Source of the DNA: a virus | Virus record (IMG/VR): IMGVR_UViG_3300027754_000047 | Span: 1-64,000 of that record | Length of the DNA stretch: 64,000 nt | Reading direction: 5' to 3' (one strand) | In this document: in pieces, positions 1-64,000 of the stretch | How the letters are laid out: the number at the start of each line of letters is the position of its first letter | How positions within the stretch are numbered: position 1 is the stretch's first letter | Made by a program: the position numbers and the translations under genes | Notes under the pieces: generated by a model | Database searches by the model: none | What the model saw: the letters and a program-made list of their open reading frames with translations, nothing else | Told to the model about the DNA's origin: nothing

Positions 1-3000
1 TGCTACTTGACCTTTGAGGTCTCCGTTTTGATCTATAATAATCTGCAAATAATCGGGGTCAAAAGCTGCAACTTGTCGAGCTGAGGGAGTAGTTTCTGTG
101 TCTCCATAAGTTTGGCTAGAGCCGTTGGCGCCAGTAGATACTCGAACATCCGCTGCAACTAACGTAGAATTGCGAATAGCTGTTAGCGAGAACTCCCCGA
201 TAAGTACGTTTCTATCTCCTGCAGTAGAAAGCAAGGCTTGACGAGATTCTCCTTGGTCATCGCTACCTTGCTCTCCCTGCGGCAACGAATCAATCATTAC
301 GTTAGGTCGAGTTATTACTAGGTTTGCCGTACTTTGATTCCAAGCAAAATACTTACTGTCTTGTAGCACAGTTACTGTAGCGTTAGTTGAAAACTGGCCT
401 GCAGGAGTAGCAGCTACTTGTTGCGCAAACCATCTATACGAACTATCTATAATGAACGCATCATCTGCAGTATTAGCGCCTAGTACTGGAATTTCTATAA
501 ATACATTACGCCCAACGGTAGCCCTATACGAAGCAATTCTAATTCTTAATTTGAGTCGGCCGGATAATGAGCTGGGCGCTAAAACTTCAGAATTAGCGTT
601 AATAAGCTGTACAGCAAAGTTACCCGTACCGACAATAAACGCAGCACTAGCTACAGTGTAGATTCCCGCTAAAGGCGCATAATTAGTACTAAAGGTGTGT
701 TTAACTCCACTCTTTATAGGAATGAAAGAAAACATTGCATCCGAGGAATGAACGTGCTGCGTGGTTGCAGTAGCCTGGCGGCCTACAATAGCTGCGTTAA
801 AACCAAATTCTGCATTGCTACTCGCCCTTGCTGCATATTCTGCGTCGTCTATGACAGCTAAGTGGTTACTGCTGTAGATGGGGCTTAAGCCAACCTCATT
901 AGTATGGCTTACGCTAGATTCTATTCGAGCTCGAGTTGGTCTCGTTGTATTTAACTTAGGATAGTTGAAGTCCGTGGCTACCGAGATTGGTACTGTAGTA
1001 GCTAAGGCTTGGTTGTAGTTATGGCGAACCAAAGTACTAGCAATCATTAAACGTTTATTAGGACTACTGGTACTAAGCGTACGACTGTCAGCAACAGTAG
1101 CTCCAGTAGCTAAATCGTAAGTGCCGGTAGCACTCATGCGGCTTACAAATGTATTGTTGTTCGGAGGAAAATCTGTACCACTGTTGGACTCGTAGTTAGT
1201 GGTAAATTTAGTTACGTCGGCTCCTATTGCTTTATAGCCCGAAGTAGATTTAACTACACTTGAGGTATTTAAATTAGAAGCCCTGAATAGCAACACAATA
1301 CTAGGAGAGGAAACAGTATTGTCAGGGTAATAATCGCCGTTTATTAAACCTAGAGTTGAGTGTAAGCGAGCACTCAGTTGCGCAGTGTTTGTGCTTCCAG
1401 GGTTTACTACCACTACAGTAGCACCAAAAACATTATGGCTGTAGTAGACTGGAGTATCTGCAATACTAGGGGTGCTACTAGATGACGCAATAGGAACAGG
1501 ATATCTAACCTGCTCTTGCAATTTAATTGGATAAGTTACGTCTTGCAAGCCCGAGAACATAAACGCACGAGCAGAATGGCATAACGCTGTTATTGTTGCT
1601 ACGCCTAATGTTACTACTGAGATGTGGCCAGGATCAAATCCATTACTGCTTGGTACGTTGGCCTTAAGCTCAACGATAGGGGGAATGCCTAAGATTAAGG
1701 GAGTTAACTTAAGAATGCCAGAGCTTGTAGCGCCTACGCAACTAACTTCGACTAACGCAGTAGTAGCTAATTCAAACTTAAGGCCGAGGATTGCTGCTGG
1801 AGCATCTAAAAGCCCAGTAACAAACACCGGAGTAGCTGAGTTGGTTAGTGTAAACTTAATGCCTAAATTTGCTGCTTGGCTAGTTGATTTAGCAGCCAAC
1901 TCAGCAGCCACTAAGCCTAGATTTAAGTTACTGGTTTTGTGGTTTAGCTTAGGCGTAATAACCTCATTGGTTATTGTAAACTTAATGCCTAAATTAACAG
2001 ACCCTGTTGCGGCTGTTAAGGGGTACCAAGCAGCAGTTTCCAGAGCTACTGGTGCCGGATGGATTACTATTAAGTTTGGATTTGTTAAATCACGATAGCT
2101 AACAAGCGCCAGCGTAATACTATTACTAGGCACCTTAAGCGTTTGCAGTACCACAAAGCCGGCTGCTGGATCCAGATTACTAGAGCTTACTGTTGGTACG
2201 TTGCTTACTGCTTGTACGCTGACGGCTACTAGTTCTTTAGTTACTAAAGCAGGCTGACCAGTTACCGCTACTGCTGCTATAGTTACGCTGCCTGCACTAG
2301 CCAGTAACAACGGGGTTAAAGCTAAGCCTACAAGCTTAACATCTAATTTAGGTGTATTTGACGTTACATTGCCTAGCGGTACAGGCCTAAGTAATGTAGG
2401 GGCACCGATTACAGCCTGTAATACCGGAGTAGGAATATTGATGAACTCAAACTTAAGCCCTAAATTGCTGCCAGCTAAAAAACAAACTGGAGCAGCGGTT
2501 ACGGCTGTTAATTCCTTAGTGCCTAAATCAGGAATACTACTAAGTAACTTAGCTTGTAATACTTGAGCAGCTGCTTCAAATTTAACTGCTAACGGCTTAA
2601 CTGAGGTAACTAAGCCCAGTAAAGAAAGGGGAACTGCTGCAAAATCCTTTGTTTGCAGTTCGGGTTTGCTTAGCTGAATTGCAGCTACTAAAGTTGGAGG
2701 GCTAACTAAAGCTAACGGAATGCAAGGTAAGTTTGGTGTGTTACTAACAGCCTTAGGTACTAAGGTTACTGCTGTTAATTCCTTAGTGCCTAAATCAAAT
2801 TTGCTTAGCTGAATTGCAGCTACTAAAGTTGGAGGGCTAACTAAAGCTAACGGAATGCAAGGTAAGTTTGGCGTGTTACTAACAGCCTTAGCTACTAAGG
2901 GTACTGCTGTTAATTCCTTTGTTTGCAGGTCAGCAGTGCTTACTGAGCCAAGTAATAAAAGCGGAGAGCTAACTAAAGCTAACGGAATGCAAGGTAAGTT

Positions 3001-4272
3001 TGGTGTGTTACTAACAGCCTTAGCTACTAAGGGTACTGCTGTTAATTCCTTAGTGCCTAAATCAGGTTTGCTTAGCTGAATTGCAGCTACTAAAGTTGGA
3101 GGGCTAACTAAAGCTAACGGAATGCAAGGTAAGTTTGGTGTGTTACTAACAGCCTTAGGTACTAAGGTTACTGCTACAAAATCCTTTGTTTGCAGTTCGG
3201 GTTTGCTTAGCTGAATTGAGGCTACTAAAAGCGGAGGGCTAACTAAAGCTAACGGAATGCAAGGTAAGTTTGGTGTGTTACTAACAGCCTTAGGTACTAA
3301 GGGTACGGCTGTTAATTCCTTAGTGCCTAAATCAGGAATACTACTAAGTAACTTAGCTTGTAATACTTGAGCAGCTGCTTCAAATTTAACTGCTAACGGC
3401 TTAACTGAGGTAACTAAGCCCAACATAGAAACCGAAACTGCTGCAAAACCCTTTGTTTGCAGTTCAGCAGTGCTTACTGAGCCAAGTAATAAAAGCGGAG
3501 GACTACTTAAAGCTAACGGAATGCAAGGTAAGTTTGGCGTGTTACTAATAGACTTAGCTACTAAGGGTACTGCTGTTAATTCCTTAGTGCCTAAATCAGG
3601 AGTGCTACTAAGTAACTTAGCTTGTAATACTTGAGCAGCTGCTTCAAATTTAACTGTTAATGGCTTAACTGAGGTAACGGAGCCCAGTAAAGAAAGGGGT
3701 ACTGCTACAAAATCCTTTGTTTGCAGTTCAGCAGGGCTTACTAAGCCAAGTACTAAAAGCGGAGGGCTACTTAAAGCTAACGGAATGCAAGGTAAGTTTG
3801 GCGTGTTACTAACAGCCTTAGGTACTAAAGTTACAGTAGTTCCTAATGGCCTAGGCACCAAGAGTGTAATAGAGTTAGTACTAGCGATAGCCGCTACCGC
3901 TACTGCCTGAAACTCCTTGGTAAACAGATTAGGGTCAGGAGAGTTGACAATAGCTTTATGGAGATTGTTTACTGAGCCAAGTACTAATGGAGTTAACTTT
4001 AGGTTAACTACAGCTGTAGTCGTGGACTTAGTTACTACTGCAGGAATACCAGACCACCCAACCAGAAACCCGTTGGTTGTAGTATTAACGGATAAAGTGG
4101 TGCCTACAGCTTCTGCTAAGCTTAGCCTTAATGGGGCTAAGAAGAATTTACCGTCTACAACCGTAGTAACGGCTTTTGGCGCTGCGCTAACAGGCAGCGT
4201 AAGCAGCGGGATAATAAGCTCGCCTGTACTGACTGCCGATACAATTACTGGACACGTATTAAGATTAGGCAT
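1..4272 (-). CDS. Giant repeat-rich virion/tail-like protein, C-terminus beyond the window
   Basis: This frame is open from an ATG at 4270-4272 to the left edge, giving at least 1424 codons with no stop. The protein is rich in Thr, Ser, Asn, Leu and Val and has no enzymatic motif. Its N-terminal half is built from repeated short strands with signatures such as LGTKEL, LVPKAV, NTPNLPCIPLAL and NLGLKF. The later part (towards the window edge) is non-repetitive and Asn/Ser/Thr-rich, like phage fibres. It follows the 2177-residue gene in the same frame, separated only by TAA-GCC-ATG, and the start has no clear Shine-Dalgarno sequence. It may therefore be made by re-initiation, by readthrough, or be the broken half of one larger gene. 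A tail fibre, adhesin or other surface role is inferred from composition and position. Confidence 0.75.
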   Translation of the reverse strand, partial: MPNLNTCPVIVSAVSTGELIIPLLTLPVSAAPKAVTTVVDGKFFLAPLRLSLAEAVGTTLSVNTTTNGFLVGWSGIPAVVTKSTTTAVVNLKLTPLVLGSVNNLHKAIVNSPDPNLFTKEFQAVAVAAIASTNSITLLVPRPLGTTVTLVPKAVSNTPNLPCIPLALSSPPLLVLGLVSPAELQTKDFVAVPLSLLGSVTSVKPLTVKFEAAAQVLQAKLLSSTPDLGTKELTAVPLVAKSISNTPNLPCIPLALSSPPLLLLGSVSTAELQTKGFAAVSVSMLGLVTSVKPLAVKFEAAAQVLQAKLLSSIPDLGTKELTAVPLVPKAVSNTPNLPCIPLALVSPPLLVASIQLSKPELQTKDFVAVTLVPKAVSNTPNLPCIPLALVSPPTLVAAIQLSKPDLGTKELTAVPLVAKAVSNTPNLPCIPLALVSSPLLLLGSVSTADLQTKELTAVPLVAKAVSNTPNLPCIPLALVSPPTLVAAIQLSKFDLGTKELTAVTLVPKAVSNTPNLPCIPLALVSPPTLVAAIQLSKPELQTKDFAAVPLSLLGLVTSVKPLAVKFEAAAQVLQAKLLSSIPDLGTKELTAVTAAPVCFLAGSNLGLKFEFINIPTPVLQAVIGAPTLLRPVPLGNVTSNTPKLDVKLVGLALTPLLLASAGSVTIAAVAVTGQPALVTKELVAVSVQAVSNVPTVSSSNLDPAAGFVVLQTLKVPSNSITLALVSYRDLTNPNLIVIHPAPVALETAAWYPLTAATGSVNLGIKFTITNEVITPKLNHKTSNLNLGLVAAELAAKSTSQAANLGIKFTLTNSATPVFVTGLLDAPAAILGLKFELATTALVEVSCVGATSSGILKLTPLILGIPPIVELKANVPSSNGFDPGHISVVTLGVATITALCHSARAFMFSGLQDVTYPIKLQEQVRYPVPIASSSSTPSIADTPVYYSHNVFGATVVVVNPGSTNTAQLSARLHSTLGLINGDYYPDNTVSSPSIVLLFRASNLNTSSVVKSTSGYKAIGADVTKFTTNYESNSGTDFPPNNNTFVSRMSATGTYDLATGATVADSRTLSTSSPNKRLMIASTLVRHNYNQALATTVPISVATDFNYPKLNTTRPTRARIESSVSHTNEVGLSPIYSSNHLAVIDDAEYAARASSNAEFGFNAAIVGRQATATTQHVHSSDAMFSFIPIKSGVKHTFSTNYAPLAGIYTVASAAFIVGTGNFAVQLINANSEVLAPSSLSGRLKLRIRIASYRATVGRNVFIEIPVLGANTADDAFIIDSSYRWFAQQVAATPAGQFSTNATVTVLQDSKYFAWNQSTANLVITRPNVMIDSLPQGEQGSDDQGESRQALLSTAGDRNVLIGEFSLTAIRNSTLVAADVRVSTGANGSSQTYGDTETTPSARQVAAFDPDYLQIIIDQNGDLKGQVA
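2450..3850 (-). repeat. In-frame tandem repeats of 132/135 bp inside the giant gene
   Basis: The string GCTAACGGAATGCAAGG recurs at 2711, 2846, 2978, 3113, 3248, 3512 and 3776. Spacings are 135, 132, 135, 135, 264 and 264 bp. All are multiples of three, so the repeats encode 44-45-residue units, and the two long spacings hold a second unit type (with KPLTVKFEAAAQVLQAKLL-like sequence). Units carry SPPTLVAAIQLSKPDLGTKEL or close variants. Near identity at the DNA level implies recent expansion or homogenisation by recombination. This is protein-coding and not a CRISPR array. Confidence 0.9.
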
Positions 4273-4275
4273 GGC

Positions 4276-7200
4276 TTAAGTGTTGCAAATAAATAATGCG
4301 AATTTTAAGCCTAAGTTAGGCGCAATGGTAATTAGCTTTAAATCACAAGCAGGGGAATTTACTTTTAATTCTTTAGTAATTAAATTAGGAGTAGTCGTAA
4401 GTAGAGTGCCGTTAGGTTGACCTGGAAAACGCAGCATTTCGAATTTCAGTCCTAAATAAGTAGGCAGCGAGTTGGTAGCTAACTTAGCCGGAATAATCGG
4501 CGGAGCGGTTGGAGCCCCTAAGTCTATGATTGCGGTGTTAATTATAAAAGCAGCAGGCGGGAAGGAGTATAACGTAGGCGCCAGCATTGTACCAGTAACT
4601 ATGTCATTAAGTATGGGCCTGTTGCGCACCAAACTAAATACTGATTTAAAATTAGCAGTTAGATCTCCTAAGATCTTAATGGCAGGATTACCTATAGGCT
4701 CAAAAGTGGGCAGGACATTCAGTATGTTAGCTACTATTTCTGGGTTACCACTGGGGCCGTATTTACGAGTACCGCAAATAAATCGACTATCTGCAGGATA
4801 GCTAACAGGCTGCTGCCGGCCGGCTAGGCCGCTGGTACCGAGATTGAAATCGTCTAGCGTAGAATCCAGCAAGCAAGGGCAACTTTTTTCTAGTTGTAAG
4901 TCCGAGGCGTTGGTTGAGACGCCTGTAAAGGCAAAATAGTCCGCTTGGTAACTAGGGCCGTCCACACCTGCACCAGTCCAGATGCCTGCCTTACGGCGAC
5001 CATAAACCACCATAGGGTATGGGCCATCATCCACCTCAACTACCAACTCTACGTCAAGGGTTAGGTTAACGTAATTGGGGGGTGAAGGCGCGGTGCCGTC
5101 GGTAATTACCACGGTTATTGGAGTTTGGTTAAACTTAAGTAAAGCTGCCGCCGTCGATGCATCTCGGTAACTCCAAGTGTTAAAAATGCTGTTAGTAGTG
5201 GTAGTAATAATAGTGCTACACGCCGGGTAACACCCCGTACGGCTATTAGCAGCAGTAATAGTCGTGCTTGTTGGAGGTATAGGGTAAAGAAAATTCCCAC
5301 TGTAAGCGGCAGTATCTACAGGCAGGCTTCCTACCGGTACCGGCATTAGGCCTGCTTCAGTGTAGGTTTCCTTAGTACCAATATAAGTGTAGGCAGTATT
5401 TGGATTAAATCGATCAGAAAAAACAAAGGTAGAAGTCGTTACCGTTGGGTCGTGCAGATTGGTGCCTTTTATTAAAGTAGCGGCTCCCGCCGTCCGTTGT
5501 AATAAATAAGCGACAAGCCAATTGTTCTGCTGGTATTGTATGTTGACTTGCCAATTGTTGAAGTTTACAGGCACGGTATCTGCATTGGCAGCACTGGCTG
5601 TAAAGGTTAATCTGACGTCTAGGCCTCTAATTCTATTTGCAAACTTAGTTGTAGGTACCACAAAGTTAAAGGTTTTAGCATTGCTAGTAGTAAAATTTAA
5701 GGGTGTATTACCCTCTGTAGAGCTGAAGCTGTGAATCTTTATGGGATCTGTAACTGCAGTGTAAGAAGCGCCACAATAAACCTTGGCGGACTTACTGAAG
5801 ATTCTAGGCACTATTGGAGTTAAGGTGCCGTCTTTTAAAATACGTTCTGGGCCTGCTGTTTGGCCTTCGCAACCGTAACCTGTAATCGCTAGTTTATTTA
5901 CCCGGCGGCGATCAAATCTAAATCCAGCGTTAGGGGTATCAAAGTAATTAACGTAATTAGCGCTGGTGGTTAAATGGCCGTCGATTGCTACTTGGTTGTA
6001 GTCGGTTATTGATGAGTTAAACAACACGGCAGTAGTCGTAGCTCCTGCGTCATAATCCGTGATGTAATCGTAATTGTTTTGAATTTCTAAGCTTAACGGC
6101 CCGTGGTATTCTTGTAAATGATTAATACGCTGATTAGCGTTCGTAGCTTCAGCCGCTGTGGTGCAACACTTCTTAAGCTCAGCAGCTACAGTATCAAAGT
6201 TAGTCCAAGGCATTCCGTAAGCTTGGGGAATCTTTGCAAAGGCTGTACCGTTTAAAACAGGGCTGCCTGTTAGGCTGGTTACTACCGTAGCGGGATACGT
6301 AGCTGGGTTAAAGCTAAACTTAGCTTGTAAGGCTTCTATAAGGTGCGAGCCTAAAGGTAGGCCTGGATTTGAGTAAACTAAAGGCTGTGCGTCTACGTCT
6401 GCTTCCACATTTGCTAAGTCACTGTGCATTAACCAACGGTAATCGCCGTAGTAGTTTACTGGAGCGGTTTGGCCGGCTATGTTACTTAAGCCTACGTAAG
6501 CTTCGGCTGGAGCAGCATCAGCAGCAGTAGCGTAGCCAGCAGGATTGCCTGTTACAGAGTTGTCGTAGCGAGTAATGGCGTGAGTATCTAAGTACCACAT
6601 GCCGTAAGCAGCACTGGCTAAGGCACTACCCCCCCAAGGAGTCGCGCCTGCACCGCCGCCTGCACCGCCGCCGCCGGATCCTAGGTTGTAGCCTCCGCTT
6701 AATAAACTAGTGCCATATTCTCGGCCGTCTCCTGCACCCCAAGCAACCAACACAGGTTGGTGGCTTTTCTTGGTGCTATGTAAGATGGAGCTTGGAACAG
6801 TAGGTCCAGTTATCGTGGTTGACAGTATTGACCCTAAGGCTGAGGCTATATCGGGTACTCCAGCTAAAGTATTTAAACTTTTAGCTATAGGCCAATCGCC
6901 AGTGGTGGCGGCCACAATATGCCCTAGCCCTGTTTTGAATCCGCTAAAAGGCAGCGTAGGTAATAAGCTTAAGTCTAAACTAGGATTAGAATTATTGTTA
7001 GCATATATACCATTTCCATCGATGGCTGGGACTATGGCCTTCCAAGCTACTGGGCGGTTGTCTGCGTTTACTACCACTACTGTACCAGACGAGCTTACAT
7101 GCAAACTACTCGGCACTACGTAATTAATAGCAACCGCAGTCGGAGTAGGAGTTCCTAGAGCTGCTGTAGCGCCGGTAGTGTCGTTAATCTTCCCATAATA

Positions 7201-10200
7201 GTATGAGCGGGTTTTAACCTTTAATGCGGTGTTACCTGCATACAGGTAGTCGGTACTATTGTCGTTAGTTTGCCTATTTCTACGAATAAAGCGAAAACCA
7301 GAATAAGGATTAAATACTTCTGGAAACCAGTTAATGTCGGACCCGGTAAAGAAAACCGATGCTTCAAAGTCAAAGGTACTGGCAGCTACTCCGTTAATTT
7401 GGAGATCAGCTACGTCACTAGGAGCCGGTTTTGATAGGTAGTAAGACTTTTGTAAATTCTTGATATAACCGATGTAACCTGTAAAGTCGGAACCCGGAGC
7501 TACATCTTTAACCTTAAACTTACTGATGCTTATAGGGCTGCCAGTCGGGTAACAGCAAATAGGATCGAAATTAACGTCGTAGTTATCGTCGTTATCATTG
7601 ACGGATGTTATGCCTATTATTTCATTGGTCGGAGTAAAGAATCCTCTATTTAACAAACTAAAGGCTCTAGGAGTGCCAACACCTTCGTCAAGTGGAAATC
7701 CTATTGTAGCATCAAACATACCCACTAGTGCAGCTCTGCTACCTGTACCTGCTATCTGCATGCAAGGATTGTCTGCAGCATTAAAACCAGTAGTGCCACT
7801 ATGCCCTAAGCCGGTAGGGCCGGTAACAGTTGCCATTCCGCCGAAAAGATTGGCCAACATAGTAGGACTGGCTCGGCCCCAACTAACTACTCGCCCACTA
7901 GCTGAAACTTTCTGAATTGTAGTATAAGCATCGCCTCCAAGATCTGCTCGAACCCTGCTCATTGAATGCACTATTCCGTGCGTAGTGTAAGGCCCACAAA
8001 CTACTTTCTTAAAAGTTAAGTCTTGAAATGGGCGGTGGTTAGCGGTAGTCGCACCACCTTTGAAACGAGCCAACTGGACTTGCCAAGGATCTGTTGCTTC
8101 AGACGTTACCTCAGGCTCGGCAGGTAAGTGGTACTGATCCATACTCTGGCAGTGATGGGGATACGTAGGCAAGGATGGCTGATATTCGGTGTAACTAGTA
8201 CCCCACATAGGCCCAAGCTCGGTAGCGACTACGGAAGGGTCAGAGGATAAAGAATTCGGGTCGTAATTACGGTAGAGTCTACCTGCGTTTCCATAGACTC
8301 TACCTGCACCCACACACTGAATCTTTAACTTGCTATCTATCATGGCTGTGTGGAAGGCTCCTGCTGCTATGGTGCCCTTTAAAACCTTACCTGTAGGGTT
8401 GCTTAGGCCAAAACCCGCAGCAGTAACTTGCCCTACCGTTACGCCGGCGTGGTTCGTAACATTAGTAACGCTAACGCTACTGTACTCGTTACCGGACTCG
8501 TATATAGTGTCGCTGCTAGCATTCAATACTCCAGGTGGATTGTCCTCAGGCAGTGCTAGCATATTGTTAGTGCCAGCCTTAAATACGGATTGGCCGAAGT
8601 GAACGCTACGGCTAGCAACTCGTGCAGTTTGATCTGAGGCCGGAATAGGAGAGCTGCCTGCTGGCATTACGTAGCCGTTAGTAGAGCCTGCAATGGCGGA
8701 GTTGCCTGCGCCCCACACGTATATAGCTCCAGCTTGAGTACGAGCTACGCAATGGTAACCTCCTAAGGCCAGTTCGACTACCGGATCTGTTGGGGTAGTT
8801 GTATCAATTGCACCAGCAGAATTTACTAGGTTAATTGCTGCGGGTACTTCACATTGGTTATATTGATTGTTGCCCCAGCAATAAACTCGCCCATTAGCGG
8901 TTACTACTCCTACGTGGCCAGGTAAATTCAGGTAGCTGACGTGGGCTGCGTAACGCTCAGTTGACGTACGGGGATTAAAGCTATAGGGGTAAGAGCCAGC
9001 ACTAAAAACTGTGGTGACTCCTACCGTACCAATACTAGGGTCATCTACATAGCTTCGAGCTACATACTCCATTAGCTCTTCATCTAGGCCTGGAATCACG
9101 TAGCCTGGCAAGCCTTGAGCTTGAACCTGCGGGCCTACAGCAGCAGCTACGTCTACTATTCCTGCACCAGTAGTACTTAAGTAGTCCGTAAGCTTTACTG
9201 GCGGAATGCATTGCCCCCAACGGTTACTGCCCCATACGGCTACAGTATTATCGTGTACAGCTATTCCGTTGTAGGTACCTACTGCTATAAGATGGCCTCC
9301 TCCGCCGTGAAGATGGCTATCGAGCGCTAGCGAATTTGGGATGTTGTTTATTTTGTATAGGCTGTCTGCTGTAGCGCTTTTAGGGTCAACTCCTAAGCCC
9401 ATGTTCCAGGCACTGCGCCAATCTACACTACGAGGCGGAGCATGAATAAGCTTACTCGGAACTTGATGCTCCGCAGGAATAAGGTCTCCATGGTAAGCGC
9501 TAAACATATACTGTAAGCGGCGGGAAACACTTTCCAACAATACATAGCCGTACTGAGTAGCCTTTATATCTTCATAAGCAAGCCAACGTTCAGAATCTAG
9601 TGGGTAGGTGCTAGACCATAAAGCCTTAGTTTGAATAGCATTGCCAGCAGGCCGAGAAGTCTCAGAAGTAAGATTTGGGTAATAGCCTAGCGGCGGACGT
9701 ATTACCGGAGTGACTGCGTTACTTGGAGTACTTTCAGTAATCCTAAACCTAAAGTAATCGCCTAGATCTGGTACGTAGGCGTTTGCTGCGGTAAGTACTC
9801 CGCCTAAGATTTTGTCTTGGTTGTTTAAGGCTAGGTAGGTAACTAGCGGATTGCCCAATGAGGTTTTAGTTGCGTAGGTGGCAAAACACTTAATACTAGC
9901 TGTATTAGCTGTTATAGCTCCTACTGCAGTATCTCCTAGTACGTACACTTCTGGACAAGTAGGACTCTGAGTGAAACCGGGTAGCAGTCTATTTACCGTC
10001 GTATGCCTACCTAACGAGATACTGGTAAGTGGTAAATCTCTACCTAAAGGTACACCCACAGCTGAGCAACTGTTAGCGCTAGTAAAGTTTTTAATCGCAG
10101 ACCCTAGAACCCCATTAAGCTCAGTAAATACAGGGGTTAAGGTTAAGCTTACGTTAAAGGCGGGATTGATAGCCCCTGCTGCAGTATTGAGGGCTAGTTC

Positions 10201-10809
10201 GCCTGGTTTGTTAGTAAAGTTGCAACTAAGCAGTTGGGTGTTAGCAGTACCTGTAGCCAAGAAGTGCCCGTACTCATTAAAATTACTAATAAGGTTAGGG
10301 TATCTAAATCCAGTGTTATAGAACTCGTAATAGTTTAACGGGTCACTTGCCTGCTGGGCATTACCACCGATAGTAGGCTCGGCGACAGCTTGTTTTAACT
10401 GCAGAATGGATTGAGGAATACCATTTAAAAGAATATTTCTTAATCCGCCATAGGGCTTTAGTACAGGCACTGGAGTAGCATAATCTTCAGTGTAGCGTCC
10501 GCCAAGAATTCTATTAGCGTAGGCTGCTTCTATTATTCGGACTCGGTTGCCGCTAAATGGCAATAGGCGGGAATGCTTTTCCCGGACTAGTAGATGTTCC
10601 GGACCTGCTATTACGCTTGTAATTTCAACGCTAGTATCCAAGCCTAGGGTTTTAGAACTGCAGTTGATGTAGGCAGGAAAAACCCCAGGGCAAGGTACCG
10701 TAACCCCGTAACCGGAACCAGGGGTGGAGTCTAATTGACCAGAGCCTAATGGGCTGCTGGTGCCAGCGTAGGCACCAGCATTAGCAGCGGCAAGTAACAC
10801 TACCGGCAT
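4276..10809 (-). CDS. Giant structural protein with RCC1-like repeats (2177 aa)
   Basis: A single 2177-residue ORF starts at 10809 behind TAAGGTAAAAA-ATG. RCC1-type blade signatures are visible: AVWGSNRWGQC near residue 525, VYCWGNNQYNQC near 645, GYHCVARTQ..IYVWGAGN near 690, FHTAMIDSK near 820, VVSWGRASP near 980 and VAWGAGDGREYG near 1360. RCC1 repeats normally build seven-bladed beta-propellers used for protein or ligand binding. The rest is Thr/Asn/Tyr-rich beta-type sequence, and the C-terminus switches to NLGLKF/NLITKEL strands identical in style to the next gene downstream. A tail-associated or host-recognition role is the natural inference for a phage protein this large. No enzyme motif was seen. 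It ends in TAA, and the frame continues open beyond it. Confidence 0.8.
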   Translation of the reverse strand: MPVVLLAAANAGAYAGTSSPLGSGQLDSTPGSGYGVTVPCPGVFPAYINCSSKTLGLDTSVEITSVIAGPEHLLVREKHSRLLPFSGNRVRIIEAAYANRILGGRYTEDYATPVPVLKPYGGLRNILLNGIPQSILQLKQAVAEPTIGGNAQQASDPLNYYEFYNTGFRYPNLISNFNEYGHFLATGTANTQLLSCNFTNKPGELALNTAAGAINPAFNVSLTLTPVFTELNGVLGSAIKNFTSANSCSAVGVPLGRDLPLTSISLGRHTTVNRLLPGFTQSPTCPEVYVLGDTAVGAITANTASIKCFATYATKTSLGNPLVTYLALNNQDKILGGVLTAANAYVPDLGDYFRFRITESTPSNAVTPVIRPPLGYYPNLTSETSRPAGNAIQTKALWSSTYPLDSERWLAYEDIKATQYGYVLLESVSRRLQYMFSAYHGDLIPAEHQVPSKLIHAPPRSVDWRSAWNMGLGVDPKSATADSLYKINNIPNSLALDSHLHGGGGHLIAVGTYNGIAVHDNTVAVWGSNRWGQCIPPVKLTDYLSTTGAGIVDVAAAVGPQVQAQGLPGYVIPGLDEELMEYVARSYVDDPSIGTVGVTTVFSAGSYPYSFNPRTSTERYAAHVSYLNLPGHVGVVTANGRVYCWGNNQYNQCEVPAAINLVNSAGAIDTTTPTDPVVELALGGYHCVARTQAGAIYVWGAGNSAIAGSTNGYVMPAGSSPIPASDQTARVASRSVHFGQSVFKAGTNNMLALPEDNPPGVLNASSDTIYESGNEYSSVSVTNVTNHAGVTVGQVTAAGFGLSNPTGKVLKGTIAAGAFHTAMIDSKLKIQCVGAGRVYGNAGRLYRNYDPNSLSSDPSVVATELGPMWGTSYTEYQPSLPTYPHHCQSMDQYHLPAEPEVTSEATDPWQVQLARFKGGATTANHRPFQDLTFKKVVCGPYTTHGIVHSMSRVRADLGGDAYTTIQKVSASGRVVSWGRASPTMLANLFGGMATVTGPTGLGHSGTTGFNAADNPCMQIAGTGSRAALVGMFDATIGFPLDEGVGTPRAFSLLNRGFFTPTNEIIGITSVNDNDDNYDVNFDPICCYPTGSPISISKFKVKDVAPGSDFTGYIGYIKNLQKSYYLSKPAPSDVADLQINGVAASTFDFEASVFFTGSDINWFPEVFNPYSGFRFIRRNRQTNDNSTDYLYAGNTALKVKTRSYYYGKINDTTGATAALGTPTPTAVAINYVVPSSLHVSSSGTVVVVNADNRPVAWKAIVPAIDGNGIYANNNSNPSLDLSLLPTLPFSGFKTGLGHIVAATTGDWPIAKSLNTLAGVPDIASALGSILSTTITGPTVPSSILHSTKKSHQPVLVAWGAGDGREYGTSLLSGGYNLGSGGGGAGGGAGATPWGGSALASAAYGMWYLDTHAITRYDNSVTGNPAGYATAADAAPAEAYVGLSNIAGQTAPVNYYGDYRWLMHSDLANVEADVDAQPLVYSNPGLPLGSHLIEALQAKFSFNPATYPATVVTSLTGSPVLNGTAFAKIPQAYGMPWTNFDTVAAELKKCCTTAAEATNANQRINHLQEYHGPLSLEIQNNYDYITDYDAGATTTAVLFNSSITDYNQVAIDGHLTTSANYVNYFDTPNAGFRFDRRRVNKLAITGYGCEGQTAGPERILKDGTLTPIVPRIFSKSAKVYCGASYTAVTDPIKIHSFSSTEGNTPLNFTTSNAKTFNFVVPTTKFANRIRGLDVRLTFTASAANADTVPVNFNNWQVNIQYQQNNWLVAYLLQRTAGAATLIKGTNLHDPTVTTSTFVFSDRFNPNTAYTYIGTKETYTEAGLMPVPVGSLPVDTAAYSGNFLYPIPPTSTTITAANSRTGCYPACSTIITTTTNSIFNTWSYRDASTAAALLKFNQTPITVVITDGTAPSPPNYVNLTLDVELVVEVDDGPYPMVVYGRRKAGIWTGAGVDGPSYQADYFAFTGVSTNASDLQLEKSCPCLLDSTLDDFNLGTSGLAGRQQPVSYPADSRFICGTRKYGPSGNPEIVANILNVLPTFEPIGNPAIKILGDLTANFKSVFSLVRNRPILNDIVTGTMLAPTLYSFPPAAFIINTAIIDLGAPTAPPIIPAKLATNSLPTYLGLKFEMLRFPGQPNGTLLTTTPNLITKELKVNSPACDLKLITIAPNLGLKFALFICNT

Positions 10810-10817
10810 TTTTTACC

Positions 10818-11102
10818 TTAGAAGATGGTTGGTATGACTCGGTGCACTGTGGGGGCTACAACGGGTGCCGGTGTTGGTTCCGCGATAACTACAGGTGCTG
10901 CTACAGCCATGATCACGAAATCTGGTTCGCCATCATCCTTTGGCGTTGGTTCCGTAACTACAAGGGCTTCAATTTCCCCTGCGTCAACTACTTCAACTAC
11001 TTCAACTACTTTAATTTTCCCTGCGTCAACTACCTCGATGCTTGAATCGTTAGTAGTAAAGGTTGGGTCTGTTAGTTTGTTCCGCCAATTTTTATTATGC
11101 AT
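10818..11102 (-). CDS. Small acidic Val/Pro-rich protein (94 aa)
   Basis: The ATG at 11102 is preceded by TTTAGGAGAACCACT, a good ribosome binding site. The protein is low-complexity, with VVEVVEVVDAGEIEALV and a Pro/Ala/Val-rich C-terminal half containing EPTPAPVVAPTV. No domain was recognised. It lies immediately upstream of the 2177-residue structural gene and just downstream of a strong hairpin terminator, so it is the first gene of that late transcript. The sequence style suits an extended linker or a small virion accessory protein, but this is a guess. Confidence 0.75.
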   Translation of the reverse strand: MHNKNWRNKLTDPTFTTNDSSIEVVDAGKIKVVEVVEVVDAGEIEALVVTEPTPKDDGEPDFVIMAVAAPVVIAEPTPAPVVAPTVHRVIPTIF

Positions 11103-11122
11103 AGTGGTTCTCCTAAAAGTAT

Positions 11123-11150
11123 AAAGCCACCTTAACGCTAAGGTGGCTTT
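11123..11150. terminator. Bidirectional-looking hairpin terminator
   Basis: AAAGCCACCTTA, a four-base loop, then TAAGGTGGCTTT form a 12-bp stem with U-rich flanks on both strands. It separates the small membrane genes at 11.2-11.7 kb from the giant structural genes. It lies only about 20 bp upstream of the 94-aa gene, so it may act as a partial (attenuating) terminator. Confidence 0.75.
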
Positions 11151-11196
11151 ATTATAGCTTTATTTAGCTAATATAGCTATATTGCCGTTGGGGCTA

Positions 11197-11343
11197 TCAC
11201 TTATTCCAAGGAAGCTTAGGCTTCATCCAAGCCCATACCGAGGTACCAAAGAACGTACCAGCGACGAACATAAGGACGGTCCAAGAAATAAGGCCAATGG
11301 TGTTAGTGACGAATCCGGTAAAGTCTGCGAGTAAGTTAATCAT
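11197..11343 (-). CDS. Small membrane protein (48 aa)
   Basis: This gene starts with ATG at 11341-11343 behind AAAAAGGACTAAACT and ends TGA at 11197. The product begins MINLLADFTGFVTNTIGLIS and ends KPKLPWNK, with one hydrophobic segment covering roughly residues 10-40 and a short basic C-terminus. Its start is 3 bp past the stop of the upstream coiled-coil membrane protein, so the two are co-transcribed and coupled. A holin-like or other envelope role is possible, but nothing specific was recognised. Confidence 0.7.
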   Translation of the reverse strand: MINLLADFTGFVTNTIGLISWTVLMFVAGTFFGTSVWAWMKPKLPWNK

Positions 11344-11346
11344 AGT

Positions 11347-11745
11347 TTAGTCCTTTTTGATGCAGTTTTCTAAATCTTGCCGTAACGTATTGTTTTCTTT
11401 ACTGAGGTAGGTGCAAGTCTTTTCTAACTCATCGTTTCTGCGCTTTAGGAGCTCAATTTCTTGGCCCATGTTTAAGTTTCGAATTTTCATTTCTGCTAGG
11501 TCTAGTTCAAGCCTTGCATTGCCTTTTGCTAGATTTTCTGTTTTAAGCTCTAAGGTAACCATTGCTTGTTGTAAGCGATCAGTCATTCTTAGGGCTACAT
11601 CAATCAAAGCTACATCACTTTCTGCTCGAATCTTTTTAGCTTCAGCCGTGGTTTTCTTTCTATTAAATATTGCATTGAGTGCGGCGGTAATTACTCCGCC
11701 TGCAATCAAGGCTAATAACAACTCTAAACCTTTGGTAGTATCCAC
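11347..11745 (-). CDS. N-anchored membrane coiled-coil protein (132 aa), spanin-like architecture
   Basis: GTG start at 11745 with TAAGGAGTATTGCC upstream. Residues about 6-26 (LELLLALIAGGVITAALNAI) form one transmembrane segment. They are followed by a long charged heptad-rich helix, including ELKTENLAKGNARLELDLAE and LKRRNDELEKTCTYLSKENN. One N-terminal membrane anchor plus a coiled coil is the layout of phage inner-membrane spanins (Rz) and of some anti-holin-type proteins. No lipoprotein partner or endolysin is adjacent, so the lysis assignment is tentative. Confidence 0.7.
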   Translation of the reverse strand: MDTTKGLELLLALIAGGVITAALNAIFNRKKTTAEAKKIRAESDVALIDVALRMTDRLQQAMVTLELKTENLAKGNARLELDLAEMKIRNLNMGQEIELLKRRNDELEKTCTYLSKENNTLRQDLENCIKKD

Positions 11746-11768
11746 GGCAATACTCCTTACCTATAGTT

Positions 11769-12401
11769 TTAGTCTAAGGTAATAGTAATTGCATTAGCTG
11801 CAAAAGTAGGCTGATCTCCAACACCTAGCGCTTTAGCCGTACTAAGCTGGCCGTAGGCAATAACGTGTGGCCTGAGTGCGGCGCCGGTGTTCTTTGTGAG
11901 AACGGAAGAGATAAAGAAGCCAACTGCTGCACCGGTTACTGCGACTGCGATCGTGCCAAAGTTAACTTGTGCAACTGGTAAAGTGACCGCTGCAAGGGTA
12001 CCGCCGTCGGCGGTGTTAGCCAAAGTGGCAGTAAATGCTTGTCTGGTGTAGCCGCTATCTATCAACTCAATCGATGCACCTGAGGTGCCGCCGCCGCCAG
12101 TTGGTACCCACGCGGTGCCAGCTAAGGTATTGGTGTTGGAGGTGATATTAACGTCGGCCATTGTTAGGACGGTTTGTCCGCCTACTGCGCCTGGGTGTGT
12201 TATTAGGCCCAAGTACAGTAGCTGCGCACCCGCTGTACTAGTGCCTAAGAATCCGCCGCCGGCAGCCAGAGTAGTGGTGGTGTCGCTGTTATACAACGAA
12301 CAGACTGTACCGCTTGCTGTAGCTACAGCGCCAGAACTAAACGGGGTTACGAAAATAGCTTTTAAAAGTTGACCGGCGACCATGTTTGGAAAACTGCCCA
12401 T
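11769..12401 (-). CDS. Putative virion surface/decoration protein (210 aa)
   Basis: Good start context: AAGGAGCTAACACT-ATG. The sequence is Gly/Ala/Thr-rich with predicted beta strands, including GGFLGTSTAGAQLLYLGLIT and the loop TGGGGTSGASIELIDS, and has almost no charged catalytic-type residues. This composition and its position next to the giant structural genes suggest a small tail or capsid-decoration protein. No family was recognised with certainty. A promoter-like motif and the terminator of the upstream operon lie just 5' of it, so it probably heads the late structural transcript. Confidence 0.65.
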   Translation of the reverse strand: MGSFPNMVAGQLLKAIFVTPFSSGAVATASGTVCSLYNSDTTTTLAAGGGFLGTSTAGAQLLYLGLITHPGAVGGQTVLTMADVNITSNTNTLAGTAWVPTGGGGTSGASIELIDSGYTRQAFTATLANTADGGTLAAVTLPVAQVNFGTIAVAVTGAAVGFFISSVLTKNTGAALRPHVIAYGQLSTAKALGVGDQPTFAANAITITLD

Positions 12402-12425
12402 AGTGTTAGCTCCTTAAGGTTGAAG

Positions 12426-12456
12426 TGGTAATTTTACCAGGCAAAGGGATTAGCTG
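12426..12456 (-). promoter_or_regulatory. Possible phage promoter upstream of the 210-aa gene
   Basis: Read on the minus strand this holds GCTAAT, CCCTTTGCCTGG and TAAAAT. It is a weak version of the recurring element (CTAAAATAG, CCCCTTTTTGAGG, TATATA) seen at 44.0, 48.9, 50.2, 50.4 and 50.8 kb. It lies between the operon terminator at 12476-12499 and the start at 12401, which is where a new promoter is expected. Confidence 0.4.
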
Positions 12457-12475
12457 CAAATGTGTAATAGTTAAA

Positions 12476-12499
12476 GAAAGGCCTAGGGTTAGGGCTTTC
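12476..12499 (-). terminator. Hairpin terminator after the deaminase operon
   Basis: On the minus strand GAAAGCCCTA and TAGGCCTTTC form a 10-bp stem with one mismatch, followed by TTTAACTATTA. It sits 8 bp past the deaminase stop. The TTTAACTATTA tail resembles the TTTAGCTATTAAA that follows other terminators here. Confidence 0.6.
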
Positions 12500-12507
12500 A
12501 TATGTTA

Positions 12508-12954
12508 TCAGCTTGCTCGTTGCAAGCGTAAAGTACTGTATATGTTGCCGTTGATTTTGTCAAGCAGCCTAATTTGGCCATCGGGGTCAGTATAGTATAT
12601 TTCGTCAAAAAGTGTAGTGCACCAAGGCATACAAATGGCGCAAGGCCTAGCCATTCTAAGTTCGCCCTTGGCATTATAGCGCACGTTGATTAGAGTAAGC
12701 TTATTGCGTTCATTGCACTTAAGATATGCGTTTAATTCTGAGTGCTGTTCGCCAAAGCGGTAACCTAGGGCTGCAGCCTTAGGATGGCCCTTAAAGCTGT
12801 TATTACCTATGGCTACCACTTTACCTTTGCACAAGATGTAAGACACGTGTTTCTTATTGCGAGTAATGGCCATGCAAATAGGCTTAGCTAAAACTAAGTA
12901 CCTATTTAGCCAAGGATTTGCAGCTAAAGGATCCTGATAACAATTACCGGTCAT
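12508..12954 (-). CDS. Cytidine/deoxycytidylate deaminase-fold protein (148 aa)
   Basis: The zinc-binding signature of the CDA superfamily is present: HSE at residues 71-73 (His ligand and proton-shuttling Glu) and PCAIC at 104-108 (Cys105 and Cys108). The domain begins after a short N-terminal extension. The length and the H-x-E...PCxxC spacing suit a small deoxynucleotide or nucleoside deaminase of phage nucleotide metabolism. However, a clear dCMP-specific insertion was not seen, so substrate (dCMP, cytidine or a modified base) is open. Its start overlaps the 3' end of the upstream 126-aa gene by four bases (ATGA). Confidence 0.8.
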   Translation of the reverse strand: MTGNCYQDPLAANPWLNRYLVLAKPICMAITRNKKHVSYILCKGKVVAIGNNSFKGHPKAAALGYRFGEQHSELNAYLKCNERNKLTLINVRYNAKGELRMARPCAICMPWCTTLFDEIYYTDPDGQIRLLDKINGNIYSTLRLQRAS

Positions 12955-13331
12955 CTAGGTTTTGGTCCAAATTTTTCGTGAATTACTCGGGTGACTGTGT
13001 CCAAACTTAAGGCAACGTTATTTGCCAGTTTAAGGTCTTTGGCCTCCATGTGCTCTTTTAATGCCTGCTGCATAAGATCCATGACTCCGGCAAATCGCCC
13101 TAGTAACTCAATCTGGGTAACGAGTTCCGCTAGAGTGGAAGGGTAGATACTAGCTGCCTGAACGGGGCCAAGTTCCAGATTATTGTAATACTGACTTAAG
13201 AGCTGCCCATGCGGGTGGTTCTTAGGCAAACAGATCTGGATTGCTTCGCTTACAACAGCCATAGTGTCTTTGACCGGTTTAGCTGCGTTAAGCTTCTTAG
13301 CCGCCTTCTTTTTGGTCAATGCCTTAGCCAT
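12951..13331 (-). CDS. Hypothetical protein (126 aa), basic N-terminus
   Basis: No family recognised. The first 20 residues are Lys/Ala-rich (MAKALTKKKAAKKLNAAKPV), and the rest is predicted helical with no Cys/His cluster. It is linked by ATGA-type overlaps to both neighbours (stop within the deaminase start; start within the end of the upstream gene). It is therefore translationally coupled in the 12.5-14.5 kb operon. Confidence 0.65.
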   Translation of the reverse strand: MAKALTKKKAAKKLNAAKPVKDTMAVVSEAIQICLPKNHPHGQLLSQYYNNLELGPVQAASIYPSTLAELVTQIELLGRFAGVMDLMQQALKEHMEAKDLKLANNVALSLDTVTRVIHEKFGPKPR

Positions 13332-13656
13332 GCTTTGTTTCCTCAGTTTTGGTGACTATTTGAATTATAACTACGCCGGGCTCAACAAAAGGTAACTGAG
13401 TTATTTGAATTATGCGCTCTGAGCCGCCTGGGTCAGGAAATAGCTGGTTTAGCGCATAATCAGGTCCACCTTCAAAATCAAAGTAAACCAGTAGGTTAGG
13501 AGCTTTAACCTCACTGCTAGCTCGAATGAATTCAGTTTGCCCTGCTACCTGATAGGTGTTTTCGCTAATTTTGGTAATGGTGCGCTTAACCCCATAGCGA
13601 GAATAAAATACTACGGGTGTGGTTATTTTATTTTTAGGTTTAAGTTTTTTAATCAT
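13324..13656 (-). CDS. Hypothetical protein (about 110 aa)
   Basis: I place the start at the ATG of 13654-13656 (MIKKLKPKNKITTPVVFYSR), 17 bp after the preceding stop. A longer version from a GTG at 13734 would lie inside the upstream gene and is less likely. The sequence is beta-rich with a basic start and ends in QIVTKTEETKHG. No domain was recognised. Neither candidate start has a strong Shine-Dalgarno sequence, so the start is uncertain. Confidence 0.6.
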   Translation of the reverse strand: MIKKLKPKNKITTPVVFYSRYGVKRTITKISENTYQVAGQTEFIRASSEVKAPNLLVYFDFEGGPDYALNQLFPDPGGSERIIQITQLPFVEPGVVIIQIVTKTEETKHG

Positions 13657-13672
13657 TAGGCCGATATACCGT

Positions 13673-13978
13673 TTAAGTAAGATCTCCGTACGGTATTCCT
13701 GTATTTGGATCCGCATCTGGCCCGTCAGTTTCACTGCTAACTGCTGGTACTTGAGCTATTTGCAACTCCTTTAAAGTAGCATAAAACTCCGGCCCACTCA
13801 AGTGGGGGCTAAGTTTAATCAACAAAGCCTGGATATCAGCAGTAGCCTGCTTAACTTGTTGTACCAATTTTTTATTGCTTTCTTCTAAGCGTTCTATTTC
13901 TTTTACCAAATTCTCATTATTCAGCCGTAAAGCGCTTAACACAAAACTATTTGAACCGTTGTACTGAGTGTTGGGCAT
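13673..13978 (-). CDS. Small coiled-coil protein (101 aa)
   Basis: Start context TAAGGACTTTT-ATG. Residues about 15-60 form a strong heptad helix (NENLVKEIERLEESNKKLVQ), and the C-terminus is acidic and Pro/Gly-rich. No enzymatic motif. It lies in the same tightly packed operon as the deaminase. Confidence 0.65.
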   Translation of the reverse strand: MPNTQYNGSNSFVLSALRLNNENLVKEIERLEESNKKLVQQVKQATADIQALLIKLSPHLSGPEFYATLKELQIAQVPAVSSETDGPDADPNTGIPYGDLT

Positions 13979-13999
13979 AAAAGTCCTTAAAGTTACTGG

Positions 14000-14488
14000 C
14001 TAAGCAAGCCACCACGACGGTGGGTTGCTATTTTTCCATACGGCTATCTTGCTTTTCTCTCCGATGTAATAGTTACGGTAAGCAACTACTGCATTACTAT
14101 GCTTATACTCCACGGGCATTGCTTGTGCAAATGGAGTCAATTCTCCATCGGGAGTACTCAGGGGATAATACTTGGAGAACCAAACAGCCATGGCTTCACA
14201 AGAATGTATTTTATTGTACCTTCGTGTGTATTCATGGCAGAGTTCAAGCGTGTGATCTGCCAACCACATGTAGTTCTCTTTGGTTTGCCTTGCCCATAGC
14301 GTGCAAGGATGATTGGCAAAAGCCTGTTTGTACAGATCAAACGGAATAGTATACACAGTAGGACTGCCGGATAGCCGATGATTAGTGGAGAGCATCTGAC
14401 AGCCCTCCACGATCATCTTCACCACATGCTTGTCGCATAGCATAACTGCTGCAAGTCTTGCATCAGGGTCGACTACAAAGATATTCAT
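14000..14488 (-). CDS. Conserved phage protein of unknown function (162 aa)
   Basis: The sequence has the look of a family common in environmental phages. It starts MNIFVVDPDARLAAVMLCDK, then has HVVKMIVEG, NHPCTLWARQTKENYMWL and CHEYTRRYNKIHSCE. Conserved His, Cys, Trp and Tyr residues suggest an enzyme, possibly acting on nucleic acid, but I cannot assign a reaction. Its ATG overlaps the TGA of the upstream 58-aa gene (ATGA), and the upstream codons supply the AAGGAGGAGG ribosome binding site. Confidence 0.7.
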   Translation of the reverse strand: MNIFVVDPDARLAAVMLCDKHVVKMIVEGCQMLSTNHRLSGSPTVYTIPFDLYKQAFANHPCTLWARQTKENYMWLADHTLELCHEYTRRYNKIHSCEAMAVWFSKYYPLSTPDGELTPFAQAMPVEYKHSNAVVAYRNYYIGEKSKIAVWKNSNPPSWWLA

Positions 14489-14661
14489 GGGTTTTCCTCC
14501 TCCTTCTTAAAGCAATCCCAACTACGAGATGCTGCAATTTCAACTGAGTTTTCCGCATTAAACATGGACATCAACCTGCACACTTCCCGCCGCGCCTCGT
14601 CGCGCTCAATGCGCAGCCGTTGGTTGTCCTCCAGAGCGGTGATTAAGTCTTGTTGAGTCAT
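14485..14661 (-). CDS. 58-aa WDCFKKEEENP-tailed small protein
   Basis: ATG at 14659-14661, TGA at 14485-14487. The product contains RIERDEARREVCRLM and ends SWDCFKKEEENP. It belongs to a small paralogous set in this window (others at 15.6, 15.8 and 16.0 kb) sharing an RDEARR-(x)-C helix and a WDCFKEE tail. The tail codons contain AAGAAGGAGGAGG, which is the ribosome binding site for the next gene, whose ATG overlaps this stop. The function of the peptide itself is unknown. Confidence 0.75.
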   Translation of the reverse strand: MTQQDLITALEDNQRLRIERDEARREVCRLMSMFNAENSVEIAASRSWDCFKKEEENP

Positions 14662-15194
14662 TGTGTTTCCTCCAGAAGACGGTTCAGTTCTGCAAACTGC
14701 GCAGCATACTCATTCTTCTGTGCTTCATTCCGCATCACATCAAATCCCGCCCTCTCCTCTTGAAGCCGTCCCCAACTCAGAGGCGGATACTGAAACTCAT
14801 GCTTCTTTATCCACTTCTCCCACTTCTTTTCAGCGACTCCCAACGACACGCCATACGCAGAGACGGAGATAGCCCCTAAGCACGACTGATCATACTGATC
14901 ATCCACTGAAGGTTCACCCTGCGAGTTCTCCTCGCAGATGTCGCAGCAAAGGCTATACACCGCACGGACGGATGAACAGACGGGAGAACGATAGAGGACA
15001 TCCCTTGCGGCGGCAACCTCTTCCTTGGTTGCCTTGCCGTCGAGGTAACGATTCACAACGGCGAGTTGCGGATTGACATCCCAATCAGCGAACTTGTTGG
15101 CGCGCCCGATGCACCAAAGCGTGAACTTGATCCGCACACCACGGGGAAGATCGTACAGCGCAGAGCGGAAATCGGTGTAAGTGAGCGTCTTCAT
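14658..15194 (-). CDS. Hypothetical protein (178 aa)
   Basis: I choose the ATG at 15192-15194 (MKTLTYTDFRSALYDLPRGV), preceded by the purine-rich CAAGAAAGAAACAGACAC that also precedes other starts here. The central RYLDGKATKEEVAAARDVLY resembles helical repeats seen in aquatic bacterial and phage proteins. Two Cys pairs occur (LCCDICEE). It ends LLEETQ with an ATGA overlap into the 58-aa gene. GC content and codon use are higher than in the flanking structural genes, suggesting a different origin for the 14.5-16.5 kb block. Confidence 0.65.
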   Translation of the reverse strand: MKTLTYTDFRSALYDLPRGVRIKFTLWCIGRANKFADWDVNPQLAVVNRYLDGKATKEEVAAARDVLYRSPVCSSVRAVYSLCCDICEENSQGEPSVDDQYDQSCLGAISVSAYGVSLGVAEKKWEKWIKKHEFQYPPLSWGRLQEERAGFDVMRNEAQKNEYAAQFAELNRLLEETQ

Positions 15195-15219
15195 GTGTCT
15201 GTTTCTTTCTTGTAGAGGT

Positions 15220-15597
15220 TTAGGCGTTTGAATCTTCACGCCATAGAGCGTGTCCGAAGTGAGCATCGGCGGTGCGGACATCCTGTCGTGCGGCATCTCG
15301 TTCGGCGAGAGCAGTCTTGAGTTCAGCACGAAGTCGCACAATCTCCGCTTCCATCTCGTCCGCATCATCTTGAAGCGCACGAATCGCTTCGTCCGAATCA
15401 GGGAATGGACGCTCGTCCTGATCTTCATCGACGGCGGCGACTACAGGTGCGACAAGCAGAAGTGCCTTTCGTGCAATCTCGTAGATGGCGAGATTGGCAT
15501 CGGTTGGATTCGAGTTGAACGCTTTATCGGCGTTGTCATAATCACGACGAGCAGCGGCAACAGGATCAATCATTTTGTTTCTTTCTTGTTCAGTCAT
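15220..15597 (-). CDS. Acidic coiled-coil protein (125 aa)
   Basis: Start at 15595-15597, overlapping the TGA of the 14-aa ORF. A second in-frame ATG nine codons in (MIDPVAAARRDYD) is preceded by GAACAAGAAAGAAACAAA and could be used instead. The C-terminal half is a coiled coil (DEMEAEIVRLRAELKTALAE) with RDAARQDVR, a divergent version of the RDEARREVC helix of its neighbours. It lacks the WDCFKEETP tail. Confidence 0.6.
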   Translation of the reverse strand: MTEQERNKMIDPVAAARRDYDNADKAFNSNPTDANLAIYEIARKALLLVAPVVAAVDEDQDERPFPDSDEAIRALQDDADEMEAEIVRLRAELKTALAERDAARQDVRTADAHFGHALWREDSNA

Positions 15598-15638
15598 GGT
15601 GTTTCCTCCTTGAAGCAGTCCCATGGGGGCAACTTCAT
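15594..15638 (-). CDS. 14-codon ORF MKLPPWDCFKEETP, coupling peptide
   Basis: It starts at an ATG (15636-15638) that overlaps the stop of the preceding membrane gene and has AAAGGAGACACC upstream. It ends TGA at 15594-15596, overlapping the next ATG. The whole product is essentially the WDCFKEETP tail alone. The tail codons TTCAAGGAGGAAACACC provide the ribosome binding site of the next gene. This is the minimal form of the overlapping-RBS cassette. It is inferred to be translated from its start context. Confidence 0.5.
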   Translation of the reverse strand: MKLPPWDCFKEETP

Positions 15639-15814
15639 GGTGTCTCCTTTGTAATCTTCTTTGCAATGTTGCTAAGGGTAATTAGAAATCCTTGAATCCC
15701 AACTGAAGTTAACGGAGATAATCCACAGTATCTGTTTAAAAATACAAACACACCTATATGAATTGCCACACCCACGCAAACAGCAAGGGTATAATACGAT
15801 ATTACTTTGATCAT
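15635..15814 (-). CDS. Small membrane protein (59 aa)
   Basis: ATG at 15812-15814 with CAAGGAGGAAACACC just upstream, inside the tail of the previous gene. Two hydrophobic stretches (ISYYTLAVCVGVAIHIGVFV and SVGIQGFLITLSNIA) indicate two membrane passes. It ends KKITKETP, using ACAAAGGAGACACC as the ribosome binding site for the 14-codon ORF. No family recognised. Confidence 0.65.
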   Translation of the reverse strand: MIKVISYYTLAVCVGVAIHIGVFVFLNRYCGLSPLTSVGIQGFLITLSNIAKKITKETP

Positions 15815-16017
15815 GGTGTTTCCTCCTTGAAGCAATCCCATCCGCGCCGAATGGCTTCTTCTCTGCAATACTTTTCAAACTCACACACTTCCCGACGCGC
15901 TTCGTCGCGCTGCTCTGTGAGTCGCAGGCATTCTGCATTGTGCCGTGCAAACACCTCAACAAGGACCTCTTGTAATGACATAGTCGTGTCGGGGATATTG
16001 GTTTTGGGGGTAGTCAT
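15811..16017 (-). CDS. 68-aa WDCFKEETP-tailed protein
   Basis: Start ATG at 16015-16017 overlaps the previous TGA, with CAAGGAGGAAACACC as its ribosome binding site. The product holds RLTEQRDEARREVCEFEKYC followed by RRGWDCFKEETP. It is paralogous to the products at 14485 and 16014. One predicted helix with two Cys residues; function unknown. Confidence 0.7.
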   Translation of the reverse strand: MTTPKTNIPDTTMSLQEVLVEVFARHNAECLRLTEQRDEARREVCEFEKYCREEAIRRGWDCFKEETP

Positions 16018-16391
16018 GGTGTTTCCTCCTTGAAGCAATCCCACATATTATTACCTGCAATAGAATGTTTACTCACTAAAGGACCGTAGTACTTCCTAGT
16101 AGGACAAGACCTCTCCTCACAATACATACGCCGTGCCTCGTCTCGCTCTTTGATGAGTCGGGCAATCTCTAACCGCATTTCATCGTGTGCCTCTAGACTG
16201 TCCTTGAGGTCTTCCTTCAATGCTTTATTATTTAAGCAAACTCCCATGATTCCCATGTGATCTGCCCAAGGCACTCCGCACACTCCGCACTTTGGTGCGG
16301 GGATGGTATCTCCGTGATCGTTGTCCCCTAAGAAGTTAGGGTCATCTGTAAGGTCTTTAGAATTTGGGTCATACTCTGTTGGGTCTAGCAT
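16014..16391 (-). CDS. 125-aa WDCFKEETP-tailed protein with Cys motif
   Basis: ATG at 16389-16391 behind GGAAGGAGCCACA, directly after the stop of the 41-aa membrane gene. An upstream in-frame ATG exists but lies inside that gene. CGVCGVPWADHMGIMGVC near residues 38-55 looks like a small metal-binding knuckle. It is followed by the helix LIKERDEARRMYCEERSC and the tail MWDCFKEETP. Largest member of the paralogous tail family. Confidence 0.7.
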   Translation of the reverse strand: MLDPTEYDPNSKDLTDDPNFLGDNDHGDTIPAPKCGVCGVPWADHMGIMGVCLNNKALKEDLKDSLEAHDEMRLEIARLIKERDEARRMYCEERSCPTRKYYGPLVSKHSIAGNNMWDCFKEETP

Positions 16392-16404
16392 TGTGGCTCC
16401 TTCC

Positions 16405-16530
16405 TCACTTGTCAAACTCGTCATAATCGTCCTCTTCTTTGCAAGCAGGCATAAGTGCGCAGTACAGCCCATAAACGCACGCTGCAAGAGTTACAAGAGA
16501 AAGAATTACGCAAACGATGTCATAAGTCAT
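16405..16530 (-). CDS. 41-aa single-pass membrane peptide
   Basis: Start ATG at 16528-16530 overlaps the stop of the phosphoesterase gene (ATGA) and follows GAAAGAGAGTATTACA. The product is MTYDIVCVILSLVTLAACVY, then a short loop, ending KEEDDYDEFDK. This is one transmembrane segment with an acidic tail. Its stop is followed 1-12 bases later by the GGAAGGAG site of the next gene. Confidence 0.6.
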   Translation of the reverse strand: MTYDIVCVILSLVTLAACVYGLYCALMPACKEEDDYDEFDK

Positions 16531-17084
16531 TGTAATACTCTCTTTCGGATTTCCTCAAGGGAGATTGGCGTGTAGTTGATTCGCTCAACACACACACTGA
16601 AGTACCTTGCATCAGGTTCGATTCCGTCTTCACCGTCTTGGCCATCAACCCTATTGACTACTTCGGCGTGAAGGTGAGCATGGATGTTTGTCATCCAGCA
16701 CTTTCGTTTTCCTCTCCATAGGCTGCCAGGGTGAATAGGAATATGCGATAGAATTTCATTATCGAGTTTATGTGTTGCTCGTACATCCCGAAAGTACTTC
16801 TCGTACTGCGGTAAAGTCAAAGTATCGTGATTGCCTTTGATAAGCACCTTGCTGCCATTAAGTGAGTGTAGAATTTTAAGATGATCTTTGTGGAATGCCA
16901 CATCACCCAGAACATAAACCTTATCCCCCTTCCGGACAGTATTGTTCCAACGCTCCACCATCGCCTCGTCGCCTTCTTTGGCGTTGGTAAATTCATGCCG
17001 CACTCTTACGCCATTACTCCTAATGAACTTGTAGGCGTTCTCATGCCCAAAATGCGTGCAACCTATTAGAAAGGTGGTGCTCAT
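16527..17084 (-). CDS. Metallophosphoesterase (185 aa)
   Basis: Calcineurin-like two-metal phosphoesterase signatures are in order: CTHFGH (His11, His14), VLGDVAFH (Asp61), KGNHD (84-88) and the C-terminal NIHAHLH. The size and pattern match small bacterial and phage phosphohydrolases acting on phosphodiesters or phosphomonoesters; the substrate is unknown. It differs from the second such enzyme at 46.5 kb. It overlaps its neighbours by ATGA at both ends. Confidence 0.85.
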   Translation of the reverse strand: MSTTFLIGCTHFGHENAYKFIRSNGVRVRHEFTNAKEGDEAMVERWNNTVRKGDKVYVLGDVAFHKDHLKILHSLNGSKVLIKGNHDTLTLPQYEKYFRDVRATHKLDNEILSHIPIHPGSLWRGKRKCWMTNIHAHLHAEVVNRVDGQDGEDGIEPDARYFSVCVERINYTPISLEEIRKRVLQ

Positions 17085-17287
17085 TTTATCTTCTTTTTTT
17101 CGTTTGAATTAAGAGCATGGTACGCATTGCATAGGCGGGAACTGCATTGATCTACACCATTCACCATATTATGTAGTTTTCTACTAGTTTCTTGTTCCTG
17201 CTGCCACAGAATAAAGAAGTCTAATAATACTTTTTTATGTTTGGCTCGCGCCTCTTCATAGGCGATCATTTTCTTTGATTTACTCAT
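17081..17287 (-). CDS. Small basic helical protein (68 aa)
   Basis: Start MSKSKKMIAYEEARAKHKKV at 17285-17287 with AGGAAAAACACA upstream, overlapping the 3' end of the gene before it. Lys-rich N- and C-termini (NSNEKKKIK). No domain recognised. Confidence 0.6.
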   Translation of the reverse strand: MSKSKKMIAYEEARAKHKKVLLDFFILWQQEQETSRKLHNMVNGVDQCSSRLCNAYHALNSNEKKKIK

Positions 17288-17438
17288 TGTGTTTTTCCTG
17301 GGCTTCAATTACTTCGTTTTGACATTGTTGCGCTGACGCAGTAAGTCTCTTAAATGTAAGAAGGTCTGCCTGGGAGAATCCAGCGACGTAGGTTGTAGCT
17401 ACAATTATTGATATAGTTGTCAGCAGCAGAGTGTTCAT
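17280..17438 (-). CDS. Small membrane-anchored or exported peptide (52 aa)
   Basis: ATG at 17436-17438 overlaps the previous stop (ATGA). The hydrophobic N-terminus MNTLLLTTISIIVATTYVAG is a signal-anchor or signal peptide, followed by a helical, charged tail (QNEVIEAQEKHNE). The last codons contain the AGGAAAAACACAATG start region of the next gene. Confidence 0.6.
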   Translation of the reverse strand: MNTLLLTTISIIVATTYVAGFSQADLLTFKRLTASAQQCQNEVIEAQEKHNE

Positions 17439-17632
17439 AGTTGGCCTAACACGTAAAGGAACAATAAATTGTAGAGGACCAGCAGCCCAATGGAGGTCCA
17501 CTTTAGTCCTTGCTTCCACCTTATTACAGGTTGATACTGCATCAAACATAATACAGCTAAAGCGCTAGGCACTAGCACTAGGGGTAACAAGACGTTTAGC
17601 ATAGGTGTTACTAAGAGGTCAGTAAGGTTCAA
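17435..17632 (-). CDS. Small membrane protein (65 aa), probable TTG start
   Basis: Two hydrophobic segments (LNVLLPLVLVPSALAVLCLM and SIGLLVLYNLLFLYVLGQL) indicate two membrane passes. I place the start at a TTG (17630-17632) that overlaps the upstream TGA and is preceded by GGAG at a suitable distance. The alternative ATG at 17600-17602 has no Shine-Dalgarno sequence. Possible holin-like topology, but nothing diagnostic. Confidence 0.6.
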   Translation of the reverse strand: MNLTDLLVTPMLNVLLPLVLVPSALAVLCLMQYQPVIRWKQGLKWTSIGLLVLYNLLFLYVLGQL

Positions 17633-18045
17633 GTAAGGGCTCCACAAGGTATGGCGGTTCTAGAATCTGTTTCGGCTTCTTTTGCTGCGGTTATCTGTTT
17701 GATTTGCTTAGTGAACGCTTTTCCACCTCGCATCATCCAGGGCTCAATGGGTAAGTTCTTTAACCATTGTTCTGCTGTAGGCACAAAGCCCATATCTTCG
17801 AGTACGTGGTACTCTCCTATTGTTCTTACGGGCACTTTAACTCCGTCGGACTTACGCGTCAACGTAGTACCAAACACTTGTTCCAGTAGAAAGATTCCAA
17901 AGCTGGAATGTAAGATGGCTCGGTGGCGAACATCAGGCAAATGAGCCTTAGTCTGGTCAAACCAATCGTGTAAATGTTGGTAATCATCAGCGCAACCTCC
18001 AAAACGTTGGGCACTAGATAATGCATGATGATAAGGGTGGGCCAT
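17629..18045 (-). CDS. DUF6915-like protein (138 aa)
   Basis: The sequence MAHPYHHALSSAQRFGG, then HDWFDQTKAH, RHRAILHSSFGIFLLEQVFG, VPVRTIGEYHVLEDMG and PTAEQWLKNLPIEPWMMRG follows the DUF6915 family, found in phages and bacteria. Several conserved His residues and an Arg-His pair suggest a metal-dependent or nucleic-acid-related role, but none has been established. It overlaps its upstream neighbour by one base. Confidence 0.8.
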   Translation of the reverse strand: MAHPYHHALSSAQRFGGCADDYQHLHDWFDQTKAHLPDVRHRAILHSSFGIFLLEQVFGTTLTRKSDGVKVPVRTIGEYHVLEDMGFVPTAEQWLKNLPIEPWMMRGGKAFTKQIKQITAAKEAETDSRTAIPCGALT

Positions 18046-18683
18046 TAAGTTTCTTCCTCTGGTTCCTGTGAGTTGCTGTAGTGGTGGGTGGTCAACAACA
18101 CATTATTTAGGGTTCCTGCTTCAGGGCCTAACAATGTAACGCTAAACAAATTATCGTATATATCTCCATCTCCCGCTCCTCCATCCGAGTTAAGCTCGTT
18201 GTAGAAGATCGTTGGGTCCAGATTATACTTATCAAAAATTGCTTGGCATTCTTCTTCAGTAGCCACTGTTAAAGTATTCGGCTTATCGTAGCCTGCTCTG
18301 AGGACCTTAACCTCCGTATTCTCTAAGTCGCAATTGTCGGTGCCGGACGAATAATAGCTTACTATTCGCCCTACCCCGTGCGCCATGCAGGCAATGCCTG
18401 TAAACAATAGATCCGCGTTAAGTTCAGCTCCGCGCAACATTCCCGTTAGTTCCAATAAAGCTGTAAATTCTTCATTGGAAAACTTGTTCTCAGAGTCATC
18501 CCCGCAAGGTAAGAATTGACTTAGCCTTGGGTCAGTTTTTATTAAGGTTGCCCTTAGCGTACTAAAATCAGAAAACCCTTCGTTAGAGACTCCAACCATG
18601 TTAATGTAAGCTGCAATGGCAGTTATTCCTTTTTGAGAATAACAATAGGCTGCCCAGCCTGGATGAAAAGATACTGCGGTCAT
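18045..18683 (-). CDS. Hypothetical protein (212 aa)
   Basis: No family recognised. A mixed alpha/beta acidic protein beginning MTAVSFHPGWAAYCYSQKGI and ending NSQEPEEET. Its ATG overlaps the end of the DNA ligase gene, so it is translationally coupled to it; a role in replication or repair is possible only by association. Confidence 0.65.
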   Translation of the reverse strand: MTAVSFHPGWAAYCYSQKGITAIAAYINMVGVSNEGFSDFSTLRATLIKTDPRLSQFLPCGDDSENKFSNEEFTALLELTGMLRGAELNADLLFTGIACMAHGVGRIVSYYSSGTDNCDLENTEVKVLRAGYDKPNTLTVATEEECQAIFDKYNLDPTIFYNELNSDGGAGDGDIYDNLFSVTLLGPEAGTLNNVLLTTHHYSNSQEPEEET

Positions 18684-19789
18684 TCGTAATTCCTCAAAGT
18701 TACTCCAATTGGGAACCGTGGCACATTTCCATTAGTTAACCCCTGATACCTGACTGTTAGTAGTTTGCCAATAACAGTCTTAGGTGCCTTAAGGTAAGGC
18801 TTTAGTTTATCTAGTTCTCCCTCCATTTTACAAGAGAACTCCGCCCCGTTCTTAGTGACGCAGCGAAAGATAGCGCATTCCGCCATCTTGCCTCTGCCTG
18901 CTTCAACTCCAATGACGTCGAACTCAGCGTCATCAAACTCTTTAATCTTCTGCAGATTGTAAGAACGTTTATTCTCATACAGTGGAGCGGCATTCCGAAT
19001 CATTGCGCCTTCGTACCCGGCCTTACGGCACTTGGCGAAGTATTCAGTAACCCCCTCCTCATCCATAAGTATCGTGGCCACCAATACCAATGTTTTATTT
19101 GGCTTTAGCCTATCTCTTAGTTCCATGCGTTGTTTAAACCCATAGAACCCTACAGCCACATCATAGATGTGGTACTGCACTACCTCGTTACCTGCCTTGG
19201 GTTCCGTAGGCCTAACCAAACTAACGATTTCCTCAAACTTATCTTTGTAGGAGTGGTTGTACAGTTCTCCGTCAAAGTTAATGTCTTCTCGGCCAGCCCA
19301 TTGCCGTTCCAGCTCTGCAACTATGTGAGGCAAGCTAGTAATCTGCTTACGGGTTCGGGTCCACAAAGTACAAACTCCGGCCTGCAACATTGCAATGCAC
19401 CTAATGCCGTCAAGCTTAGGCTGAACGTATGCAGGGTAGGTGATCTTAGCTGAGTGCTCACTAAACTTGTGAGCCAGCATAGGCTCTAGGCCTCCCGTGA
19501 TGCAAGCATCTACCTTGCCTGCCTTGGTAGCCGCTTGAGTTTTGGTGTAGCCCTTTTTAAGCTTCTTTTCCCACTGAGCTTGGGCTTCTAATGCTGCTTG
19601 CTGACTAGCCGTTGTAGCGTTCTTCTTGCCTAAGTTCTTGCCCTCAGCAACAACATCAGTGGTTGCTTGGATCTTGCCGCCGACTTTGCCGTATTTTTTA
19701 TGTATAACGTTGTCGGCTGTTGATATGGTCCACTGCTGAACTGAGCCATCTTCATTCTTAGAATATAGGGTAGGTAGGACAGTAGTCAT
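18680..19789 (-). CDS. ATP-dependent DNA ligase with N-terminal WGR-like domain (369 aa)
   Basis: Seals nicks in duplex DNA through a ligase-adenylate intermediate. The nucleotidyltransferase motifs are in order: motif I PKLDGIR with the adenylated Lys125, motif III FDGELYNH with Glu175, motif IV EGAMIR (260-265) and motif V LQKIKEF (Lys281/Lys283). A C-terminal OB-fold follows. Residues 1-60 (QQWTISTADNVIHKKYGKVG) look like a WGR domain fused in front, as in several phage and bacterial ligases. The linker 60-95 is Ala/Lys/Thr-rich. Start is well supported by GAGGTGGTAACCAT-ATG. Confidence 0.92.
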   Translation of the reverse strand: MTTVLPTLYSKNEDGSVQQWTISTADNVIHKKYGKVGGKIQATTDVVAEGKNLGKKNATTASQQAALEAQAQWEKKLKKGYTKTQAATKAGKVDACITGGLEPMLAHKFSEHSAKITYPAYVQPKLDGIRCIAMLQAGVCTLWTRTRKQITSLPHIVAELERQWAGREDINFDGELYNHSYKDKFEEIVSLVRPTEPKAGNEVVQYHIYDVAVGFYGFKQRMELRDRLKPNKTLVLVATILMDEEGVTEYFAKCRKAGYEGAMIRNAAPLYENKRSYNLQKIKEFDDAEFDVIGVEAGRGKMAECAIFRCVTKNGAEFSCKMEGELDKLKPYLKAPKTVIGKLLTVRYQGLTNGNVPRFPIGVTLRNYE

Positions 19790-20001
19790 ATGGTTACCAC
19801 CTCAAATGTCGTCCAGCCGCCGCGCCGCCGTCGAATCTTCTTAGCTTCCATTTCCCCCTTTACCATTGCCAATGTCCTATATTTGTAAGGGCCAATTGTT
19901 ACATATGGCTGTGACTGCGCTTCGACAGTGAAGCGGTGGTAAATGGTAGTAATGTATCGATTAACTTCATGAATTTCTTTTTTTGTTTTCATTACGGTCA
20001 T
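19786..20001 (-). CDS. Hypothetical basic protein (71 aa)
   Basis: Short protein with TKKEIHEVNRYITTIYHRFT and a basic cluster KKIRRRRGGW. It ends by overlapping the ligase start (ATGA), so it is coupled to the ligase. An in-frame ATG at codon 4 (MKTKK) is an alternative start; neither has a clear Shine-Dalgarno sequence. Confidence 0.55.
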   Translation of the reverse strand: MTVMKTKKEIHEVNRYITTIYHRFTVEAQSQPYVTIGPYKYRTLAMVKGEMEAKKIRRRRGGWTTFEVVTI

Positions 20002-20057
20002 TACATGTTAGGATCTGCACTCCTAGTGAGGCCAGATCGTGTTACTTTTTGAAAAAC

Positions 20058-20096
20058 TACCCCGCTAGTTAGAGTACGCTTCTAACTAGCGGGGTA
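20058..20096 (-). terminator. Strong hairpin terminator
   Basis: TACCCCGCTAGTTAGA and its exact complement are separated by a seven-base loop. On the minus strand the stem is followed by GTTTTTC. It terminates the transcript of the 79-aa membrane gene (20122-20361). The 19786-20001 gene therefore probably needs its own promoter in the 60 bp between. Confidence 0.85.
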
Positions 20097-20121
20097 AATC
20101 GGAGGTAATAGCTGTGATCGG

Positions 20122-20361
20122 TTACCGTCGAGTAGAAGCCTTACAGCAGGCTTCCTTATCTTCTATAGCTTTCAATTCCGCTTCAAACTCAGCCAGGCTT
20201 GCGCTCATCTTTTCGAATTCACTCCAGACGTCTCGCATTTGGTGGCTGTCAATCAACTCTGCGAGTTGCTTTTTTGTATTCCAGTACATTACGGTCACTA
20301 CCGCAAAACCAGTAAGAGCCAAGAAAAATCCAACCAACGCGTAATTCAAGTCAAAATACAT
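20122..20361 (-). CDS. Single-pass membrane protein with coiled-coil tail (79 aa)
   Basis: Start ATG at 20359-20361 behind AAGGAGTAAC. One transmembrane segment (YALVGFFLALTGFAVVTVMY) is followed by a heptad helix (MSASLAEFEAELKAIEDKE) and a Cys pair near the C-terminus. No family recognised. The layout resembles small phage envelope or lysis-accessory proteins. Confidence 0.7.
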   Translation of the reverse strand: MYFDLNYALVGFFLALTGFAVVTVMYWNTKKQLAELIDSHQMRDVWSEFEKMSASLAEFEAELKAIEDKEACCKASTRR

Positions 20362-20505
20362 GTTACTCCTTAAGTAAAATACCAACGAAAGTCAGTCAAC
20401 CAAAACGATTGTAATTAGCTTAGCGAGGCTTCATCACCTAAATTCCTTGATTTCAATTCGGTCGAAGTGTTTGTCAGAATACTAACGCTAGAAAGAGTTG
20501 AAGTG

Positions 20506-21057
20506 TCATCGGTGGTGTCTGAGGTCGTCATACATCTTCAGCAGATCGTCATACTTCTTCTTGAGAGCATCACGGCCGTCCTTGATTCGGACTCCCTTGG
20601 CGAACTCATCGTAGTTCTCATCAAGGACGAAACGAATGGTCTTGACTTTGAGTTCCTTGCTGGCGAGTTCTTGTTGCCCTTGAATCAAGTCGAGAACGCC
20701 CTTCTTGTCCATTGTGGTTGAATCATCCCATTGACTGACCAGTGCTTTGACTTCCTTGAGTGTCTTGGCATCAATCAAAACTTGACGCAGAAGGTCGGAA
20801 TACTCATTCACTTGGTCTTTGCTGATTGGAGTGCGAATGAACTTCGGCGCTTTGGTATCGGTATCTGGATTGCCGCTTCCATCGGCGGAGAATCCTCCGT
20901 CGGCGCCAGCGCCTCCAAGTAGCCCACCAGGACGATTGACTTGAGTATCGCCAGATGGTGCGCGGCGACCACCAAGTCCCTCACCAGGTGGTGTGGGTGT
21001 GGCGAATGCGAGTGCCGAAGTTGCGACCAGAGCTGTTGCGATAAGTGTCTTAATCAT
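20506..21057 (-). CDS. Secreted protein with signal peptide (183 aa)
   Basis: Start context CAAGGAAATACACA-ATG. Residues 1-19 (MIKTLIATALVATSALAFA) form a classical cleavable signal peptide. A Gly/Pro-rich linker (about residues 20-70) follows, then a charged helical domain ending YDDLLKMYDDLRHHR. Export of a phage protein points to the periplasm or envelope: lysis, exclusion or virion egress. Codon use differs from the neighbours (GC-rich third positions), suggesting acquisition. Confidence 0.7.
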   Translation of the reverse strand: MIKTLIATALVATSALAFATPTPPGEGLGGRRAPSGDTQVNRPGGLLGGAGADGGFSADGSGNPDTDTKAPKFIRTPISKDQVNEYSDLLRQVLIDAKTLKEVKALVSQWDDSTTMDKKGVLDLIQGQQELASKELKVKTIRFVLDENYDEFAKGVRIKDGRDALKKKYDDLLKMYDDLRHHR

Positions 21058-21106
21058 TGTGTATTTCCTTGTTCAATGTATTGCTTGCAGTATTCGTGAA
21101 ATGCTT

Positions 21107-21301
21107 CTAAGGCTTCCTTGCTTGCATCGCTTCCTTTAGCTCCGGGGAAAGCATATGGGAGGCTGTTCGGTATCCTTTGAATTCTGTTTGAAGTCCAGAA
21201 TTAGCCTGGATTACTAACTCCTTAGCCAACGTCGTTACTTTCAATAACTCGGCCTTAAGTTCTGCAATCTCTTTCTTTAACTCTGCAATTTCTTCAGTCA
21301 T
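21107..21301 (-). CDS. Small coiled-coil protein (64 aa), possible frameshifted C-terminus
   Basis: Start ATG overlaps the previous stop. Residues 1-25 are a perfect heptad helix (EIAELKKEIAELKAELLKV). The frame stops at 21107. An alternative frame stays open from about 21190 to a TGA at 21055-21057 that overlaps the next ATG, and would encode LPYAFPGAKGSDASKEALEA followed by FHEYCKQYIEQGNTQ. That tail fits the local ATGA-coupling habit, so a frameshift event or an indel is possible. Confidence 0.6.
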   Translation of the reverse strand: MTEEIAELKKEIAELKAELLKVTTLAKELVIQANSGLQTEFKGYRTASHMLSPELKEAMQARKP

Positions 21302-21636
21302 GGCTGCGCCCCTGTAAGAGGTGTTTCTGGGGTGTCAGGGGTTTCGGGCAGTTGGTACAAGCCCGTAAGAATTGCAGTCATCACAATCTTTCCTACCCCT
21401 CGAGCCCACTCTCGGTCTTGCTCTTTGCTGGCTTCTGAAAGCTCAGCATAAGGCACCAACAATCCAGCCCAACGATCTTTGCGAGCCTGGCTTATACCAG
21501 GTTCGCTCAATAGTAAAGCCTTTGCCCATTCCATCCACTGAACGTGTTCAAACTCAGCCAAGGCTTCCAAGATCCTCGGATCAATAAAAGGCTTGAGTGT
21601 ATGTTGCTCGGTTGTTTCAATTTCAACTGTTTCCAA
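21298..21636 (-). CDS. Conserved phage protein, RyR-like small domain (112 aa)
   Basis: The segment ALAEFEHVQWMEWAKALL, then RKDRWAGLLVPYAELSEASK and EQDREWARGVGKI matches a small domain common in siphophages and bacteria (conserved H-x-x-W, a W, VPY-x-x-L and EQDREWA) that resembles RyR-type domains. The C-terminus is Pro/Thr-rich. Biochemical role unknown. Coupled by ATGA overlap to the next gene. Confidence 0.65.
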   Translation of the reverse strand: METVEIETTEQHTLKPFIDPRILEALAEFEHVQWMEWAKALLLSEPGISQARKDRWAGLLVPYAELSEASKEQDREWARGVGKIVMTAILTGLYQLPETPDTPETPLTGAQP

Positions 21637-21638
21637 TG

Positions 21639-22220
21639 TTAATCCTTTTGTTCCAATTCAACTTTGTCGACGGAAGCCACAGCTTTGAGCACCAACTTTA
21701 TTGCGTGCTCAAAGTTTCCAAGTTCTGTTTCGGCGTTAGCCACTCTCAGCGTTAACGTAAAGTCTCGGCGTTTTTGCAAGTCTTTAATTAGACTACCAAG
21801 CATTTCTGCTGCATCGATTGCAGCTAAGGTAGACTCCTTATCGTAAGGGGTTGCAGGTGGCGAGTAACGAGCAATAACTTGCTCAATTTTTATGTCTTTG
21901 AGCTGTAAAGCCAACTGAGTTAGTTGAGCTCTAACGTAGTCCTCGTTTTTTGGTTTGGCTTTATCGCAAAAATGGCCACAGTCAAAGCCAAGGGCCCACT
22001 CAGTTGCCATCCCTCCTAAGCTTTTTGCTGAAGCTGAATAGGTTACCCCTCCGTGTACCTCAACCCCTACCACATCTTGATAAGGAACCCCATTTAATGG
22101 ATGCCCAGCAGGTAACAATACATACCCGCACAAGTGCCCTGCCCAGGGATTTCTCACCATTACGCAAGGATACCCAGTATCTTTGTCTATCCAGGTTATA
22201 TCTGTCGTTGCGCCTGTCAT
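21639..22220 (-). CDS. Conserved phage hypothetical protein (193 aa)
   Basis: ATG at 22218-22220 with AAAAGGAAAACT upstream. The first 100 residues contain WAGHLCGYVLLPAGHPL, VEVHGGVTYSAS and ALGFDCGHFCDKAKP, a pattern of conserved His/Cys/Asp residues recurrent in phage proteins of unknown function. The C-terminal half is a helical coiled coil with no recognisable motif. Confidence 0.65.
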   Translation of the reverse strand: MTGATTDITWIDKDTGYPCVMVRNPWAGHLCGYVLLPAGHPLNGVPYQDVVGVEVHGGVTYSASAKSLGGMATEWALGFDCGHFCDKAKPKNEDYVRAQLTQLALQLKDIKIEQVIARYSPPATPYDKESTLAAIDAAEMLGSLIKDLQKRRDFTLTLRVANAETELGNFEHAIKLVLKAVASVDKVELEQKD

Positions 22221-22302
22221 AGTTTTCCTTTTCTTGTTTTTATTTAGTACGAATGCCCAGGGGGGGACTTGAACCCCCATGCCGTTGAAGGCTGCGGATT
22301 TT

Positions 22303-23057
22303 CTTACTACTCCGGAATTTCTCCGGCCCTTTCGGTTGTAGTCTGGACTATATCTTCCCCTTCAACTAAATGGTCAGGGGTATCGTGCATAGTCTCTGAA
22401 CCTTCCACTTGCAACGTTTTCTCGTTGCTTAGCGGCTCGGCTGCTGATTGGCCAATTTCCCATATTTTTATAACTTTCACGGTCGCTGTTTCCAGCCACG
22501 TTGTAGTCATGGGAACTATAAGGCTATTCCAGCAATTCTCGATATTCTCAATCTTTGATTTCTCAAAGATGACTCTTTGACAATTCAAGAACCAATGGAG
22601 TCGGCCGTGCATCTTCCTGGTAATTACCAAGAGATTAGTTGAATCATTATTCTTAGGATTGGCGTCCATATGATGGACTACTTCATGGGTTTGAAGTTTT
22701 CTACCTAGAATAGATTCCGCTATTGCACGGTGCTTCCAAAGCTGGCCGGTTGCTTTAAACGATTCAGGATCGTACTCATACTGGTTTGTATGAACTCCTT
22801 TATCGCATAAAAGACTTCTACAAGCTTTGCAGAATAGAGCGGATCCTCTAGCCGCAGAGAAAACACAACTACATGCTTTACAAGACAAGGTATAGGAATA
22901 CCTGCCTTGAGTTTCAAAGCGCTGTTTAGCTGATTCTCTTTTGGTTAGTAAGTAACACATTCTGCAAAGCTTTCGACCGACTTGTCTTGGACTGTCACAT
23001 TTAGAACATATTAACATGGCGTTTAGTATAACGCGTCTGCCAGTAAGTTCAAAATCA
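22303..23057 (-). other. Group I self-splicing intron with HNH ORF (755 nt)
   Basis: The intron begins after U34 and ends in G immediately before exon 2, the group I omega-G rule. The 3' part has diagnostic core elements: AATCAGCAGCCGAGCC (P/Q region, P4-P5), GGTTCAGAGACTATG (R, P7 5' strand) and GAAGATATAGTCC (S, P7 3' strand). These are typical of phage-type group I introns. The ORF for the endonuclease runs through this core almost to the 3' splice site. I could not place the P1 guide with confidence. Confidence 0.88.
22307..23017 (-). CDS. Intron-encoded HNH homing endonuclease (about 236 aa)
   Basis: The start is taken as the ATG at 23015-23017 (MLICSKCDSPRQVGRKLCRM); the frame is open further upstream, but only into the tRNA exon. 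Two N-terminal zinc knuckles (CSKC..CRMC and CKAC..CKAC) lead to the HNH core HEVVHHMDANPKNNDSTNLL followed by MHGRLH. Such enzymes cut intronless alleles to spread the intron. The last 80 residues are encoded by the ribozyme core, so either the tail is dispensable or core and protein sequence have co-evolved. Confidence 0.88.
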   Translation of the reverse strand: MLICSKCDSPRQVGRKLCRMCYLLTKRESAKQRFETQGRYSYTLSCKACSCVFSAARGSALFCKACRSLLCDKGVHTNQYEYDPESFKATGQLWKHRAIAESILGRKLQTHEVVHHMDANPKNNDSTNLLVITRKMHGRLHWFLNCQRVIFEKSKIENIENCWNSLIVPMTTTWLETATVKVIKIWEIGQSAAEPLSNEKTLQVEGSETMHDTPDHLVEGEDIVQTTTERAGEIPE

Positions 23058-23140
23058 AAGTCCGCTGCGTCTGCCAATTTCGCCACCTGGGCCTAACTAG
23101 CTAGCACATAGTACTGCTAGTAGATTGAATTAGCAAGTAC

Positions 23141-23479
23141 CTACTGCTTAGTTTCATTTGCGGCCATGTACAGCAACAAACACTCCTCAAACGCGTGTAT
23201 CGTTGGTGCGAGTCCATCCACGTCGTTTTGGTACCCCTCATCTATGGGTATTCTGTCTGCTGCTTCCTTGTACCGGTCCCATGCGTTTACCAGCTCAGTG
23301 ATAGACTCATTTGTCACCAGCCTAGAATCTGCTGTATTAAATATGACCTGCTCAATGGGAGCTAAGCAGCTTATTAAGTATGTTTGTCTTTTTGCCAGCA
23401 GTTTTGTTGCCAGGTCCAAGATAGCGTATGAATTGCATAACTGGCAGTACGCCAATTCGCAAACTATCGAGTCACCCAT
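23141..23479 (-). CDS. Hypothetical protein (112 aa)
   Basis: Start ATG at 23477-23479 (MGDSIVCELAYCQLCNSYAI) with AGAAAGGGCAAAA upstream, overlapping the previous stop. Helical, Cys-containing, ending MAANETKQ. No domain recognised. It is the last gene before the tRNA-Leu, 48 bp away and without a terminator between, so the tRNA is probably co-transcribed. Confidence 0.6.
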   Translation of the reverse strand: MGDSIVCELAYCQLCNSYAILDLATKLLAKRQTYLISCLAPIEQVIFNTADSRLVTNESITELVNAWDRYKEAADRIPIDEGYQNDVDGLAPTIHAFEECLLLYMAANETKQ

Positions 23480-23990
23480 TTTTGCCCTTTCTGTAAGAAA
23501 ACTTGTAAACGCGGCCACGCGAAATTACGGGCATTTTCTTTAGCCCTTGCATTGCATTATTTTGCACAGCTGCAACGGCGAGTAACGCATCCACTGTTTT
23601 CTGCCACTCAGGCGGCCCAAGCAGAGCCGCAGTTGCAATTTTCTTGTCGCTATTACGTAGCCCAACCAACATGATGTAAGGGCCTGAGTAATCGTGGACA
23701 ACACCTAGATATAAGCTTAACCTATCCTGGCCAAGCTGGCTTATTAAATTGGCTGCGGTTAAGGCGTTGTATTGGTCGGTAAAATAATGACCAAACAAAC
23801 AAAAGTTATTAAAGTCAGCAACATCGATGTTGTCGTTAATCTTTTGAAACTCCAGCTTAATTCGCATTGCGCATTCATATAAGCCAACATCTAGCAGCCT
23901 ACACTCAGCTGCTAGATACTTAAAAGTTTTAACCAGTGCTGGCTGCAGCATGGCTATTGCTGCTTGTGCATCTTCTTTACTAGCTTTCAT
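23472..23990 (-). CDS. Hypothetical protein (172 aa)
   Basis: Start MKASKEDAQAAIAMLQPALV behind CAAGAAAGAAAGAC, the purine-rich leader also used at 15194 and 24679. Mixed helical protein with a basic tail (GRVYKFSYRKGKNG). No family recognised. Confidence 0.6.
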   Translation of the reverse strand: MKASKEDAQAAIAMLQPALVKTFKYLAAECRLLDVGLYECAMRIKLEFQKINDNIDVADFNNFCLFGHYFTDQYNALTAANLISQLGQDRLSLYLGVVHDYSGPYIMLVGLRNSDKKIATAALLGPPEWQKTVDALLAVAAVQNNAMQGLKKMPVISRGRVYKFSYRKGKNG

Positions 23991-24071
23991 GTCTTTCTTT
24001 CTTGTTGGTTTGGGTGTTTGTCTGAATGCGGCGTGTGCGGAGTGCCTTGCGGTTGTGGATCAATCGAGCTC

Positions 24072-24308
24072 TCAGCGAAGGTATCGAGCCAACTCCTGAT
24101 AGAATTTGAGCTTATCGTCATCCGATAGAGAAGAAAGCCATTCATCTGCGGTTTGCGGTCTTGCAGCAATCTCAGCTAATTGCTTCCATTCCTCAAAGGC
24201 GATTAGATCGCCTTTACGCGCGAGCTGTTCAAGGTAATGGATTCTATTGCGCATGATGGTCTTTGCGTCTAGGTCTGGAACAACAGGAACAACAAGGAAA
24301 TGTGTCAT
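24072..24308 (-). CDS. Small helical protein sharing a duplicated segment (78 aa)
   Basis: Contains RNRIHYLEQLARKGDLIAFE, nearly identical to a segment in the adjacent 124-aa membrane protein, with matching DNA. The C-terminus TADEWLSSLSDDDKLKFYQE is a short amphipathic helix. Its ATG overlaps the stop of the upstream gene. Function unknown. Confidence 0.6.
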   Translation of the reverse strand: MTHFLVVPVVPDLDAKTIMRNRIHYLEQLARKGDLIAFEEWKQLAEIAARPQTADEWLSSLSDDDKLKFYQELARYLR

Positions 24309-24457
24309 AAATCGACCATGACTCCCGTAAAGGTGATGTCGGGCATTCGTCCAATGTCAACGACATCGTGATTTCCAGTCAAATACTTCCATTCTTGAAA
24401 GGCTATTAGATCGCCTTTACGCGCGAGCTGTTCAAGGTAATGGATTCTATCGCGAAT
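24193..24457 (-). repeat. Duplicated ~65-bp segment in two adjacent genes
   Basis: The + strand stretch with GATTAGATCGCCTTTACGCG and AGCTGTTCAAGGTAATGGAT occurs at about 24197-24250 and again at about 24390-24445 with only a few differences. It encodes the shared RIHYLEQLARKGDLIAF segment. Indicates a recent partial duplication or a transfer of this helix between neighbouring genes. Confidence 0.8.
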
Positions 24458-24679
24458 AAGAGCTCTTCGGTTTGCTTCAGCTTGCTCTAAAGCTAGCATA
24501 TCTGCGTCATAAGAGCGGCGAATCGCTGCCCTTTCGCGTTCATGCTCGATGAAGAGGAGGATGAGGAGGATGAAGACGATGAGGATGATGAAGGTTTTGA
24601 TGAAGGTTGAAAGGACATCCGCCCAGAATTCACCCGATCCAAGACCAGCAATGAGATCAGCAATGATGGCGTTGGTCAT
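24305..24679 (-). CDS. Single-pass membrane protein (124 aa)
   Basis: A transmembrane segment at about residues 27-46 (TFIKTFIILIVFILLILLFI) is followed by a charged coiled region (HERERAAIRRSYDADMLALE) and the duplicated RIHYLEQLARKGDLIAF segment. Start is preceded by CAAGAAAGAAAACTAA. Function unknown. Confidence 0.65.
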   Translation of the reverse strand: MTNAIIADLIAGLGSGEFWADVLSTFIKTFIILIVFILLILLFIEHERERAAIRRSYDADMLALEQAEANRRALIRDRIHYLEQLARKGDLIAFQEWKYLTGNHDVVDIGRMPDITFTGVMVDL

Positions 24680-25357
24680 TTAGTTTTCTTTCTTGATTAA
24701 AGAAGTAGGTGGAGTTAGCTTACCAGGCAAAGTAAGCATGCCGGCCTTACTGTAGGTCCGGTAATTCGACATATGTATATGCCTGGCTTGTAACGTTAAG
24801 GCTGGGTTGGAAACCAAATAACCTGCTGTTGCTGCCGTGTAGGCAATGCACTGATCACAACGGATTTGGCCCATTTCAAAGTTAGCATTGGTTATTTTAT
24901 TTTGGCCTTGCCAACTCCAAACGTCTTGGCTGTACTCCTTGTGCGGATCCAGCTGCCACACTTGGGAACAAGGCTCAACAAGTATGTACCGAGTAATGCA
25001 AAAGAAGTCATGGGTTTGCAACATTGTTGACAGTTTGCTAAAGGATTCCGTTAATACGATGTCGTTATTAAGCAGAACATGTACTGCCGTTGAATCAGTA
25101 TTTTTATTTGCCAAGTCGAAGAACTGTTGAAAGGTTGGTCGATTTGCAACTGAATGTATTGAAACCTTCTCAGCTAAAGCTGGAGCCAAATCAGCAACAA
25201 ATGCTTTAGCTGCTTGTGCTTCCTGGGTTAGGAACATGACTCTTGTTACCCAAGATCTGCCTACGTTGCTGCTTATGGCATACTTTATCTCTTCGACCCG
25301 CATGATTGCATTAGGCTTGTTGCTGGCGGGAACCCAGTAGTCAAGGTACAAGTTCAC
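24680..25357 (-). CDS. GT-A-like glycosyltransferase (225 aa)
   Basis: The layout fits a short nucleotide-sugar transferase: N-terminal alpha/beta fold, a VLLNNDIVLTESF strand with the DXD-like Asn-Asp pair near residue 98, FFCITRYILVE, SQDVWSWQG, and a C-terminal acceptor-side block IRCDQCIAYTAATAGY, HIHMSNYRTYSK. Similar proteins occur in large phages and in glycan biosynthesis clusters. The acceptor could be phage DNA bases, virion protein or host surface glycan; nothing here decides. Confidence 0.65.
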   Translation of the reverse strand: MNLYLDYWVPASNKPNAIMRVEEIKYAISSNVGRSWVTRVMFLTQEAQAAKAFVADLAPALAEKVSIHSVANRPTFQQFFDLANKNTDSTAVHVLLNNDIVLTESFSKLSTMLQTHDFFCITRYILVEPCSQVWQLDPHKEYSQDVWSWQGQNKITNANFEMGQIRCDQCIAYTAATAGYLVSNPALTLQARHIHMSNYRTYSKAGMLTLPGKLTPPTSLIKKEN

Positions 25358-25380
25358 GTAGCCGCTCCTTGCTAATAGAT

Positions 25381-25752
25381 TTAACCAACTATATCAATGA
25401 GAGCCCTCATGTACTGCTCTACGTCAGCTACGTCTGGGTGGACTACAGCGAATGCAGTTACTTGCCGCTGCATTCGCATGCAGGCGTGTTGAGCCACTGG
25501 CGCACATTGAGTCCTTATGTTCTTCTCGTTGCTGATCCAACTACGAACGTTCTTGGCTGACCCAATGGCTGCACAGGGAAAGTCGTTTAAAAGCAGAATA
25601 CACAACGGCTTGAGTGCCGCTAAGTTTTCTTTATCCAATCTGCTGATTGCGCAGAATAAAGATCCTTCCAAGACGGCCTTAATACCATCTCCGGGGGGAA
25701 TTCCCAATAGCAAGTATCGCTCTAACGTTTCGATTGTCTGAACTGGAATCAT
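25381..25752 (-). CDS. Hypothetical protein (123 aa)
   Basis: No family recognised. Begins MIPVQTIETLERYLLLGIPP, contains several Cys, and ends YMRALIDIVG. It lies alone between a long inverted repeat and the glycosyltransferase-like gene. Start has GGCAAAAAC upstream, a weak site. Confidence 0.55.
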   Translation of the reverse strand: MIPVQTIETLERYLLLGIPPGDGIKAVLEGSLFCAISRLDKENLAALKPLCILLLNDFPCAAIGSAKNVRSWISNEKNIRTQCAPVAQHACMRMQRQVTAFAVVHPDVADVEQYMRALIDIVG

Positions 25753-25805
25753 GTTTTTGCCTTTACGTAAGTGCCCATTTAATAGCTACGGAACAGTTAT
25801 TAATT

Positions 25806-25881
25806 AACATAACACAGCTATCATTTGAAGTAAAAAACTTTTTAGGGTTTAATAGATTCAAATGATAGCTGTTATGTTATG
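25806..25881. repeat. Long inverted repeat between tRNA-Arg and the 123-aa gene
   Basis: Arms AACATAACACAGCTATCATT and TTCAAATGATAGCTGTTATG pair over about 24 bp with one bulged base and a 27-base AT-rich loop. It has no U-run on the minus strand, so a plain terminator is doubtful. RNA processing or protein binding is possible. The rest of the 25753-25981 gap is AT-rich with no ORF. Confidence 0.75.
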
Positions 25882-25981
25882 TGGCCCGTAGGCCTATGGT
25901 ATTTAACGTTTATTTTAAACAATTAACTCGAGTCTAAGTTAGTTGTTTAAAATAGTGTTAAAGGCAAATGGATATTGTTAA

Positions 25982-26055
25982 CGCATCTGGCTGGACTCGA
26001 ACCAGCGACCAGCGGCTTAGAAGGCCGCTACTCTATCCAACTGAGCTACAGATGC
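25982..26055 (-). tRNA. tRNA-Arg(UCU)
   Basis: Full cloverleaf: acceptor GCATCTG/CAGATGC, D arm GCTC..GAGT, anticodon stem GCGGC/GCCGC with loop CTTCTAA (anticodon UCU), T arm GCTGG-TTCGAGT-CCAGC, discriminator G. No CCA is encoded. Reads AGA, a codon often enriched in AT-rich phage genes. Confidence 0.93.
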
Positions 26056-26061
26056 TGTGGC

Positions 26062-26616
26062 TCAGTCTGCTTCAATCATTTTCATGGCGTCCCCAAAGCC
26101 TAAGCTGCAATGGCCATTGTACTGATACTCTTGGGCCAAGATTACAAGATTGGCTATTGAACTGCAAGCGCAGCCTAAGGAGGTCGGAGGATCCAACGGC
26201 TCAGGCAATTCGGTAAGCAGCCTAGTTCGACAAGCCAACACTTGCCCAAACCTGTGTTGCAGCTTTGGCCCTTTTAGGCCCTTGTGTAACAACAAGGCGG
26301 TCCAAAGTTCGGCCTCAAAGACCATACCTAGTAGCAATTTGCGGTACTGATCAAAGGCTTTAGCTCGACAAGTATCGCAAATTGCAGGTTGACTGTACCC
26401 GATACAAAACACTTTGCTGCTGTTTGGCTCTACCAGCTCTATTTTTCTTGTGGTTAGTACTACAGGCATAACCACTTTGTTATGGCAGGTGTCAAAGTAG
26501 CAGGGCTCCTTAACAGTTCCTGTAGGGCTGAGTTGTAACCTGCTTCGGATGTTTGTCCGGGCTATTTGGTATTCGATCACCATTGCGGTTAACGTCTGGC
26601 TAATTCCTTGAGTCAC
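26062..26616 (-). CDS. Hypothetical protein with Cys clusters (184 aa)
   Basis: Likely GTG start at 26616 with AAAAAAGGTAAGTATCAA upstream; an ATG at codon 12 has no ribosome binding site. CYFDTCHNK and ICDTCRAKAFDQY resemble a split zinc ribbon, which suggests nucleic-acid or protein binding. No family recognised. It ends 6 bp before the tRNA-Arg, so it shares the transcript. Confidence 0.65.
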   Translation of the reverse strand: MTQGISQTLTAMVIEYQIARTNIRSRLQLSPTGTVKEPCYFDTCHNKVVMPVVLTTRKIELVEPNSSKVFCIGYSQPAICDTCRAKAFDQYRKLLLGMVFEAELWTALLLHKGLKGPKLQHRFGQVLACRTRLLTELPEPLDPPTSLGCACSSIANLVILAQEYQYNGHCSLGFGDAMKMIEAD

Positions 26617-26731
26617 TTGATACTTACCTTTTTTTTCTTGCTTTTATGCTATGCCTCCTTGTAGGAGTAACATACATTGCATCAATTTTACCTCTTTTTA
26701 GGAGGCATCAATTGGTAGGGGTGTACGTCTA

Positions 26732-26762
26732 GTTATATTAACGTATAAATGGGCTTAATTTA
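26732..26762 (-). promoter_or_regulatory. Phage promoter-like element
   Basis: Minus-strand read: GTAAATTAAGCCCATTT, ATACG, TTAATATAAC. It aligns with the recurring element at 44013-44046 (AAATTAGCCCCTAATATTGG, TTAATATAC). It lies in the 26617-26905 gap just downstream of a terminator and upstream of the 184-aa gene and tRNA-Arg. The rest of the gap has no ORF. Confidence 0.6.
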
Positions 26763-26820
26763 CGATATAAGCTTGAGGTGTTTAAGGGTAAAATAGTTTA
26801 ACTTTAACCCCAATAAAATA

Positions 26821-26856
26821 AAACCCCCAGCCAAAGTTTTTTGGCTGGGGGTTTTG
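26821..26856 (-). terminator. Strong hairpin terminator
   Basis: AAACCCCCAGCCAAA and TTTGGCTGGGGGTTT form a near-perfect stem. On the minus strand it is followed by TTTTATTTTATT. It ends the transcript of the RNA polymerase/virion-protein block. Confidence 0.88.
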
Positions 26857-26905
26857 TCGTGATATTAACCAAACACTGACGGGAGATCTATTTAGTTCTA
26901 AAATT

Positions 26906-27151
26906 TTACGTAAGTCTGCTGCCAAAGGCTCCACCTAAGAGGCCACCAAGAAGCAGACCTGGCAGCGGCTTAGTCTCCTTGATTACTAAGTCAGATTTCT
27001 TAGCACGAAGTAGTTTAAAGTCTTCTGCATCAAGCTGCTCGTTATTGTTGACATCCAACTCATCCTGATCTCCAAGGAGCTCTTCTGCTACAGGAGTAGC
27101 AGCTGCTTGCTTTAAAATCATGTATTTAAGGTTGTTTGCAATTTTAATCAT
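26906..27151 (-). CDS. Small virion-like protein with glycine-zipper tail (81 aa)
   Basis: Begins MIKIANNLKYMILKQAAATP, the N-terminal helix motif shared with other genes in this block. It then has an acidic middle (GDQDELDVNNNEQLDAEDF) resembling an EF-hand-like D-x-N-x-x-x-L loop, and ends LPGLLLGGLLGGAFGSRLT, a short glycine zipper. Putative internal virion or membrane-interacting protein. Confidence 0.65.
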   Translation of the reverse strand: MIKIANNLKYMILKQAAATPVAEELLGDQDELDVNNNEQLDAEDFKLLRAKKSDLVIKETKPLPGLLLGGLLGGAFGSRLT

Positions 27152-27182
27152 AGTTGGTTCCTTTAAAGGTAACGGTTTTAAC

Positions 27183-27737
27183 TTATTCAGCTGTCATTTT
27201 GTCATAAGCCCTAAAAGGTACACTAGCCAACATCTTGCCGTAATTTGCGGCAGCTAAACCTGCCTGACCAATGGTTGTCGTGGTATCCGAGTTTCCGGAA
27301 CTAAGCAAATCGTTAAGGTAAGCGCCAAACGAGCCTCGACCGCTGAAGCGTTCGTCACCAGTTGCCATTAAACCACCAATGGTGTGGTCTAACTTGGTGT
27401 TACGGCCCTTAATTCCTGTACTCATACCTGCACCATAGTAGCCAGCTGCACCACCAGCACCGGCGCCTAGGAGGCCGGCAATAATTGCATTACGCTTCTT
27501 GTTCTTGTCATCGCTAGCAAAATACCCGCCGGCAGCGCCTGCGCCGCCGCCGAGCAATGCAAGTATAGCGGCAGCTGGAATTTTACCTGCTTCGGTAGCG
27601 CCATCGTAGGTAAAAGGAGCGTTCAGGTTGAGGGCATCAGGTACGCTGCCACCTTGGGGAACATCCATTGCTTGTTTGCCATAATTTGGACTGTGGGGTG
27701 CGTAGGCACTTTTTAAATTCGATGCGAGCTTAATCAT
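27183..27737 (-). CDS. Glycine-zipper virion-like protein (184 aa)
   Basis: N-terminus MIKLASNLKSAYA matches the block's shared motif. Two Gly/Ala-rich membrane-type segments (ALLGGGAGAAGGYFA and AIIAGLLGAGAGGAAGYYGA) flank a basic turn DDKNKKRNA, the classic glycine-zipper hairpin. Such proteins form membrane channels or insert in host membranes during DNA ejection. The role is inferred from the architecture and from proximity to the RNA polymerase. Confidence 0.7.
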   Translation of the reverse strand: MIKLASNLKSAYAPHSPNYGKQAMDVPQGGSVPDALNLNAPFTYDGATEAGKIPAAAILALLGGGAGAAGGYFASDDKNKKRNAIIAGLLGAGAGGAAGYYGAGMSTGIKGRNTKLDHTIGGLMATGDERFSGRGSFGAYLNDLLSSGNSDTTTTIGQAGLAAANYGKMLASVPFRAYDKMTAE

Positions 27738-27791
27738 AGGTGGTTCCTTTAACGGTAATAAGGTGGAGAGAGTAGTATACCTTATGTTTAA

Positions 27792-28400
27792 TTAATCGTA
27801 AAGTTTAATAGTGGGGGCAAGTTTAGGATTGGCTCTAAGTTTTTCCCTAGTTAGGCTTCGACCGAATAAACCGCCTAATAAGCCTACAGTGCCAGCTCCG
27901 CCTAAGCCCAACAAAGTGGCTGCCGCTATGCGGTTAAAAGAACTAGGTGGGCCATCAGCTAAGCCATACCCTAAGCCTGCTCCGCCTAGGCCTCCTAATA
28001 CAGCACTTATAGTGGCCCAGTTACCAAAACTAGCGTTTAGTTTATTTAACAGTTGTTTTTCGGTTTTACGAAAAGTGTTCTTAGCTTCTTGAAGTCTAGC
28101 TGCTTCTTGCCAATAAGCGTGGCCGGCCCCTAACTTACTACCTACACCAAAACCTAACACAGCGCCAGGTGGGCCTCCCATTAAGCCTCCAGCTACAGCT
28201 GCAGGTAAACCATAACCTGCCTGATATAGCGCTGAGTCTGCTAGTTCGTAAAGGCGTTGAGTATTAACAAAACTAGGCCCCAAGTGTTGCCGCTTAAGAT
28301 CATACTGATCATCTCGAAATAAAGACTCAGTAGAACTGGGAGTGGCTATTAACTTAGCCAACTCTACCGATGAATCTAGTAAGTTTTTTTCTTTAGCCAT
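27792..28400 (-). CDS. Glycine-zipper virion-like protein (202 aa)
   Basis: Contains GLPAAVAGGLMGGPPGAVLG, ISAVLGGLGGAGLGYGLADG and AATLLGLGGAGTVGLLGGLF, three Gly-rich hydrophobic segments, with helical linkers between. Its ATG overlaps the stop of the upstream 385-aa gene. Most likely a membrane-interacting internal virion protein; no sequence family was identified. Confidence 0.7.
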   Translation of the reverse strand: MAKEKNLLDSSVELAKLIATPSSTESLFRDDQYDLKRQHLGPSFVNTQRLYELADSALYQAGYGLPAAVAGGLMGGPPGAVLGFGVGSKLGAGHAYWQEAARLQEAKNTFRKTEKQLLNKLNASFGNWATISAVLGGLGGAGLGYGLADGPPSSFNRIAAATLLGLGGAGTVGLLGGLFGRSLTREKLRANPKLAPTIKLYD

Positions 28401-29557
28401 CAGGGTGTAGCTTTAGCTTTTTGGAGTGCATTATAGGCTTCTAGTAAATGTGATTGATCTGCCCCAAAAAATTGTTGCATATATTGCCCGTACCTTGAGC
28501 CGCCAATCTCTTTTGCTTGGTCAGCCATGCGCTTGCCTTTAGCCCAGAAGCCAGCATCAGCCGGTAGGCTTGGGTGGTTTGCATTATACTCATCGATAGC
28601 GGCTGGCCCTTCAAGCCCTACAGATGTAGCCATGTTGACTCCTGCTTGGACTGCGCCTTTCAAGGGAGCTACCCACGGAGCACTAGTCAAAATACCGAGA
28701 CCTTGCCTAGCTGTAGTATAGGCGTCACTAGGCAGCACACTGGAATGCATAGTTTTAGCAAAGCCTTGATCTACGGGATTGGTACCGCCTCCGTCCCACG
28801 CATAATACTTAGGATTAAGAGCATAGTGCTTAAGCGACTCGAAAGCAGAGCCAAAAGTACCTTTAACAGCTATTCTAGCGGCCTCAGATTGAGACATTCC
28901 TTGCTGTACTAGTTGAGTTTCTAGTTCTTGCCGACGTTTATCCATTAAGTCGTACCCGTTTGCAGCATGGTGAGCTAGATCATTTACGGCAACCGCTGAA
29001 GTAGCAGTAAGAGCAGGAGTAACTACTCTTTTAGTTATATTTCCTGCCCTTGAGGTCCCTGTTAGGTTCCTAACTCGACCTGAATGAGGGGCAAATACAA
29101 AACGACCTGGCGGAGTATTAGCAACAGCTCTGACCGGAGTAGCAGCAAGCCGACCTGCTCCTCTAACTAATCTGGAGCCAGCGCCTAATGTGCCAGCGAC
29201 TAACGCCAATGCTGCGGGAGTATTACTAGCTATTGCTGGGGCAGCCACTATTCCGCCTGCGGCTCCGCCGGCTAAGCCAGCAACCCCTGTAGACAGGGCG
29301 GCTGCATCTAACAGTTTATCGTTCTGGTATCGTAGGGGAACCTTATTCGTCCCAGGTGCAGCATTTCTAACTCTACGCACAGTATCTAACCAAGTAGAAT
29401 CATCAGCATAATCTGAACCAACTCGACCACCTGACCAATAGTTTGCAGCACCTGTAAAAGGTTCTGCCAATTGATTACCAAAAGTAGACCACCAACCAGG
29501 CTGCTCGGCGGCTTGCTTAAGAACTAGGTTAATTAAGTTGTTGGCGAGTTTAATCAA
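28400..29557 (-). CDS. Ala/Gly-rich virion-like protein, paralogue of the 477-aa gene (385 aa)
   Basis: TTG start at 29555-29557, overlapping the RNA polymerase stop, with GGAGGAGTGGG upstream. Residues 1-20 are MIKLANNLINLVLKQAAEQP. Residues about 25-110 (FGNQLAEPFTGAANYWSGGR and GSDYADDSTWLDTVRRVRNA) are nearly identical to the start of the 39235-40668 product, then the two diverge. AALSTGVAGLAGGAAGGIVA is a membrane-type Gly/Ala segment. Probable ejected or internal capsid protein. Confidence 0.75.
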   Translation of the reverse strand: MIKLANNLINLVLKQAAEQPGWWSTFGNQLAEPFTGAANYWSGGRVGSDYADDSTWLDTVRRVRNAAPGTNKVPLRYQNDKLLDAAALSTGVAGLAGGAAGGIVAAPAIASNTPAALALVAGTLGAGSRLVRGAGRLAATPVRAVANTPPGRFVFAPHSGRVRNLTGTSRAGNITKRVVTPALTATSAVAVNDLAHHAANGYDLMDKRRQELETQLVQQGMSQSEAARIAVKGTFGSAFESLKHYALNPKYYAWDGGGTNPVDQGFAKTMHSSVLPSDAYTTARQGLGILTSAPWVAPLKGAVQAGVNMATSVGLEGPAAIDEYNANHPSLPADAGFWAKGKRMADQAKEIGGSRYGQYMQQFFGADQSHLLEAYNALQKAKATP

Positions 29558-32500
29558 CCCACTCCTCCAACTATTTTGACGGTATCCGTTGCGTCTATTT
29601 CACCTCGGTTAAACGCTCTAATAACGTCATCCTTGGTACGGAAAGATTTTACGTTGTTCTTATCGGCACCCTTACGGCTGGCTAGGAATAGCCCATATAA
29701 GAACTCGTTCTTGATAAAGTTGTGAGCCTTCATAGTGGAAGCCGATAACAAGTTCCTACTAGGCAACATGCGGTCGTAAGCTTCCTTTACAGCCCCTGCA
29801 CTACTAGGTACGTGTAAACGCATCTGATCGCCGTCGAAGTCAGCATTAAAACCTACAACGACTGAAGGGCTCATGCGCATGGTATTACCTGTAGTTAATA
29901 CCGGCTTGGCTGCCATGAAGTTGTATTTGTGTAGTACCGGAGCTCGAGTAATGAGTACCGGCCTTTTTTCCATTTCATACAACAAAGCCCTACGAGCTGA
30001 GTCGGTCTTATTTTCTACTTGCTTCATGGCCTCAATAGGACTAGAGCCAGCAGCAGTAAGGGCTCTAATAATGTACGGCCTAAATACTGTAAATGCCATA
30101 TCTTCTGGTACCCCAACGTGGTCCATATCCATTGATGGATCAGGTGCAATAACGGCATTACCTACCCCTTCGACCGTAGAAGACAAGACCTTGCGTTGAA
30201 ACATACTAAACTTAGGATTGGAACCTAGCAAATGGCGAATTAAACCATTAACGTTCTTTTGCTTTAACTTAGCTGAAGCTGGATCGGTTAGGCCTACAGT
30301 AGCTTTGACCATACGGTAAAGGGCTAGTTGTTCTTTACCTGTAGAATCTGCACCTAGTTCAGTTTGCAGTTCCTTTAAGTTACTATTCATTGAATAGAGT
30401 TCTTTGTAAAGGAAGTTCATATCTGCCACCATCTGCATAGAGCCGGTGTCAGTAATAGGTCGGAATCTAGGAGGCAAGACCGGCATGGAGTCCCACAAGA
30501 ATTCCGATGGGTCTATTTTTCTTTTAGCCATTCCGTCTAGGTAGGCTAACTTAGTAATAGCATTAGATCGCTTTTGGCCTTTAGCTGTAGCCATTTCTTT
30601 CTTAGCTGCAGCCTGCTGGCTAGGAATGTCGTAGTTATGTAAGTAGGCAGTAAGGCCAGCCATACCCTTGATACCCTTAACGTCTTCGCCGCTGACTACA
30701 GCTTCGAAATCCTTTTGGGTCAAGCCAGTTAAGGATCTAACTGCATCCTCCATTACCGGGTTAACTACTTTAGCTGCTAAAGGAAAATGCCCGAAGGAAG
30801 ATTGGTTTACGCCGAAGATCTTCTCGTCAAAGAAGCCGCCATCTACAGCTTTGCCGGTACGGAAGTCTATATCTTTGGGGCTCTTTACTTCACCACCAGA
30901 CATAGCCTTAACGTCTGAATTGGTCATACCGTAGATGTTAATGATGCCGCCTTGGCGTTGAACGTTTACTCCAGCGCCCTTAAGTTGAGCTACGAACTTA
31001 TCCCAAACAAATGGTACGGCTACGTTGGGTACTGGAGTGCCAGCTTTAACTGCTCGCCAGTACTCGTCGTTCTTTTGCCCTCTGATAAGCCTAGCATCCT
31101 TAAGGACTTCTATAGCACCGTGGGCTAATAGGGAGTTAACATCTGCAATACCAATACGCTTAGCGCCTTCGGAGCCTCCCTTTACTGGGGCTTCTTCATT
31201 AGAGTACCCACCGGTATCTCGGCCGCTCAACTTGCCTTCTGCTTGATGGTGCAAGTTCATAAAGTAGCGAGTACCGGTAAAAACGTTATCTATATTCTTG
31301 TTGAGTCTCGGATCAAATATAGTTTCTGTGTCTGAAACTCTAGCTTTTTTAAGTTCGGCTTGAGCGAAGTCAATAAGGGATCCGTCGATGAAAGCTGGCA
31401 TTTTGTACGGTACGCCGGTCTGGGCTGCCAACTTCCCCAATGCCGCTTCAACGGCTTGTACAGGATTAACCCGAGTGACAAGAGCCAATGGATTATAGAT
31501 AACTTCATAAGCTGCTCCTGCCTTATCTTGAGGCATATCACTATCTTCTATTACCGCAGAGATAACACCTTTATCTCCGTAACGCCCTACTAGCTTATCA
31601 CCAGCTGTCATAGGCTTATAGGATTTAATAGCAACTTGCCAACCGGTTCGGGTTGGAGTCACGTCGGTAACTACTCCAGGCTGAGAGTGTTCCCAAGTTT
31701 GAGCCCTATTCGTAAAACTAGGTCGAGATTTCTTCACTAAACCAAAAGTGTCAGACTTACGTTCTCCTACCCCTAAGATAATAGGATCGCCTGGATTAAC
31801 AACCGTGCCTGGTTTAATTACTCCGGTGCTATCCATTTGCTTTAGTTGGTCTTTGGAGTACTGCCCAGGAAACAACGAGATAAACTTGTTGTAATCAGCA
31901 GTATAGTCGTCCTTGTTGTCATAACCTACAGTGTACATATGCTCTGAAGACATCTTCTTCGCAGCACTAGCGGAAACAACTACTCCGTCTTCGAAGTTGG
32001 AACCACCTAGTTCCTCGTCGCCCCAAATCATATATGCTACTTTGAGGTTCTTACCCATAGCTAGGGCACCATTAGCGTCAGTATAGTTAGACTTAGCTAA
32101 TAACTGACCAGGCTTAACCTGATCTCCTAGTTTAACTCCAGCAGTATTGTGTATGTAGGTGTTGTGTACTAGTAGACCGCAATCTACTGCAAACACTTGG
32201 CTGCTGGCGACTTCGAAGTCATAGACATAGGCGGCAGGTTCAGCCTTAGTAATACTTACTACTGTATCCCACATAACGTCAGAGTCTGCCCAAGGCTTAA
32301 GCACTCCGGATTTAATGCGGTGCCGTTGTATGTAGCTTCCAGCAGTAGCAGTCTTGTAAACCGAATGAGGGGTTGTTGCCCCAGTGCCGGCATATGCCAA
32401 GACCCTACTAGCCTGAGTAACAGGGATCCCGTCGAACGTAGCAGCCCTAAAACTAAGGGAGGTTAAACTATTTAGCTTTTCGTTTCGGTCCTGGTAGCAG

Positions 32501-35500
32501 AACCAGGCTGCTAGTCTATTAATGTGGCTAGAGATTACTCTCAGGCCATAACTAGGATTCCAAGCTGCATTTTGGTGGAGCTTAGTCTTTGGCAGTGTGC
32601 AGAATATTCCTAGAGAGGCCAAAATATCTACCAGTCTATCTCTCATTAACAAACTAGCAGTCCAAGCTTGTAGCTGTACGGCTCCATTAGTATCTGAGTG
32701 TAAGCAACCATCTCCAGACATGTAGCCTTGGATTAGGCCCTTACGAAACTCTACTGAGCGGAGCATAGTTTGCTCAGAGGGAGCCTTAGCGCCACTACCG
32801 TGTCCAAACTCTTGCCGCAGCCAAGTAGCGGTTTGCTTACAGGTAAAAGAGGCTTTACCTGTACTAACAGCATTGACGTGAACTTTAAACCCAAGTGTAG
32901 TCAAAAGGATATTAAGCTCTGCTTGCCGAGCTGCTGGTTGAGCGGCCAGTACTACTAAGTTTGGCTGACTTGCAGGTATGTGGCCCTCTGCTAAGTATAA
33001 TCCTGCCAATAAGCCCCAAGCATGAGTATCGTGATCCATGGTGCTGCAGGCGCCTAAGGTCATTCCTACTACAGGCAGTCGAGTTACGCCTACCTCACAG
33101 TCAGCTGGATATATGGGCACTAACTCTCCGGAGTCTCCTAGCGTAACTAAGGAGTGATCCTCAGTAGTAACCACTTGACGGCCAGATAGTGTAGTAGTCA
33201 GCACCAGGCGCTTAGTGTTAGGGATCTTAGCAAACCCTGTGATAGGCTCCCAAGCTGCCGCCTTAGTGTCCAGATTAATGGATCTTATTAGATCCCCTGA
33301 CTCTTGCTGATAGTCTTGGGCGGCTACTTGCTGAATTACTCCAGTTGCTCGTTTGATCCAAACTTTGGTAGCTCCGGCAACACACTTACGGTTAAAAGGA
33401 AAGTTGTTGTACAATTCGTACCGCTTCTTATCCTTGCCGTGCTTAACCTCAATGTAGTCTGCTGTTACATCGGTAACCAAACCTGCACCTAAAGCCGCAT
33501 CTGCTCTTACAGCACCTAAATAGGCTGATACTCCATCTTCGAAAGATTTACCTTCAGCATCGTTGGGATCCAGAGCTTGCACTAATGGTGCTTCTGCTTG
33601 CTGTAAAGGTAACGCTTGAGTGAAGTACTTTGAACCCATTAATAAGCGGCCACCCTTAATACCGGAAATACCAGGTACTAGGTTGGAGTTTAAATTAAAC
33701 ATGTTGGCATAGCTTGGTACCTCGTACTGTACAGCCTCAGGCTCTACGTAAGAGATCTTACCATTAACCATAGCTCGTACTGGGTCGCCGGTTCGTAAAG
33801 CCCTAGCAAGCTCGCCTGGAAAAGCTACAACAGCATCGGTAACAGTTCTAGCAGGTATTTGTTCAATCTTACCTGTTTGGATATTCTTCATCTTAGAGTA
33901 GATCTGGCCGTCAGAACCCTTTAAAGCTCCAATGGTTAATCTAAGATCTACACCTACTTGAGAAGATTCTGGAGTGCGTACTGGATCAATAAAGCCTAAG
34001 TGACTTGGTTGAACGGAGCGGGTATCTACAGGAATACCGTGGGCAGCAGAACCAATACCACCTTCGCCGGTGCGAATGACTCTAAGGTTCTGATCCAGAA
34101 TTTCCATTGGATTAACTTCTTCAATGGGCGCACCTAAACCCGAACCCATTAACACTCCACTAAGTACCGGAGTAAACACGCCGTTTCTAAATGCTTGTAA
34201 ATTGCCTTTATTGGTAGCCTTAAAAAGGGCACCACGTAAAGCACCTCCAGCATCTTTAACTATTCGCTCTGCAAAGAAATCCTCAGGGCCATAGAAACGT
34301 TGATAAGTTAAGGCATCGCGATCATCTACATCTTCGCTGCCCTTTTGAGCATTCAAAACCTTTTGACTAGCTCTTAGTAAGGTGCTGCCGGTAACTCTAG
34401 TTAAGTCTTCTTCGTTTAACTGAATGTGATCATTGCTTGCCTCAAAGTTAAACATAGGCTCAGTTGATTTAACTGGATCCATTAAACCGTTTAAATCGTC
34501 AAAGCCTGCTACCTTTACTCCGACAGCTAATCTAAAGCCACCTGTAGGCTTAGGATCTAATAATAAACTGCGGCGAAACTGCTCTAGTTCCGGACAATCA
34601 ATATCGATGCACCATTCTCCGTTATTAGGAGGTAAGACCTGGCGAACAATATAAGTGAAGCGCCGGCCATTACCGCAAGTAGCTTCAAACTTAGACTTAA
34701 AAAGCTTCTTTAGCTTTTTAATTTCTTCAGAAGTAATTACCACTAAACGGCCTTTGTCTTCTACTGGCGAGATACCTGGAGCATTATCTCCGTCTCTTAA
34801 AGCGTAGTAGACTCCGGTAACCATACCTGCAGGTACGGTGATATAACCTTCGGATTCTAATTTAAGGGTACCCCTCATAGGCACCGCTGCAGTCTTAACG
34901 CGAGCTCCTAAAGTTCTAGCTACTACTTCTTTATTAAGCTCAGTGTTATATAGGGCTGTACGAATACCTTCATACAGGTCAGGCTCACTTATGCCACTAG
35001 ATGGATTACTAGTAAGCCGCTCATATATACGAGCAGCATCATAAGGAGATGATGCTCTATTGTTAGCAAAAATCTCTTTGCCCCAGCTACGCTCAAGTAC
35101 CTCGTCTGGTACTCCGTAAGCCTTAAGCATAGGATATAGTGGCGCAACTGATTGACCAATTTCGGTAACAAACTTACCGGTATCTGGCATGAAGGCAACT
35201 CTAAAGCCTCGACCCTTACCCGGTAAGGTATTAAAGTGAGCTTCGTATTCACCCGACTTACGCTTACGTACATAAGCGCCGGGCAACAACCTAGCTTGAT
35301 TGGCTACAGTGTATTCGCTGCCTGCGTTTATAAAAGTGCCTCTGTTGGTTAAGTAAGGCACTCGAGCTAAAGTTAATGATCTATCTGTCTTATCTAGTAC
35401 AGCTCCGGTGGCTATATCTCGCATAACCAGCTTACCCTTTAACGGGTAATACAAACTTTGATTCTGCATCAAGGCTTGCTGTTGCTCTTTTAAACTGTAA

Positions 35501-35691
35501 TCTTCCGACTTACCATAACGCAAGTCAGTCAACTCCACTCTGTAGCGGGTATTTTGTAAAGGAAACTTAGCTGCTACTGCAGTAAAAACATTATCAAAGA
35601 TGTTTTTACGTGTAGCTGTGTAGTCGCTAAAGCCTCTAAGAGTTGGAGCTTGTGGTTGGATTAGGGCGTTTAAATCGTCCTCAGTAGCCAT
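29554..35691 (-). CDS. Fused RNA polymerase beta + N-terminal beta' protein with intein (2045 aa)
   Basis: Multisubunit-type RNA polymerase. Beta features in order: VPYLTNRGTFINAGSEYTVA (about 110-130), FIDPVRTPESSQVGVDLRL, the intein (770-1177), ALAMGKNLKVAYMIW, SNFEDGVVVSAS, GDKLVGRYGDKGVIS (about 1370) and NPLALVTRVNPVQAVEAALG. Beta' features follow: GEVKSPKDIDFRTGKAVDGG, MPVLPPRFRPI and the catalytic NADFDGDQM (DFDGD 1951-1955). The chain ends 90 residues later (RNLLSASTMKAHNF..). The bridge helix and trigger loop of beta' are absent and must be encoded elsewhere. Spliced length is 1637 aa. Position among virion-like proteins suggests a virion-packaged enzyme. Confidence 0.93.
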   Translation of the reverse strand: MATEDDLNALIQPQAPTLRGFSDYTATRKNIFDNVFTAVAAKFPLQNTRYRVELTDLRYGKSEDYSLKEQQQALMQNQSLYYPLKGKLVMRDIATGAVLDKTDRSLTLARVPYLTNRGTFINAGSEYTVANQARLLPGAYVRKRKSGEYEAHFNTLPGKGRGFRVAFMPDTGKFVTEIGQSVAPLYPMLKAYGVPDEVLERSWGKEIFANNRASSPYDAARIYERLTSNPSSGISEPDLYEGIRTALYNTELNKEVVARTLGARVKTAAVPMRGTLKLESEGYITVPAGMVTGVYYALRDGDNAPGISPVEDKGRLVVITSEEIKKLKKLFKSKFEATCGNGRRFTYIVRQVLPPNNGEWCIDIDCPELEQFRRSLLLDPKPTGGFRLAVGVKVAGFDDLNGLMDPVKSTEPMFNFEASNDHIQLNEEDLTRVTGSTLLRASQKVLNAQKGSEDVDDRDALTYQRFYGPEDFFAERIVKDAGGALRGALFKATNKGNLQAFRNGVFTPVLSGVLMGSGLGAPIEEVNPMEILDQNLRVIRTGEGGIGSAAHGIPVDTRSVQPSHLGFIDPVRTPESSQVGVDLRLTIGALKGSDGQIYSKMKNIQTGKIEQIPARTVTDAVVAFPGELARALRTGDPVRAMVNGKISYVEPEAVQYEVPSYANMFNLNSNLVPGISGIKGGRLLMGSKYFTQALPLQQAEAPLVQALDPNDAEGKSFEDGVSAYLGAVRADAALGAGLVTDVTADYIEVKHGKDKKRYELYNNFPFNRKCVAGATKVWIKRATGVIQQVAAQDYQQESGDLIRSINLDTKAAAWEPITGFAKIPNTKRLVLTTTLSGRQVVTTEDHSLVTLGDSGELVPIYPADCEVGVTRLPVVGMTLGACSTMDHDTHAWGLLAGLYLAEGHIPASQPNLVVLAAQPAARQAELNILLTTLGFKVHVNAVSTGKASFTCKQTATWLRQEFGHGSGAKAPSEQTMLRSVEFRKGLIQGYMSGDGCLHSDTNGAVQLQAWTASLLMRDRLVDILASLGIFCTLPKTKLHQNAAWNPSYGLRVISSHINRLAAWFCYQDRNEKLNSLTSLSFRAATFDGIPVTQASRVLAYAGTGATTPHSVYKTATAGSYIQRHRIKSGVLKPWADSDVMWDTVVSITKAEPAAYVYDFEVASSQVFAVDCGLLVHNTYIHNTAGVKLGDQVKPGQLLAKSNYTDANGALAMGKNLKVAYMIWGDEELGGSNFEDGVVVSASAAKKMSSEHMYTVGYDNKDDYTADYNKFISLFPGQYSKDQLKQMDSTGVIKPGTVVNPGDPIILGVGERKSDTFGLVKKSRPSFTNRAQTWEHSQPGVVTDVTPTRTGWQVAIKSYKPMTAGDKLVGRYGDKGVISAVIEDSDMPQDKAGAAYEVIYNPLALVTRVNPVQAVEAALGKLAAQTGVPYKMPAFIDGSLIDFAQAELKKARVSDTETIFDPRLNKNIDNVFTGTRYFMNLHHQAEGKLSGRDTGGYSNEEAPVKGGSEGAKRIGIADVNSLLAHGAIEVLKDARLIRGQKNDEYWRAVKAGTPVPNVAVPFVWDKFVAQLKGAGVNVQRQGGIINIYGMTNSDVKAMSGGEVKSPKDIDFRTGKAVDGGFFDEKIFGVNQSSFGHFPLAAKVVNPVMEDAVRSLTGLTQKDFEAVVSGEDVKGIKGMAGLTAYLHNYDIPSQQAAAKKEMATAKGQKRSNAITKLAYLDGMAKRKIDPSEFLWDSMPVLPPRFRPITDTGSMQMVADMNFLYKELYSMNSNLKELQTELGADSTGKEQLALYRMVKATVGLTDPASAKLKQKNVNGLIRHLLGSNPKFSMFQRKVLSSTVEGVGNAVIAPDPSMDMDHVGVPEDMAFTVFRPYIIRALTAAGSSPIEAMKQVENKTDSARRALLYEMEKRPVLITRAPVLHKYNFMAAKPVLTTGNTMRMSPSVVVGFNADFDGDQMRLHVPSSAGAVKEAYDRMLPSRNLLSASTMKAHNFIKNEFLYGLFLASRKGADKNNVKSFRTKDDVIRAFNRGEIDATDTVKIVGGVG
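32161..33384 (-). other. LAGLIDADG intein inside RNA polymerase (408 aa)
   Basis: Begins at Cys770 (FNRK|CVAGATKVWI) and ends at Asn1177 with block G LLVHN followed by Thr1178 as the C-extein nucleophile. Block B is TTEDHSLVTLG. DOD motifs LLAGLYLAEG (about 895) and LIQGYMSGDG (about 990) give a two-motif homing endonuclease. Block F is VYDFEVASSQVFAVDCG. Removing it joins FNRK to TYIHNTAGVKLGDQVKPG, the conserved beta segment ahead of the LALGxN strand. Intein removal appears necessary for activity. Confidence 0.93.
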
Positions 35692-35702
35692 AAGGAATTA
35701 AC

Positions 35703-36557
35703 TCAAATCTCTACGATTTTATTTCCATTTGCATCTACTCTAATACCTACTCCGGACTCTAACGCAGTTGCACTTAAGTTCTTCTTAAGAATAGATTTAA
35801 GCGCTTTAACCTTTTTCTGCTCTACGTCATTCTCATTACGTCTACTCATTAAATAGCTAGTTAATGCTGCTAGGCCGGTGGCAGAGCCTAAAAGCCAAGC
35901 TGCACCAGGCACACTGACAGCTGGCCCATAATGGGTGTCTACTTCCCCTCCTATGTTGGTGTAAGGTGGACTAACAAGGGTGCCTTCGGATCTTTCTAGC
36001 TCTAGGTTATCGCCCCCCATCGAACTAGGCACAATTCCTGCTTGCTTGCGACTTAAATACAAATCATCTAATTGGCTTTGTAATGCAGATGTCTTTTCAG
36101 ACAACGCAGTTTCAAACTCTTGTTTAGCCTCGGCAAGGGTATTGTCTAGTTTATTTTTTCTATTACGATCAATATATTTCTTAGTAAAGTGGTAAGCTAA
36201 GAATCCGGGAGGCAAAACAGCTAACGGAGCCAACAACCCCCAAGTCAATGCATCACCGTAGCCTGCTGTTTTTGCTTGAATTGATTCTAGTTCAGGCTCT
36301 GCTGCTTCCAGTTCAGCCGGAGTTACTCCGGAGGCGGCTAGTAGCTTAGCTCTAACTGATTCCATTTCCCCAGGTGCAACATACTCGTCATTAACGTGGC
36401 GAGCTAAACCATAAAGCCCGGCAATACCTGCTCCTGTTAAAGCACTAATACCTGCCCAACGTAATAGTTCGTTAGCATTTACGCCTGCAGTCTTGGTAAC
36501 AGCTTTAGCTTGAGCCGCAGCCCATAAAGTAGGATTGGTAGGTGTATTTTGAGCCAT
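35703..36557 (-). CDS. Ala-rich membrane-type virion-like protein (284 aa)
   Basis: Several hydrophobic segments: WAGISALTGAGIAGLYGLAR, LTWGLLAPLAVLPPGFLAYH and PGAAWLLGSATGLAALTSYL, joined by acidic and coiled-coil linkers (AEAKQEFETALSEKTSALQS). Start at 36557 just upstream of the RNA polymerase, whose ATG is 12 bp after this stop. Co-transcription with the RNA polymerase and membrane architecture suggest an ejection or virion core protein. Confidence 0.7.
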   Translation of the reverse strand: MAQNTPTNPTLWAAAQAKAVTKTAGVNANELLRWAGISALTGAGIAGLYGLARHVNDEYVAPGEMESVRAKLLAASGVTPAELEAAEPELESIQAKTAGYGDALTWGLLAPLAVLPPGFLAYHFTKKYIDRNRKNKLDNTLAEAKQEFETALSEKTSALQSQLDDLYLSRKQAGIVPSSMGGDNLELERSEGTLVSPPYTNIGGEVDTHYGPAVSVPGAAWLLGSATGLAALTSYLMSRRNENDVEQKKVKALKSILKKNLSATALESGVGIRVDANGNKIVEI

Positions 36558-36611
36558 CTTATTTTACTCTACTAATAAAGTACATTACTCTTAAATATAC
36601 ATCGTTGCTAC

Positions 36612-37277
36612 TCAGTAACCGACCGTGCCGCCTGGCGGCATATTCATACTAGGTAGAATTGATTCTAAAAGTCCAGGTTCAGCAGGTTTAGCAGGTTCAG
36701 CAGGTTCAGCAGCGTAGCGATCGCCTAACATCTTAGCTCCAATACCTAAGCCGCCTCCAAGTAACGCATACAGGAGTGCGTTGCGTTTGCGGTTTTTTGG
36801 ACCAGATAGTAAGGCAGCTAAACCGCCGCCCAGTAATGCACCTCCGCCGCCATAGAGCGCCATATTGCTTGTGGAGCTGCTAGTAGGGTTTAAATAGCCT
36901 CGTAAGCTAGCTCGCCCAGCAGCTTCTTCCTCTTTAGTTTTAGCTGCGGCTGCGGCTGCTTCACCTTTAGTTTTAGCTGCGGCTGCGGCTGCTTCATCTT
37001 TCTCTCTAGTTGCTATTGCGGCGTTTTGTGCTGCGGTGATAGGGGCGAAAGCTTTTTGACGGGCAGCCTCTCTCTCTACTTCCCGTGCAGCCTCGTTTCT
37101 TATTTTGGCCTGGTCGTTTAGGGTTTTGCCTGGATTCTGTATTCTTTGAATTTCCGCTCTTTGAGCCTCTAGTATTGGATCTGTTGCATTTCCTTCTGGG
37201 CTAAACTGCTCAAGTGTCGGCGAGCCTAATCGGCGAGCGTACTTGGTAATTAAAGCATTTTGTAATCTAATATCCAT
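36612..37277 (-). CDS. Coiled-coil plus glycine-zipper protein (221 aa)
   Basis: Good start: AAGGAAAATAAT-ATG. Begins MDIRLQNALITKYARRLGSP, has an Ala/Lys/Glu-rich helix with a direct repeat (two copies of EAAAAAAKTKGE-like sequence around residues 90-115), then a glycine-zipper hairpin (GGGGALLGGGLAALL, KNRKRN, ALLYALLGGGLGIGA) and a Pro/Ala/Glu repeat (AEPAEPAKPAEPG). Layout matches its neighbours at 27.2 and 42.1 kb. Confidence 0.72.
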   Translation of the reverse strand: MDIRLQNALITKYARRLGSPTLEQFSPEGNATDPILEAQRAEIQRIQNPGKTLNDQAKIRNEAAREVEREAARQKAFAPITAAQNAAIATREKDEAAAAAAKTKGEAAAAAAKTKEEEAAGRASLRGYLNPTSSSTSNMALYGGGGALLGGGLAALLSGPKNRKRNALLYALLGGGLGIGAKMLGDRYAAEPAEPAKPAEPGLLESILPSMNMPPGGTVGY

Positions 37278-37287
37278 ATTATTTTCC

Positions 37288-37668
37288 TTATACTCCTACC
37301 GGTTGTTGAGTAGGCATTTGCAGTATGTCCATGTCATACAAGTGTAAATGTAATTCTTCTGCAGGCACCTGAATCACGGCAAAATACCTGACCCAAGTAA
37401 TCCAGTTCTGCTCAGGTGCTACCCACTCGACTGTTTCACTAAACTCACACCAGCCTCGATCCCGCCACTTACATAAAACGTCAATAAGCTTATTATAGCT
37501 AATTAAACAATCGGGTTCCCAAAGCTTAAACTGCTTAGAGTTAAAGAAGGGGGTATCTTGGGCTTTACTACTTTCTGGGTCTGTATCTTTATAGATAGGC
37601 TGAGTGGTTCCGTAAAACGGAGGATCACTAATACCTACATGTTTAAAACTAAATTCATCGTTAATCAC
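37288..37668 (-). CDS. Hypothetical Trp-rich protein (126 aa)
   Basis: Probable GTG start at 37668 (AAGGCTATTAA upstream). Contains CKWRDRGWCEFSETVEWVAP and QNWITWVRYFAVIQVPAEEL, a beta-type soluble protein. No family recognised. It sits between glycine-zipper genes, so virion assembly or structure is possible. Confidence 0.6.
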   Translation of the reverse strand: MINDEFSFKHVGISDPPFYGTTQPIYKDTDPESSKAQDTPFFNSKQFKLWEPDCLISYNKLIDVLCKWRDRGWCEFSETVEWVAPEQNWITWVRYFAVIQVPAEELHLHLYDMDILQMPTQQPVGV

Positions 37669-37688
37669 TTAATAGCCTTTTAATTCAT

Positions 37689-38051
37689 TTAGTCTACTGG
37701 GCGCTTGACTTGGTCTTTAGCGTTGCGGTATTTAGCAATCAATTGAATCTTCTTTACCTCGCCTAACGGATCATCCTCATCCCCAAGTATATCTCCAGTA
37801 GGGTCTAAAGCACCTTCTACTTGACCCATACCTTTAGCCGCTAAGCCTCCTGCTAAAGCACCACCGGCTAATAAAGTTAAGGCTGCTGTAGCTCCAACCC
37901 AGCCTACGCTTTTACCTATAATTTTTAAGGCACCCATAGCGTCTGCTTGCTTTTGAGGCAACGCAGCCAATAACTCCGACGGAGTATAGCCTAATTCGGC
38001 GGCTTTAGTACAAAAGCCTAATCTAAAAGATTGTAATTCCAAATCAACCAT
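37689..38051 (-). CDS. Small membrane-type virion-like protein (120 aa)
   Basis: Begins MVDLELQSFRLGFCTKAAEL followed by GYTPSELLAALPQKQADAMG. The segment GWVGATAALTLLAGGALAGG is a Gly/Ala membrane helix, and the C-terminus is acidic then basic (KRPVD). N-terminal helix, KQA and Gly/Ala helix repeat the plan of its neighbours. Confidence 0.68.
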   Translation of the reverse strand: MVDLELQSFRLGFCTKAAELGYTPSELLAALPQKQADAMGALKIIGKSVGWVGATAALTLLAGGALAGGLAAKGMGQVEGALDPTGDILGDEDDPLGEVKKIQLIAKYRNAKDQVKRPVD

Positions 38052-38092
38052 AATTACAGTTCCTTAAAAATAAGATTCTACCAAAAGTACTA

Positions 38093-39235
38093 CTAGAATC
38101 CTAATTTACCTAAGTTTATCAAAGTACCTAAGGCTGCACCGGTGCCTTGTAACACGTTCTGCTCCATAGGGCTGACATTCATAAACAGCCCAATACCTTT
38201 AGCGGCAACAGCACCTGCAACGGCTCCAGCTCCAGCTCCAATAGCTGCCTTAGCTAGATCCCCTACGGTAAACCAAGGTCTACTACCAGTGTTAGCTGCT
38301 GCTTGCATCAATCCAGCAGCTTGTCCGTGATCTATATAACCGCTGTATAACTGCTCAGCAGCTAAATCTGCTAAATGCATTTTATTAATAGGCAAGTCTA
38401 AATTAATGAAAGCTGCTTTAACCGGAGCTGCAGGTAACGGTAAGTTATATGCTTTGTTCTGATATTGGGCTTTAAATGCCGCGCTATCTGCGTCGGAATA
38501 GGATTCATTAGGCCTTGCACTAAAGTTATTTATTTCTGCGAAAGTATTAGGTAGATTGGCTAACCAAGGAGCTCCCATTCCGGCCATAGCGGCAATACCG
38601 GCTAAGGCTCCACCCTTACCCTCAAACCGCTCAGGGAATAAATACTGCAGTATGGGAATACTCGCTAAACCTAAACCCGTTAAACCAGCTCCGGTAACTA
38701 GATTACCTAATCGTTGTTGATTAGCTCCGCTAACTCCTTCGTCGTACCAGACTCCAGGGCGGTAGCCTAAGTATTTAGGTAAATCTGCGCTAAAGGCTGC
38801 GTGCTTACTTAAATGGTAAGCAGCGGTTGCTGGGTAGGTTGCACTCCAAGGAGTTTGATTTTCAGCTGCTTCTCCCACTTCTTTGGTAGCATTAGTAAGG
38901 TCTGCTTTCATTTGGCTGGCTTGGCTTTTCATCTTAGAGTAGCTACCTTTACCTCCCCCTTTAAAATTAGCCATACCTCTACCAGGCCCCATAGCCTTTA
39001 ACTTAGCCTGCTTACTACCAATGGCAGTACCGTTAATAACTTGCTCAGGTAGGTGCATTCGAAAACCAGTAGGAGTATGAGTAACGCCAACTATGCCGTC
39101 AGCCTCAGAATCAACTATAAACTCGCTAGGACTCTGCATAATAAGTCCTCGCATAATTAAATGCTTTTTATCATAGTCCTTAGTATCTGAGTAAGCTTTA
39201 GCGTTTTTTAAATCTTTAAGTTTAGATTTAACCAT
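38093..39235 (-). CDS. Virion-like protein with membrane segments (380 aa)
   Basis: The N-terminal domain (QSPSEFIVDSEADGIVGVTH, TGFRMHLPEQVI) is a soluble beta domain. It is followed by a basic Gly/Lys/Ser linker (MANFKGGGKGSYSKMKSQAS) and hydrophobic stretches (LVTGAGLTGLGLASIPILQY, ALAGIAAMAGMGAPWL and IGAGAGAVAGAVAAKGIGLF). Its ATG overlaps the upstream stop by one base. Internal virion or ejection protein by context; no family recognised. Confidence 0.68.
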   Translation of the reverse strand: MVKSKLKDLKNAKAYSDTKDYDKKHLIMRGLIMQSPSEFIVDSEADGIVGVTHTPTGFRMHLPEQVINGTAIGSKQAKLKAMGPGRGMANFKGGGKGSYSKMKSQASQMKADLTNATKEVGEAAENQTPWSATYPATAAYHLSKHAAFSADLPKYLGYRPGVWYDEGVSGANQQRLGNLVTGAGLTGLGLASIPILQYLFPERFEGKGGALAGIAAMAGMGAPWLANLPNTFAEINNFSARPNESYSDADSAAFKAQYQNKAYNLPLPAAPVKAAFINLDLPINKMHLADLAAEQLYSGYIDHGQAAGLMQAAANTGSRPWFTVGDLAKAAIGAGAGAVAGAVAAKGIGLFMNVSPMEQNVLQGTGAALGTLINLGKLGF

Positions 39236-40668
39236 TAAAGCGCTCCACTAGGTTTGGCGTCAGAGCCTGGTATTGATTCAAAACTACTAGGAGCTGTTTT
39301 GGCAGTATGGTAGGTTGAAGGAGTTGCAGCGGCTTGAGGAGCAAGGCCTACTCGATTAACAATAGAGTCGTGCAATGCCTGGGCTTTGGCAGGATCCTTG
39401 GCATACAACTCACTAAGTGTAGCGGTATACTGCTCAGGATGCAAAATTAACTGGCTAGCAAGTACGTAGTTAGGATCTGAGGGATTCCAGTCTTTAATAA
39501 CTTGAAGGCGTGGATCATTTGGATTTGCGTAATTTTCCAATTCGCTTTGAATACTAGCTACTTGAGCTTTATTTGCGTTAAAAGCTTTAGCTAGTTCTCT
39601 AGGATATTTCTGATCGCGATAAGACTTTCCTTGATAAGGATTTAAATTATTTAGGAAGTTTCCAAAGCGCCCTAATGTGTTAAAAATAGGCGATTGCTGG
39701 GCTCCGTAGGCATCAACCTGCGGCTGATACCTAGCATACTCCTCAGGATCGGAGGAGTTTGCTTGTGTATTTAATTCCTCAGTCTGTTCGGGAGTTAATT
39801 GAGATCGAATATCTCGTTCGTCAGGTTTTAGGCCGCCGAGGAAAGTGGAACCCACGAACCCAATAGGGCCTAAAGGAGAGACAGGAGTTCCACTAGCTAA
39901 CCCTTTAACTCCTTCAACGGCACCACTAAGCAAACTACCTGTATCTTGGTAAGCATCACTTGCAGAACCAATAGCATTACCCCAAAGATCTACTCCCATG
40001 CTGCCTGTTATGGCTGGAACCCCTAAATTAGTTACAGCTTTTTCCATGTTGCTACCAAAACCAGCTGCCTGATCCCATGGCTGCTTTAGGTATTGCATTA
40101 ACGCTCTAGGGTCTTGTATCCACTGCCTACCAGGGATTAATACATCTCTACCAAAGTTGTATGTGTTATTAAGAGCATTACGCCCTTGTTGAACAGCAAA
40201 GTTAACTGCTTGTTGAGTTCTAGGGTGATTGACCACGCCGGTTGCTGCTGTGGCTATAGGAGCCCCAAGCCTTACCGCTGTACCTGCTAGCGCTGATCCT
40301 GCGGCAGGTACAGCGTTAAGAGCGGCGCTACCCCCTGCTAACATTGCGGGCGCTGCTAAGGCGACGCCTGCGGCTCCGCCGGCTAAACCAGAAACGCCTG
40401 TAGATATGGCAGCAGCGTCTAACAGTTTATCATTCTGGTAATATAGGGGTTGCTTAGTAGTACCAGGTGCAGCGTTATTAACTCTACGGACAGTATCTAG
40501 CCAAGTGGAGTCGTCAGCATAGTCTGACCCAATACGACCACCTGACCAATAATGAGCAGCACCTGTAAAAGGTTCTGCCAATTGATTACCAAACGCAGCC
40601 AACGAACTAGGTGGGGCGGCTGCTCGTTTATTTAAAACAGAAAGAATGGGATACAGTCGAATATCCAT
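39235..40668 (-). CDS. Virion-like protein paralogous to the 385-aa gene (477 aa)
   Basis: N-terminus MDIRLYPILSVLNKRAAAPP, then FGNQLAEPFTGAAHYWSGGR, GSDYADDSTWLDTVRRVNNA and AAAISTGVSGLAGGAAGVAL, which match the 28400-29557 product almost residue for residue. The middle is a different Ala/Gly/Asn-rich sequence. The C-terminal third is charged and helical (QLTPEQTEELNTQANSSDPE). First gene of the long minus-strand RNA polymerase/virion block. Confidence 0.75.
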   Translation of the reverse strand: MDIRLYPILSVLNKRAAAPPSSLAAFGNQLAEPFTGAAHYWSGGRIGSDYADDSTWLDTVRRVNNAAPGTTKQPLYYQNDKLLDAAAISTGVSGLAGGAAGVALAAPAMLAGGSAALNAVPAAGSALAGTAVRLGAPIATAATGVVNHPRTQQAVNFAVQQGRNALNNTYNFGRDVLIPGRQWIQDPRALMQYLKQPWDQAAGFGSNMEKAVTNLGVPAITGSMGVDLWGNAIGSASDAYQDTGSLLSGAVEGVKGLASGTPVSPLGPIGFVGSTFLGGLKPDERDIRSQLTPEQTEELNTQANSSDPEEYARYQPQVDAYGAQQSPIFNTLGRFGNFLNNLNPYQGKSYRDQKYPRELAKAFNANKAQVASIQSELENYANPNDPRLQVIKDWNPSDPNYVLASQLILHPEQYTATLSELYAKDPAKAQALHDSIVNRVGLAPQAAATPSTYHTAKTAPSSFESIPGSDAKPSGAL

Positions 40669-40722
40669 AGGGCTTCGTATTGTAACTGGAATACGGCTAA
40701 AATGACTGCTAAAAGGAACTAG

Positions 40723-40837
40723 GCCCTAAATCAAATGCCACGTTGCCTATACTATAGCACCTATATACACTTAGTATGGCTTAATAATTAGTATATATAG
40801 TGCTATAGTATAGGCAACGTGGCATTTGATTTAGGGC
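40723..40837. repeat. Perfect 38-bp inverted repeat at a divergent gene junction
   Basis: Arms 40723-40760 and 40800-40837 are exact complements (GCCCTAAATCAAATGCCACG and onwards), around a 39-base AT-rich centre that contains additional TATATA palindromes. Genes diverge on both sides, so a shared terminator is excluded. Candidates are a bidirectional control site, a replication origin or a protein-binding cruciform. No other element was found in the 40669-40915 gap except the promoter candidates listed. Confidence 0.9.
40761..40791 (-). promoter_or_regulatory. Phage promoter-like element in the inverted-repeat centre
   Basis: Minus-strand read ATTATTAAGCCATACTAAG, then TGTATATAGG, aligns with the 26732-26762 element. 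It would drive the 39235-40668 gene and the RNA polymerase block from inside the hairpin centre. Confidence 0.4.
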
Positions 40838-40879
40838 TCTCAGAGTATTTCTCTATAGAATAGGCAGTTAGCGGAGCAA

Positions 40880-40915
40880 GGTAAGCTTACATTAATTTGT
40901 GTTACAATTACCAGC
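40880..40915 (+). promoter_or_regulatory. Possible leaderless promoter for the plus-strand cluster
   Basis: TGTGTTACAATTACCAGC directly precedes the ATG at 40916. TACAAT is a near-consensus -10 only about 7 bases from the start codon, with no Shine-Dalgarno sequence. If used, the mRNA would be leaderless. Confidence 0.45.
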
Positions 40916-41302
40916 ATGAAACCAGAATCCACCCCGTTCCTCAAGTTAGCAGAATTAATCGCTAGTGCAGCCTTGGAAGGTTGCGAAAAGGAGTATTCAA
41001 AGAAGACAGTTAAGGATCGCAGTAGTCGAGTTCAAGCTCGACGAGATATGATTCAGCGCCGAGGAGCTGCTGCAGTCAAGGGTAAGGATATTGAGCATAA
41101 AGATGGAAATCCTCGAAACAACAGTCCATCAAATTTAACCTTACGTAGTCGGGCAGCTAACAGATCTGACAACGGCCATCGTAAGGGTGAGCCGTACGCT
41201 AAGGCTAAGAAGGGTATCACTAACACTTACAAAAGAGCTATGGCTTTGCCGGGAGTATTATTTCGTTTAGCTACTAAGTTTGGAGGAAATAATGACAGCT
41301 GA
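40916..41302 (+). CDS. HNH-like small protein (128 aa)
   Basis: Contains VKGKDIEHKDGNPRNNSPSN, then LTLRSRAANRSDNGH, the second half of an HNH_3-type motif (His, Asn-rich loop), preceded by a basic region. The N-terminal His of a complete HNH site is not obvious, so catalysis is uncertain. It heads the plus-strand cluster and ends overlapping the next gene. Could be a homing-type nuclease remnant or a DNA-binding virion accessory. Confidence 0.6.
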   Translation: MKPESTPFLKLAELIASAALEGCEKEYSKKTVKDRSSRVQARRDMIQRRGAAAVKGKDIEHKDGNPRNNSPSNLTLRSRAANRSDNGHRKGEPYAKAKKGITNTYKRAMALPGVLFRLATKFGGNNDS

Positions 41303-41726
41303 ATTGTGGTCGATGTTAGGCGGCTCCGTGGTAGGATTCTTATTTCGTTATTTAGCTGAGAAGCGCCAAAATGAAAAAGAACTATTTGAACGTTTAATTA
41401 AACTTAATCAAGCCACTACCGACAATTACAACGCAGCAGCCCAACGAGTGCCTGTAGATTTAGGTAAAAACATTAGACAGATTATTGTTTTGACTATACT
41501 GTTTGGCACTTTGATTGCTCCTTTTATCTTACCCTTTTTTGGGGTGCCTACTTTTGTAGAAGTAGATACCGTCACTCCTGGTGGCCCCTTTGGTTTAATT
41601 GCGTCTGTAGCTAAGAAGTACTTTGTAGAGATTAACGGTTTCTTGTATACTAGTGAGAATCGCCAGATCTTGGTAGCGGTAGTTGGTTTCTATTTTGGCT
41701 CAGCCGCAGCCTCAAATAAAAGTTAA
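41292..41726 (+). CDS. Two- or three-pass membrane protein (144 aa)
   Basis: ATG at 41292 behind GGAGGAAATA, inside the end of the previous gene. Hydrophobic segments: LGGSVVGFLFRYLAE, IIVLTILFGTLIAPFILPFF and ILVAVVGFYFGSAAA. A charged helix (KRQNEKELFERLIKLN) lies between. Resembles phage holin or envelope-associated proteins in topology only. Confidence 0.68.
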   Translation: MTAELWSMLGGSVVGFLFRYLAEKRQNEKELFERLIKLNQATTDNYNAAAQRVPVDLGKNIRQIIVLTILFGTLIAPFILPFFGVPTFVEVDTVTPGGPFGLIASVAKKYFVEINGFLYTSENRQILVAVVGFYFGSAAASNKS

Positions 41727-41737
41727 AGGAGTTTACT

Positions 41738-42037
41738 ATGCCTAATGTAATTACTTGGATCAAATACACCTTGAGTCACGCCTTTAGTAGTACAAGTCTT
41801 TTGTTATACTTAGTTTGTATCTTAGGTTTTTTGGCTGCTTGTAATGCTGCTCCGGAATTAGTTCCAGCCAGCCCGATACCTAACGTTGTTATTGAACGCA
41901 TTAAAGACAATATTGCCAACCCTGGCCCAACTACAAATAGTTACGTTTGGTTGTGGGTGTGGATTCCAGCAGTAGGCTTAGTAGGCACATGGGCAGTTAA
42001 GACTTTATTCTTTGCCAAGCCTAAAGCTGACGTTTAA
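41738..42037 (+). CDS. Membrane protein with possible lipobox (99 aa)
   Basis: Start context AAAGGAGTTTACT-ATG. The segment SLLLYLVCILGFLAACNAAP ends in a lipoprotein-like LAAC, although the N-terminal stretch before it is long. A second transmembrane helix is WLWVWIPAVGLVGTWAVKTL. Possible lysis accessory or membrane protein. Confidence 0.65.
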   Translation: MPNVITWIKYTLSHAFSSTSLLLYLVCILGFLAACNAAPELVPASPIPNVVIERIKDNIANPGPTTNSYVWLWVWIPAVGLVGTWAVKTLFFAKPKADV

Positions 42038-42064
42038 CTTAACTCTTATTAAAAAGGAGTACTT

Positions 42065-42427
42065 ATGCAAATCTATAATCACTTACGCCCTCAGTTAGTA
42101 GCCAACATTAAACAAGCCTCATTGATGGGTATGGAGAATCCTACGGCAGGCGGAGTACTTGGCGGCTTGGGGGGTGCCGGCCTAGGTGCTGGCTTATTAC
42201 ACCTTTTAGCAGCTGATGATAAGAAGACTTTAATGAACTACTTAATGGCTGCCGGTGGTGGTGGTTTAGCTGGTGCCGGAGTTGGCGTCGGCGCAGGTAA
42301 GCTTAAAGATTCATTTGACTTTGTAGCTAAAGAAAAAGAACAAGGTAACGCTGACGGCGACTCTGGTACTGCTGCTAAACAGGAAACAGATAAAGCTAAT
42401 AAAGAACTAGAAGCAGCTAAAAAGTAA
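42065..42427 (+). CDS. Glycine-zipper protein (120 aa)
   Basis: Start context AAAAAGGAGTACTT-ATG. N-terminal MQIYNHLRPQLVANIKQASL echoes the MIKLANNL..KQA motif of the minus-strand block. Two Gly-rich membrane segments (GGVLGGLGGAGLGAGLLHLL and AAGGGGLAGAGVGVGAG) flank AADDKKTLMN. Charged C-terminal tail (KQETDKANKELEAAKK). Same architecture as 27183-27737 but on the opposite strand. Confidence 0.72.
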   Translation: MQIYNHLRPQLVANIKQASLMGMENPTAGGVLGGLGGAGLGAGLLHLLAADDKKTLMNYLMAAGGGGLAGAGVGVGAGKLKDSFDFVAKEKEQGNADGDSGTAAKQETDKANKELEAAKK

Positions 42428-42450
42428 ATCCTTTTAATAGCTAAAAGAAA

Positions 42451-42484
42451 ACAAGCCCCAAGGTTTTAACCTGGGGCTTGTTTA
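42451..42484. terminator. Bidirectional terminator between convergent genes
   Basis: ACAAGCCCCAAGGT and ACCTGGGGCTTGT form a 13-14-bp stem flanked by T-rich DNA on both sides. It serves the plus-strand cluster and the minus-strand AAA+ gene that ends at 42503. On the minus strand the flank TTTTAGCTATTAAAAGG carries the conserved post-terminator tail. Confidence 0.88.
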
Positions 42485-42502
42485 TTATGTGATTATGGGT
42501 AT

Positions 42503-43960
42503 TCAGTCTCGCAACGCAGCAGGGCTGCGGCGGCGAATCTGAGGCACTTGTTGAACTTCTTCCGGCAAGTTGTACTCATGCGCTGCCACCTCAATGGCCT
42601 GGGCCAAGATAGTAGCAGCCTTTTCTCGCTCCGAGTTATGAGTCCTCGGTGCTCGGTTTACCAGCTTCAGCTGAAGGCGCATAGCCTCGAAGGCCTCCAT
42701 GATGTCCTCTGGCAACACCACGTTGCGGTCTGCTAGTTGAGCAAGAATAGCGGCTGCAACGCCGATCTGCACCACGGTGCTTGGGTTCTGGTGCCCGCAA
42801 GTCTGCAGCTTGTCTAACCAAGTGTTGGTGTCCACTTTGGTGGTCAAATTACAAACTCTACCCAACAAACGCAGGCTAGCTTCTGGAGCTAAAGGCTCCA
42901 TCTCAATCAAGCTATTCATTCTGCCTGGTCGAAGGAATACAGGCAGAATGCGCTCGGTATCGTTGACCGTAAAGATGGTCATCAACGAGCGACCCTTGGT
43001 GCTGACGCCGTCCAGGACGTTCGTCAAGTTGTCTTGGCGAATGGTACGCTCATCGTTCTCGGACTCCATCAAACGATTCACGTCTTCCACTACTAGGATG
43101 GCCGGTTCATACTGCTGAGCCCACTCGTTACCAAACTCAAGATCGCGAGCATCTTTGATGAAGATGCAAGTGATGCCTCGGCTGCTTGCTTCGGCCATTA
43201 CTGCATTTACCAAAGCAGACTTACCGGTACCGTAACCGCCAACCAACATGTGGTTGGATTGAAAACGGACTGCACCTGCTGCGCCCTTCAACACATCTTG
43301 CCGGCGCAAACGCTGCAAGATTTGCGTGTTGATTCGCTTCTCTGTTGCAGGGTTGAAGACCAGGTCTTCGAGGACTCCCTTGCAGTCCTCGTATTTTGCC
43401 ACGTGTCGCGCATGGTTGAAGGCAGTCCCTTCACCTCTACGGTAAGGGAACTCAATTGAAACAATCGTCCCCTTCACCTTAGAGTGAATGCCGGTTGCGA
43501 TGTTTCCTCGCAACGTTGCTTCAAACTGCTCCACAATGCGAGTCAACAGGCCAGGTGCTTTAATGCGCAACCGCAAGTAAGGCTCGTCTGTGTATTCTGC
43601 TTGCTCCAGGCTGGCCTGGATGCTTATGTTGTATTTTCCACCGTCTTCAGCAGAGACGACTTTTAATTCAATCCAACTGCCGATTGGCACTTGCACTGTC
43701 TGACCCTTATTTTGGATAGACAGTTTGCTTGCCCCTGCAGGGACTATCGGAACGCAATCCAACTGGTGGATTGTTGCCCAATAGCTTAGAAGGGCATCTT
43801 CGAAGTAAATGCCCGTCAACTGCACATATGTGTTGACCATTTCTTCTTGGCTGGCCACGTATGCCGCCAATGCTGCTGATGTTGCCTTCAGGCCAAAGCC
43901 TGTTGGCGCCTGAACCCCAATGTGGTTCGGGGTATGCTGCTGAAACTTGACTTCATTCAT
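42503..43960 (-). CDS. AAA+ ATPase (485 aa)
   Basis: Walker A GGYGTGKSALVNA (about residue 240), Walker B AILVVEDVNRLME (about 285), sensor 1 TIFTVNDTERILP and an arginine-finger-type LRPGRMNSLIEME place it in the CDC48/Vps4/FtsH-like AAA clade. The N-terminal 220 residues are unique and could be a substrate-recognition domain. No protease follows. Likely an unfoldase or remodeller; a role in virion assembly or host takeover is open. It has its own promoter (44013-44046). Confidence 0.85.
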   Translation of the reverse strand: MNEVKFQQHTPNHIGVQAPTGFGLKATSAALAAYVASQEEMVNTYVQLTGIYFEDALLSYWATIHQLDCVPIVPAGASKLSIQNKGQTVQVPIGSWIELKVVSAEDGGKYNISIQASLEQAEYTDEPYLRLRIKAPGLLTRIVEQFEATLRGNIATGIHSKVKGTIVSIEFPYRRGEGTAFNHARHVAKYEDCKGVLEDLVFNPATEKRINTQILQRLRRQDVLKGAAGAVRFQSNHMLVGGYGTGKSALVNAVMAEASSRGITCIFIKDARDLEFGNEWAQQYEPAILVVEDVNRLMESENDERTIRQDNLTNVLDGVSTKGRSLMTIFTVNDTERILPVFLRPGRMNSLIEMEPLAPEASLRLLGRVCNLTTKVDTNTWLDKLQTCGHQNPSTVVQIGVAAAILAQLADRNVVLPEDIMEAFEAMRLQLKLVNRAPRTHNSEREKAATILAQAIEVAAHEYNLPEEVQQVPQIRRRSPAALRD

Positions 43961-44012
43961 CTCGGATTTTTCCTCTGAAAAGACATTTTATCAATATCAA
44001 TATGAACCGCCT

Positions 44013-44046
44013 ATGTATATTAACCAATATTAGGGGCTAATTTAAC
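44013..44046 (-). promoter_or_regulatory. Phage promoter upstream of the AAA+ gene
   Basis: Minus-strand read: TTAAATTAGCCCCTAATATT, GG, TTAATATACAT. It follows the terminator at 44069-44102 and its TTTAGCTATT tail. About 50 bp upstream of the start at 43960. Matches the recurring element family. Confidence 0.65.
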
Positions 44047-44068
44047 AAACATAAATAGCTAAAGAAAT

Positions 44069-44102
44069 AGCCGGGACCAAGGGTTTCCCCCTGATCCCGG
44101 CT
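44069..44102 (-). terminator. Hairpin terminator after the 98-aa gene
   Basis: AGCCGGGA and TCCCGGCT form the outer stem. On the minus strand it is followed by ATTTCTTTAGCTATTTATG. It ends the transglycosylase operon. Confidence 0.8.
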
Positions 44103-44112
44103 ACGAAATGAA

Positions 44113-44409
44113 TCATTCAGCACAATGCACTAGCGAAAATGCTAGTGCATATGCAGCTGGCGCTGCCACCGGGGCCCAATAAGCCCTTACTTCGGTTATG
44201 ACATACACCATACTGGATCTCTTTCCATCCCGCAGGTGGTGCCTGTCCAAGATAACCTCATATCGATCATCCAGGATGTCGTCCAACCTGTCTGCTGTCT
44301 TTACCAACAACCCTAGCTTGCAGCAGGGAGACGCGCCCTGGTTGTTACCCACCGCTATGTAGCGGTGTAGTGGCTCCATCAATAGAAGCGTAGGCGTATC
44401 CGTTGTCAC
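44113..44409 (-). CDS. Hypothetical protein (98 aa)
   Basis: GTG start (44407-44409) overlaps the transglycosylase stop, with CTGGAGGCACC as ribosome binding site. Contains LVKTADRLDDILDDRYEVIL and a hydrophobic tail (AAPAAYALAFSLVHCAE). No domain recognised; it is translationally coupled to the lytic enzyme. Confidence 0.6.
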   Translation of the reverse strand: MTTDTPTLLLMEPLHRYIAVGNNQGASPCCKLGLLVKTADRLDDILDDRYEVILDRHHLRDGKRSSMVYVITEVRAYWAPVAAPAAYALAFSLVHCAE

Positions 44410-44822
44410 GGTGCCTCCAGTGCAGCCTGCACCTTGGCCCAATAACCCAAGGTAGCATTCTTGCGGTGCCCCTTAGGGCCGCCGTTATGCTGCCTTGCCA
44501 GCACTTCCATGCTCGCGTTCTTCGGCGCATAGCGCCGAAGGTAGGCCTTTACCACTTTCGTGGCGTAGGCCTTATCCTTACAATCGGCATACGTGCCGCC
44601 GATTGATTTGTCATACTGGGTCGCGTCAACCCAGTATGCCTTATGGATTTGGTAAGGCCCAATAGCCTTACCTTTGTCTCCGACCGCATTCGCGGGGTCG
44701 GCTTCGCCGCCAGTCTCCACCTGGCAAATGGCCTGGACTAATCGGTCCAGGTCGATGTCACTCACTTGCGCCTTCGCCTGGCTACAAGCCAAGGTAAGGA
44801 CAACCAATAAGATTCGGAGCAT
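44406..44822 (-). CDS. Exported lytic transglycosylase/lysozyme-like enzyme (138 aa)
   Basis: Residues 1-18 (MLRILLVVLTLACSQAKA) are a signal peptide. The mature part has the SLT/goose-lysozyme-like core: AICQVETGGEADP with catalytic Glu36, AIGPYQIHKAYW, and ARQHNGGPKGHRKNATLGYW. It should cleave peptidoglycan glycan strands in the periplasm, so it is a candidate endolysin or ejection muralytic enzyme. Start is behind AAGGGAGTAACGAA-ATG. Confidence 0.85.
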   Translation of the reverse strand: MLRILLVVLTLACSQAKAQVSDIDLDRLVQAICQVETGGEADPANAVGDKGKAIGPYQIHKAYWVDATQYDKSIGGTYADCKDKAYATKVVKAYLRRYAPKNASMEVLARQHNGGPKGHRKNATLGYWAKVQAALEAP

Positions 44823-44863
44823 TTCGTTACTCCCTTTCTTGTTTGTTGTTTCCGTGCAAATCC

Positions 44864-45541
44864 CTACGGAACGTCCGTAGGGTTACAAATTTGTTGTTTC
44901 TTTCGCGGGGCGCGAATACGGCGCACGCAACCCTTACGCCATCTAGCAGCAGTTGCCTTGCCGTCAAGGTTAACCCAGCTGTAGCTATTATCTTGCGCTT
45001 GCACTGCTTTACCTACTTCCCGCAGGGCTTCGTTGCTAAGCATGCAAATGTATCCTTTGGACCCGTCGATTCTTACTGCAACTTGTTTTTGCATCAGGTC
45101 CTCAATGTACAAAGCCTCTAACACCCAGCGCTGGTCTGGGTAAAGGTGAGCTTGATCTAACAGCTCTTTCAATTCCTCTTTATGAGGAACCTTTTTGGCT
45201 TGAGGGTCCCAAACGCATTTTGTTTTCATTTCGCTCAGCACCTTAACTGCATCAAAAGACAAAAACTTAGGCCTAGTTCGGTAATGAGTTCCTTGCCTAC
45301 CGTAAGTTTTTCGTATTAGGTCCTTCACGCAAAAGATGCTTTTGCGGGGAGCGAAGCTTAAATCTTTACCCACCCCCATTAGTTGCATGATGGCGTCATG
45401 GGCTGCTGATTCCGCATCCACTAAGGGGTCGTCTACTCGGCCTACTCTTTTAAGGTACTTCCGGCAAAGAAAGCAGCTTATGCGAATAGCCTTTTTGATA
45501 TTAGCCTCGGAATAATCTGGGGCTTCTATTACTGCTTCCAT
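44864..45541 (-). CDS. Sigma-factor-like protein (225 aa)
   Basis: The middle (DAESAAHDAIMQLMGVGKDL, then IRKTYGRQGTHYRTRPKFLS) resembles region 2, and YPDQRWVLEALYIEDLMQKQ followed by VAVRIDGSKGYICMLSNEAL resembles region 4 helix-turn-helix, the order of ECF-type sigma factors. The C-terminus is very basic (RWRKGCVRRIRAPRKKQQIC). It could direct host or phage RNA polymerase to phage promoters. Homology is weak by eye, so another DNA-binding role is possible. Confidence 0.55.
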   Translation of the reverse strand: MEAVIEAPDYSEANIKKAIRISCFLCRKYLKRVGRVDDPLVDAESAAHDAIMQLMGVGKDLSFAPRKSIFCVKDLIRKTYGRQGTHYRTRPKFLSFDAVKVLSEMKTKCVWDPQAKKVPHKEELKELLDQAHLYPDQRWVLEALYIEDLMQKQVAVRIDGSKGYICMLSNEALREVGKAVQAQDNSYSWVNLDGKATAARWRKGCVRRIRAPRKKQQICNPTDVP

Positions 45542-45714
45542 TTGAGTACCGTTCTAGAGACTATGTACAGTCCTGCTAAAACAGTGCCACAAGTGATTAT
45601 GTAGCGGCCTGTAATTGCGTCGCCTTTTAGGGCTTCGATTACTCCTGCAGCTACGGGAGCTACGGCCACCCAGAACTCTGTAGTCCGAGTGCCTGATTTC
45701 ATAGTTGGGTCCAT
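45529..45714 (-). CDS. Small two-pass membrane protein (61 aa), holin-like
   Basis: Start behind GGTAAGGCTCCAA-ATG. Two hydrophobic stretches (FWVAVAPVAAGVIEAL and YIITCGTVLAGLYIVSRTVL) with a short loop (KGDAITGR) and a basic C-terminus KWKQ. This class II-holin-like topology and the nearby muralytic enzyme make a lysis role plausible but unproven. The 3' end overlaps the sigma-like gene. Confidence 0.65.
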   Translation of the reverse strand: MDPTMKSGTRTTEFWVAVAPVAAGVIEALKGDAITGRYIITCGTVLAGLYIVSRTVLKWKQ

Positions 45715-45776
45715 TTGGAGCCTTACCGCGTTGCGGCATTAAGAGTGTATCTTATTGCCTAACTCGGCTATGAAAA

Positions 45777-45808
45777 GACCCCTTGATCCAATTAAGAATC
45801 AAAGGGTC
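45777..45808 (-). terminator. Hairpin terminator downstream of tRNA-Met
   Basis: GACCCCTTGAT and ATCAAAGGGTC form the stem around an AT loop. On the minus strand it is followed by TTTTCATAG. A second hairpin (GGGGCACTT/AAGTGCCCC, 45825-45854) stands just upstream. Confidence 0.75.
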
Positions 45809-45893
45809 CTTGAGGAGAAAGAAAGGGGCACTTAGGTTTAATCCCAAGTGCCCCCATTGGGGGAAAAGATGCAGTTGCCTTTTTCAAGGTGAA

Positions 45894-45967
45894 TGGACCG
45901 GGTGGGATTCGAACCCACGCCTTATCGATTATGAGTCGACGGCTCTAGACCACTGAGCTACCAGTCC
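45894..45967 (-). tRNA. tRNA-Met-type tRNA (CAU)
   Basis: Acceptor GGACTGG/CCGGTCC (one G-T pair), D arm GCTC..GAGC, anticodon stem GTCGA/TCGAT with loop CTCATAA (anticodon CAU), T arm GTGGG-TTCGAAT-CCCAC, discriminator A, no CCA. CAU could be elongator Met or, if C34 is modified to lysidine, Ile (AUA). The sequence does not decide. Confidence 0.92.
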
Positions 45968-45976
45968 AAGGTAAGG

Positions 45977-46093
45977 CTTTAACTAAGCTGCTGTTCATGG
46001 AATTCCAGGATTCTTTGGACTTTTAAATCCATAAGGCGTAAATCCCGGTCTTGTCGTAGGTTTTCTCTACGCTCTAGGGCAGCTTAGTTAAAG
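45977..46093 (-). ncRNA. Candidate structured RNA closed by a 15-bp stem, upstream of tRNA-Met
   Basis: CTTTAACTAAGCTGC (45977-45991) and GCAGCTTAGTTAAAG (46079-46093) are perfect complements. The enclosed 87 bases hold smaller helices (CGTAG/CTACG around 46056-46072 and TGGA/TCCA around 46016-46031). It sits 10 bp upstream of the tRNA and has no ORF. Multi-branched, tRNA-sized overall. It may be a degenerate tRNA-like element or a processing leader. Confidence 0.55.
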
Positions 46094-46151
46094 GGGTCAG
46101 GCTGAGGAGCGCTGTACTCAACTCAGCCTAATTCAGTACGATTGTTAGTCG

Positions 46152-46175
46152 TATATCATTATAACCCGTTTATGC
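46152..46175 (-). promoter_or_regulatory. Possible promoter with GTTATAATGA (tRNA-Met transcript)
   Basis: Minus-strand GGGTTATAATGATATACG contains a perfect -10 hexamer TATAAT. The same GTTATAATGA occurs upstream of the 73-aa gene (46461-46480). These look like a second, host-sigma-type promoter class, without an obvious TTGACA at -35. Confidence 0.5.
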
Positions 46176-46192
46176 TAAATTTTTAGCTTTAA

Positions 46193-46414
46193 TTAGTCAG
46201 ATAAATCTTCATCTTCTATTAGCAATTCCAAATCTAATTCACTATTTTTATTTTGTAAATCAGGGAAACTAATGTTGGTACTCGTTTGGCTAGGCTTATT
46301 TGCTAAGTTATTGGAGTAATCAATCTGAGCTTGGGTGTAGTCTGATTGTTTAACGTATGAGGTTGACAGTATTGCCTTGTACGAAATTAGTGTTTCTTTT
46401 TTACGACGACCCAT
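46193..46414 (-). CDS. Hypothetical acidic protein (73 aa)
   Basis: Start MGRRKKETLISYKAILSTSY behind AACAGGTGCAAA. Basic N-terminus, Asn/Ser-rich middle and very acidic C-terminus (LDLELLIEDEDLSD). No domain recognised. Possibly a disordered regulator or host-protein mimic. Confidence 0.6.
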   Translation of the reverse strand: MGRRKKETLISYKAILSTSYVKQSDYTQAQIDYSNNLANKPSQTSTNISFPDLQNKNSELDLELLIEDEDLSD

Positions 46415-46460
46415 TTTGCACCTGTTAGCTAAATGAAGAGCTCTAATGAGTTCTTTCTAA

Positions 46461-46480
46461 GTCATTATAACTTATTTTTA
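46461..46480 (-). promoter_or_regulatory. Possible promoter with GTTATAATGA (73-aa gene)
   Basis: Minus-strand TAAAAATAAGTTATAATGAC shares the TATAAT context with the site at 46152-46175. It is about 46 bp upstream of the start at 46414. Confidence 0.5.
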
Positions 46481-46496
46481 CCGAATGTTTAGTGGC

Positions 46497-47156
46497 TTAA
46501 AGTTGCATAGTTTCGACAAAAGGATTGCCATCAATGACTACTCCACAAGCTATAATAGGCTTTTTAAGAAAAGCTGCACCGTATTGCATAGCCCAATGGT
46601 TGCGATCCACTCCGCAACCAATGTTCATACCCCATACTTTAGCTGTTGGCCCTGCTTGATACCAGACTCCACAAGCTGAGTGATAGTGCCCTAATACCGT
46701 AGATTGCATTCGCAACTTGGCTGCATTGAATGCGGGTTGTTGGCCTCCGGCTCCTTCGCCGTGGTAGTAGTAGACTCCGTCGATTTCAACGTTATCTACC
46801 CATTTCCAACTATGAGTGTCGTATAAGGAGTTGAACTCCTTTAAGTAAAGCCTAGGAATTCCTAGTTTAGCGTTTAATCGAAGTACTCTTAGATCATGAT
46901 TACCTACAGTTATGCTTGCTGTAGGGAATGCTTCGTATAGTTGTTTAACTTGCTTACAAGCCAAGTCGTATTCTAATGCTGCTCCAGGATTCTCTGGGTG
47001 CTTATCGTGAAAAGATATGCAATGATGGTCAACAACGTCTCCAATATGTACTACCTTATCTATACGCCAACGTTTAGCAACTGCCTTTAAAAAGGGAATA
47101 TATTTGCGATGCATGGCTGGGGCGTGGGTGTCCCCGATTACTAATACTCTGCTCAT
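46497..47156 (-). CDS. Calcineurin-like phosphoesterase (219 aa)
   Basis: Full two-metal signature: VIGDTHAP (Asp9, His11), HIGDVVDHH (Asp40), VGNHDLR (Asn86-Asp88), YYHGEG and GHYHSACG. This is a complete metallophosphoesterase domain for its size. Substrate unknown; phage relatives act on nucleotides, nucleic-acid ends or protein phosphates. Start follows GGAGCCTAA. TTGACAGTAT lies about 20 bp upstream. Confidence 0.88.
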   Translation of the reverse strand: MSRVLVIGDTHAPAMHRKYIPFLKAVAKRWRIDKVVHIGDVVDHHCISFHDKHPENPGAALEYDLACKQVKQLYEAFPTASITVGNHDLRVLRLNAKLGIPRLYLKEFNSLYDTHSWKWVDNVEIDGVYYYHGEGAGGQQPAFNAAKLRMQSTVLGHYHSACGVWYQAGPTAKVWGMNIGCGVDRNHWAMQYGAAFLKKPIIACGVVIDGNPFVETMQL

Positions 47157-47263
47157 TTAGGCTCCAAAGTAAGTGGATACTGTCAACTTATTGTTAGCTA
47201 AGGGCGCAGAGTAAGCAGGTAAGGTACCGGTGTCAAGTTTAGGCTATTGATAGCTAAAAGAAT

Positions 47264-47285
47264 GTGTAGGGTGGAACCCCTACAC
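47264..47285 (-). terminator. Hairpin terminator after the wHTH gene
   Basis: GTGTAGGG and CCCTACAC pair across a short loop. On the minus strand it is followed by ATTCTTTTAGCTATC, again the conserved tail. A second hairpin (GAACCTGT/ACAGGTTC, about 47299-47328) stands between the gene stop and this terminator. Confidence 0.75.
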
Positions 47286-47342
47286 ACTCCCTTTGATTGA
47301 ACCTGTAAACCCGTTAGCAAACAGGTTCAAGTCCAAGCCAGG

Positions 47343-47717
47343 TTATCGCATTAACATAATGCGATCATTAATGATTTTGATCTTGCGCTTGTTAACAAGC
47401 CTTCGTAGGCGTTGGCCGATTTGCTGGCGGCTGAGACCTGCCTCAACTGCCGCCAGGTATATTTTTTGTTTCAGTACTACTCCTTCGGGGTCGCTGAGCT
47501 CACGCACTATCTTTAGCACTCCTGCCTCCAGGGGTTCTCCTTCCTTTGCCTTTTTTGGAGGCTTTGGAGGTGAGAACAAAGACTGCTTGGGCCCATCCAA
47601 TGTGGGGCTAACTTTGATGTCTAGGCTCCAACCGGAGCCGACGGCCGCAGTGTGTAGGGCTTCGGCTAATTGTACAATCTCTTTCAGTCTGGCAAACGGA
47701 CCTTTTATATCTTTCAT
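47343..47717 (-). CDS. Putative winged-helix DNA-binding protein (124 aa)
   Basis: ATG at 47715-47717 (MKDIKGPFARLKEIVQLAEA). The C-terminal 60 residues (VLKIVRELSDPEGVVLKQKI, AAVEAGLSRQQIGQRLRRLV, NKRKIKIINDRIMLMR) look like a winged helix-turn-helix with recognition helix SRQQIGQRLRRL. The N-terminal half has a Pro/Lys linker. A transcriptional regulator role is inferred. Confidence 0.65.
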   Translation of the reverse strand: MKDIKGPFARLKEIVQLAEALHTAAVGSGWSLDIKVSPTLDGPKQSLFSPPKPPKKAKEGEPLEAGVLKIVRELSDPEGVVLKQKIYLAAVEAGLSRQQIGQRLRRLVNKRKIKIINDRIMLMR

Positions 47718-47772
47718 AACAACGGGTTTCCTAAAAGCCCTCGGTAGACGCGTACCTTGGGTAAAATGACAA

Positions 47773-47805
47773 CCGCCCTTACACACTACAAGTATGCAAG
47801 GGCGG
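47773..47805 (-). terminator. Hairpin terminator after the kinase gene
   Basis: CCGCCCTT and AAGGGCGG stem with a 17-base loop. On the minus strand it is followed by GTTGTCATTTTACCC. It separates the kinase gene from the wHTH gene. Confidence 0.65.
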
Positions 47806-47823
47806 GGCGTCGAATGTTTGTTT

Positions 47824-48231
47824 TTAACCCACAAAGCGTGGGTCGTGGTGTTCCCAACGGCCAGCCATCTGCTGGACCTTCTCCGCAGGGCAACCGTGGG
47901 TGTTTGACCAGCTGTTTTCACAGTGTACAACGAATACACTGTAGCCATACTTAGCGGCCAAACTAAGGTACGCCTCGTAGTCTCGCCTCACTACTGAGGT
48001 GTTAGCTACGGCCAAGCGGGGCCAATCAGCCCTCATTGCAGTAGTCACTTGCTCTTCGCACCACCGATGAGCTAGACTAAGCTTGGTGTAGTCGAATAGG
48101 TACTCTCCTGTTTCGTTCAGGAAATACTTATCCGCCTCAAAGGCGGGGCACGACAAATCCAGTGAAGCAGCCAAGCTGCTTTTACCTGAACCGGGCAACC
48201 CTCTGATAACGTACAAGATCTTTTGATTCAT
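47824..48231 (-). CDS. P-loop kinase of the AAA_33 / polynucleotide-kinase-like type (135 aa)
   Basis: Walker A GLPGSGKSS at residues 11-19, FEADKYFLNETGEYLFDYTK (lid and acceptor-side Asp), VANTSVVRRDYEAYLSLAAK and NTHGCPAEKVQQMAGRWE. This is the pattern of small NEDD4BP2/PNK-like kinases found in phages, which phosphorylate 5' ends of RNA/DNA or small substrates. No phosphatase domain is fused. Start has AAAAGGAGGAAGAA upstream. Confidence 0.82.
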   Translation of the reverse strand: MNQKILYVIRGLPGSGKSSLAASLDLSCPAFEADKYFLNETGEYLFDYTKLSLAHRWCEEQVTTAMRADWPRLAVANTSVVRRDYEAYLSLAAKYGYSVFVVHCENSWSNTHGCPAEKVQQMAGRWEHHDPRFVG

Positions 48232-48298
48232 TTCTTCCTCCTTTTAGCTGTGCTTTAGGCTTAACGCAAACCTAATTTTTAATGGTAACACAGTTCAC

Positions 48299-48336
48299 AT
48301 GTTATATTCACACAATAGGTGGGCTATTTTAATAGC
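48299..48336 (-). promoter_or_regulatory. Phage promoter-like element upstream of the kinase gene
   Basis: Minus-strand read: TTAAAATAGCCCACCTATTG, TGTGAATATAACAT. It directly follows the tail of the 48342-48364 terminator. Weaker match to the consensus. Confidence 0.5.
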
Positions 48337-48341
48337 TAAAT

Positions 48342-48364
48342 AAGGACCCCGGTTAGGGGTCCTT
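48342..48364 (-). terminator. Hairpin terminator after the 148-aa membrane gene
   Basis: AAGGACCCC and GGGGTCCTT stem with a short loop. On the minus strand it is followed by ATTTAGCTATTAAAAT. Confidence 0.8.
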
Positions 48365-48385
48365 GGGTCTCAAAAGCCCCTGTGT

Positions 48386-48832
48386 TTAGCTACCAGACTG
48401 CACGAAGATCGTTTCTCCTGCAGCTCCCGCTGCCTTTCCTGCAACACCCGCCGTCTTGTCCACCGCCTCCTGAGGAGGAGCTTTCATTCCCTCATCGGCG
48501 GGCCGTCGGTCCCTATTGGCCTGGGACCGGGCCTTGTCGTCCTCTTCAGAATTCTTGGCCTTCTTCCTGTCCATCACTTCGTTCGCCTTGGCTTCCACCA
48601 TTGGGGTGGAAGCAACCAGCATGCCGAGCGCGGCGAAGGCCAACGTCGTGATCGTGGCCATGCCGTTGAAGCCGGCCACCACCATCGAGCGGGTTTCATC
48701 CATGGACCAAGTCCACGGAAATAACCAGCTTTCCCCGCTAGCAGGGACCAAAGCGTCTCCGCCGCCAATGGCAACGAAGAAGAGAATCGACACAACCGCG
48801 TAGGGCATAAAGCCCCAGAAGAACTTCTTCAT
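48386..48832 (-). CDS. Two-pass membrane protein with charged tail (148 aa)
   Basis: Two transmembrane helices (FMPYAVVSILFFVAIGGG and GMATITTLAFAALGMLVAST) enclose a Trp/Pro/Asp-rich periplasmic loop (SWLFPWTWSMDETRS). The C-terminal 60 residues are charged and then Ala/Gly-rich (GVAGKAAGAAGE). GC-rich codon use differs from neighbours. A structured leader (48841-48915) and its own promoter precede it. Function unknown; envelope-located. Confidence 0.7.
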   Translation of the reverse strand: MKKFFWGFMPYAVVSILFFVAIGGGDALVPASGESWLFPWTWSMDETRSMVVAGFNGMATITTLAFAALGMLVASTPMVEAKANEVMDRKKAKNSEEDDKARSQANRDRRPADEGMKAPPQEAVDKTAGVAGKAAGAAGETIFVQSGS

Positions 48833-48840
48833 TCGAAGTT

Positions 48841-48915
48841 CCTTTCCGGGGTATTACCCCTAGTAGTCGCTTACTTGTAGTCAGGATTACGCACCCAACA
48901 GCAAGTATCGCTACT
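48841..48915 (-). promoter_or_regulatory. Structured 5' leader, copy 1
   Basis: Reading on the minus strand from the promoter: GTAGCGATACTTG, a GGGTGCGTAATCC loop region, CAAGTAAGCGACTAC, then the hairpin GGGGTAATACCCC and GGAAAGGA as ribosome binding site. The same order of elements recurs at 50120-50203. Probably a cis-acting RNA control element, possibly folding to expose or mask the ribosome binding site. Confidence 0.65.
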
Positions 48916-48916
48916 T

Positions 48917-48967
48917 ATATATATATACCGCAAAAGGGGGTCTATTTTAGTCCCTCAATACTGTCAA
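48917..48967 (-). promoter_or_regulatory. Phage promoter, copy 1
   Basis: Minus-strand read: TTGACAGTATTGAGGGA, CTAAAATAGACCCCC, TTTTGCGG, TATATATATA. It lies between the terminator of the structured RNA and the leader of the 148-aa membrane gene. Confidence 0.75.
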
Positions 48968-48979
48968 CCTTTAATAGCT

Positions 48980-49478
48980 AAAAAGAACGATCCTTATGGC
49001 CCCGAAGGGTGGCAAGGATCGTTCTATAGCTGTTGCGGTGTTTCTGCAGAAACCTTGACAACAGCTAGTTATTGTTCCGGAACCTCCGGGCATGGCTTAC
49101 TAACACCTCTTCGTCCTGCCGCAACCTACTGATCTTGTAGGTCGCTTTAGTTATCCCCTCGCAAGGGGGGCGGTTTACGAGGGACAACCCAACTCTCGTT
49201 GGATTTCTAGGTAGGCTCTCGTCCCCTAGACATACCCACTCCAGTTTTATTAGAGTAGGCTGTTAATAGGTCCCTCACAGGTATGGGACCAACCTTGACT
49301 AGCCTCCGTTGCCACGGGGCGCTGCTCTTTTGCCGAGCCAGCATTAAAGTCGAACCTAAATGGAGTGTACAGCTCCAGTGCTACCGGGGGTATTTATTCC
49401 GGTAAGCTGCTAACCCACCAGTTAGGTAGGTCATACGGTAGGTACCGTAGGGCCCTATATATTGCTATATAGAGCTTA
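48980..49478 (-). ncRNA. Large highly structured noncoding RNA candidate (about 500 nt)
   Basis: It has its own promoter (49480-49525) and intrinsic terminator (48985-49024), and no credible ORF. The minus-strand sequence folds into many local helices: CTATATA-GCAA-TATATAG, TACCGG..CCGGTA, GGTCCC..GGGACC, TCTAGG..CCTAGA, CCAAC-GAGA-GTTGG, GACCTAC..GTAGGTT and GCTGTTG..CAACAGC enclosing GTTTC-TGCA-GAAAC. GNRA-type tetraloops recur. It is comparable in size and ornateness to phage GOLLD/ROOL-type RNAs, but I cannot match it to one. Confidence 0.7.
48985..49024 (-). terminator. Terminator of the large structured RNA
   Basis: GAACGATCCTT and AAGGATCGTTC pair perfectly around a GC-rich loop. On the minus strand it is followed by TTTTTAGCTATTAAAGG. 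Confidence 0.88.
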
Positions 49479-49479
49479 T

Positions 49480-49525
49480 GTATTATACCCCAAAAAGGAG
49501 GTTATTTTAGCCTTACCTTGATACC
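49480..49525 (-). promoter_or_regulatory. Phage promoter for the large structured RNA
   Basis: Minus-strand read: AGGTATCAAGGTAAGG, CTAAAATAACCTCC, TTTTTGGGG, TATAATAC. It follows the terminator at 49534-49562 directly. Confidence 0.65.
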
Positions 49526-49533
49526 TAAAAAAA

Positions 49534-49562
49534 GCCCCCCAACTCCTTGCGGAGTGGGGGGC
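49534..49562 (-). terminator. Strong terminator after the 175-aa secreted gene
   Basis: GCCCCCCAACTCC, TTGC loop, GGAGTGGGGGGC. On the minus strand it is followed by seven T. It isolates the secreted gene from the structured RNA. Confidence 0.92.
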
Positions 49563-49583
49563 ATCGTCCATGGTGGGGGGCCT

Positions 49584-50111
49584 TTAGCGGCTCCACCACC
49601 ATGCCAACTGATCAGACCATGAAGGATTGGTCAACCGCTGCACTCGCTGCTCGCTCGCAATCTGCTGTGCGATTGCAGCAGAGGTGGCCGATTTGTTTCC
49701 CATCGACGCCCTAACATGGATCGCCGCCGTCCACGCCGGGATGCGGACGTAGTCAATTCCAGCAGCCTGCGCCACCCACGCATCGTGGGTGGTTTGGACC
49801 GTCATGATTGCAGCGACGCCCAAGTCGGGCGTCACCTTCGTCGCCGCTTCTACAGCGGCGCAAGTGGAGGCTCCTGCCTCCACAATTCCTTCTGGGGTGG
49901 TGGTGCACTCCACCTTAAGATCCAGCTGCTTCTGCAGCTGCTGCTCTGCCTCACTCCAAGCTGCCTTGGTCTCCTGGATGGAGACCAGCATGGCTGCGGC
50001 CTTTGCCGCAACCTCCTCCGCCGTCGGCGCCTTAGCCGAAGGTGGAGTCGCTTGGCAAACGCCTCCGATGAAGAAGGCGATTGTACAAACGAGTGTTAGA
50101 AGAGTCTTCAT
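49584..50111 (-). CDS. Exported Ala-rich helical protein (175 aa)
   Basis: Residues 1-21 (MKTLLTLVCTIAFFIGGVCQ) form a signal peptide; GGVC gives a possible lipobox. The mature part is Ala/Glu-rich and helical with two further Cys and ends in a Trp cluster (SDQLAWWWSR). GC-rich codon use. It has the structured leader copy 2 and promoter copy 3. Putative periplasmic protein; role unknown. Confidence 0.7.
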   Translation of the reverse strand: MKTLLTLVCTIAFFIGGVCQATPPSAKAPTAEEVAAKAAAMLVSIQETKAAWSEAEQQLQKQLDLKVECTTTPEGIVEAGASTCAAVEAATKVTPDLGVAAIMTVQTTHDAWVAQAAGIDYVRIPAWTAAIHVRASMGNKSATSAAIAQQIASEQRVQRLTNPSWSDQLAWWWSR

Positions 50112-50119
50112 GAGACTCC

Positions 50120-50203
50120 TCCTTTCCGGGGTATTACCCCTTTAAGCTGTTGTTGACAGTATGAGCGGTTACGCAACCCTCATTATCAGCTACAACAGCC
50201 TTA
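50120..50203 (-). promoter_or_regulatory. Structured 5' leader, copy 2
   Basis: Minus-strand order: GCTGTTGTAGC, TGAGGGTTGCGTAACCGCTCA, ACTGTCAACAACAGC, then GGGGTAATACCCC and GGAAAGGAGGAG before the ATG. The outer stem GCTGTTG/CAACAGC closes an inner GGTT-GCGT-AACC hairpin. The architecture and the last 20 bases match leader copy 1, although the outer stems differ in sequence, which is compensatory-type evidence for structure. Confidence 0.65.
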
Positions 50204-50241
50204 GGTATATATACCTCAAAAAGGGGTCTATTTTAGCCCTA
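50204..50241 (-). promoter_or_regulatory. Phage promoter, copy 3
   Basis: Minus-strand read: GGGCTAAAATAGACCCC, TTTTTGAGG, TATATATACC. Its transcript would begin at the outer stem of the structured leader. Faces away from copy 4. Confidence 0.75.
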
Positions 50242-50368
50242 AAAAGGCCCTTTTAGGCCCTTTTAGGCCCTTTTAGGCCCTTTTAGGCCCTTTTAGGGCT
50301 ATTGACAGTTTTAGGCCCTTTTAGCCCTAAAAAGCCTCTTTTAGGCCCTTTTAGGCTCTTTTAGGCCT
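50236..50368. repeat. 10-bp phased repeat array GGCCCTTTTA
   Basis: GGCCCTTTTA recurs about five times end to end (50246-50297) and again as variants (GGCTCTTTTA, AGCCTCTTTT) to 50368. The unit length matches one DNA turn, and the array lies exactly between divergent promoters. Likely a protein-binding array (operator or iteron-like); it is not a CRISPR because there are no spacers. Confidence 0.85.
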
Positions 50369-50369
50369 G

Positions 50370-50418
50370 TTGACAGTATTAGGGGCTAAAATAGACCCCT
50401 TTTTGAGGTATATATACA
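50370..50418 (+). promoter_or_regulatory. Phage promoter, copy 4 (plus strand)
   Basis: TTGACAGTATTAGGGG, CTAAAATAGACCCC, TTTTTGAGG, TATATATACAT. The core is identical to copy 3 and faces the opposite way. It would transcribe the second structured RNA. Confidence 0.78.
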
Positions 50419-50419
50419 T

Positions 50420-50740
50420 ATGGCCGTTATAGCTATATATAAGAGCTTATCCATGTCGGAATGGCCTTTATAGCTATAACGAGCCAATATGTAGTAGTAC
50501 GTATTGGCAGTTGATCCCCCTCACCCCTTGCGGGGTGGTGCAGGTCGCTAACCCTAAGGGGGAGGCTATCCGGACAGGTACCTCCTACGGTGGGGCCTTA
50601 ACCCGACCTCCCCCCCGAAGTCTGGGGTCACGGTTGCAATGCGAAACCTCCACATGAAGGTGTGGAACACGGGAATCGCGCTTAAGCCTATTGGAAATAG
50701 GGTGAAGCAAAAACCCCCCTGAAATGGGGGCTTTTTTTTT
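50420..50740 (+). ncRNA. Second structured noncoding RNA candidate (about 320 nt)
   Basis: Bounded by promoter copy 4 and an intrinsic terminator, with no start codon in good context. Helices seen: CGTTATAGCTATA with TATAGCTATAACG (perfect), GCCAATA..TATTGGC, CACCCC-TTGC-GGGGTG, TCCACA..TGTGGA and CCTATT-GGA-AATAGG. Purine-rich junctions separate them. I do not recognise it as RNase P, tmRNA or 6S RNA. Confidence 0.65.
50713..50740 (+). terminator. Terminator of the second structured RNA
   Basis: ACCCCCCTGAAATGGGGGC stem-loop followed by nine T, then AGCTATTAAAGG leading straight into promoter copy 5. Confidence 0.9.
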
Positions 50741-50752
50741 AGCTATTAAAGG

Positions 50753-50804
50753 TTGACAGTATTAGGGGCTAAAATAAGGCTCCTTTTGAGGTATATATAT
50801 ATGT
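50753..50804 (+). promoter_or_regulatory. Phage promoter, copy 5 (plus strand)
   Basis: TTGACAGTATTAGGGG, CTAAAATAAGGCTCC, TTTTGAGG, TATATATATATG. It drives the 67-aa plus-strand gene. The leader begins GTAGAGGGTTT and has the hairpin CTAATTGATGG/CCATTAATTAG. Confidence 0.75.
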
Positions 50805-50880
50805 AGAGGGTTTAGACCTAATTGATGGGTGTTCCATTAATTAGAAACAAACCCTACTACTACTCTTGAAAGGAGTAGCC

Positions 50881-51084
50881 ATGTCAATAGTTTGGCAGCC
50901 GTCCTTACGGCATCCCAAATTCCAGGTCGTAAAAGACCTGGTCTTTGGAATCGTGGGAACAATGGACGGATGGGAAACCTCCTCCATTACTACCACGGAG
51001 CAGGCAGAGGCCCTGCTCCAGATCCCGGGGTGTCCCTTTGAGCAGGAGCTCAAGGAGATCATCAAGAAAGGAGTGAGCCCGTAA
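50881..51084 (+). CDS. Small hypothetical protein on its own transcript (67 aa)
   Basis: ATG at 50881 (MSIVWQPSLRHPKFQVVKDL) behind GAAAGGAGTAGCC. Compact acidic alpha/beta protein ending EQELKEIIKKGVSP. It is the only protein gene on the plus strand in this island, with a private promoter, structured leader and terminator that overlaps its stop. This suggests a strongly expressed regulator or inhibitor; no domain recognised. Confidence 0.72.
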   Translation: MSIVWQPSLRHPKFQVVKDLVFGIVGTMDGWETSSITTTEQAEALLQIPGCPFEQELKEIIKKGVSP

Positions 51085-51095
51085 GGGCTTTTTTT
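51076..51095 (+). terminator. Terminator overlapping the 67-aa gene stop
   Basis: AGCCC-GTAA-GGGCT followed by seven T and AGCTATTAAAG. The TAA stop codon is in the loop. Confidence 0.85.
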
Positions 51096-51112
51096 AGCTA
51101 TTAAAGTACCTA

Positions 51113-52984
51113 TTACTGTGGAGGCATTCCGGTTGCTGGCGGAGCCGGTTGCCTAAGTTGGTCTTTACCTTGGTTACCTGCTTGCTGAGTAATCTGATCC
51201 AACATACCCTTGATGACAGCATGTAGGTGAGGGTCTTGGCTCTTAATACCTTCCAAGATCTGCCTACGTTGCGGACTGCCCAATGGAGCCGTAGCCATGA
51301 TTTCGTTAACTCGGCCTTGAGCATCCCCAAAGAAGCTTTCCAAGTCCTTACCTGCTCCTGCAGCCGTAGGCCCAGCTACGCCGTTAATAGGCATTGCTGG
51401 AGCGCCCATACCGCCACCGATATTTGGCCCACCTGGCATACCGCCTGCTCCTGCTTCCTGCCCTGGGGCTCCAATGAAGGCTCCTGGAGGCGCAGCCATA
51501 ATCTGCTCGTTTTCTTCTGCTTTGCGCATGCGTTCCATGTAAGACTTTTCTTCTCGCATCTTGAACTCTTGCTCGCTTTGGCGCTTCTTGAAGGTGTCCT
51601 TCCAATCCAAGCCGAAGAGGGTAAGTACGTCTTGTTCCGATGCGACGCCTTGCATCATCATCTGCAACATCATCATGCGGCGTTCAATGTCATCTGCATG
51701 AGTAGGTCGAGTCAAGTTAACTTCACAAGGCAACCAGTTTAGAATAGCGCTAATTCTGTCAACAATCCAAGTTAAGGCTCGTTGTAAGCCGCCTAGAAAG
51801 ATAGTTTCCCCTGCTTCAAATAAACGAGCAGCAAAAGGGGCTGTTTGAACACTAAGGGTCTTACGGTACAGTTCTACTGGAACGCCTAAGCCGTTTAAGA
51901 AGTCAGCTTGGGCTGCATCTAACAGTTGTGGAGTAACAAAGTTCTTACCTTCACCGCCTAATAGTTGGTAATTAACTGGAGTAGGTAACCATTGCCAACC
52001 AGTGGGATCTTTACGAGCTCTATCAATAGAGCGCATAACCTGAGAGCCGAAGGAGCCAATGTTTACCGACTGCATAAAGTCGCCATTGGCTCCAATAGAT
52101 GCCGGAGTAACCAAGCGAATAGGCAACATATGATCTAAGGCAATAGCTTCGTTATTGCGCTTAAGTATTTGGGCTAGGTATGCATCCCTAAAGCCTGCAA
52201 TTACCGGAGGCAAACCCCATTCACCCATTTTGATGTCGCTAAGGTTGCCAATGGAGATATGGTGCAACATGCCGTCAGCAAACTGAAACAAGCTACTAGC
52301 TCGCACAGCTTGAACAATACCCCATGGAGCTTCTTGTAAGTACTTCTTATTGCCGGCCTGAATCAAGGTTCGGTCTTGACTCGGTACTTCGTAGTAATAC
52401 TCAGGAATACCTCCGTATGGCTGGTTTACGATTCTAATCTGCCGAATTGGCCAACGCTTAATAGTGATCTTATTCTCTTCTAGTGTAGGTCGATCATCTG
52501 GATTAAGCGTTTGAACCTGCTTACCGCAACTAGCGCACTTGTAACTAAACCCAGTGCTTAGACTAAACTTATATTCTACGTTAGCAATAGGCCGAGCTGC
52601 TCCACACTCAGCACAAGTTAAAAAGCGCTTAAATGGAGCTAATACCGAGATACAAGAATTACCGTAGACCTTGATATCCCGGCCAATCAAAAACAACAGA
52701 GTTTTAATCTGTTGTTTTTCTAAGAGGAACTTCTTGTACTCCGCCGCCTTATCTTCATCCTTAGTAATCACGTTAAGGTCGGTGCCGGTAAAGTAAGAAA
52801 CTACGTATTCAATAGCTTGGGCAAAAGTTCTATTGCTGTAATACATAGCCTCCGCCATCTCAAATGATTCGTTTATGTTCGTAGGCATATGCAGGGATGC
52901 ATAGTCTAAGAACGGACTAGGAATACTATCTGAGTGGCTTAAAGCTCGGCGCTTGCTAAAGTCTGGCGTTGAAAAATCTGGCAT
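51113..52984 (-). CDS. Portal protein (623 aa) with zinc-ribbon insertion
   Basis: Forms the dodecameric DNA-entry ring at a capsid vertex. The sequence has portal-like organisation: N-terminal MYYSNRTFAQAIEYVVSYFT, clip/stem region with SVQTAPFAARLFEAGETIFL and DAYLAQILKRNNEAIALDHM, and a Gly/Pro/Met-rich C-terminal tail. A four-Cys ribbon CAECGAARP..YKCASCGKQV is inserted at about residues 120-155, which is unusual. Family assignment rests on overall pattern and phage context. Confidence 0.7.
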   Translation of the reverse strand: MPDFSTPDFSKRRALSHSDSIPSPFLDYASLHMPTNINESFEMAEAMYYSNRTFAQAIEYVVSYFTGTDLNVITKDEDKAAEYKKFLLEKQQIKTLLFLIGRDIKVYGNSCISVLAPFKRFLTCAECGAARPIANVEYKFSLSTGFSYKCASCGKQVQTLNPDDRPTLEENKITIKRWPIRQIRIVNQPYGGIPEYYYEVPSQDRTLIQAGNKKYLQEAPWGIVQAVRASSLFQFADGMLHHISIGNLSDIKMGEWGLPPVIAGFRDAYLAQILKRNNEAIALDHMLPIRLVTPASIGANGDFMQSVNIGSFGSQVMRSIDRARKDPTGWQWLPTPVNYQLLGGEGKNFVTPQLLDAAQADFLNGLGVPVELYRKTLSVQTAPFAARLFEAGETIFLGGLQRALTWIVDRISAILNWLPCEVNLTRPTHADDIERRMMMLQMMMQGVASEQDVLTLFGLDWKDTFKKRQSEQEFKMREEKSYMERMRKAEENEQIMAAPPGAFIGAPGQEAGAGGMPGGPNIGGGMGAPAMPINGVAGPTAAGAGKDLESFFGDAQGRVNEIMATAPLGSPQRRQILEGIKSQDPHLHAVIKGMLDQITQQAGNQGKDQLRQPAPPATGMPPQ

Positions 52985-53328
52985 TAGTTGTTTCCATCTT
53001 CCGGCAGATCAATTACTTTACCTATTAAACTTCTAGCAAATTCATTACCGCCTAAAACTGCCCAATCGTAGGCAGTTAGTTCGTCGTCATCTACAGCTTC
53101 AGGATCTAAAGTTGGGTTAGCAATAACGTGAAAAGCAATCAAGTAGCTTACAATGTTAGGCTTGCTGTAATAAGCCGCCATCATAAGTATATTTCGATTT
53201 CCCTTATCTTTTAGCTCTAACAGCCTAGGAAACCTATCTAATAGCCTGTTCAAGAGTACCAGGTCTTCTCCTAGTAAGGCTCCAATAAACAAAGGTACCG
53301 CTTCTTTAATGTTACTTACTATCTTCAT
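52984..53328 (-). CDS. Ankyrin-repeat-like protein (114 aa)
   Basis: ATG at 53326-53328 behind AAGGAGCAAGTTA. Two ankyrin-type units: KDKGNRNILMMAAYYSKPNI followed by VSYLIAF, and DDDELTAYDWAVLGGNEFAR. Such repeats mediate protein contacts. It directly precedes the portal gene (TAATG overlap), so it may be an assembly partner or a host-targeting factor. Confidence 0.65.
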   Translation of the reverse strand: MKIVSNIKEAVPLFIGALLGEDLVLLNRLLDRFPRLLELKDKGNRNILMMAAYYSKPNIVSYLIAFHVIANPTLDPEAVDDDELTAYDWAVLGGNEFARSLIGKVIDLPEDGNN

Positions 53329-53488
53329 TAACTTGCTCCTTAGATGGCGCCTTGCATTTACATCGACACTTAATACCACAAGTAGGTAGTTCTGGGATTA
53401 GTTCGTCTGAAGCAACCTTAATAGCCTTGTCGGCAAGAAACTCAGCTTCTACTATTCCTCGTTTAATAAACTCTGATTGGTTTTCCAT
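53312..53488 (-). CDS. Small Cys-rich protein (58 aa)
   Basis: ATG at 53486-53488 (MENQSEFIKRGIVEAEFLAD), TAA at 53312-53314, overlapping the start of the ankyrin-like gene. PTCGIKCRCKCKAPSKEQ contains four closely spaced Cys among basic residues, a likely metal site. The last codons supply AAGGAGCAAGTT for the next gene. Confidence 0.6.
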   Translation of the reverse strand: MENQSEFIKRGIVEAEFLADKAIKVASDELIPELPTCGIKCRCKCKAPSKEQVNEDSK

Positions 53489-53568
53489 AGCATTTTCCAG
53501 AAAGGTATTTGAAGTTTTACTTAAATCTGTTTTAATTTAAATTAGTATTTTTTATGAATAAATATTGT

Positions 53569-54234
53569 TTATTCCAACACCCTAAATATAAACGTTCGTT
53601 TGCGTTGTTGCGAATCGTAGATATCTATGTTCAAAACCTGACATACGTAGTCTTGCCCTTCATAAGTGCATACAAACTCAGGGGCATGTATTTTACCATC
53701 TTGGCCCAGTTGTGCTACTGGCGGAGTCCAGGCAGGAGCTTGAGTTCTGTCTAATATGGGGAGTTCTAAAAGCAGCCAAGCTGGAGTTTCTTTAACCTGG
53801 TTAGCAGGCTGGTATACTATGTTTGTGCATTCTAAGGCTAACCGGGCCCCATACCATTCAATTTCAATAATCTTTTTAGGTAAGGCTGTAACGGTACTTT
53901 GATAGTTAAAAGAAAGGCCCCGGGAGTCGTTAGACTCCTCGGGGCCCTTAATAAGGGCATTACTGCTGGATCCAACAAGGGGGGTGGAAGCAACAGTAAT
54001 AACGCCTCCATTTACTAGGGTCGGAGATTGCCCTAAGCTTATACTAAAGTTTCTTTTATCGGCACTAGGAGGTACGGGAATGCTTGCCACCTCCGCCCAG
54101 CCTTTTGAGTTATCTGTGAGCTGCACAATATTAGCTGCAACTGCAGCCGGCCCTTTACCCACCTTTAGGCCTAACGGCCTAGTGGTGGAAGCGGGGTTAC
54201 GTTTAGACGGTAGCGGTTTGTTTGAGGGAGTCAA
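53569..54234 (-). CDS. Hypothetical virion-like protein (221 aa)
   Basis: N-terminal basic Pro/Ser/Thr-rich extension, then beta-rich sequence (SFNYQSTVTALPKKIIEIEW, WLLLELPILD, FVCTYEGQDYVCQVLNIDIY). No family recognised. It overlaps the end of the 485-aa gene upstream and lies near the portal, which suggests a structural role. Confidence 0.58.
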   Translation of the reverse strand: MTPSNKPLPSKRNPASTTRPLGLKVGKGPAAVAANIVQLTDNSKGWAEVASIPVPPSADKRNFSISLGQSPTLVNGGVITVASTPLVGSSSNALIKGPEESNDSRGLSFNYQSTVTALPKKIIEIEWYGARLALECTNIVYQPANQVKETPAWLLLELPILDRTQAPAWTPPVAQLGQDGKIHAPEFVCTYEGQDYVCQVLNIDIYDSQQRKRTFIFRVLE

Positions 54235-55660
54235 CTAGGTCCTGATCTAAGCCCATTTCTTCTACATCTTGCTCAGTAAGCTCGTTAATAGGGGTATTGG
54301 TTAGTTTACTAAGTTTAGGCTTACATGCATCATATGCAAAAGTTTTAGAAACGCAACAAACAAGGTTAGGGCCTATAGCTATTTTTATAAAGTTAGGGTC
54401 TTGGTTGAGCGCAACCCCTGCGTTAATTATACCTATCCGGTTTTCTAAATCTGCTAGGGACATTAAGCCTAAGCTGTAACAAAGGGCAAGAGTCATATTA
54501 GATAAAGTAGCTCCTTCGCTGTCCCTCATATCTATGCTTTTAGAATCTAAATACACCTTTGTTGTATTCACCAGCAGTTTGTTATCAATTGGATTAAATT
54601 TTAAAAACTGACCGCTTTTGTCAAAACTAGGAGCTACTCCTAATAACAAGCACATCTTAGGGATTAGGTACACAGGGCTAGTGTGTAAAAGATCCAACTT
54701 CTTAACCTTGTAATCTATTGACCCCCACAAATTACAGTACGTGCCGTATTGTTGAGCTGCGTGAGTATCCGCAAAGAAAAGTTCTAGAACTTCCCTACAA
54801 CCAGCCAAAGCAGCTTGGCGATGCAAAATAGGAAATTTAAGGTCTATTTGCCTGGAAGCGTGGTGACTGGACTCTGTTCTATTTAGTAGCGATTTAAGGA
54901 CATGGTTAGCTATAGAAACCGCAGACTCTTGTATTTCAAACCAATGATGGTCCAAGGTGTAAGGCCAAATGGAGGTCTTTGAAGGCTTGCGCCATTTAAC
55001 CTCAACCCCTGGCTGGACATCCTTAGCAGATCTGCTTGCTTGAAAGCCAACGTGCCTGCTTACGTTTCTTGCTTGGTATGAACTTACTTGTGCGGCGTTT
55101 AAGTAGTTAAATGCCGTATCCACTCGGTCGGAGTAAGAGTAACGTACGTTTCCAGGCTTTTTATTATTACTGCCGTCCACAGACTGTAAGTCGTAACAAC
55201 TATTTGCTATTGCAGTTAGTAAGCTTTCATCTTGAGGTAAGTTTATGTAGCCCAGTAACCAAGCTTTCATGGCTTCTGTAAGCCGAACCTTCATTCCAGC
55301 AACCCCTCTAGTGCTTCTTGAGTTTCCGTTGTGTAGGTTTTTTCCGTGCGCCAACAACTTTAACATCTTTACTGTTTGGGGTAATAACTTTATTTGCCCC
55401 TTGAGCTCAGCTGCCGCCAAGGTAGTTGGATCTAAGATTACTAATCCGTTTAAATCTACCGGGATAGCTTGAGAAACTAAAACACAATTGTAGTAAGCCA
55501 ACACTCGGTTGTTTGCAACTATAGGTATAAATAACCCGTGGGTTTGACTTAAAAAGGGATTTGTACCTACTTGCGCCCACCAGGTATTAGGTTGGTTAAA
55601 GATCTGTTTAACGTATGGGGTGAACTTAAGTGCGGATTCAAAATCACAAAAATATTGCAT
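54203..55660 (-). CDS. Hypothetical protein (485 aa)
   Basis: Start behind AAGAAAGGTAAATGGT-ATG. Begins MQYFCDFESALKFTPYVKQI, has a helical C-terminus (LENRIGIINAGVALNQDPNF, ELTEQDVEEMGLDQDLVDSL). Contains DHHWFEIQE and several Cys/His, but no motif I can name. Length and position between the portal-side genes and the MoxR/VWA pair do not decide the role. Confidence 0.6.
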   Translation of the reverse strand: MQYFCDFESALKFTPYVKQIFNQPNTWWAQVGTNPFLSQTHGLFIPIVANNRVLAYYNCVLVSQAIPVDLNGLVILDPTTLAAAELKGQIKLLPQTVKMLKLLAHGKNLHNGNSRSTRGVAGMKVRLTEAMKAWLLGYINLPQDESLLTAIANSCYDLQSVDGSNNKKPGNVRYSYSDRVDTAFNYLNAAQVSSYQARNVSRHVGFQASRSAKDVQPGVEVKWRKPSKTSIWPYTLDHHWFEIQESAVSIANHVLKSLLNRTESSHHASRQIDLKFPILHRQAALAGCREVLELFFADTHAAQQYGTYCNLWGSIDYKVKKLDLLHTSPVYLIPKMCLLLGVAPSFDKSGQFLKFNPIDNKLLVNTTKVYLDSKSIDMRDSEGATLSNMTLALCYSLGLMSLADLENRIGIINAGVALNQDPNFIKIAIGPNLVCCVSKTFAYDACKPKLSKLTNTPINELTEQDVEEMGLDQDLVDSLKQTATV

Positions 55661-55678
55661 ACCATTTACCTTTCTTGG

Positions 55679-55711
55679 TAGGGGTTAAGGGGACATTACC
55701 CCTTAACCCCT
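55679..55711. repeat. Intergenic hairpin upstream of the 485-aa gene
   Basis: TAGGGGTTAAGGGG and CCCCTTAACCCCTA pair perfectly around a short loop. There is no T-run on the minus strand; it stands between the stop at 55720 and the start at 55660. More likely an mRNA processing or stability element than a terminator. Confidence 0.7.
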
Positions 55712-55719
55712 ACCGGCTG

Positions 55720-56955
55720 TTAGTCAACTTTTAAGGTGGTACCATAAGGAGCCACCACTGTACTGTTCATTACCCAAATTACATCGACATCCGGCTTAGC
55801 GCCGAAATCTCCGTACCCGTCGGTAAACATCACTACAACGTCTACATCTATTTTCTTATCTTTGATGTGTTGCATGACTGGAACAAAGGAGGTACCTCCA
55901 CCGCCTGTAACTGCTGGAATGGGTTCGTACGGCTTGACCCAGGTGGCCTTATGTACCGAATAGTCACACTCAATCAAATACAGATCCACCTTGTACAACC
56001 GTCGGATGGTATCCATTTCCGATATACCTGCTGCAATATCCTTGGGGCTCATAGATCCAGAAGTATCTATTGAGAATGCCAGTTTTGGCTTCTTTGCTCC
56101 AATACGACTAGTCAAGATAATGTCTTGGTAGAGGTAGCGTCTATTAGGTGGGGTAAAAGTGTGTCTATTACCTCGAGCTTGGCAAAAACGCTGCCGCAGG
56201 TAATAAGCCAAAACATCCTTCCAAGGAACCTTAGAAGTGTTAAGATTATCCACCATACGCTGCATAAATCCGGGGCAGTTACCAGCAAGTATACTTCTTG
56301 TAGCTGCTTCTAAGCCGGCTTCGGCCCATTCTTTTGCTCCTGCTGGAGCGTCTTCTGATCTTGGGCGCACGGCGACTCCTCCGTCGGTACCGTCGCTGCC
56401 ACCACAACCGCCTGAACTTCCTACCATGTCTCCTGCCTCGCCGTCAAAGGTTTTATATACTTTACCTTTACCTTGAGCCATTAGCCGATCGTATACTTCT
56501 TCAATGGTGATTTCTTCTGGTGTAACTATATTAAACTTTTGGGCTGTGCAGTAGTCTGTAAGGTCTAGTCTAATACCCTTATTAACAAAATGCCCATCTA
56601 GCATGTTATTGATTAAGATGTCCCCTGCAATGTTCCACACAAGTGGATCCCGGGCTCCTCTACGAGAAAAGTGCCCCAATAACAAATGCATTACTTCGTG
56701 GGCTAATACAAAATGCGTCATGCTTTCCGAGCAATTACTTATAAACTTTTCGTTGAAAGAAATGTCCCCTGCTGCATTTACGCAAGCCGTAGTGCAAGAG
56801 CTGTCGGCAGGAATTACCCGCATATTACATTTCTCTAACAAGAAAGCCCAGAACGGAAACTCTTGGTACATCTTGAACATGGTTTTGGTTAACTGCTTTT
56901 TAACCTGTTCTATGTTTACAGTAAGCTGAGTAGGTGTAACTGCGCCTGTTGTCAT
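55720..56955 (-). CDS. VWA domain + zinc metallopeptidase-like protein (411 aa)
   Basis: N-terminal DUF2201-type domain with HEVMHLLLGH (His86, Glu87, His90) resembling a gluzincin-type zinc site. Residues about 110-190 form a helical linker and a Gly/Asp-rich stretch. The C-terminal VWA domain has a MIDAS site SIDTSGSM near residue 298, then GGGGTSFVPV and MFTDGYGDFG. Pairs with the MoxR-type AAA+ gene before it (TAATG overlap), as in the widespread MoxR-VWA chaperone modules that insert metals or remodel complexes. Confidence 0.88.
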   Translation of the reverse strand: MTTGAVTPTQLTVNIEQVKKQLTKTMFKMYQEFPFWAFLLEKCNMRVIPADSSCTTACVNAAGDISFNEKFISNCSESMTHFVLAHEVMHLLLGHFSRRGARDPLVWNIAGDILINNMLDGHFVNKGIRLDLTDYCTAQKFNIVTPEEITIEEVYDRLMAQGKGKVYKTFDGEAGDMVGSSGGCGGSDGTDGGVAVRPRSEDAPAGAKEWAEAGLEAATRSILAGNCPGFMQRMVDNLNTSKVPWKDVLAYYLRQRFCQARGNRHTFTPPNRRYLYQDIILTSRIGAKKPKLAFSIDTSGSMSPKDIAAGISEMDTIRRLYKVDLYLIECDYSVHKATWVKPYEPIPAVTGGGGTSFVPVMQHIKDKKIDVDVVVMFTDGYGDFGAKPDVDVIWVMNSTVVAPYGTTLKVD

Positions 56956-57977
56956 TAAAGTACCTCAAATGGGGCCAACAAAGCTTTGTGCTTAGTGAGC
57001 CATTCTTTTGCTTCTGCTGATCGCATAACAGCCAGCATATATTTTTCATTTTGCTGGGAAAGTAGGCCTCCAAAGTACAACGAAGAAATCTCTGGGCGAA
57101 TGCTTAGCATAACTTTTGCCGCCTTACCGATTAAGGCAGGAGATTTAATAGCTCGGAAAAGCAAGTTAGACACCACTGCGTAGGTAAGCGATAGTTTATT
57201 CGGTCCATCTTCATACGTGGCAGTGCCGTCCAAAAGCTTATCAATGTCTGGGAGCAGCTTAACCTCATTGCAGTATTGCATAAACCAATTGGATGCACCT
57301 TTGCCCACAGCTCCTTCTATTGCAGCTCTGTCCATGATTCCATGCTTGAGCAACCGAGACACCATTGTCCAACCTCTAGGAGTAGGAAAATTGCCATACT
57401 CGTCTGTTGGGTCTGAGTAAAGGTGTTGCCCGGTGGTGCTGGCCATAAAGCCCAGTACGTGCTCATGGATGTCGTGGCCAATTGCCCAGTTACGCCATTG
57501 ATCAAATTCTGCATTCATTTCTAAGATAACAAAGCGGTTACGCAACGGAGCACTCAGCGGATTAACGTGAGCTTTGTGGCCGGACTTGTTACCACAAGCC
57601 ACGATCCACCAACCATCCCCTAGCTTATGTGGCCCGCAGCGACGGTCCAGGATGAATTGCAATGCTGCATTTTGAACAGACGGATCTGCCGTATTCAACT
57701 CGTCAAAAAGGATAATTCCCTTGCCGTCCTTAGGCAAGAAGTCAGGCTTAGCCCACTCAACGTTAAACTCTGAGCCATCTCCCTTGCGGTTGATAACAGG
57801 TAAGCCTCGCATATCAACAGGCTCTAACATGCTTAAGCGCACGTCTTTTACCTCGTCGCCACCTGCGACTTGTTTAATGATCTCGGATTTTCCAATCCCG
57901 GGGCCGCCAAATATTAAAAGCGGAATATTTGCTGTGCGGTATTCTTTAAGGGTTTCGATGTAATTCTTAGTAGCCAT
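56955..57977 (-). CDS. MoxR-type AAA+ ATPase (340 aa)
   Basis: Walker A GGPGIGKS (24-31), Walker B GIILFDELN (87-95), DPSVQNAALQFILDR, sensor 1 IVACGNKSG and the arginine-finger-type APLRNRFV fit the MoxR/RavA branch of AAA+ proteins. These act with VWA partners to activate or remodel target complexes. Adjacent VWA/metallopeptidase gene supports this. Start has no strong Shine-Dalgarno sequence. Confidence 0.9.
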   Translation of the reverse strand: MATKNYIETLKEYRTANIPLLIFGGPGIGKSEIIKQVAGGDEVKDVRLSMLEPVDMRGLPVINRKGDGSEFNVEWAKPDFLPKDGKGIILFDELNTADPSVQNAALQFILDRRCGPHKLGDGWWIVACGNKSGHKAHVNPLSAPLRNRFVILEMNAEFDQWRNWAIGHDIHEHVLGFMASTTGQHLYSDPTDEYGNFPTPRGWTMVSRLLKHGIMDRAAIEGAVGKGASNWFMQYCNEVKLLPDIDKLLDGTATYEDGPNKLSLTYAVVSNLLFRAIKSPALIGKAAKVMLSIRPEISSLYFGGLLSQQNEKYMLAVMRSAEAKEWLTKHKALLAPFEVL

Positions 57978-58002
57978 AGTAAAATCAAAATCATTTCTTT
58001 AG

Positions 58003-58257
58003 TTAGTTAGTGTCCGGATAGTATGCAATATGGGATTGAGGAGTCCAAGCGCTAACGGGAATTACGTCGCCTTGAATGCACAAAAAGAAACAGTTGGCTG
58101 AATTGCCTTTCTTGCCTTCGTACAACAATACGAAGGCCTTTACCGCATCTATAGATTCAAAATCTATTACTTCAGGGGCATCGGCAGAGTCCGATATCTT
58201 GATCAGCTTATATGGGGTATTAATTGGAGCTGTAATTGGAGTTTTTTCTTTAGCCAT
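58003..58257 (-). CDS. Hypothetical protein (84 aa)
   Basis: Compact alpha/beta protein (YKLIKISDSADAPEVIDFES, AVKAFVLLYEGKKGNSANCF). No family recognised. Overlaps the 149-aa gene upstream by 8 bases and lies just ahead of the MoxR gene. Confidence 0.6.
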   Translation of the reverse strand: MAKEKTPITAPINTPYKLIKISDSADAPEVIDFESIDAVKAFVLLYEGKKGNSANCFFLCIQGDVIPVSAWTPQSHIAYYPDTN

Positions 58258-58699
58258 TGGAGCCTACCTCTTCAAGTTCAGGTTCCAAGGGCACACCTGC
58301 AACTTCAGCCAATATGAACTCACAGGAATTTAGGTAGCTGTTGGTATGAGCAACTTGACTCAAGAGTTGACTGATAGGACTAGGGTTTCGTGTGTTGTTA
58401 TAGGCTTGCAGTTCCAGGAATTGTTTGCCTATTTCGTCTTTTAACTCTATACCGGTGGTTGAGTCGTGCTTGCCATACTTGTACGCATTGGCGTGAAAGA
58501 AGCTTGGCTCCATTACTGCCATGCCAAATAGATTAGTTATGCGGTTTATGTGGTTTAAGTTTATGTCTGTATTTGATCCTGCAATTATCCGCTCAAAGGT
58601 ACCGGGATCTATTACAAATATCCTCATTAATTCTGGTTCACTAAAGACTCTTGTTGCTACAAGGCAACGTATAAAACTACTACAATAGGCCGTAATCAT
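58250..58699 (-). CDS. Hypothetical protein (149 aa)
   Basis: Start behind ACGGAGCAACC-ATG. Helical protein with SNTDINLNHINRITNLFGMA and a C-terminal acidic tail (PLEPELEEVGSNG). No domain recognised. Confidence 0.62.
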   Translation of the reverse strand: MITAYCSSFIRCLVATRVFSEPELMRIFVIDPGTFERIIAGSNTDINLNHINRITNLFGMAVMEPSFFHANAYKYGKHDSTTGIELKDEIGKQFLELQAYNNTRNPSPISQLLSQVAHTNSYLNSCEFILAEVAGVPLEPELEEVGSNG

Positions 58700-58750
58700 G
58701 GTTGCTCCGTTTAATTACTAAATTTATTACTTAAGTTTGATACATAAAGT

Positions 58751-58772
58751 AGGGGCCCCCATGGGGGCCCCT
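58751..58772 (-). terminator. Hairpin terminator
   Basis: AGGGGCCCCC and GGGGGCCCCT form the stem around AT. On the minus strand it is followed by ACTTTATG. Ends the 357-aa gene's transcript. Confidence 0.7.
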
Positions 58773-58796
58773 TATGTTTATCAAAGGCAAGACCTT

Positions 58797-59870
58797 TTAC
58801 AGTCCGCCACGTAGCCCCGGGTGAGTGTCCTTTACCTTTAGCGACTTTGGAAAGTTCCAATCAGAGCTGCCACTGCCACCCGCAGCTTTAGGCTCTACCA
58901 AAACCGACTCTTGCCTCTGAGTCGGTTTTGGTGTACTTTCTACGCTAGAGATATGGGTACCCAAAGAGTCCATAGCTGCCCATGCCGATGAGTCTGAATG
59001 AAAGCTGTCCACTGCCCTCGCGGCAATGAACACATCATATGGAGGAACTTGCAAGACTGCCTCCATATTATTCGGACTAATCGCCCAAGAGGGCGCTAAC
59101 GGCGTAGGTGTGCTACGCTTTTTCATGACGTACTTGACCGCTGCTGCCACTCCCAGCATTCCCGTAGGATCTGCAGCAATCTCCTGCTGCAGTGCTCGGA
59201 ATCGGGCGGGATTATCTTGATAGATGATTTCATACATGGCTTCCTCGCAACAACCCATTGTGCGATAAGCCCTTAACACATGCATCCCTGTTGCCTTTGC
59301 AGTCATCTCTTTGAATCTGCGAAACGCTATCGTGCCGCTAGGGCCATTGCCCGTTACCATGGCAAGCATCAACTTTGACCCCCAGCTGTCAAAGTCTGGA
59401 TCAACTTCAAACGGCACCCACACAACGGGTTCGTTTAACTGAAACGAACCGTAATCTTTTACAAGTGCAATTTTATGGAATCGATGAACTGCCGCTTGCA
59501 TAGGCGTAAGATTTTTGTTGATGTACCATACCTCGGCAAAACTTTTTGGCGCACTCTCGGCCATCATTTCCAAGTCTAACGAAGTTATCAACGCTCCGCG
59601 ATAGTGCCAGCTACCGCCTTGAAAAGCACTAATTTCAAGCTCTTCTTTTGCCGGCTTCCACGTTGTGTGGAATCCTTTATTACTATCGGGCACCAACGTG
59701 AGTTGGTGGTTTTCTACTACCCTCTGGTCGTCCGAGCCGTACAGCAGGGTAGAAACCATCAGATCCAGCTGACCAAAGGTTAGCCCGTAGTGTGGACGTT
59801 TATCTCCTTTAAGTTGATTGAGGCCTCCATAGCCCCTAGTTTTTATCGTCCTTGTACTCGTTATCGGCAT
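58797..59870 (-). CDS. Hypothetical protein (about 357 aa)
   Basis: I choose ATG at 59868-59870 (MPITSTRTIKTRGYGGLNQL), with AGGAGAGCATGG upstream; a longer reading frame to 59954 crosses a hairpin. Contains PSGTIAFRRFKEMTAKATGM and CCEEAMYEIIYQD, and a disordered Ser/Pro/Gly tail. No family recognised. A 12-codon out-of-frame ORF starts 4 bases earlier. Confidence 0.6.
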   Translation of the reverse strand: MPITSTRTIKTRGYGGLNQLKGDKRPHYGLTFGQLDLMVSTLLYGSDDQRVVENHQLTLVPDSNKGFHTTWKPAKEELEISAFQGGSWHYRGALITSLDLEMMAESAPKSFAEVWYINKNLTPMQAAVHRFHKIALVKDYGSFQLNEPVVWVPFEVDPDFDSWGSKLMLAMVTGNGPSGTIAFRRFKEMTAKATGMHVLRAYRTMGCCEEAMYEIIYQDNPARFRALQQEIAADPTGMLGVAAAVKYVMKKRSTPTPLAPSWAISPNNMEAVLQVPPYDVFIAARAVDSFHSDSSAWAAMDSLGTHISSVESTPKPTQRQESVLVEPKAAGGSGSSDWNFPKSLKVKDTHPGLRGGL

Positions 59871-59891
59871 CCATGCTCTCCTAATTGAAAA

Positions 59892-59919
59892 ACCCAGTAT
59901 CCATGGGATGGTACTGGGT
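59892..59919 (-). terminator. Hairpin with T-run just upstream of the 357-aa gene
   Basis: ACCCAGTA and TACTGGGT pair, followed on the minus strand by TTTTTCAATTAGGAGAGC, i.e. the ribosome binding site. Acts as an upstream terminator or an attenuator controlling the 357-aa gene. Confidence 0.65.
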
Positions 59920-59997
59920 GCTGTTGTGGACCCTGTTTCCATATGTACGTACATATTGAAATACCACTAAGTATGTTAACGCAGGTATGCGGCTTAT

Positions 59998-60252
59998 TTA
60001 GCTGCTATCTATGTCCAGTTTTCGGCGTTCGCCCAGGTCTTCAAGGGTCAATTTGCCGTTGTCGGTTACCTTTAAGCGGTAGTAGCCTAAAAGTTTTCCT
60101 TTATTAGTAGTGGTACTAAGGACCAAAGCCAAAGCGTTACGGGCTTTACCGTAAAAAGCAGGCTCAACGGTAATAATGGCACCTCCTTCCCCTTGCGGGG
60201 AAAAGGAGGTGACAGCTTCCATAGGATCAGGTTCGTGTACTAATACTCTCAT
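59998..60252 (-). CDS. Hypothetical protein (84 aa)
   Basis: Small beta-rich protein (MRVLVHEPDPMEAVTSFSPQ, LLGYYRLKVTDNGKLTLEDL). Its ATG overlaps the stop of the 216-aa gene. No family recognised. Confidence 0.6.
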   Translation of the reverse strand: MRVLVHEPDPMEAVTSFSPQGEGGAIITVEPAFYGKARNALALVLSTTTNKGKLLGYYRLKVTDNGKLTLEDLGERRKLDIDSS

Positions 60253-60899
60253 GAATTAGCCCTCATTTGTTTAAATAAGGCTAAAGCTTCCCCTGAGCCT
60301 GGGCCATTTTTAGCCACGTAGGTGCAGTGAAACGGAGGGCCGTTCTTAGTGTTTAAATACAACCTACCTGCAGGATTAGATGGTAGAAAAAAGGAGATAG
60401 TGATGAAGTCCTTTATTCCTACCAACTGCCTAAGCTGCAGTTTTACGGGATCTCGGACTAAAATAGCTTCTTCTTCACAGCCGTATAGAATCTTATTGCC
60501 TTCTTTATCTGTAGCCATCCATTTAGCGTTGTTTAGCCAACTACTAAAGCCTGCCCATTGATCGTGGGGTACTCCTTGTAAGTAACGACTCCAACCCGGT
60601 TCTGGTGGAATAAAGCCTTCAGGAGCTTCTACGTCTTCTATAAGCAAAGAACTAGGCAGTTCAAAATTAACAACGTCTAAAGGCAAGTTGAACTCACTAG
60701 CGTAAAGTTCAAACAGGTTAATAGGGATCCGTAAATACATATGCATAGTATTTACAAAAGCAAAGTGATACTGAACTTGATACGACATTAAGTCTGTATC
60801 AAGGCGTATGGTAGTTTCTTTAATTAAATCGCCACCCCTAGGGGTGATAATTTTCGTAGGTTGAAACAGCCTTAGTTTTGTAGGATCTGCAGATTCCAT
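60249..60899 (-). CDS. Hypothetical protein (216 aa)
   Basis: Beta-rich with alternating hydrophobics (YQVQYHFAFVNTMHMYLRIP) and KDFITISFFLPSNPAGRLYL. No motif. It is part of the 60-62.8 kb operon of coupled genes and may be structural. Confidence 0.58.
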   Translation of the reverse strand: MESADPTKLRLFQPTKIITPRGGDLIKETTIRLDTDLMSYQVQYHFAFVNTMHMYLRIPINLFELYASEFNLPLDVVNFELPSSLLIEDVEAPEGFIPPEPGWSRYLQGVPHDQWAGFSSWLNNAKWMATDKEGNKILYGCEEEAILVRDPVKLQLRQLVGIKDFITISFFLPSNPAGRLYLNTKNGPPFHCTYVAKNGPGSGEALALFKQMRANS

Positions 60900-60906
60900 A
60901 AGTACC

Positions 60907-61263
60907 TCATTCTACTCCCAGGCTAGGAGTGCTGCTGCCGCTCTTTGCAGCAGCTGCCATAGCTGCTGGGGCTTCCGCTTCTGCTGCTGCTGCTTCTGCT
61001 TCTGCTTCTTGCTGAGCCTTAAGCAAGATTAATTGAATGTTGTTATGAATAACTCGTAAAGAGCCTAAAGTATCCGATGCGTCTTCGCCGTTAAGAATAA
61101 AGCCTTGACTGCTGTCGTGGACAATTCCGGTAATGGTGCGCACCTTAGTGGTAATCTTCACCTCCAACAAATCGCTGCCCCCATTAGGGTTAGGGAGTCG
61201 GGTAAATGTTGTGCTTTCGTTGAGCAGGGCGATCTTTGGGGGGGTTTGTTGCGTTTGGGTCAT
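60907..61263 (-). CDS. Ala/Glu-rich tailed protein (118 aa)
   Basis: Start AAAAGGTT-ATG inside the end of the RuvC-like gene (74-base overlap). N-terminal beta domain (DLLEVKITTKVRTITGIVHD), C-terminal Ala/Glu run (QQEAEAEAAAAEAEAPAAMA). Function unknown. Confidence 0.58.
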   Translation of the reverse strand: MTQTQQTPPKIALLNESTTFTRLPNPNGGSDLLEVKITTKVRTITGIVHDSSQGFILNGEDASDTLGSLRVIHNNIQLILLKAQQEAEAEAAAAEAEAPAAMAAAAKSGSSTPSLGVE

Positions 61264-61828
61264 AACCTTTTAATTCCTTGTAACTTGGAGTAAATCTTGC
61301 CGCCATATACACAGATAAGGCGTCATACACGTGTTCGTTTAAGCCTGCGAGTTCTTGGCCTCGTTTGCCCTTTATCCATCCTGTGAAGTCCGGGAATACT
61401 AATTTTACAGCATCTCGGACTTCATGCTTAGTAGCTAGTTTATTACCGGTTGCAGCGGCCTTCGCCTCAAAAGGGGTAACTAGTGTAGCCTTTATGTTTA
61501 AGCCTTGTAAGCAAGCACAAGCGGCCCCTCTTGCCACTGCCATACTTCTTGCAGCGCTGGCGGACTTAGATCCGCCAGTAGGGCATTCTATAAATATATG
61601 TGCCGGTTGGTGAAGCCTAACGGCATCAGCTATACCTACGGTTAGTTCGGTAGTGCGCCGCCATTCATCTGCAGATACCTTGATCCGACTGCTTTTAGCT
61701 TTTTCTGTGTGAATGGTATGGACGTGTAATAATTCGTCCACTCCTCCTGGATTAATACGAAGTACAGCAATACCTGTATTGGCTAAGGCTAGATCAAGGC
61801 ATACCACAATGGAAGGGCTTAATTGCAT
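61190..61828 (-). CDS. RuvC-like (RNase H-fold) nuclease (212 aa)
   Basis: Acidic residues of the RuvC/RNase H fold are in order: CLDLALANTG (Asp12), HIFIECPTGG (Glu81) and HVYDALSVYMA (His166, Asp169). A Holliday-junction or branched-DNA resolvase role in phage recombination or packaging is likely. The C-terminal 35 residues are a basic, Pro-rich extension (PPKDRPAQRKHNIYPTP). Confidence 0.85.
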   Translation of the reverse strand: MQLSPSIVVCLDLALANTGIAVLRINPGGVDELLHVHTIHTEKAKSSRIKVSADEWRRTTELTVGIADAVRLHQPAHIFIECPTGGSKSASAARSMAVARGAACACLQGLNIKATLVTPFEAKAAATGNKLATKHEVRDAVKLVFPDFTGWIKGKRGQELAGLNEHVYDALSVYMAARFTPSYKELKGYDPNATNPPKDRPAQRKHNIYPTP

Positions 61829-62299
61829 TTACTTATTGTTGTCGTCTTCAGCTTCGTTGTCAAGTTTGAAGTCAGTGTCTTTGAAAGGATTTATGTTGTT
61901 ATTAGGATCCGCTAAGAAAAACTTACTCATAATATCCTTGAAGTCACCTTTCTCTTTATCGTTAAGAGTAACTGTGTTCCAAGCAGCCGGACCGTATGGG
62001 CCAAAGAAATGAATCGGATTTGTTGTTTGAATCTTAATGGTCTTTTCTTCAACCGGAGGCACTAAAATCCTGGCAAACTCCATTAAGGCCAAAGGATGCA
62101 CCGCCCCGTACAGTACCGATGGAATTAAAGACACCCATTCTTCCATTTCATTTAACTCAAATCCCACATACACCTTAGTAGGACCTAGTTGTTTTACATT
62201 TAGAATAACGCCGAGGATGCCCTCTTCGTTAATAGCAAGTTTATGCTTTACCAGCTCGTCAGTTAGTTCGCCGGCTAGGTAGTACTTAGGTTGAGTCAT
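61829..62299 (-). CDS. Hypothetical protein (156 aa)
   Basis: Begins MTQPKYYLAGELTDELVKHK, contains ILVPPVEEKTIKIQTTNPIH and ends in an acidic Asn/Asp tail (LDNEAEDDNNK). Phage ssDNA-binding proteins often have such acidic tails, but no OB motif is certain. It directly precedes the RuvC-like gene. Confidence 0.6.
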   Translation of the reverse strand: MTQPKYYLAGELTDELVKHKLAINEEGILGVILNVKQLGPTKVYVGFELNEMEEWVSLIPSVLYGAVHPLALMEFARILVPPVEEKTIKIQTTNPIHFFGPYGPAAWNTVTLNDKEKGDFKDIMSKFFLADPNNNINPFKDTDFKLDNEAEDDNNK

Positions 62300-62799
62300 G
62301 TTAGTCCTTTGTGTAAAGTTCTAAGTGCTGTTTCTGCAGCAGTGTTAATAGGTGAATCCATGTATTGCTTTATGTTGCTAATACGAGCGGTGGCTGCTTG
62401 ATGCCAAATACGCAACAACACGTCTGCTAGGTTCTTTAAGACCCACGTGCGAGCTTGCCAAGAAAGACTTACAAAGCCAGAAGCTAAATAGGCTTCTTCG
62501 ATATGAATGTGGCTAAGGCCGTCCCGAGACAAGATATAGCGTAAGGCAGTTACTGCTCGAGCCATCTCTTCTTCTGAAATGTTGAGGGTCTTAGTAGCTA
62601 CCTCAGTATCCATGGTTTGAATCAACGTACACATACCTACAAACGCCCCAGGAACACAGTTAAGAATGTCGTGCTCTGGTACATATGAATCGTTTACTGT
62701 CCTGGACCCTATCGGATTGATGGACAACATATTCCTAGGGTCAAACGGCAGCGGAACATTAACTGGTACCGCTAAACTTCTTCGAAAATCTTCTGACAT
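62296..62799 (-). CDS. Hypothetical protein (167 aa)
   Basis: Start behind GAGGTAAAAACTT-ATG, inside the end of the 309-aa gene. Helical protein (VATKTLNISEEEMARAVTAL, ADVLLRIWHQAATARISNIK). No family recognised. Confidence 0.6.
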   Translation of the reverse strand: MSEDFRRSLAVPVNVPLPFDPRNMLSINPIGSRTVNDSYVPEHDILNCVPGAFVGMCTLIQTMDTEVATKTLNISEEEMARAVTALRYILSRDGLSHIHIEEAYLASGFVSLSWQARTWVLKNLADVLLRIWHQAATARISNIKQYMDSPINTAAETALRTLHKGLT

Positions 62800-63701
62800 A
62801 AGTTTTTACCTCTAATGGTTAGTTCTGTGACTAAGGTTTTCATATCCCTACACGCTGCTACAGGGCGTGTAGCTCTGTAGCATTCATCATAGCCAAGTTT
62901 ACACTCTTGACAAGTTGTTGGTAAATTTCTTACACAAGGTTGCATACGTTCTAGCATTAGCTTCTTGTTGTATTGCTTTTGCTTAGGACTCGTCTTAAGC
63001 CAACTTACCAGTTCTGAGTCTACGTTATTTATGATTCTTTTGTATTTAGCGCCAGCTTCATAAGAGTAGCCAGGCCTATCGGCGCTAAGGTATACCGTTA
63101 CTTGGCACTGAACGCAACTTCTAATATCTGTTAAACCTTTAATACGCTTGTCTGCTCCCTTACGGGTAGTTCCTAGTATTCTAGATATTCGGCGTAGCCC
63201 TGCTAACGGCATTAAAACGTATACGACAAACCCAGCTGCAGGTCCATCGCTTAATTTTACCTTAGCGTACATGTCTTGGGTGCTGTTATCTCTAACTATG
63301 GCTAGTACAACACCAGGCATCCAACCTAGTTGCTCAGCCCTATTGTTAAATAAACTTACAGCTTGTTGAGTTACTAGCCGTTTATTGCCGGCAATTTGCC
63401 AGGCTAATAGATCTAAAGTTTTTACGTCCATTAAACAAAATAAGAAGTCTTGAGCTAAAGGGCGGACTAGGCTAGTGTCACATTCTAGTACTTCTGCTGC
63501 AACTCTGGTTACAGCCGCTGCAGTACTGGGAGTGATTATTGTTTGATTATACGGTCGGAGCAATCTAAACGCATGTTGGTACAACTCGTAAGCCTTAACG
63601 GGCTGATTGTACCTAGGGGTCTTAGGCGCCTTCCAATTGTCCGCTGTTATGGCTTTACGAGCCGGCCTATTACAGGCTAATACGGTTTTCTGCGGAGGCA
63701 T
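62772..63701 (-). CDS. Cys-rich hypothetical protein (309 aa)
   Basis: Start behind CGCAAGGGCCCTT-ATG. Carries CVQC (about residue 197) and a C-terminal cluster CVRNLPTTCQECKLGYDEC followed by CYRA, likely zinc sites. The middle is helical with KGADKRIKGL. Possibly a nucleic-acid-associated protein; no family recognised. Confidence 0.62.
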   Translation of the reverse strand: MPPQKTVLACNRPARKAITADNWKAPKTPRYNQPVKAYELYQHAFRLLRPYNQTIITPSTAAAVTRVAAEVLECDTSLVRPLAQDFLFCLMDVKTLDLLAWQIAGNKRLVTQQAVSLFNNRAEQLGWMPGVVLAIVRDNSTQDMYAKVKLSDGPAAGFVVYVLMPLAGLRRISRILGTTRKGADKRIKGLTDIRSCVQCQVTVYLSADRPGYSYEAGAKYKRIINNVDSELVSWLKTSPKQKQYNKKLMLERMQPCVRNLPTTCQECKLGYDECYRATRPVAACRDMKTLVTELTIRGKNLCQKIFEEV

Positions 63702-63717
63702 AAGGGCCCTTGCGGGT

Positions 63718-64000
63718 TTATTTCTTTTTATCTTCTAGTACTACTAAGATATCCGTAGAGCGCATAATTAGGTAGTCTGCAGGCATAGGAATCTCCATAC
63801 CTGCAAACGCACTAAACAACACTTCGTCTCCTACCTCAAAGGCAGGCTTAGGACCCTTTAGGTTAGTGCAAGGGCCTATCTTAATGACTGTGCCTCGTTT
63901 AGACTGGAAGTCCTTAGAGTCGTCAATTAATACAATCCCTGCTGCAGTAGCCTTAGGACGCTCCCACTTTCGTAGTACAACCCAGTCTTGTAAGGGTTGA
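63718..64000 (-). CDS. GroES/Cpn10-like co-chaperonin, N-terminus beyond the window
   Basis: The frame is open to the right edge; the stop TAA is at 63718-63720. The visible 94 residues contain QDWVVLRKW, AAGIVLIDDSK, RGTVIKIGPC, FEVGDEVLFSAFAG and ADYLIMRSTDILVVLE, in the order and spacing of Cpn10. GroES-like co-chaperonins cap the host GroEL, and T4 gp31 is the phage precedent for capsid folding. The conserved mobile loop region appears as WERPKATAA and is short. Confidence 0.88.
   Translation of the reverse strand, partial: QPLQDWVVLRKWERPKATAAGIVLIDDSKDFQSKRGTVIKIGPCTNLKGPKPAFEVGDEVLFSAFAGMEIPMPADYLIMRSTDILVVLEDKKK

Follow-up and report, generated by a model that had tools for sequence, protein, structure and literature searches.

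The intron of tRNA-Leu(UAA) is a standard textbook example of an ancient intron and is generally said to lack an ORF and to be immobile. Here we consider a phage locus in which an intron at this site carries an HNH endonuclease ORF that runs through the ribozyme itself, and ask where such an intron came from and what the overlapping frame encodes. The first-pass annotation left the origin as a choice: a phage intron converged on the site or was captured into it, or a cyanobacterial-type intron was rebuilt in a phage. On the basis of sequence comparison, we consider it probable that the intron is a recombinant with an HNH frame running through the ribozyme, in which residues 148–190 would form part of the enzyme and the remaining tail would be read-through.

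A tRNA-Leu(UAA) gene split in the anticodon

The window (the whole stretch analysed) covers the first 64 kb of an IMG/VR record that is linear and 129,472 bases long. Its portal protein is related to that of Salmonella phage Arash. Among its other products are a DNA ligase, AAA ATPases and a 2045-aa protein (29554–35691, minus strand) in which RNA polymerase beta and beta' are fused, with Rpb2 and Rpb1 domains. This protein is split by an intein with a LAGLIDADG domain and is related to proteins of Salmonella phage Arash and Vibrio phage D69.

ARAGORN missed the split tRNA-Leu gene in the unspliced window. When the exons are joined, it returns an 84-nt tRNA-Leu(taa) with all stems intact and the junction at U34^A35, in agreement with the earlier description of positions 22254–23092 as a perfect tRNA-Leu interrupted at the site of the cyanobacterial and plastid tRNA-Leu(UAA) intron. 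CCA is not encoded. The 3 kb upstream contain a single compatible 5′ half, whereas shuffled sequence would be expected to give 0.04. The coordinates of all features are given in Table 1.

The tRNA D-arm (23067–23076, minus strand) contains a 10-nt sequence, TGGCAGACGC, that is repeated just inside the intron, ahead of the ORF (23033–23042, minus strand); these are the only two copies in the window, compared with 0.06 expected. Partial repeats resembling it are also present in L027, L247 and L041 (L numbers denote loci). The repeat may be a trace of how the HNH ORF was acquired.

Table 1. Features of the split tRNA-Leu(UAA) gene and its intron.
Feature	Position in window	Strand	Evidence
5′ exon of tRNA-Leu(UAA), acceptor strand to U34	23058..23092	-	ARAGORN on joined exons
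Group I intron, 755 nt, between U34 and A35	22303..23057	-	
HNH endonuclease ORF, 236 codons, P1 loop to P9	22307..23017	-	
HNH_3 domain, residues 94–139	22601..22738	-	Pfam PF13392, E 2.7e-8
Both ribozyme core (P1′ to P9.2) and coding (residues 148–236), ~269 nt	22307..22575	-	
Internal guide sequence GAGUC, 3′ strand of P1	22571..22575	-	Pairing with exon GACUU
P2 hairpin	22551..22570	-	Both-side changes in 7/8 pairs
P3 5′ strand UAUCG	22540..22544	-	Both-side changes in 5/5 pairs
P4-P5-P5 extension-P4′ domain, phage protein-gene intron type	22442..22534	-	Profile scores, covariation, blastn
P6	22400..22441	-	Covariation alignment
P7 5′ strand GACUA	22390..22394	-	RF00028, invariant in alignment
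P3 3′ strand CGAUA	22381..22385	-	Covariation
P8	22357..22380	-	Both-side changes in 3/4 pairs
P7 3′ strand UAGUC	22346..22350	-	RF00028, family alignment
P9 domain, tRNA-Leu intron type: closing stem and two hairpins	22303..22349	-	Class T covariance model
3′ exon of tRNA-Leu(UAA), A35 to discriminator base	22254..22302	-	ARAGORN on joined exons

Structure of the ribozyme

The Rfam covariance model RF00028 matches positions 22591–22323 with 59.3 bits (E 1.7e-12), above its gathering cut-off of 50, which confirms the group I assignment made in the first pass. The 5′ exon pairs with the internal guide sequence so that a U.G pair falls on the splice site, and the intron terminates with the omega-G at 22303. 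P3, P4–P6, P7, P8 and the P3/P7 pseudoknot of a group I core are all present.

Nine introns of the W family, described below, were aligned. In the 69 predicted pairs, 96.9% of cells are paired, compared with 28–40% in slid controls, a comparison that leans towards the structure because the structure was derived from the same alignment. Double changes are seen in 39 pairs (116 cells), a level reached in none of 500 shuffles. Covariation is present in P2, P3, P5, P6, P8 and P9, while P4 and P7 are invariant. These double changes are strong, and the covariation supports the group I fold of the W introns. It had been stated beforehand that a core failing to fold as a group I intron would refute the annotation; given the RF00028 score and the covariation, that failure was not seen. 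From what is known of group I introns, the window intron is probably self-splicing: guanosine would attack after U34, held in P1 by the internal guide sequence, and the exons would then join to give a functional tRNA.

Introns in tRNA genes of other phages and bacteria

A pattern search for a phage-like P7′ with a tRNA-Leu 3′ half downstream picked out 93 stretches in IMG/VR viral contigs. Exons were joined by acceptor and anticodon-stem complementarity and then submitted to ARAGORN, which supported the joined tRNA at 64 loci including the window. Of these, 63 are tRNA-Leu; L049 was called Phe because its junction is off by one base. The joined loci hold 50 distinct introns, 193–1087 nt in length, nearly all at U34^A35 and with or without an ORF; HNH ORFs occur in many phage tRNA-Leu introns. 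The search pattern favours U34^A35, and other insertion positions are therefore under-counted; one phage intron class appears to be inserted before C32 and another between U33 and U34. An apparent end before C32, with unjoined exons, is seen at L007, L011, L014, L020, L038, L046, L055, L068, L080, L082, L086 and L093.

Most phage tRNA-Leu introns (here called class T) have a core in common with bacterial and cyanobacterial introns. In a genome scan, the matches listed include tRNA-Leu introns in cyanobacteria, Gammaproteobacteria, Clostridia, Bacilli, Bacteroidales, Chloroflexi, Salinibacter and others; tRNA-Leu introns beyond the cyanobacteria had been noted earlier in Beggiatoa and Thiomargarita (PMC4853749). 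Also among the matches listed are tRNA-Phe(GAA) introns of Patescibacteria at the equivalent anticodon position (L142, L157, L175, L192, L197, L200 and L208). The literature searched, which had no preprints and few subscription papers, yielded no description of a group I intron in a phage tRNA gene. When one class T intron from a phage and one from a bacterium were used as blastn queries, no full-length intron was returned from isolate phages. The window element belongs to a known kind, though its form is unusual, and the larger surprise is the phage intron reservoir at the tRNA-Leu site. With many ORF-bearing phage relatives at the same site and related introns in many bacterial phyla, the tRNA-Leu(UAA) intron's history of transfer and loss becomes testable.

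A probable double origin of the intron

The W family consists of 14 loci: L001 (the window), L016, L030 (which has a duplicate, L081), L049, L232, L247, L257, L259, L270, L283, L284, L285, L292 and L294. It was enlarged to this size by a second scan and a protein search. Common to its introns is an HNH ORF that lies in the P1 loop and extends into the ribozyme; in 13 of the 14 it passes through P2–P5. At L259 the intron and the tRNA 3′ half are present and no matching 5′ exon is found upstream. The phage that holds the closest W relative, L247, has a second intron end of the same P9 type (L247:11350–11700) ahead of a different tRNA 3′ half (GTAATCC, perhaps Tyr). A possible extra tRNA intron with a class T-like P9 (E 0.26) lies just upstream of the tRNA-Leu gene at L049:9776–9907.

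The W and class T cores do not align in P4–P6, and domain-level profile tests were therefore used in place of the core phylogeny proposed in the first pass. P3–P6 and J6/7 of the window intron resemble phage protein-gene introns such as those of Twort nrdE and Staphylococcus DW2, scoring 85.3 bits against the class B (phage protein-gene) profile; P3 to J6/7 of the eight W introns then known gave 54–90 bits with the protein-gene intron profile. Against a tRNA-Leu profile with cyanobacteria included, the only match to a W 5′ domain was L030 at -0.2 bits, the window giving none.

The 3′ end gives a different result. A P9 covariance model built from class T only scores 32.4 bits (E 5e-5) at 22349–22303 in the window; counting the window, nine of the 14 W loci match it at the 3′ splice site with E <2e-4 (best 7e-10). 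It has no match at the W introns of L049, L259, L283 and L294, is marginal at L016, and has none at the introns of 35 protein-gene (class B/IA) loci. Conversely, the class B P9 profile matches no W P9. As a sequence profile, P9 alone gives a weak signal of 3–11 bits, and a comparison using P8 only did not separate the two possible donors.

The earlier impression of a phage-like core therefore stands for P3–P6 and J6/7 and fails for the P9 end, which is of tRNA-Leu type. Since each half is of a different type, capture of a phage intron and rebuilding of a cyanobacterial-type intron each fit one half of the molecule, and the exclusive choice between them has to be revised. The idea of a simple IA/IC3 chimera was revised, as there are protein-gene introns with the same P4–P6 that also lack the extra P7-P3 helices. 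The best reading of the domain signals is recombination: a phage protein-gene group I intron would be the source of P3–P6 and J6/7, and the P9 end, perhaps with P8, would come from an intron of tRNA-Leu type already present at the site.

The same signals can be read in two other ways. A protein-gene intron may have been transplanted whole, its P9 then adapting to the resident type because the anticodon context requires it; the weakness of the P9-alone sequence signal is consistent with such convergence, as are the W introns at which the P9 model is marginal or silent, and some of the resemblance in P9 could come from constraint imposed by the shared tRNA site. We nevertheless regard convergence as less likely than recombination, and on the whole unlikely, because other introns at this site (L017, L034 and L043) have a very different short P9, so that the architecture is not obligatory; the P9 model E values, which reach 7e-10 in W members, also argue against it. 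Direct descent from a cyanobacterial or plastid tRNA-Leu intron, with the ORF gained later, would account for the shared insertion site and for a P9 end of the same type, but P3–P6 shows no detectable similarity to the tRNA-Leu introns of cyanobacteria, other bacteria and phages, and scores 54–90 bits with phage protein-gene introns. The cyanobacterial P7′ string, moreover, has no exact pattern match in the viral contigs, and we consider direct descent highly improbable.

An endonuclease frame through the ribozyme

The ORF starts with the ATG at 23017 and its stop ends at 22307, 4 nt ahead of the 3′ splice site. The first-pass annotation was thus correct in describing a 236-codon HNH ORF that passes through the core to within a few bases of this site: the HNH_3 domain is recognised by Pfam (Table 1), and H115, H116, N124, N128 and H137 are invariant among seven homologues. 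A hairpin that would sequester the ORF start is weak in the window (z -1.8).

The HNH frame is open from P4–P5 to P4′ in 13 of the 14 W loci, counting L270 and L292, which keep a remnant after partial deletion of the ORF, and L016, where the contig ends within it, and the P4–P4′ segment has the same length in all 13. In L284 the frame shifts inside P5 and stays open in its new frame. The earliest natural stops are at P4′ (L285, L294); the others are at P6 (L283, L232, L257, L270, L292), P3′ (L259), P7′ (L016) and P9 (the window, L030, L049, L247). In 13 length-matched protein-gene cores, the same frame contains 0–4 stops; two of the 13 have none, which rules out the idea that every protein-gene core stops in that frame. 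In a wider set, 12 of 54 other cores are open in it, one being the W member L247, which is also the only one of the 12 with a long upstream ORF. The stop-free contrast owes something, in part, to base composition and to shared ancestry, the 13 W sequences being related. pN/pS in the W family is 0.73 in the coding frame against 1.10 and 1.33 in the other two, a weak signal that comes from a 99-nt stretch.

An AlphaFold2 model built from the seven homologues has a mean pLDDT of 70.7. Over residues 1–190, the values per ten residues are 57–92 and mostly >70, falling to <40 from residue 191 on; the model thus suggests that residues 1–190 are folded and residues 191–236 disordered. Helices are modelled at residues 148–157, 159–177 and 185–191. 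The earliest natural stops, in L285 and L294, come directly after the equivalent of residue 189. A Foldseek search of the PDB with the HNH model gave no significant match (I-HmuI only at E 5.9), and a profile search of PDB sequences with the HNH protein gave no match. In view of the break in the model at residue 191 and the earliest stops after 189, the stretch encoded by P2–P5 (approximately residues 148–190), which is conserved and modelled as helical, is probably part of the enzyme, and the tail of residues 191–236, variable in length among relatives, is probably a dispensable read-through extension, or "core creep." The ribozyme core therefore appears, judged from these comparisons of sequence, also to encode part of a DNA-cutting enzyme.

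In the proposed mechanism, the endonuclease frame would begin in the P1 loop and carry on through the ribozyme. A ribosome passing through this region would undo the ribozyme fold, so that any one transcript should be either translated or spliced, not both. From what is known of the family, the HNH enzyme would cut intron-less tRNA-Leu genes near the anticodon, and repair would copy the intron in; the window element is probably mobile, homing by means of this enzyme.

The frame through the ribozyme could instead be accidental, the enzyme effectively ending ahead of the core and the remainder being functionless read-through. A review of such overlaps expects dispensable, variable tails (PMC3073962), and beyond P4′ the tail does vary in length and is modelled as disordered. 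Against this, no W member stops before P4′, 13 of the 14 are in frame with a constant P4–P5 length, the frame-shifted L284 is open in its new frame, pN/pS is lowest in the coding frame, and residues 148–190 are modelled as helices; an accidental frame is accordingly rather doubtful, even if it is the most credible of the alternatives that we have weighed. Much less credible is the suggestion that the window tRNA is a decayed or non-functional relic, in a locus kept by the endonuclease alone. The 129-kb record has only two further tRNA genes, Arg(tct) and Met(cat) (ARAGORN), CCA is not encoded, and the W relative L259 is without a recognisable 5′ exon, all of which would suit a relic; but the stems of the joined window tRNA are all intact, and clean tRNA-Leu is obtained from 63 joined loci including the window, which makes a relic very unlikely.

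We therefore retain the reading of a recombinant intron whose HNH frame would continue as enzyme through residue 190. In its fullest form, the proposal would be that the W family arose by recombination of two group I lineages, that P2–P5 is dual-coded, serving as catalytic RNA and also specifying a folded C-terminal part that the enzyme requires, and that phages are a major reservoir of such mobile introns at this ancient site; this combination we hold tentatively, as plausible but somewhat short of probable. The W family also provides a natural series for core creep, with one enzyme and stops at P4′, P6, P3′, P7′ and P9, with which to examine the importance of individual core-encoded residues and the way in which a single sequence serves both translation and RNA folding.

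Comparison with known systems

The cyanobacterial and plastid tRNA-Leu(UAA) group IC3 intron has the same host gene and U34^A35 site as the window intron, and likewise, just ahead of the 3′ splice site, a P9 made up of a closing stem and two hairpins. It differs in P3–P6, which in the window is not of IC3 type, and only the window intron has a long HNH ORF that extends from the P1 loop through the core; the cyanobacterial introns retrieved are 219–290 nt in length, and so too short for such an ORF.

P3–P6 of the window intron is approximately 70–77% identical (blastn) to that of the introns in Twort nrdE, a Staphylococcus DW2 tail gene, Bacillus BpSp PolB and the AR9 prohead protease, and similar protein-gene introns in IMG/VR match it to the same degree (~70–77%, blastn). 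These phage introns are located in protein genes and have a different P9, and many of them have extra P7-P3 helices, which the window intron lacks.

The Synechocystis tRNA-fMet intron is, like that of the window, a tRNA anticodon-loop intron with an endonuclease ORF (I-Ssp6803I) in P1. This ORF overlaps P1/P2 by 61 nt (PMC3073962). The tRNA is a different one, however, the nuclease belongs to the PD-(D/E)XK family, and the overlap is far shorter than in the window.

The term "core creep" for overlap of an ORF with the ribozyme was coined in a 2011 review, where the overlaps given include 20 nt for T4 td/I-TevI, 56 nt for Bacillus thuringiensis nrdF and 81 nt for Synechococcus lividus LSU rDNA, the largest in its table, some entries of which may be annotation errors (PMC3073962). 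In those introns, as in the window, the endonuclease ORF overlaps the ribozyme core. The window overlap is approximately 269 nt, from P1′ to P9.2, compared with at most 81 nt in the review table, and in the W family, unlike the core-creep introns, it is conserved family-wide, with graded end points.

Follow-up and report, generated by a model that had tools for sequence, protein, structure and literature searches.

Organisation of the polymerase locus

The window analysed here comprises positions 1 to 64,000 of the viral contig IMGVR_UViG_3300027754_000047 (129,472 bp; G000). Its minus strand carries an ORF of 2045 aa, with an ATG at 35691 and a stop codon at 29554–29556, in which sequences of the β subunit of RNA polymerase (RNAP) are followed by those of the N-terminal part of β′ (β′N). 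The features of the locus are:

29554–35691, minus strand: gene for the RNAP β plus β′N precursor (ORF list; Pfam; PHROG 25354 and 24349; PDB matches of an intein-less homologue)
33385–35691, minus strand: N-extein, residues 1–769, the N-terminal two thirds of β with the lobes and the fork region GEGGIGSAAHGIPVDTRSVQPSHLGFIDPVRTPES (alignment; intein boundaries)
34402–34899, minus strand: β insertion of about 165 aa, approximately residues 265–430 (alignment columns 302–472)
32161–33384, minus strand: intein, residues C770–N1177 (Pfam; comparison with homologues)
29557–32160, minus strand: C-extein, residues 1178–2045, the C-terminal part of β with the catalytic lysines K1366 and K1374, then β′N
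29827–29841, minus strand: metal-binding motif DFDGD, residues 1951–1955, corresponding to RpoC 460–464 (alignment to RpoC)
28400–29557, minus strand: gene for a 385-aa Gly/Ala-rich protein, its TTG start overlapping the RNAP stop codon (TTGA)
27792–28400, minus strand: gene for a 202-aa protein with a weak C19orf12-like match (2e-4, below the cut-off)
51113–52984, minus strand: portal protein gene (26% identical to Arash gp204; 69–77% in G001 and G006)
1–4272, minus strand: giant ORF cut by the left end of the contig at base 1 (ORF list; gene order with G004 and G006)

The large chain joins β to the front of β′

Pfam matches in the 2045-aa chain run from β domains (RNA_pol_Rpb2_6 at 3.5e-39, Rpb2_3 and, weakly, Rpb2_2) to β′ domains 1 and 2 (Rpb1_1 and Rpb1_2, the latter at 4.9e-23). 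PHROGs agrees with Pfam: the β part matches phrog_24349, while the stretch of phrog_25354 (1216 positions) best matched by the chain is positions 133–539. An intein-less homologue also gives PDB matches. When mapped on Salmonella RpoB and RpoC, D1951, D1953 and D1955 align with RpoC D460, D462 and D464, R1916 with RpoC R425, and K1366 and K1374 with the two conserved catalytic lysines of RpoB. With the catalytic NADFDGD and the β lysines in place, the gene would belong to the bacterial-type two-barrel RNA polymerases. The three aspartates lie in the motif NADFDGDQM, and the chain ends 90 residues after DFDGD. Its last directly aligned residue is D2010 (RpoC N519), and by extrapolation its C-terminal end would fall at about RpoC 550. 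The ORF stops before the bridge helix and the trigger loop, and Pfam gives no match in it to Rpb1_3, Rpb1_4 or Rpb1_5 (β′ domains 3–5). An earlier sequence-only reading of this DNA had described the β and β′ motifs up to NADFDGDQM, the fusion of β with β′N and the lack of bridge helix and trigger loop in the ORF; the coordinates, the Pfam domains and the RpoC alignment bear it out on each of these points, although it overlooked the 408-aa intein within the ORF. The window shares the β insertion of about 165 aa with its close relatives; the eight other aligned relatives lack it.

The intein has Pfam matches to Intein_splicing (5.8e-11) and LAGLIDADG_3 (8.4e-07). It starts at Cys1 (C770), contains TTEDH as the block B TxxH motif and two LAGLIDADG-type motifs, and ends in VHN1177, with T1178 as the +1 residue. 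Six close homologues (L012–L017) align without this segment, and in L016 and L014 the chain passes straight from ...FNRK into TYIHNT. At the same site the RNAP of L011 has an intein that is 52% identical to that of the window. Judged by these motifs, residues 770–1177 form a class 1 intein with a LAGLIDADG endonuclease, for which splicing is predicted, and the mature spliced chain should have about 1637 aa. Elsewhere in the family several β′C ORFs (L088, L089, L090, L027, L029, L107 and L018), as well as the large-chain ORFs of L077, L101, L102, L105, L111 and L020, are also some 300–900 aa longer, at several sites. The extra inserts are inteins in some cases, and those of L105 and L111 match the intein of the window.

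The remainder of β′ is a separate gene in close relatives

Searches of all 129,472 bp of G000 with PF04998, phrog_25354 and two alignments of the C-terminal part of β′ (β′C) matched only the known ORF. Since the profile made from close relatives detects β′C in each of the five comparison genomes but misses it in G000, this negative result is sound for the contig. Three candidate locations were rejected: the downstream ORF at 28400–29557, which encodes the unrelated Gly/Ala-rich protein; 51113–52984, which has the right size (623 aa) and is the portal gene; and 117947–119119, where a weak match to Arash gp216 (27 residues, E 0.01) lies in a different protein with orthologues of its own.

The close relatives of the window are G001 (183,468 bp), G006 (174,569 bp) and G004 (69,101 bp), whose RNAPs are 75–79% identical to that of the window downstream of the intein. 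All three have a separate β′C ORF of 619–627 aa in the orientation of the large-chain gene, and the three proteins are mutually 80–91% identical. They align from RpoC T572 onward and match solved β′ subunits across the bridge helix and the trigger loop (best 8.3e-34). The gene lies downstream of the end of the large chain, at about 33.7 kb in G004, 36.5 kb in G001 and, assuming that the ends of the G006 contig adjoin, about 41 kb in G006. No cellular genome carrying this β′C was confirmed.

In these same proteins (loci L039, L040 and L041, which are G006, G004 and G001) and in several of L081–L111 the zinc-site cysteines of β′C are replaced; they are kept in Arash, D69 and L113–L141. Part of the trigger-loop helix in the β′C of the close relatives also departs from the bacterial sequence. 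Both changes may matter for the mechanism.

Gene order accounts for the absence of β′C from G000. The contig has no terminal repeats and is open at both ends. The giant ORF at its left end corresponds to 1–5109 of G006 and 42739–51999 of G004, and its right end (125261–129466) to 127478–130423 of G006 and 17017–19764 of G001. The segment of G006 from 130.4 to 174.6 kb has no counterpart in G000, and it is there that β′C sits; the contig thus stops before the place that β′C has in the collinear relatives. G000 is a fragment that lacks about 44 kb of a genome of 175–183 kb. The distance from the start of the giant ORF to β′C is 13.4 kb in G004 and about 14 kb in G006, so that in this virus the gene would be expected 9–10 kb past base 1 of the window. 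Since G001 differs from G000/G006 by rearrangements in parts of the genome, this position is one that we infer. Going by this gene order, β′C is very probably present in this individual virus as well. An exact 25-mer search found no overlapping viral contig past the left end of G000. In sample 3300042321 the large chain and β′C likewise lie on two different contigs, and assembly breaks at this place are therefore not unusual.

The sequence-only reading had called β′C missing from the window and had placed the partner elsewhere or supposed its fold replaced. The absence extends from the window to the whole contig, but this is a fragment, and the relatives do have β′C. Looking for a β′C ORF elsewhere in the genome, as that reading had proposed, yielded nothing in the 129,472 bp and succeeded in G001, G006 and G004. 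A partner encoded elsewhere is strongly supported by the separate gene of these relatives, in the segment that the contig lacks; replacement of the fold found no support.

Split and fused polymerases in one phage family

An alignment scan of viral contigs detected no fewer than 495 related stretches. We surveyed 102 loci, among which several contigs are counted twice under different locus numbers. The split form, with β plus β′N in one ORF and β′C in another, was found at 66 of the 102, including Salmonella phage Arash and Vibrio phage D69, and a single β-β′ chain, mostly of about 2010–2120 aa, at 14; the remaining loci were not assignable, mostly since the contigs end. In the split form the large chain has about 1450–1640 aa without inteins, and β′C, of about 600 aa, usually lies 0.5–9 kb downstream. 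Nearly all relatives on contigs that are long enough carry β′C. Of about 80 relatives, nearly all have 854–922 aa after the intein site and a common endpoint. L018, L019, L029 and D181 (L009) have a large chain divided between two ORFs; in D181 it is interrupted by a homing endonuclease gene.

In a quick tree of 59 rows, built with a simple model and rooted with Salmonella RpoBC, one change suffices for the split versus fused forms (support of 77 on the separating branch). The outgroup branch being long, the tree leaves the direction of this change undecided. The window groups at full support with L011, L014 and L016, among the split-form relatives. The window gene truly belongs to a widespread family of phage polymerases, and it shares a β-β′N chain ending just after the catalytic barrel with the split-form group of Arash, D69 and their IMG/VR relatives.

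Comparison with known RNA polymerases

The annotated records of Arash (gp206 and gp216) and D69 (_0261 and _0264) have the same split as the window family. Their large chain of about 1525 aa ends just after the catalytic barrel, is homologous to that of the window along its full length at about 31% identity, and is followed downstream by a separate β′C of about 606 aa. Unlike the window, Arash and D69 have no intein in the RNAP. The distance to β′C is 0.6–5 kb in Arash, D69 and D181 as against 34–41 kb in the close relatives of the window. Arash and D69 also encode a recognisable sigma factor and keep the β′ zinc site that those close relatives have lost. YerA41 has three genes, for β′N, β′C and β.

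The phiKZ-type enzymes have four to five chains and come in two RNAP sets, with a β′ break that coincides with the cyanobacterial one (PMC7598289, PMC7824862). The virion and non-virion RNAPs of the phiKZ/AR9 type resemble the window family in having no α or ω and a β′ that is split after the catalytic barrel (PMC7598289). They differ from it in that β is split too, into at least two chains, and in that each genome has two sets. Here β and β′N share one ORF, as is the rule among the surveyed relatives, and a single PF00623-bearing ORF, and thus one RNAP set, was found in each of five genomes. The arrangement is therefore unlike that of the phiKZ enzymes, as the sequence-only reading had held.

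In cyanobacteria, β′ is broken at the corresponding place into γ (rpoC1) and β′ (rpoC2). The large chain aligns to cyanobacterial γ until residue 549–551, and β′C aligns to the start of cyanobacterial β′; the break is therefore at the same place. Cyanobacterial β is separate, whereas in the window it is fused to the γ equivalent. The crAss-like gp66, YonO and P23-45 gp64 and gp96 are other enzymes encoded by phages, each combining the two barrels in a single chain. They are far more divergent and hold the bridge helix and the trigger loop within that chain, whereas the window family has them in a second one.

The mReC polymerases come from metagenomic tailed phages, with three contigs above 200 kb; their β and β′ can be aligned to the cellular subunits, and the accessible text of the paper treats them as two subunits (PMC7481178). 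A word search of that text returned neither a fusion/split partition nor inteins (PMC7481178). The mReC phages probably overlap with the polymerase family of the window. The mReC capsid family PF07068 had no match in these genomes and none in any control genome either, so that its absence carries no weight, and the L077 protein scan did not retrieve the mReC sample 3300017989. In the accessible text of the open-access literature, we found no prior description of the two-chain partition into β plus β′N and β′C.

A probable two-chain polymerase and its alternatives

We consider it highly likely that the ORF encodes the large chain of a two-polypeptide bacterial-type RNAP of a tailed phage, the partner β′C being encoded beyond the contig. 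The 2045-aa precursor would splice out its 408-aa intein, leaving a chain of about 1637 aa that would carry all of β together with the β′ clamp and the catalytic barrel. The bridge helix, the trigger loop and the rest of β′ would come with a second chain of about 620 aa; in close relatives its gene lies on the same strand, 34–41 kb downstream. The two chains would dock at the β′ break also used by cyanobacteria and phiKZ phages, and the docked enzyme would transcribe phage genes. The conserved catalytic residues and the strong conservation of the sequence speak for an active enzyme made up of two phage chains.

Searches for accessory subunits found no α (PF01000) in G000, G001, G006, Arash or D69, although 13 of 14 control genomes gave a match; α could come from the host. 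The search detected sigma factor region 2 in Arash and D69. It gave no sigma factor in G000 or G006, which counts against the two-chain reading, since promoter recognition is then unexplained.

How the enzyme is used is a separate question from its anatomy. It is possible, if doubtful, that the RNAP is packaged in the virion, as the sequence-only reading suggested from the neighbouring proteins, and injected for the transcription of early genes, like the phiKZ virion RNAP or P23-45 gp96; this is compatible with the two-chain enzyme. The presence of Gly/Ala-rich proteins among the neighbours, the position of the Arash RNAP gene after the portal gene and the finding of only one RNAP set per genome are consistent with packaging, but a place near structural genes also fits late expression without packaging. 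We think it very unlikely that the virus has truly lost or replaced β′C, its chain working alone or with a host subunit: the lack of β′C anywhere in 129,472 bp would agree with such a loss, but neither end of the contig is closed and about 44 kb are missing, including the place of β′C in the collinear relatives, and the gene is present in nearly all relatives with long enough contigs. That a frameshift or sequencing error truncates a full single-chain β-β′ like that of L022 or L024 is extremely improbable, for although such chains exist at 14 surveyed loci, the same endpoint recurs in almost every one of about 80 split-form relatives, the downstream frame encodes the unrelated Gly/Ala-rich protein with β′C sequence in no frame, and the window is placed among split-form relatives with full support.

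The two-chain enzyme adds another phage partition of bacterial-type RNAP, between phiKZ (four to five chains) and the single-chain enzymes. A family that holds both split and fully fused forms allows the history of its chain breaks to be traced on a tree. With Salmonella phage Arash and Vibrio phage D69 as sequenced isolates of this layout, α-less assembly, promoter recognition and virion packaging become testable. The case also illustrates that the end of a contig can look like the loss of a catalytic half. More broadly, it is plausible, if a little short of probable, that a large group of tailed phages relies on an α-less RNAP of two chains, one with β and the front of β′ and the other with the bridge helix and trigger loop, whose genes lie tens of kb apart in the subclade of the window; the enzyme would form only after intein splicing and may be carried in the virion.

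Neighbouring genes and a repeated motif

Annotations of the neighbouring genes are thin. The 385-aa Gly/Ala-rich protein had no match in Pfam or PHROG and has a related gene in G006 at 30261–31352; it is possibly a virion or ejection protein. A second window ORF, 39235–40668 on the minus strand, matches the same single G006 protein (61%, as compared with 35% for 28400–29557). One of the two may have moved or arisen by duplication, or they may have a common domain. The gene for the 202-aa protein is kept beside the RNAP gene in G001, G006 and G004.

A search for a promoter motif of the phage RNAP yielded only a terminator-linked repeat, TTTAGCTATTAA, with 9 matches in the window at one mismatch or fewer against 1.15 expected; none of 100 shuffles reached as many. 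Sites lie on the minus strand at 42434–42445, 44052–44063, 47247–47258, 48329–48340 and 48971–48982, and on the plus strand at 50738–50749 and 51093–51104, mostly directly after the T-tract of terminator-like hairpins. It may be a terminator-linked element or a promoter of the phage RNAP.

Further along the minus strand of the window, 42503–43960 encodes an AAA ATPase (PF00004, 1.6e-10; phrog_10440), and 4276–10809 a 2177-aa protein with RCC1-like repeats (PF13540, PF25390). The latter, possibly a virion or tail-fibre protein, has orthologues of 2109–2152 aa in G006 and G004.

Follow-up and report, generated by a model that had tools for sequence, protein, structure and literature searches.

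Five near-identical elements of ~40 bp stand between 48.9 and 50.8 kb of the window, the whole stretch of 64,000 nucleotides that we analyzed (positions 1 to 64,000 of the virus record IMGVR_UViG_3300027754_000047; hereafter G000). Our preferred reading, to which we assign a probability of roughly 0.5 on the sequence, is that they are promoters that depend on a phage sigma, give rise to abundant and stable monocistronic RNAs, and are probably transcribed by the phage's polymerase.

A two-box element with a fixed spacing

The five strong copies described in an earlier note were confirmed as 41-bp windows at +50382, +50765, -50240, -49514, and -48954, i.e., two on the plus strand and three on the minus strand. 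Upon scanning with a matrix built from four related phages of 45-66% GC and using reversed genomes as the control, we obtained 28-51 bits for these copies versus a maximum of 12.8 bits in the reversed G000 genome, while the four-phage conservation scan gave 0 reversed-genome matches above 8 bits. As a 99.8%-identical strain (L092, contig IMGVR_UViG_3300010885_035698) contains the same region, the cassettes are not an assembly artefact. The 41-bp identity among copies within one phage may in part stem from recent duplication.

The element consists of CTAAAA, exactly 17 bp, and TATAAT or TATATA (equivalently, TAAA-N15-nGGTATAT), and its spacer is itself conserved, with ..CC..TTTTGnGG within the 17 bp. 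All 17 sites in the alignment have TAAA, and 15 of these have the longer CTAAA. When searching G000 for [CT]TAAA[ACT]-N-TATA[AT][ATC], we found 10 matches at 17 bp, 7 of them at 46-51 kb, versus 0 at 15, 16, or 18 bp. The 17-bp peak recurred in the relatives G004 and G007, and two conserved boxes at a fixed ~17-bp spacing, as found in G000, G007, and G004, are what a sigma-dependent two-box promoter would show. Judging from sequence features, the elements are best read as two-box, sigma-type promoters with a -35 box CTAAAA, 17 bp, and a -10 box TATAAT/TATATA. The contrary claim, that the motif is not of the sigma type because TTGACA lies too far from the -10 block, was mistaken: the -35 position is held by CTAAAA at the canonical 17 bp and not by TTGACA, which stands further upstream in only three of the five copies. 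TTGACAGTATT was likewise ruled out as a component of the element, being present at three of the five copies and at 0 cassettes of the relatives, and hence strain-local.

Strong copies at one locus per phage

Strong matches to the matrix were found only in the interval between the metallophosphoesterase and portal genes, with five in G000, four in G007, eight in G004 (three of which lie outside the training set), and three in G005. In each of these four phages they are confined to one locus of 3-6 kb, a localization with a chance probability of 5e-6 to 3e-8 per phage, and both boxes are retained in the 66%-GC relative. Because the strong copies sit in one locus per phage in four phages, the proposal that the cassette defines a phage transcription system does not hold genome-wide; the matrix scan rules out a genome-wide phage promoter for the strong copies, and the element is, by this sequence evidence, a candidate local promoter class. 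In the distant RNA polymerase (RNAP)-encoding relatives that share this phage's sigma (G011, G012, and G016), the CTAAAA-17 peak was absent and a de novo dyad search did not find CTAAAA; the search returned TTGA-N19-TATAA sites in G016 instead.

The weaker copies listed in the earlier note fared unevenly in matrix scores. Those at 44.0 kb (44010..44050, minus strand; TTAAAT-17-TAATAT, 12.6 bits, behind a terminator at 44070 and upstream of an AAA-ATPase gene) and 26.7 kb (26728..26768, minus strand; GTAAAT-17-TAATAT, 10.8 bits) are plausible and match the grammar, with scores not above the best control matches, and the 48.3-kb candidate (7.1 bits) is ambiguous. The candidates at 12.4 kb (0.9 bits) and 40.8 kb (-2.5 bits; a 38-bp perfect inverted repeat) were ruled out. 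Missing from that list were two further two-box sites on the minus strand, namely an exact CTAAAA-17-TATAAT upstream of tRNA-Met (46158..46186), which is without the conserved spacer, and CTAAAC-17-TATAAT (46464..46492) upstream of a 73-aa gene (46193-46414).

Short units with leader hairpins and tailed terminators

Downstream of each strong copy come a 5'-terminal hairpin, one short open reading frame (ORF) or structured RNA, and usually a terminator with a TTTAGSTAT tail. A hairpin begins 0-7 nt from the predicted start at all 20 promoters of the four phages, a position that agrees with a start about 7 nt beyond the -10 box, and the leader hairpin family shows 5 pairs with compensatory change versus 0/500 shuffles.

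On the plus strand, predicted promoter A (50382..50422; CTAAAA at 50386, 17 bp, TATATA) precedes a putative structured non-coding RNA of ~325 nt (50420..50745; z -4.6), whose terminator (50711..50750) has a tail TTTAGCTATTAAA that continues into predicted promoter B (50765..50805). The unit of B is a 67-aa ORF (50881..51084) with the Shine-Dalgarno sequence AAGGAG, and its terminator (51072..51105, tail TTTAGCTATTAAA) is convergent with the portal gene, with no promoter behind it. On the minus strand, predicted promoter D (50200..50240), which diverges from A, precedes a 175-aa ORF (49584..50111) with a signal-peptide-like start and a C-terminal WWW motif; this ORF resembles by eye the same-locus ORFs of G004, G005, and G007, which tblastn did not find. 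The terminator of D's unit (49520..49565, tail TTTTTTTAGGTATC) continues into predicted promoter E (49474..49514; exact CTAAAA-17-TATAAT) of a second putative structured non-coding RNA of ~490 nt (48985..49478; z -6.7), which has no long ORF and whose terminator (48968..49025, tail TTTTTAGCTATTAAAGG) in turn continues into predicted promoter C (48914..48954). The unit of C comprises a 148-aa predicted membrane protein (48386..48832) and a terminator at 48338..48365 (tail TTTAGCTATTAAA). Neither structured RNA has an Rfam family, the Rfam search giving sub-threshold chance matches only, and a sequence link to the RNA of G004, G007, or G005 was unconvincing.

Hence, three of the five copies (48954, 49514, and 50765) agree with the notion of an element directly downstream of an intrinsic terminator, while 50240- and 50382+ are oriented divergently around AGGCCCTTTT repeats of 10 bp. 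An automated call confirmed the terminator tail TTTAGCTAT/TTTAGGTAT, placing it behind six terminators at 42-51 kb and, outside that range, behind no clear terminator except for one TTTAGCC at 102.9 kb. It also occurs at terminators that have no promoter behind them (42449- and 51093+).

The sequence shows the motif with its spacing, conservation, and confinement to one locus, the hairpins and terminators, and the genes for RNAP and sigma; promoter activity, start sites, the reader, and the stability and timing of the RNAs are our inference. In our model, a sigma-dependent multi-subunit RNA polymerase would fire each promoter to yield one short unit, in G000 either a small ORF (three cases) or a structured RNA (two cases), the transcript would start within a few bases of the strong 5'-terminal hairpin, which probably shields the RNA, and the unit would end at the intrinsic terminator extended by TTTAGSTAT. 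As the next promoter often stands directly behind that terminator, the units would form insulated modules.

Phage polymerase and sigma factor as the likeliest reader

The proposal that phage machinery reads the elements is well motivated. The window encodes a phage RNA polymerase that joins beta and an N-terminal portion of beta' in one fusion protein (29554..35691, minus strand; NADFDGD at residue 1949; Pfam matches Rpb2_6, Rpb1_1, and Rpb1_2), with an intein carrying a LAGLIDADG domain inside beta (residues 770-1177; 32161..33384, minus strand). The remaining part, beta'C, is found in relatives (Rpb1_5 in G003, G005, and G007), and G000 is without the genome part expected to carry it; a 623-aa neighbor (51113-52984) proved to be the portal, and a 385-aa gene after the RNAP had no RNAP match. 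A search for the T7-type single-subunit RNAP (PF00940) gave no match, with the control genomes also lacking a positive.

Outside the window, at 121665-122414 of the contig, lies a full-length conserved sigma of 249 aa with a group-3-like sigma2-sigma3-sigma4 make-up. It matches Sigma70_r3 and, over residues 62-241, the sigma70 superfamily; its profile matches are nearly all sigma families, and the top Foldseek matches of its predicted structure, a modest model with pLDDT 66, are sigma factors. All three domains were recognized, sigma2 chiefly through its profile and fold matches. Members of the group share 64-66% identity in this protein and are almost identical in the recognition stretch SPGRVSQLT, and the change of TRER to SPGR in region 4.2 relative to cyanobacterial SigA would fit an altered -35 preference. 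As a query in bacterial genomes, it found no relative. We consider this sigma, acting on the phage's own beta/beta' polymerase, the likeliest reader. Against this stands that an RNAP and sigma serving as the phage's main system predict strong copies before other operons, and none were found.

The confinement of strong copies to one locus would indeed suit a special regulon better than a main phage polymerase, and it is conceivable, if unlikely, that a host core polymerase taken over by the phage sigma reads the promoters while the phage RNAP serves others. Such appropriation of the host core is known from SPO1 gp28 and T4 gp55, and the sigma is conserved together with the promoters; set against this, the sigma accompanies the phage RNAP across the lineage, as far as distant relatives and Salmonella phage Arash.

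Direct reading by a host holoenzyme with a host sigma, of the sigma-28/FliA type or sigma-70, we regard as about equally unlikely. A sigma-70 promoter reads TTGACA-17-TATAAT, and the phage element shares the 17-bp spacing and a TATAAT/TATATA -10 box, whereas CTAAAA replaces TTGACA; TTGACA-17-TATAAT showed no enrichment at 17 bp in the G000 genome, while the distant relative G016 does have TTGA-type, sigma-70-like promoters. The sigma-28 consensus is TAAAGTTT-n11-GCCGATAA (PMC2859248), with TAAA at -35 and GCCGATAA at -10 (PMC8325347). The phage element places TAAA at the same 15 bp from its 8-bp -10 block, the sigma-28 (FliA/WhiG) register, and the phage sigma has a group-3 size and domain make-up, its Arash ortholog scoring best against FliA/WhiG. 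The -10 block is, by contrast, nGGTATAT (TATAAT-like) rather than GCCGATAA, and the phage spacer is conserved (CC..TTTTG). Neither host sigma class matches both boxes, since the CGATAA expected at -10 for sigma-28 and the TTGACA expected at -35 for sigma-70 are both missing there. The same composite moreover occurs in 45%- and 66%-GC phages, which probably have different hosts.

The reader or co-activator could also be a 225-aa sigma-region-4-like protein (44864..45541, minus strand), the candidate named in the earlier note, which matches Sigma70_r4 at E 6e-4 and lies 3-6 kb from the cassettes; we hold this to be very doubtful, since the protein had no relative in viral contigs or, by tblastn, in the collinear phages in which the promoters are retained, and as only region 4 was matched and no region 2 detected, it would probably not open a -10 box on its own. 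The sigma at 121665-122414 is the better candidate. That the elements serve recombination, replication, or packaging as AT-rich repeats, a reading favored by near-identical repeats adjoining the portal gene and by the extra AGGCCCTTTT repeats, is scarcely credible given that their orientation agrees with the downstream unit, that the boxes keep an exact 17-bp spacing, and that hairpin leaders, Shine-Dalgarno sites, and terminators are consistently placed. An N4-like single-strand hairpin promoter, suggested by the seemingly palindromic GGGG..CTAAAATAG..CCCC, was set aside because the relatives do not keep the G and C runs as pairs.

Relation to known phage transcription systems

Like phiKZ and AR9, the lineage combines a phage-encoded beta/beta' polymerase with what appears to be a phage-specific promoter class. 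Those phages use AT-rich, -10-only early motifs or late motifs of the AACA-(6N)-UA type, and recognizable sigmas have been assigned to jumbo phages without RNAPs (reviewed in PMC7598289). Our phages differ in having both a recognizable sigma and a strongly conserved -35 box, rather than a single AT-rich -10 or late AACA/TATG element with no -35. The multi-subunit RNAP-encoding Caudovirales (mReC; PMC7481178) are similar in being metagenomic tailed phages with a cellular-like beta and beta' detectable by ordinary profiles, as holds here for G000 and, through Rpb1_5, for its relatives; here, by contrast, beta and beta'N are fused, and some members carry an intein. The words sigma and promoter are absent from the text of the mReC paper. 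The closest isolate found is Salmonella phage Arash (OQ632216), which shares the fused beta/beta'N (gp206), a separate beta'C (gp216), and a core sigma (gp10, in the tail-gene block), while its RNAP identity is only ~32%; we found no DNA similarity to isolate phages, the cassette region being unmatched in the phage collection including Arash.

Returning to the phage sigma and polymerase as the reader, we tentatively suggest a tailed-phage lineage with a private beta/beta' core and sigma, whose holoenzyme would read a promoter with a FliA-like -35 and a sigma-70-like -10, reserved for a cluster of insulated transcripts that carry a hairpin cap and lie next to the portal gene, structured RNAs among them. 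With polymerase, sigma, and a conserved candidate promoter delineated together, one can directly test whether a viral polymerase of the cellular type depends on a sigma, and the cultivated relative Arash offers this option too. The predicted promoters also lead to structured RNAs without an Rfam family. Overall, this virus group may possess a private gene-reading system of its own, one that is amenable to laboratory tests.

A two-box element at one locus

The five strong copies claimed in the earlier note are present in the phage under study, G000, as 41-bp elements at +50382, +50765, -48954, -50240 and -49514 (promoters A to E), which align without gaps, roughly as RGGGCTAAAATAgacCCCTTTTTGaGGTATATATAcAT, with CTAAAA occupying the -35 position. 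The same promoter region recurs in a second strain, 99.8% identical to G000. TTGACAGTATT, proposed as the front part of the element, lies upstream of only three of the five G000 copies and of none in the relatives, and was dropped from it. Upon searching G000 for the dyad [CT]TAAA[ACT]-N-TATA[AT][ATC], we obtained 10 matches at a spacing of 17 bp and none at 15, 16 or 18 bp; remaining spacings gave 0-4 matches each, except for 7 at 19 bp, expected because TATATATA permits a two-base shift. The 17-bp dyad added two minus-strand sites absent from the original list, -46186 (an exact CTAAAA-17-TATAAT) and -46492, while TTGACA-17-TATAAT showed no enrichment in G000. Divergent promoters A and D are separated by AGGCCCTTTT 10-bp tandem repeats (50240-50370), with TTGACAGTTTT within.

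The window covers positions 1-64000 of an incomplete phage contig of 129,472 bp, whose nearest relatives are uncultivated phages: a single near-identical group (G007, 174.6 kb; G001; G006) and, outside it, G004, G003, G002 and G005 (183.5 kb, 66% GC). All are largely collinear with G000 and share 75-79% identity with it over the C-terminal portion of the RNA polymerase. The closest isolate found was Salmonella phage Arash (polymerase ~32%), and no isolate phage of the collection searched shared DNA with the cassette region.

Scanning each whole genome with a matrix built from 17 sites of four phages placed every strong match in the metallophosphoesterase-portal interval (G000, 5; G007, 4; G004, 8, of which 7 strong; G005, 3, plus two further matches scoring under 10). 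For a single phage, such localisation has a chance probability of 5e-6 to 3e-8, and in reversed genomes no match exceeded 8 bits. As training sites match their own matrix by construction, what counts is that strong matches are lacking elsewhere and that held-out G004 sites (-32986, -29482 and -28592) were recovered. All the proposed weaker copies score below the control maximum of 12.8; those at 44.0 kb (12.6) and 26.7 kb (10.8) fit the 17-bp grammar well, and those at 48.3 kb (7.1), 12.4 kb (0.9) and 40.8 kb (-2.5) do not. The 40.8-kb place is a perfect 38-bp inverted repeat with a 39-bp loop between divergent genes (40723-40837).

Predicted hairpin-led transcription units

Downstream of all 20 promoters, across four phages, a hairpin begins at a distance of 0-7 nt from the predicted start (energy, -13 to -46 kcal/mol; z relative to composition-shuffled sequences, -2.3 to -8.1), followed in most ORF-driving units by a Shine-Dalgarno site and start codon. 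In mRNA-type units of G004 and G007, the leader hairpins form the family GGATCTATAGGTATTCCAGCA..TGCTGGACCRCC..AACAATATAGATCC, in which both partners of five pairs have changed. Promoter B precedes a 67-aa ORF, C a 148-aa membrane protein, and D a 175-aa ORF with a signal-peptide-like start and C-terminal WWW. Promoters A and E head putative structured RNAs of 325 and 490 nt, which hold no long ORF, matched no Rfam family and have predicted folds much more stable than those of shuffled sequences (z -4.6 and -6.7). Corresponding to these by place only, a conserved ~230-nt structured RNA, 86% identical between G007 (L054:14972-15212, minus) and G004 (L079:12718-12951, minus), adjoins the portal gene, and is perhaps also present in G005 at the corresponding place. 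Units end at terminators whose T-tract runs on as TTTAGCTAT or TTTAGGTAT; because this tail also occurs behind terminators with no downstream promoter, it is part of the terminator.

Sigma factor and polymerase

The previously suggested reader, the sigma-like protein at 44864-45541, gave a weak region-4 match and has no relative in the promoter-sharing phages. A 249-aa protein (contig 121665-122414, minus) carries sigma-factor regions 2-3-4, and its predicted model best matches sigma factors. It is 64-66% identical within the group, near-identical in the recognition stretch. Orthologs occur in six RNAP-encoding contigs at a greater distance and in Arash (gp10), within the same tail-gene block. 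TRERIRQI of cyanobacterial SigA reads SPGRVSQL in the aligned phage protein. In E. coli sigma-70 these residues contact the -35 box, which leads one to expect an altered -35 box here.

The phage polymerase gene (29554-35691, minus; 2045 aa) fuses beta, with NADFDGD present in the product, to the N-terminal part of beta'. Its intein (residues 770-1177; 32161-33384, minus), inserted in beta at NRK/TYIHN with a LAGLIDADG domain, is shared among the relatives with G005 only. In G003, G005 and G007 a gene of its own encodes the remainder of beta'; its absence from G000 is expected, since the G007 copy lies outside the corresponding stretch and the G000 contig is incomplete.

Other features

The window also holds a group I intron (22323-22591, minus; RF00028, 59 bits) overlapping a predicted ORF (22307-23086), a long direct-repeat array at its left end (2630-3910; GGAGGGCTAACTAAAGCTAACGGAATGCAAGG... 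and ACTGC..GCAGT units), a 2177-aa protein with RCC1-like repeats, unusual for a phage (4276-10809, minus), and a Destabilase (i-type lysozyme-like) domain protein, possibly the endolysin (44406-44822, minus). Two separate genes (28400-29557; 39235-40668, minus) match one ~90-aa stretch of G007, a module shared in different contexts. The distant RNAP-encoding relative G016 (L101-L106) has about ten TTGA-N19-TATAA sites, several of which closely precede start codons; these may be sigma-70-like early promoters.

Discussion

We consider the elements to be promoters (probability about 0.9), probably read by a phage sigma with either core; for the polymerase itself we favour the phage core, at roughly even odds, given that sigma and phage RNAP co-occur. 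The element fits neither known class, its TAAA-N15-[8 bp] register being that of sigma-28 (PMC2859248; PMC8325347) and its -10 being sigma-70-like. Two-box sigma-type promoters are already known, and promoters of this polymerase lineage had no description in the literature searched, which took in only a minority of subscription papers. New are the composite box combination, restricted to a single locus in phages of 45-66% GC, the coupling of promoters to 5'-terminal hairpins and structured RNAs, and a recognisable sigma in a virus that also encodes a multisubunit RNAP; by contrast, a review (PMC7598289) places recognisable sigmas in jumbo phages that lack an RNAP of their own. The one-locus restriction is suggestive of a special regulon whose short RNAs would be abundant and stable.
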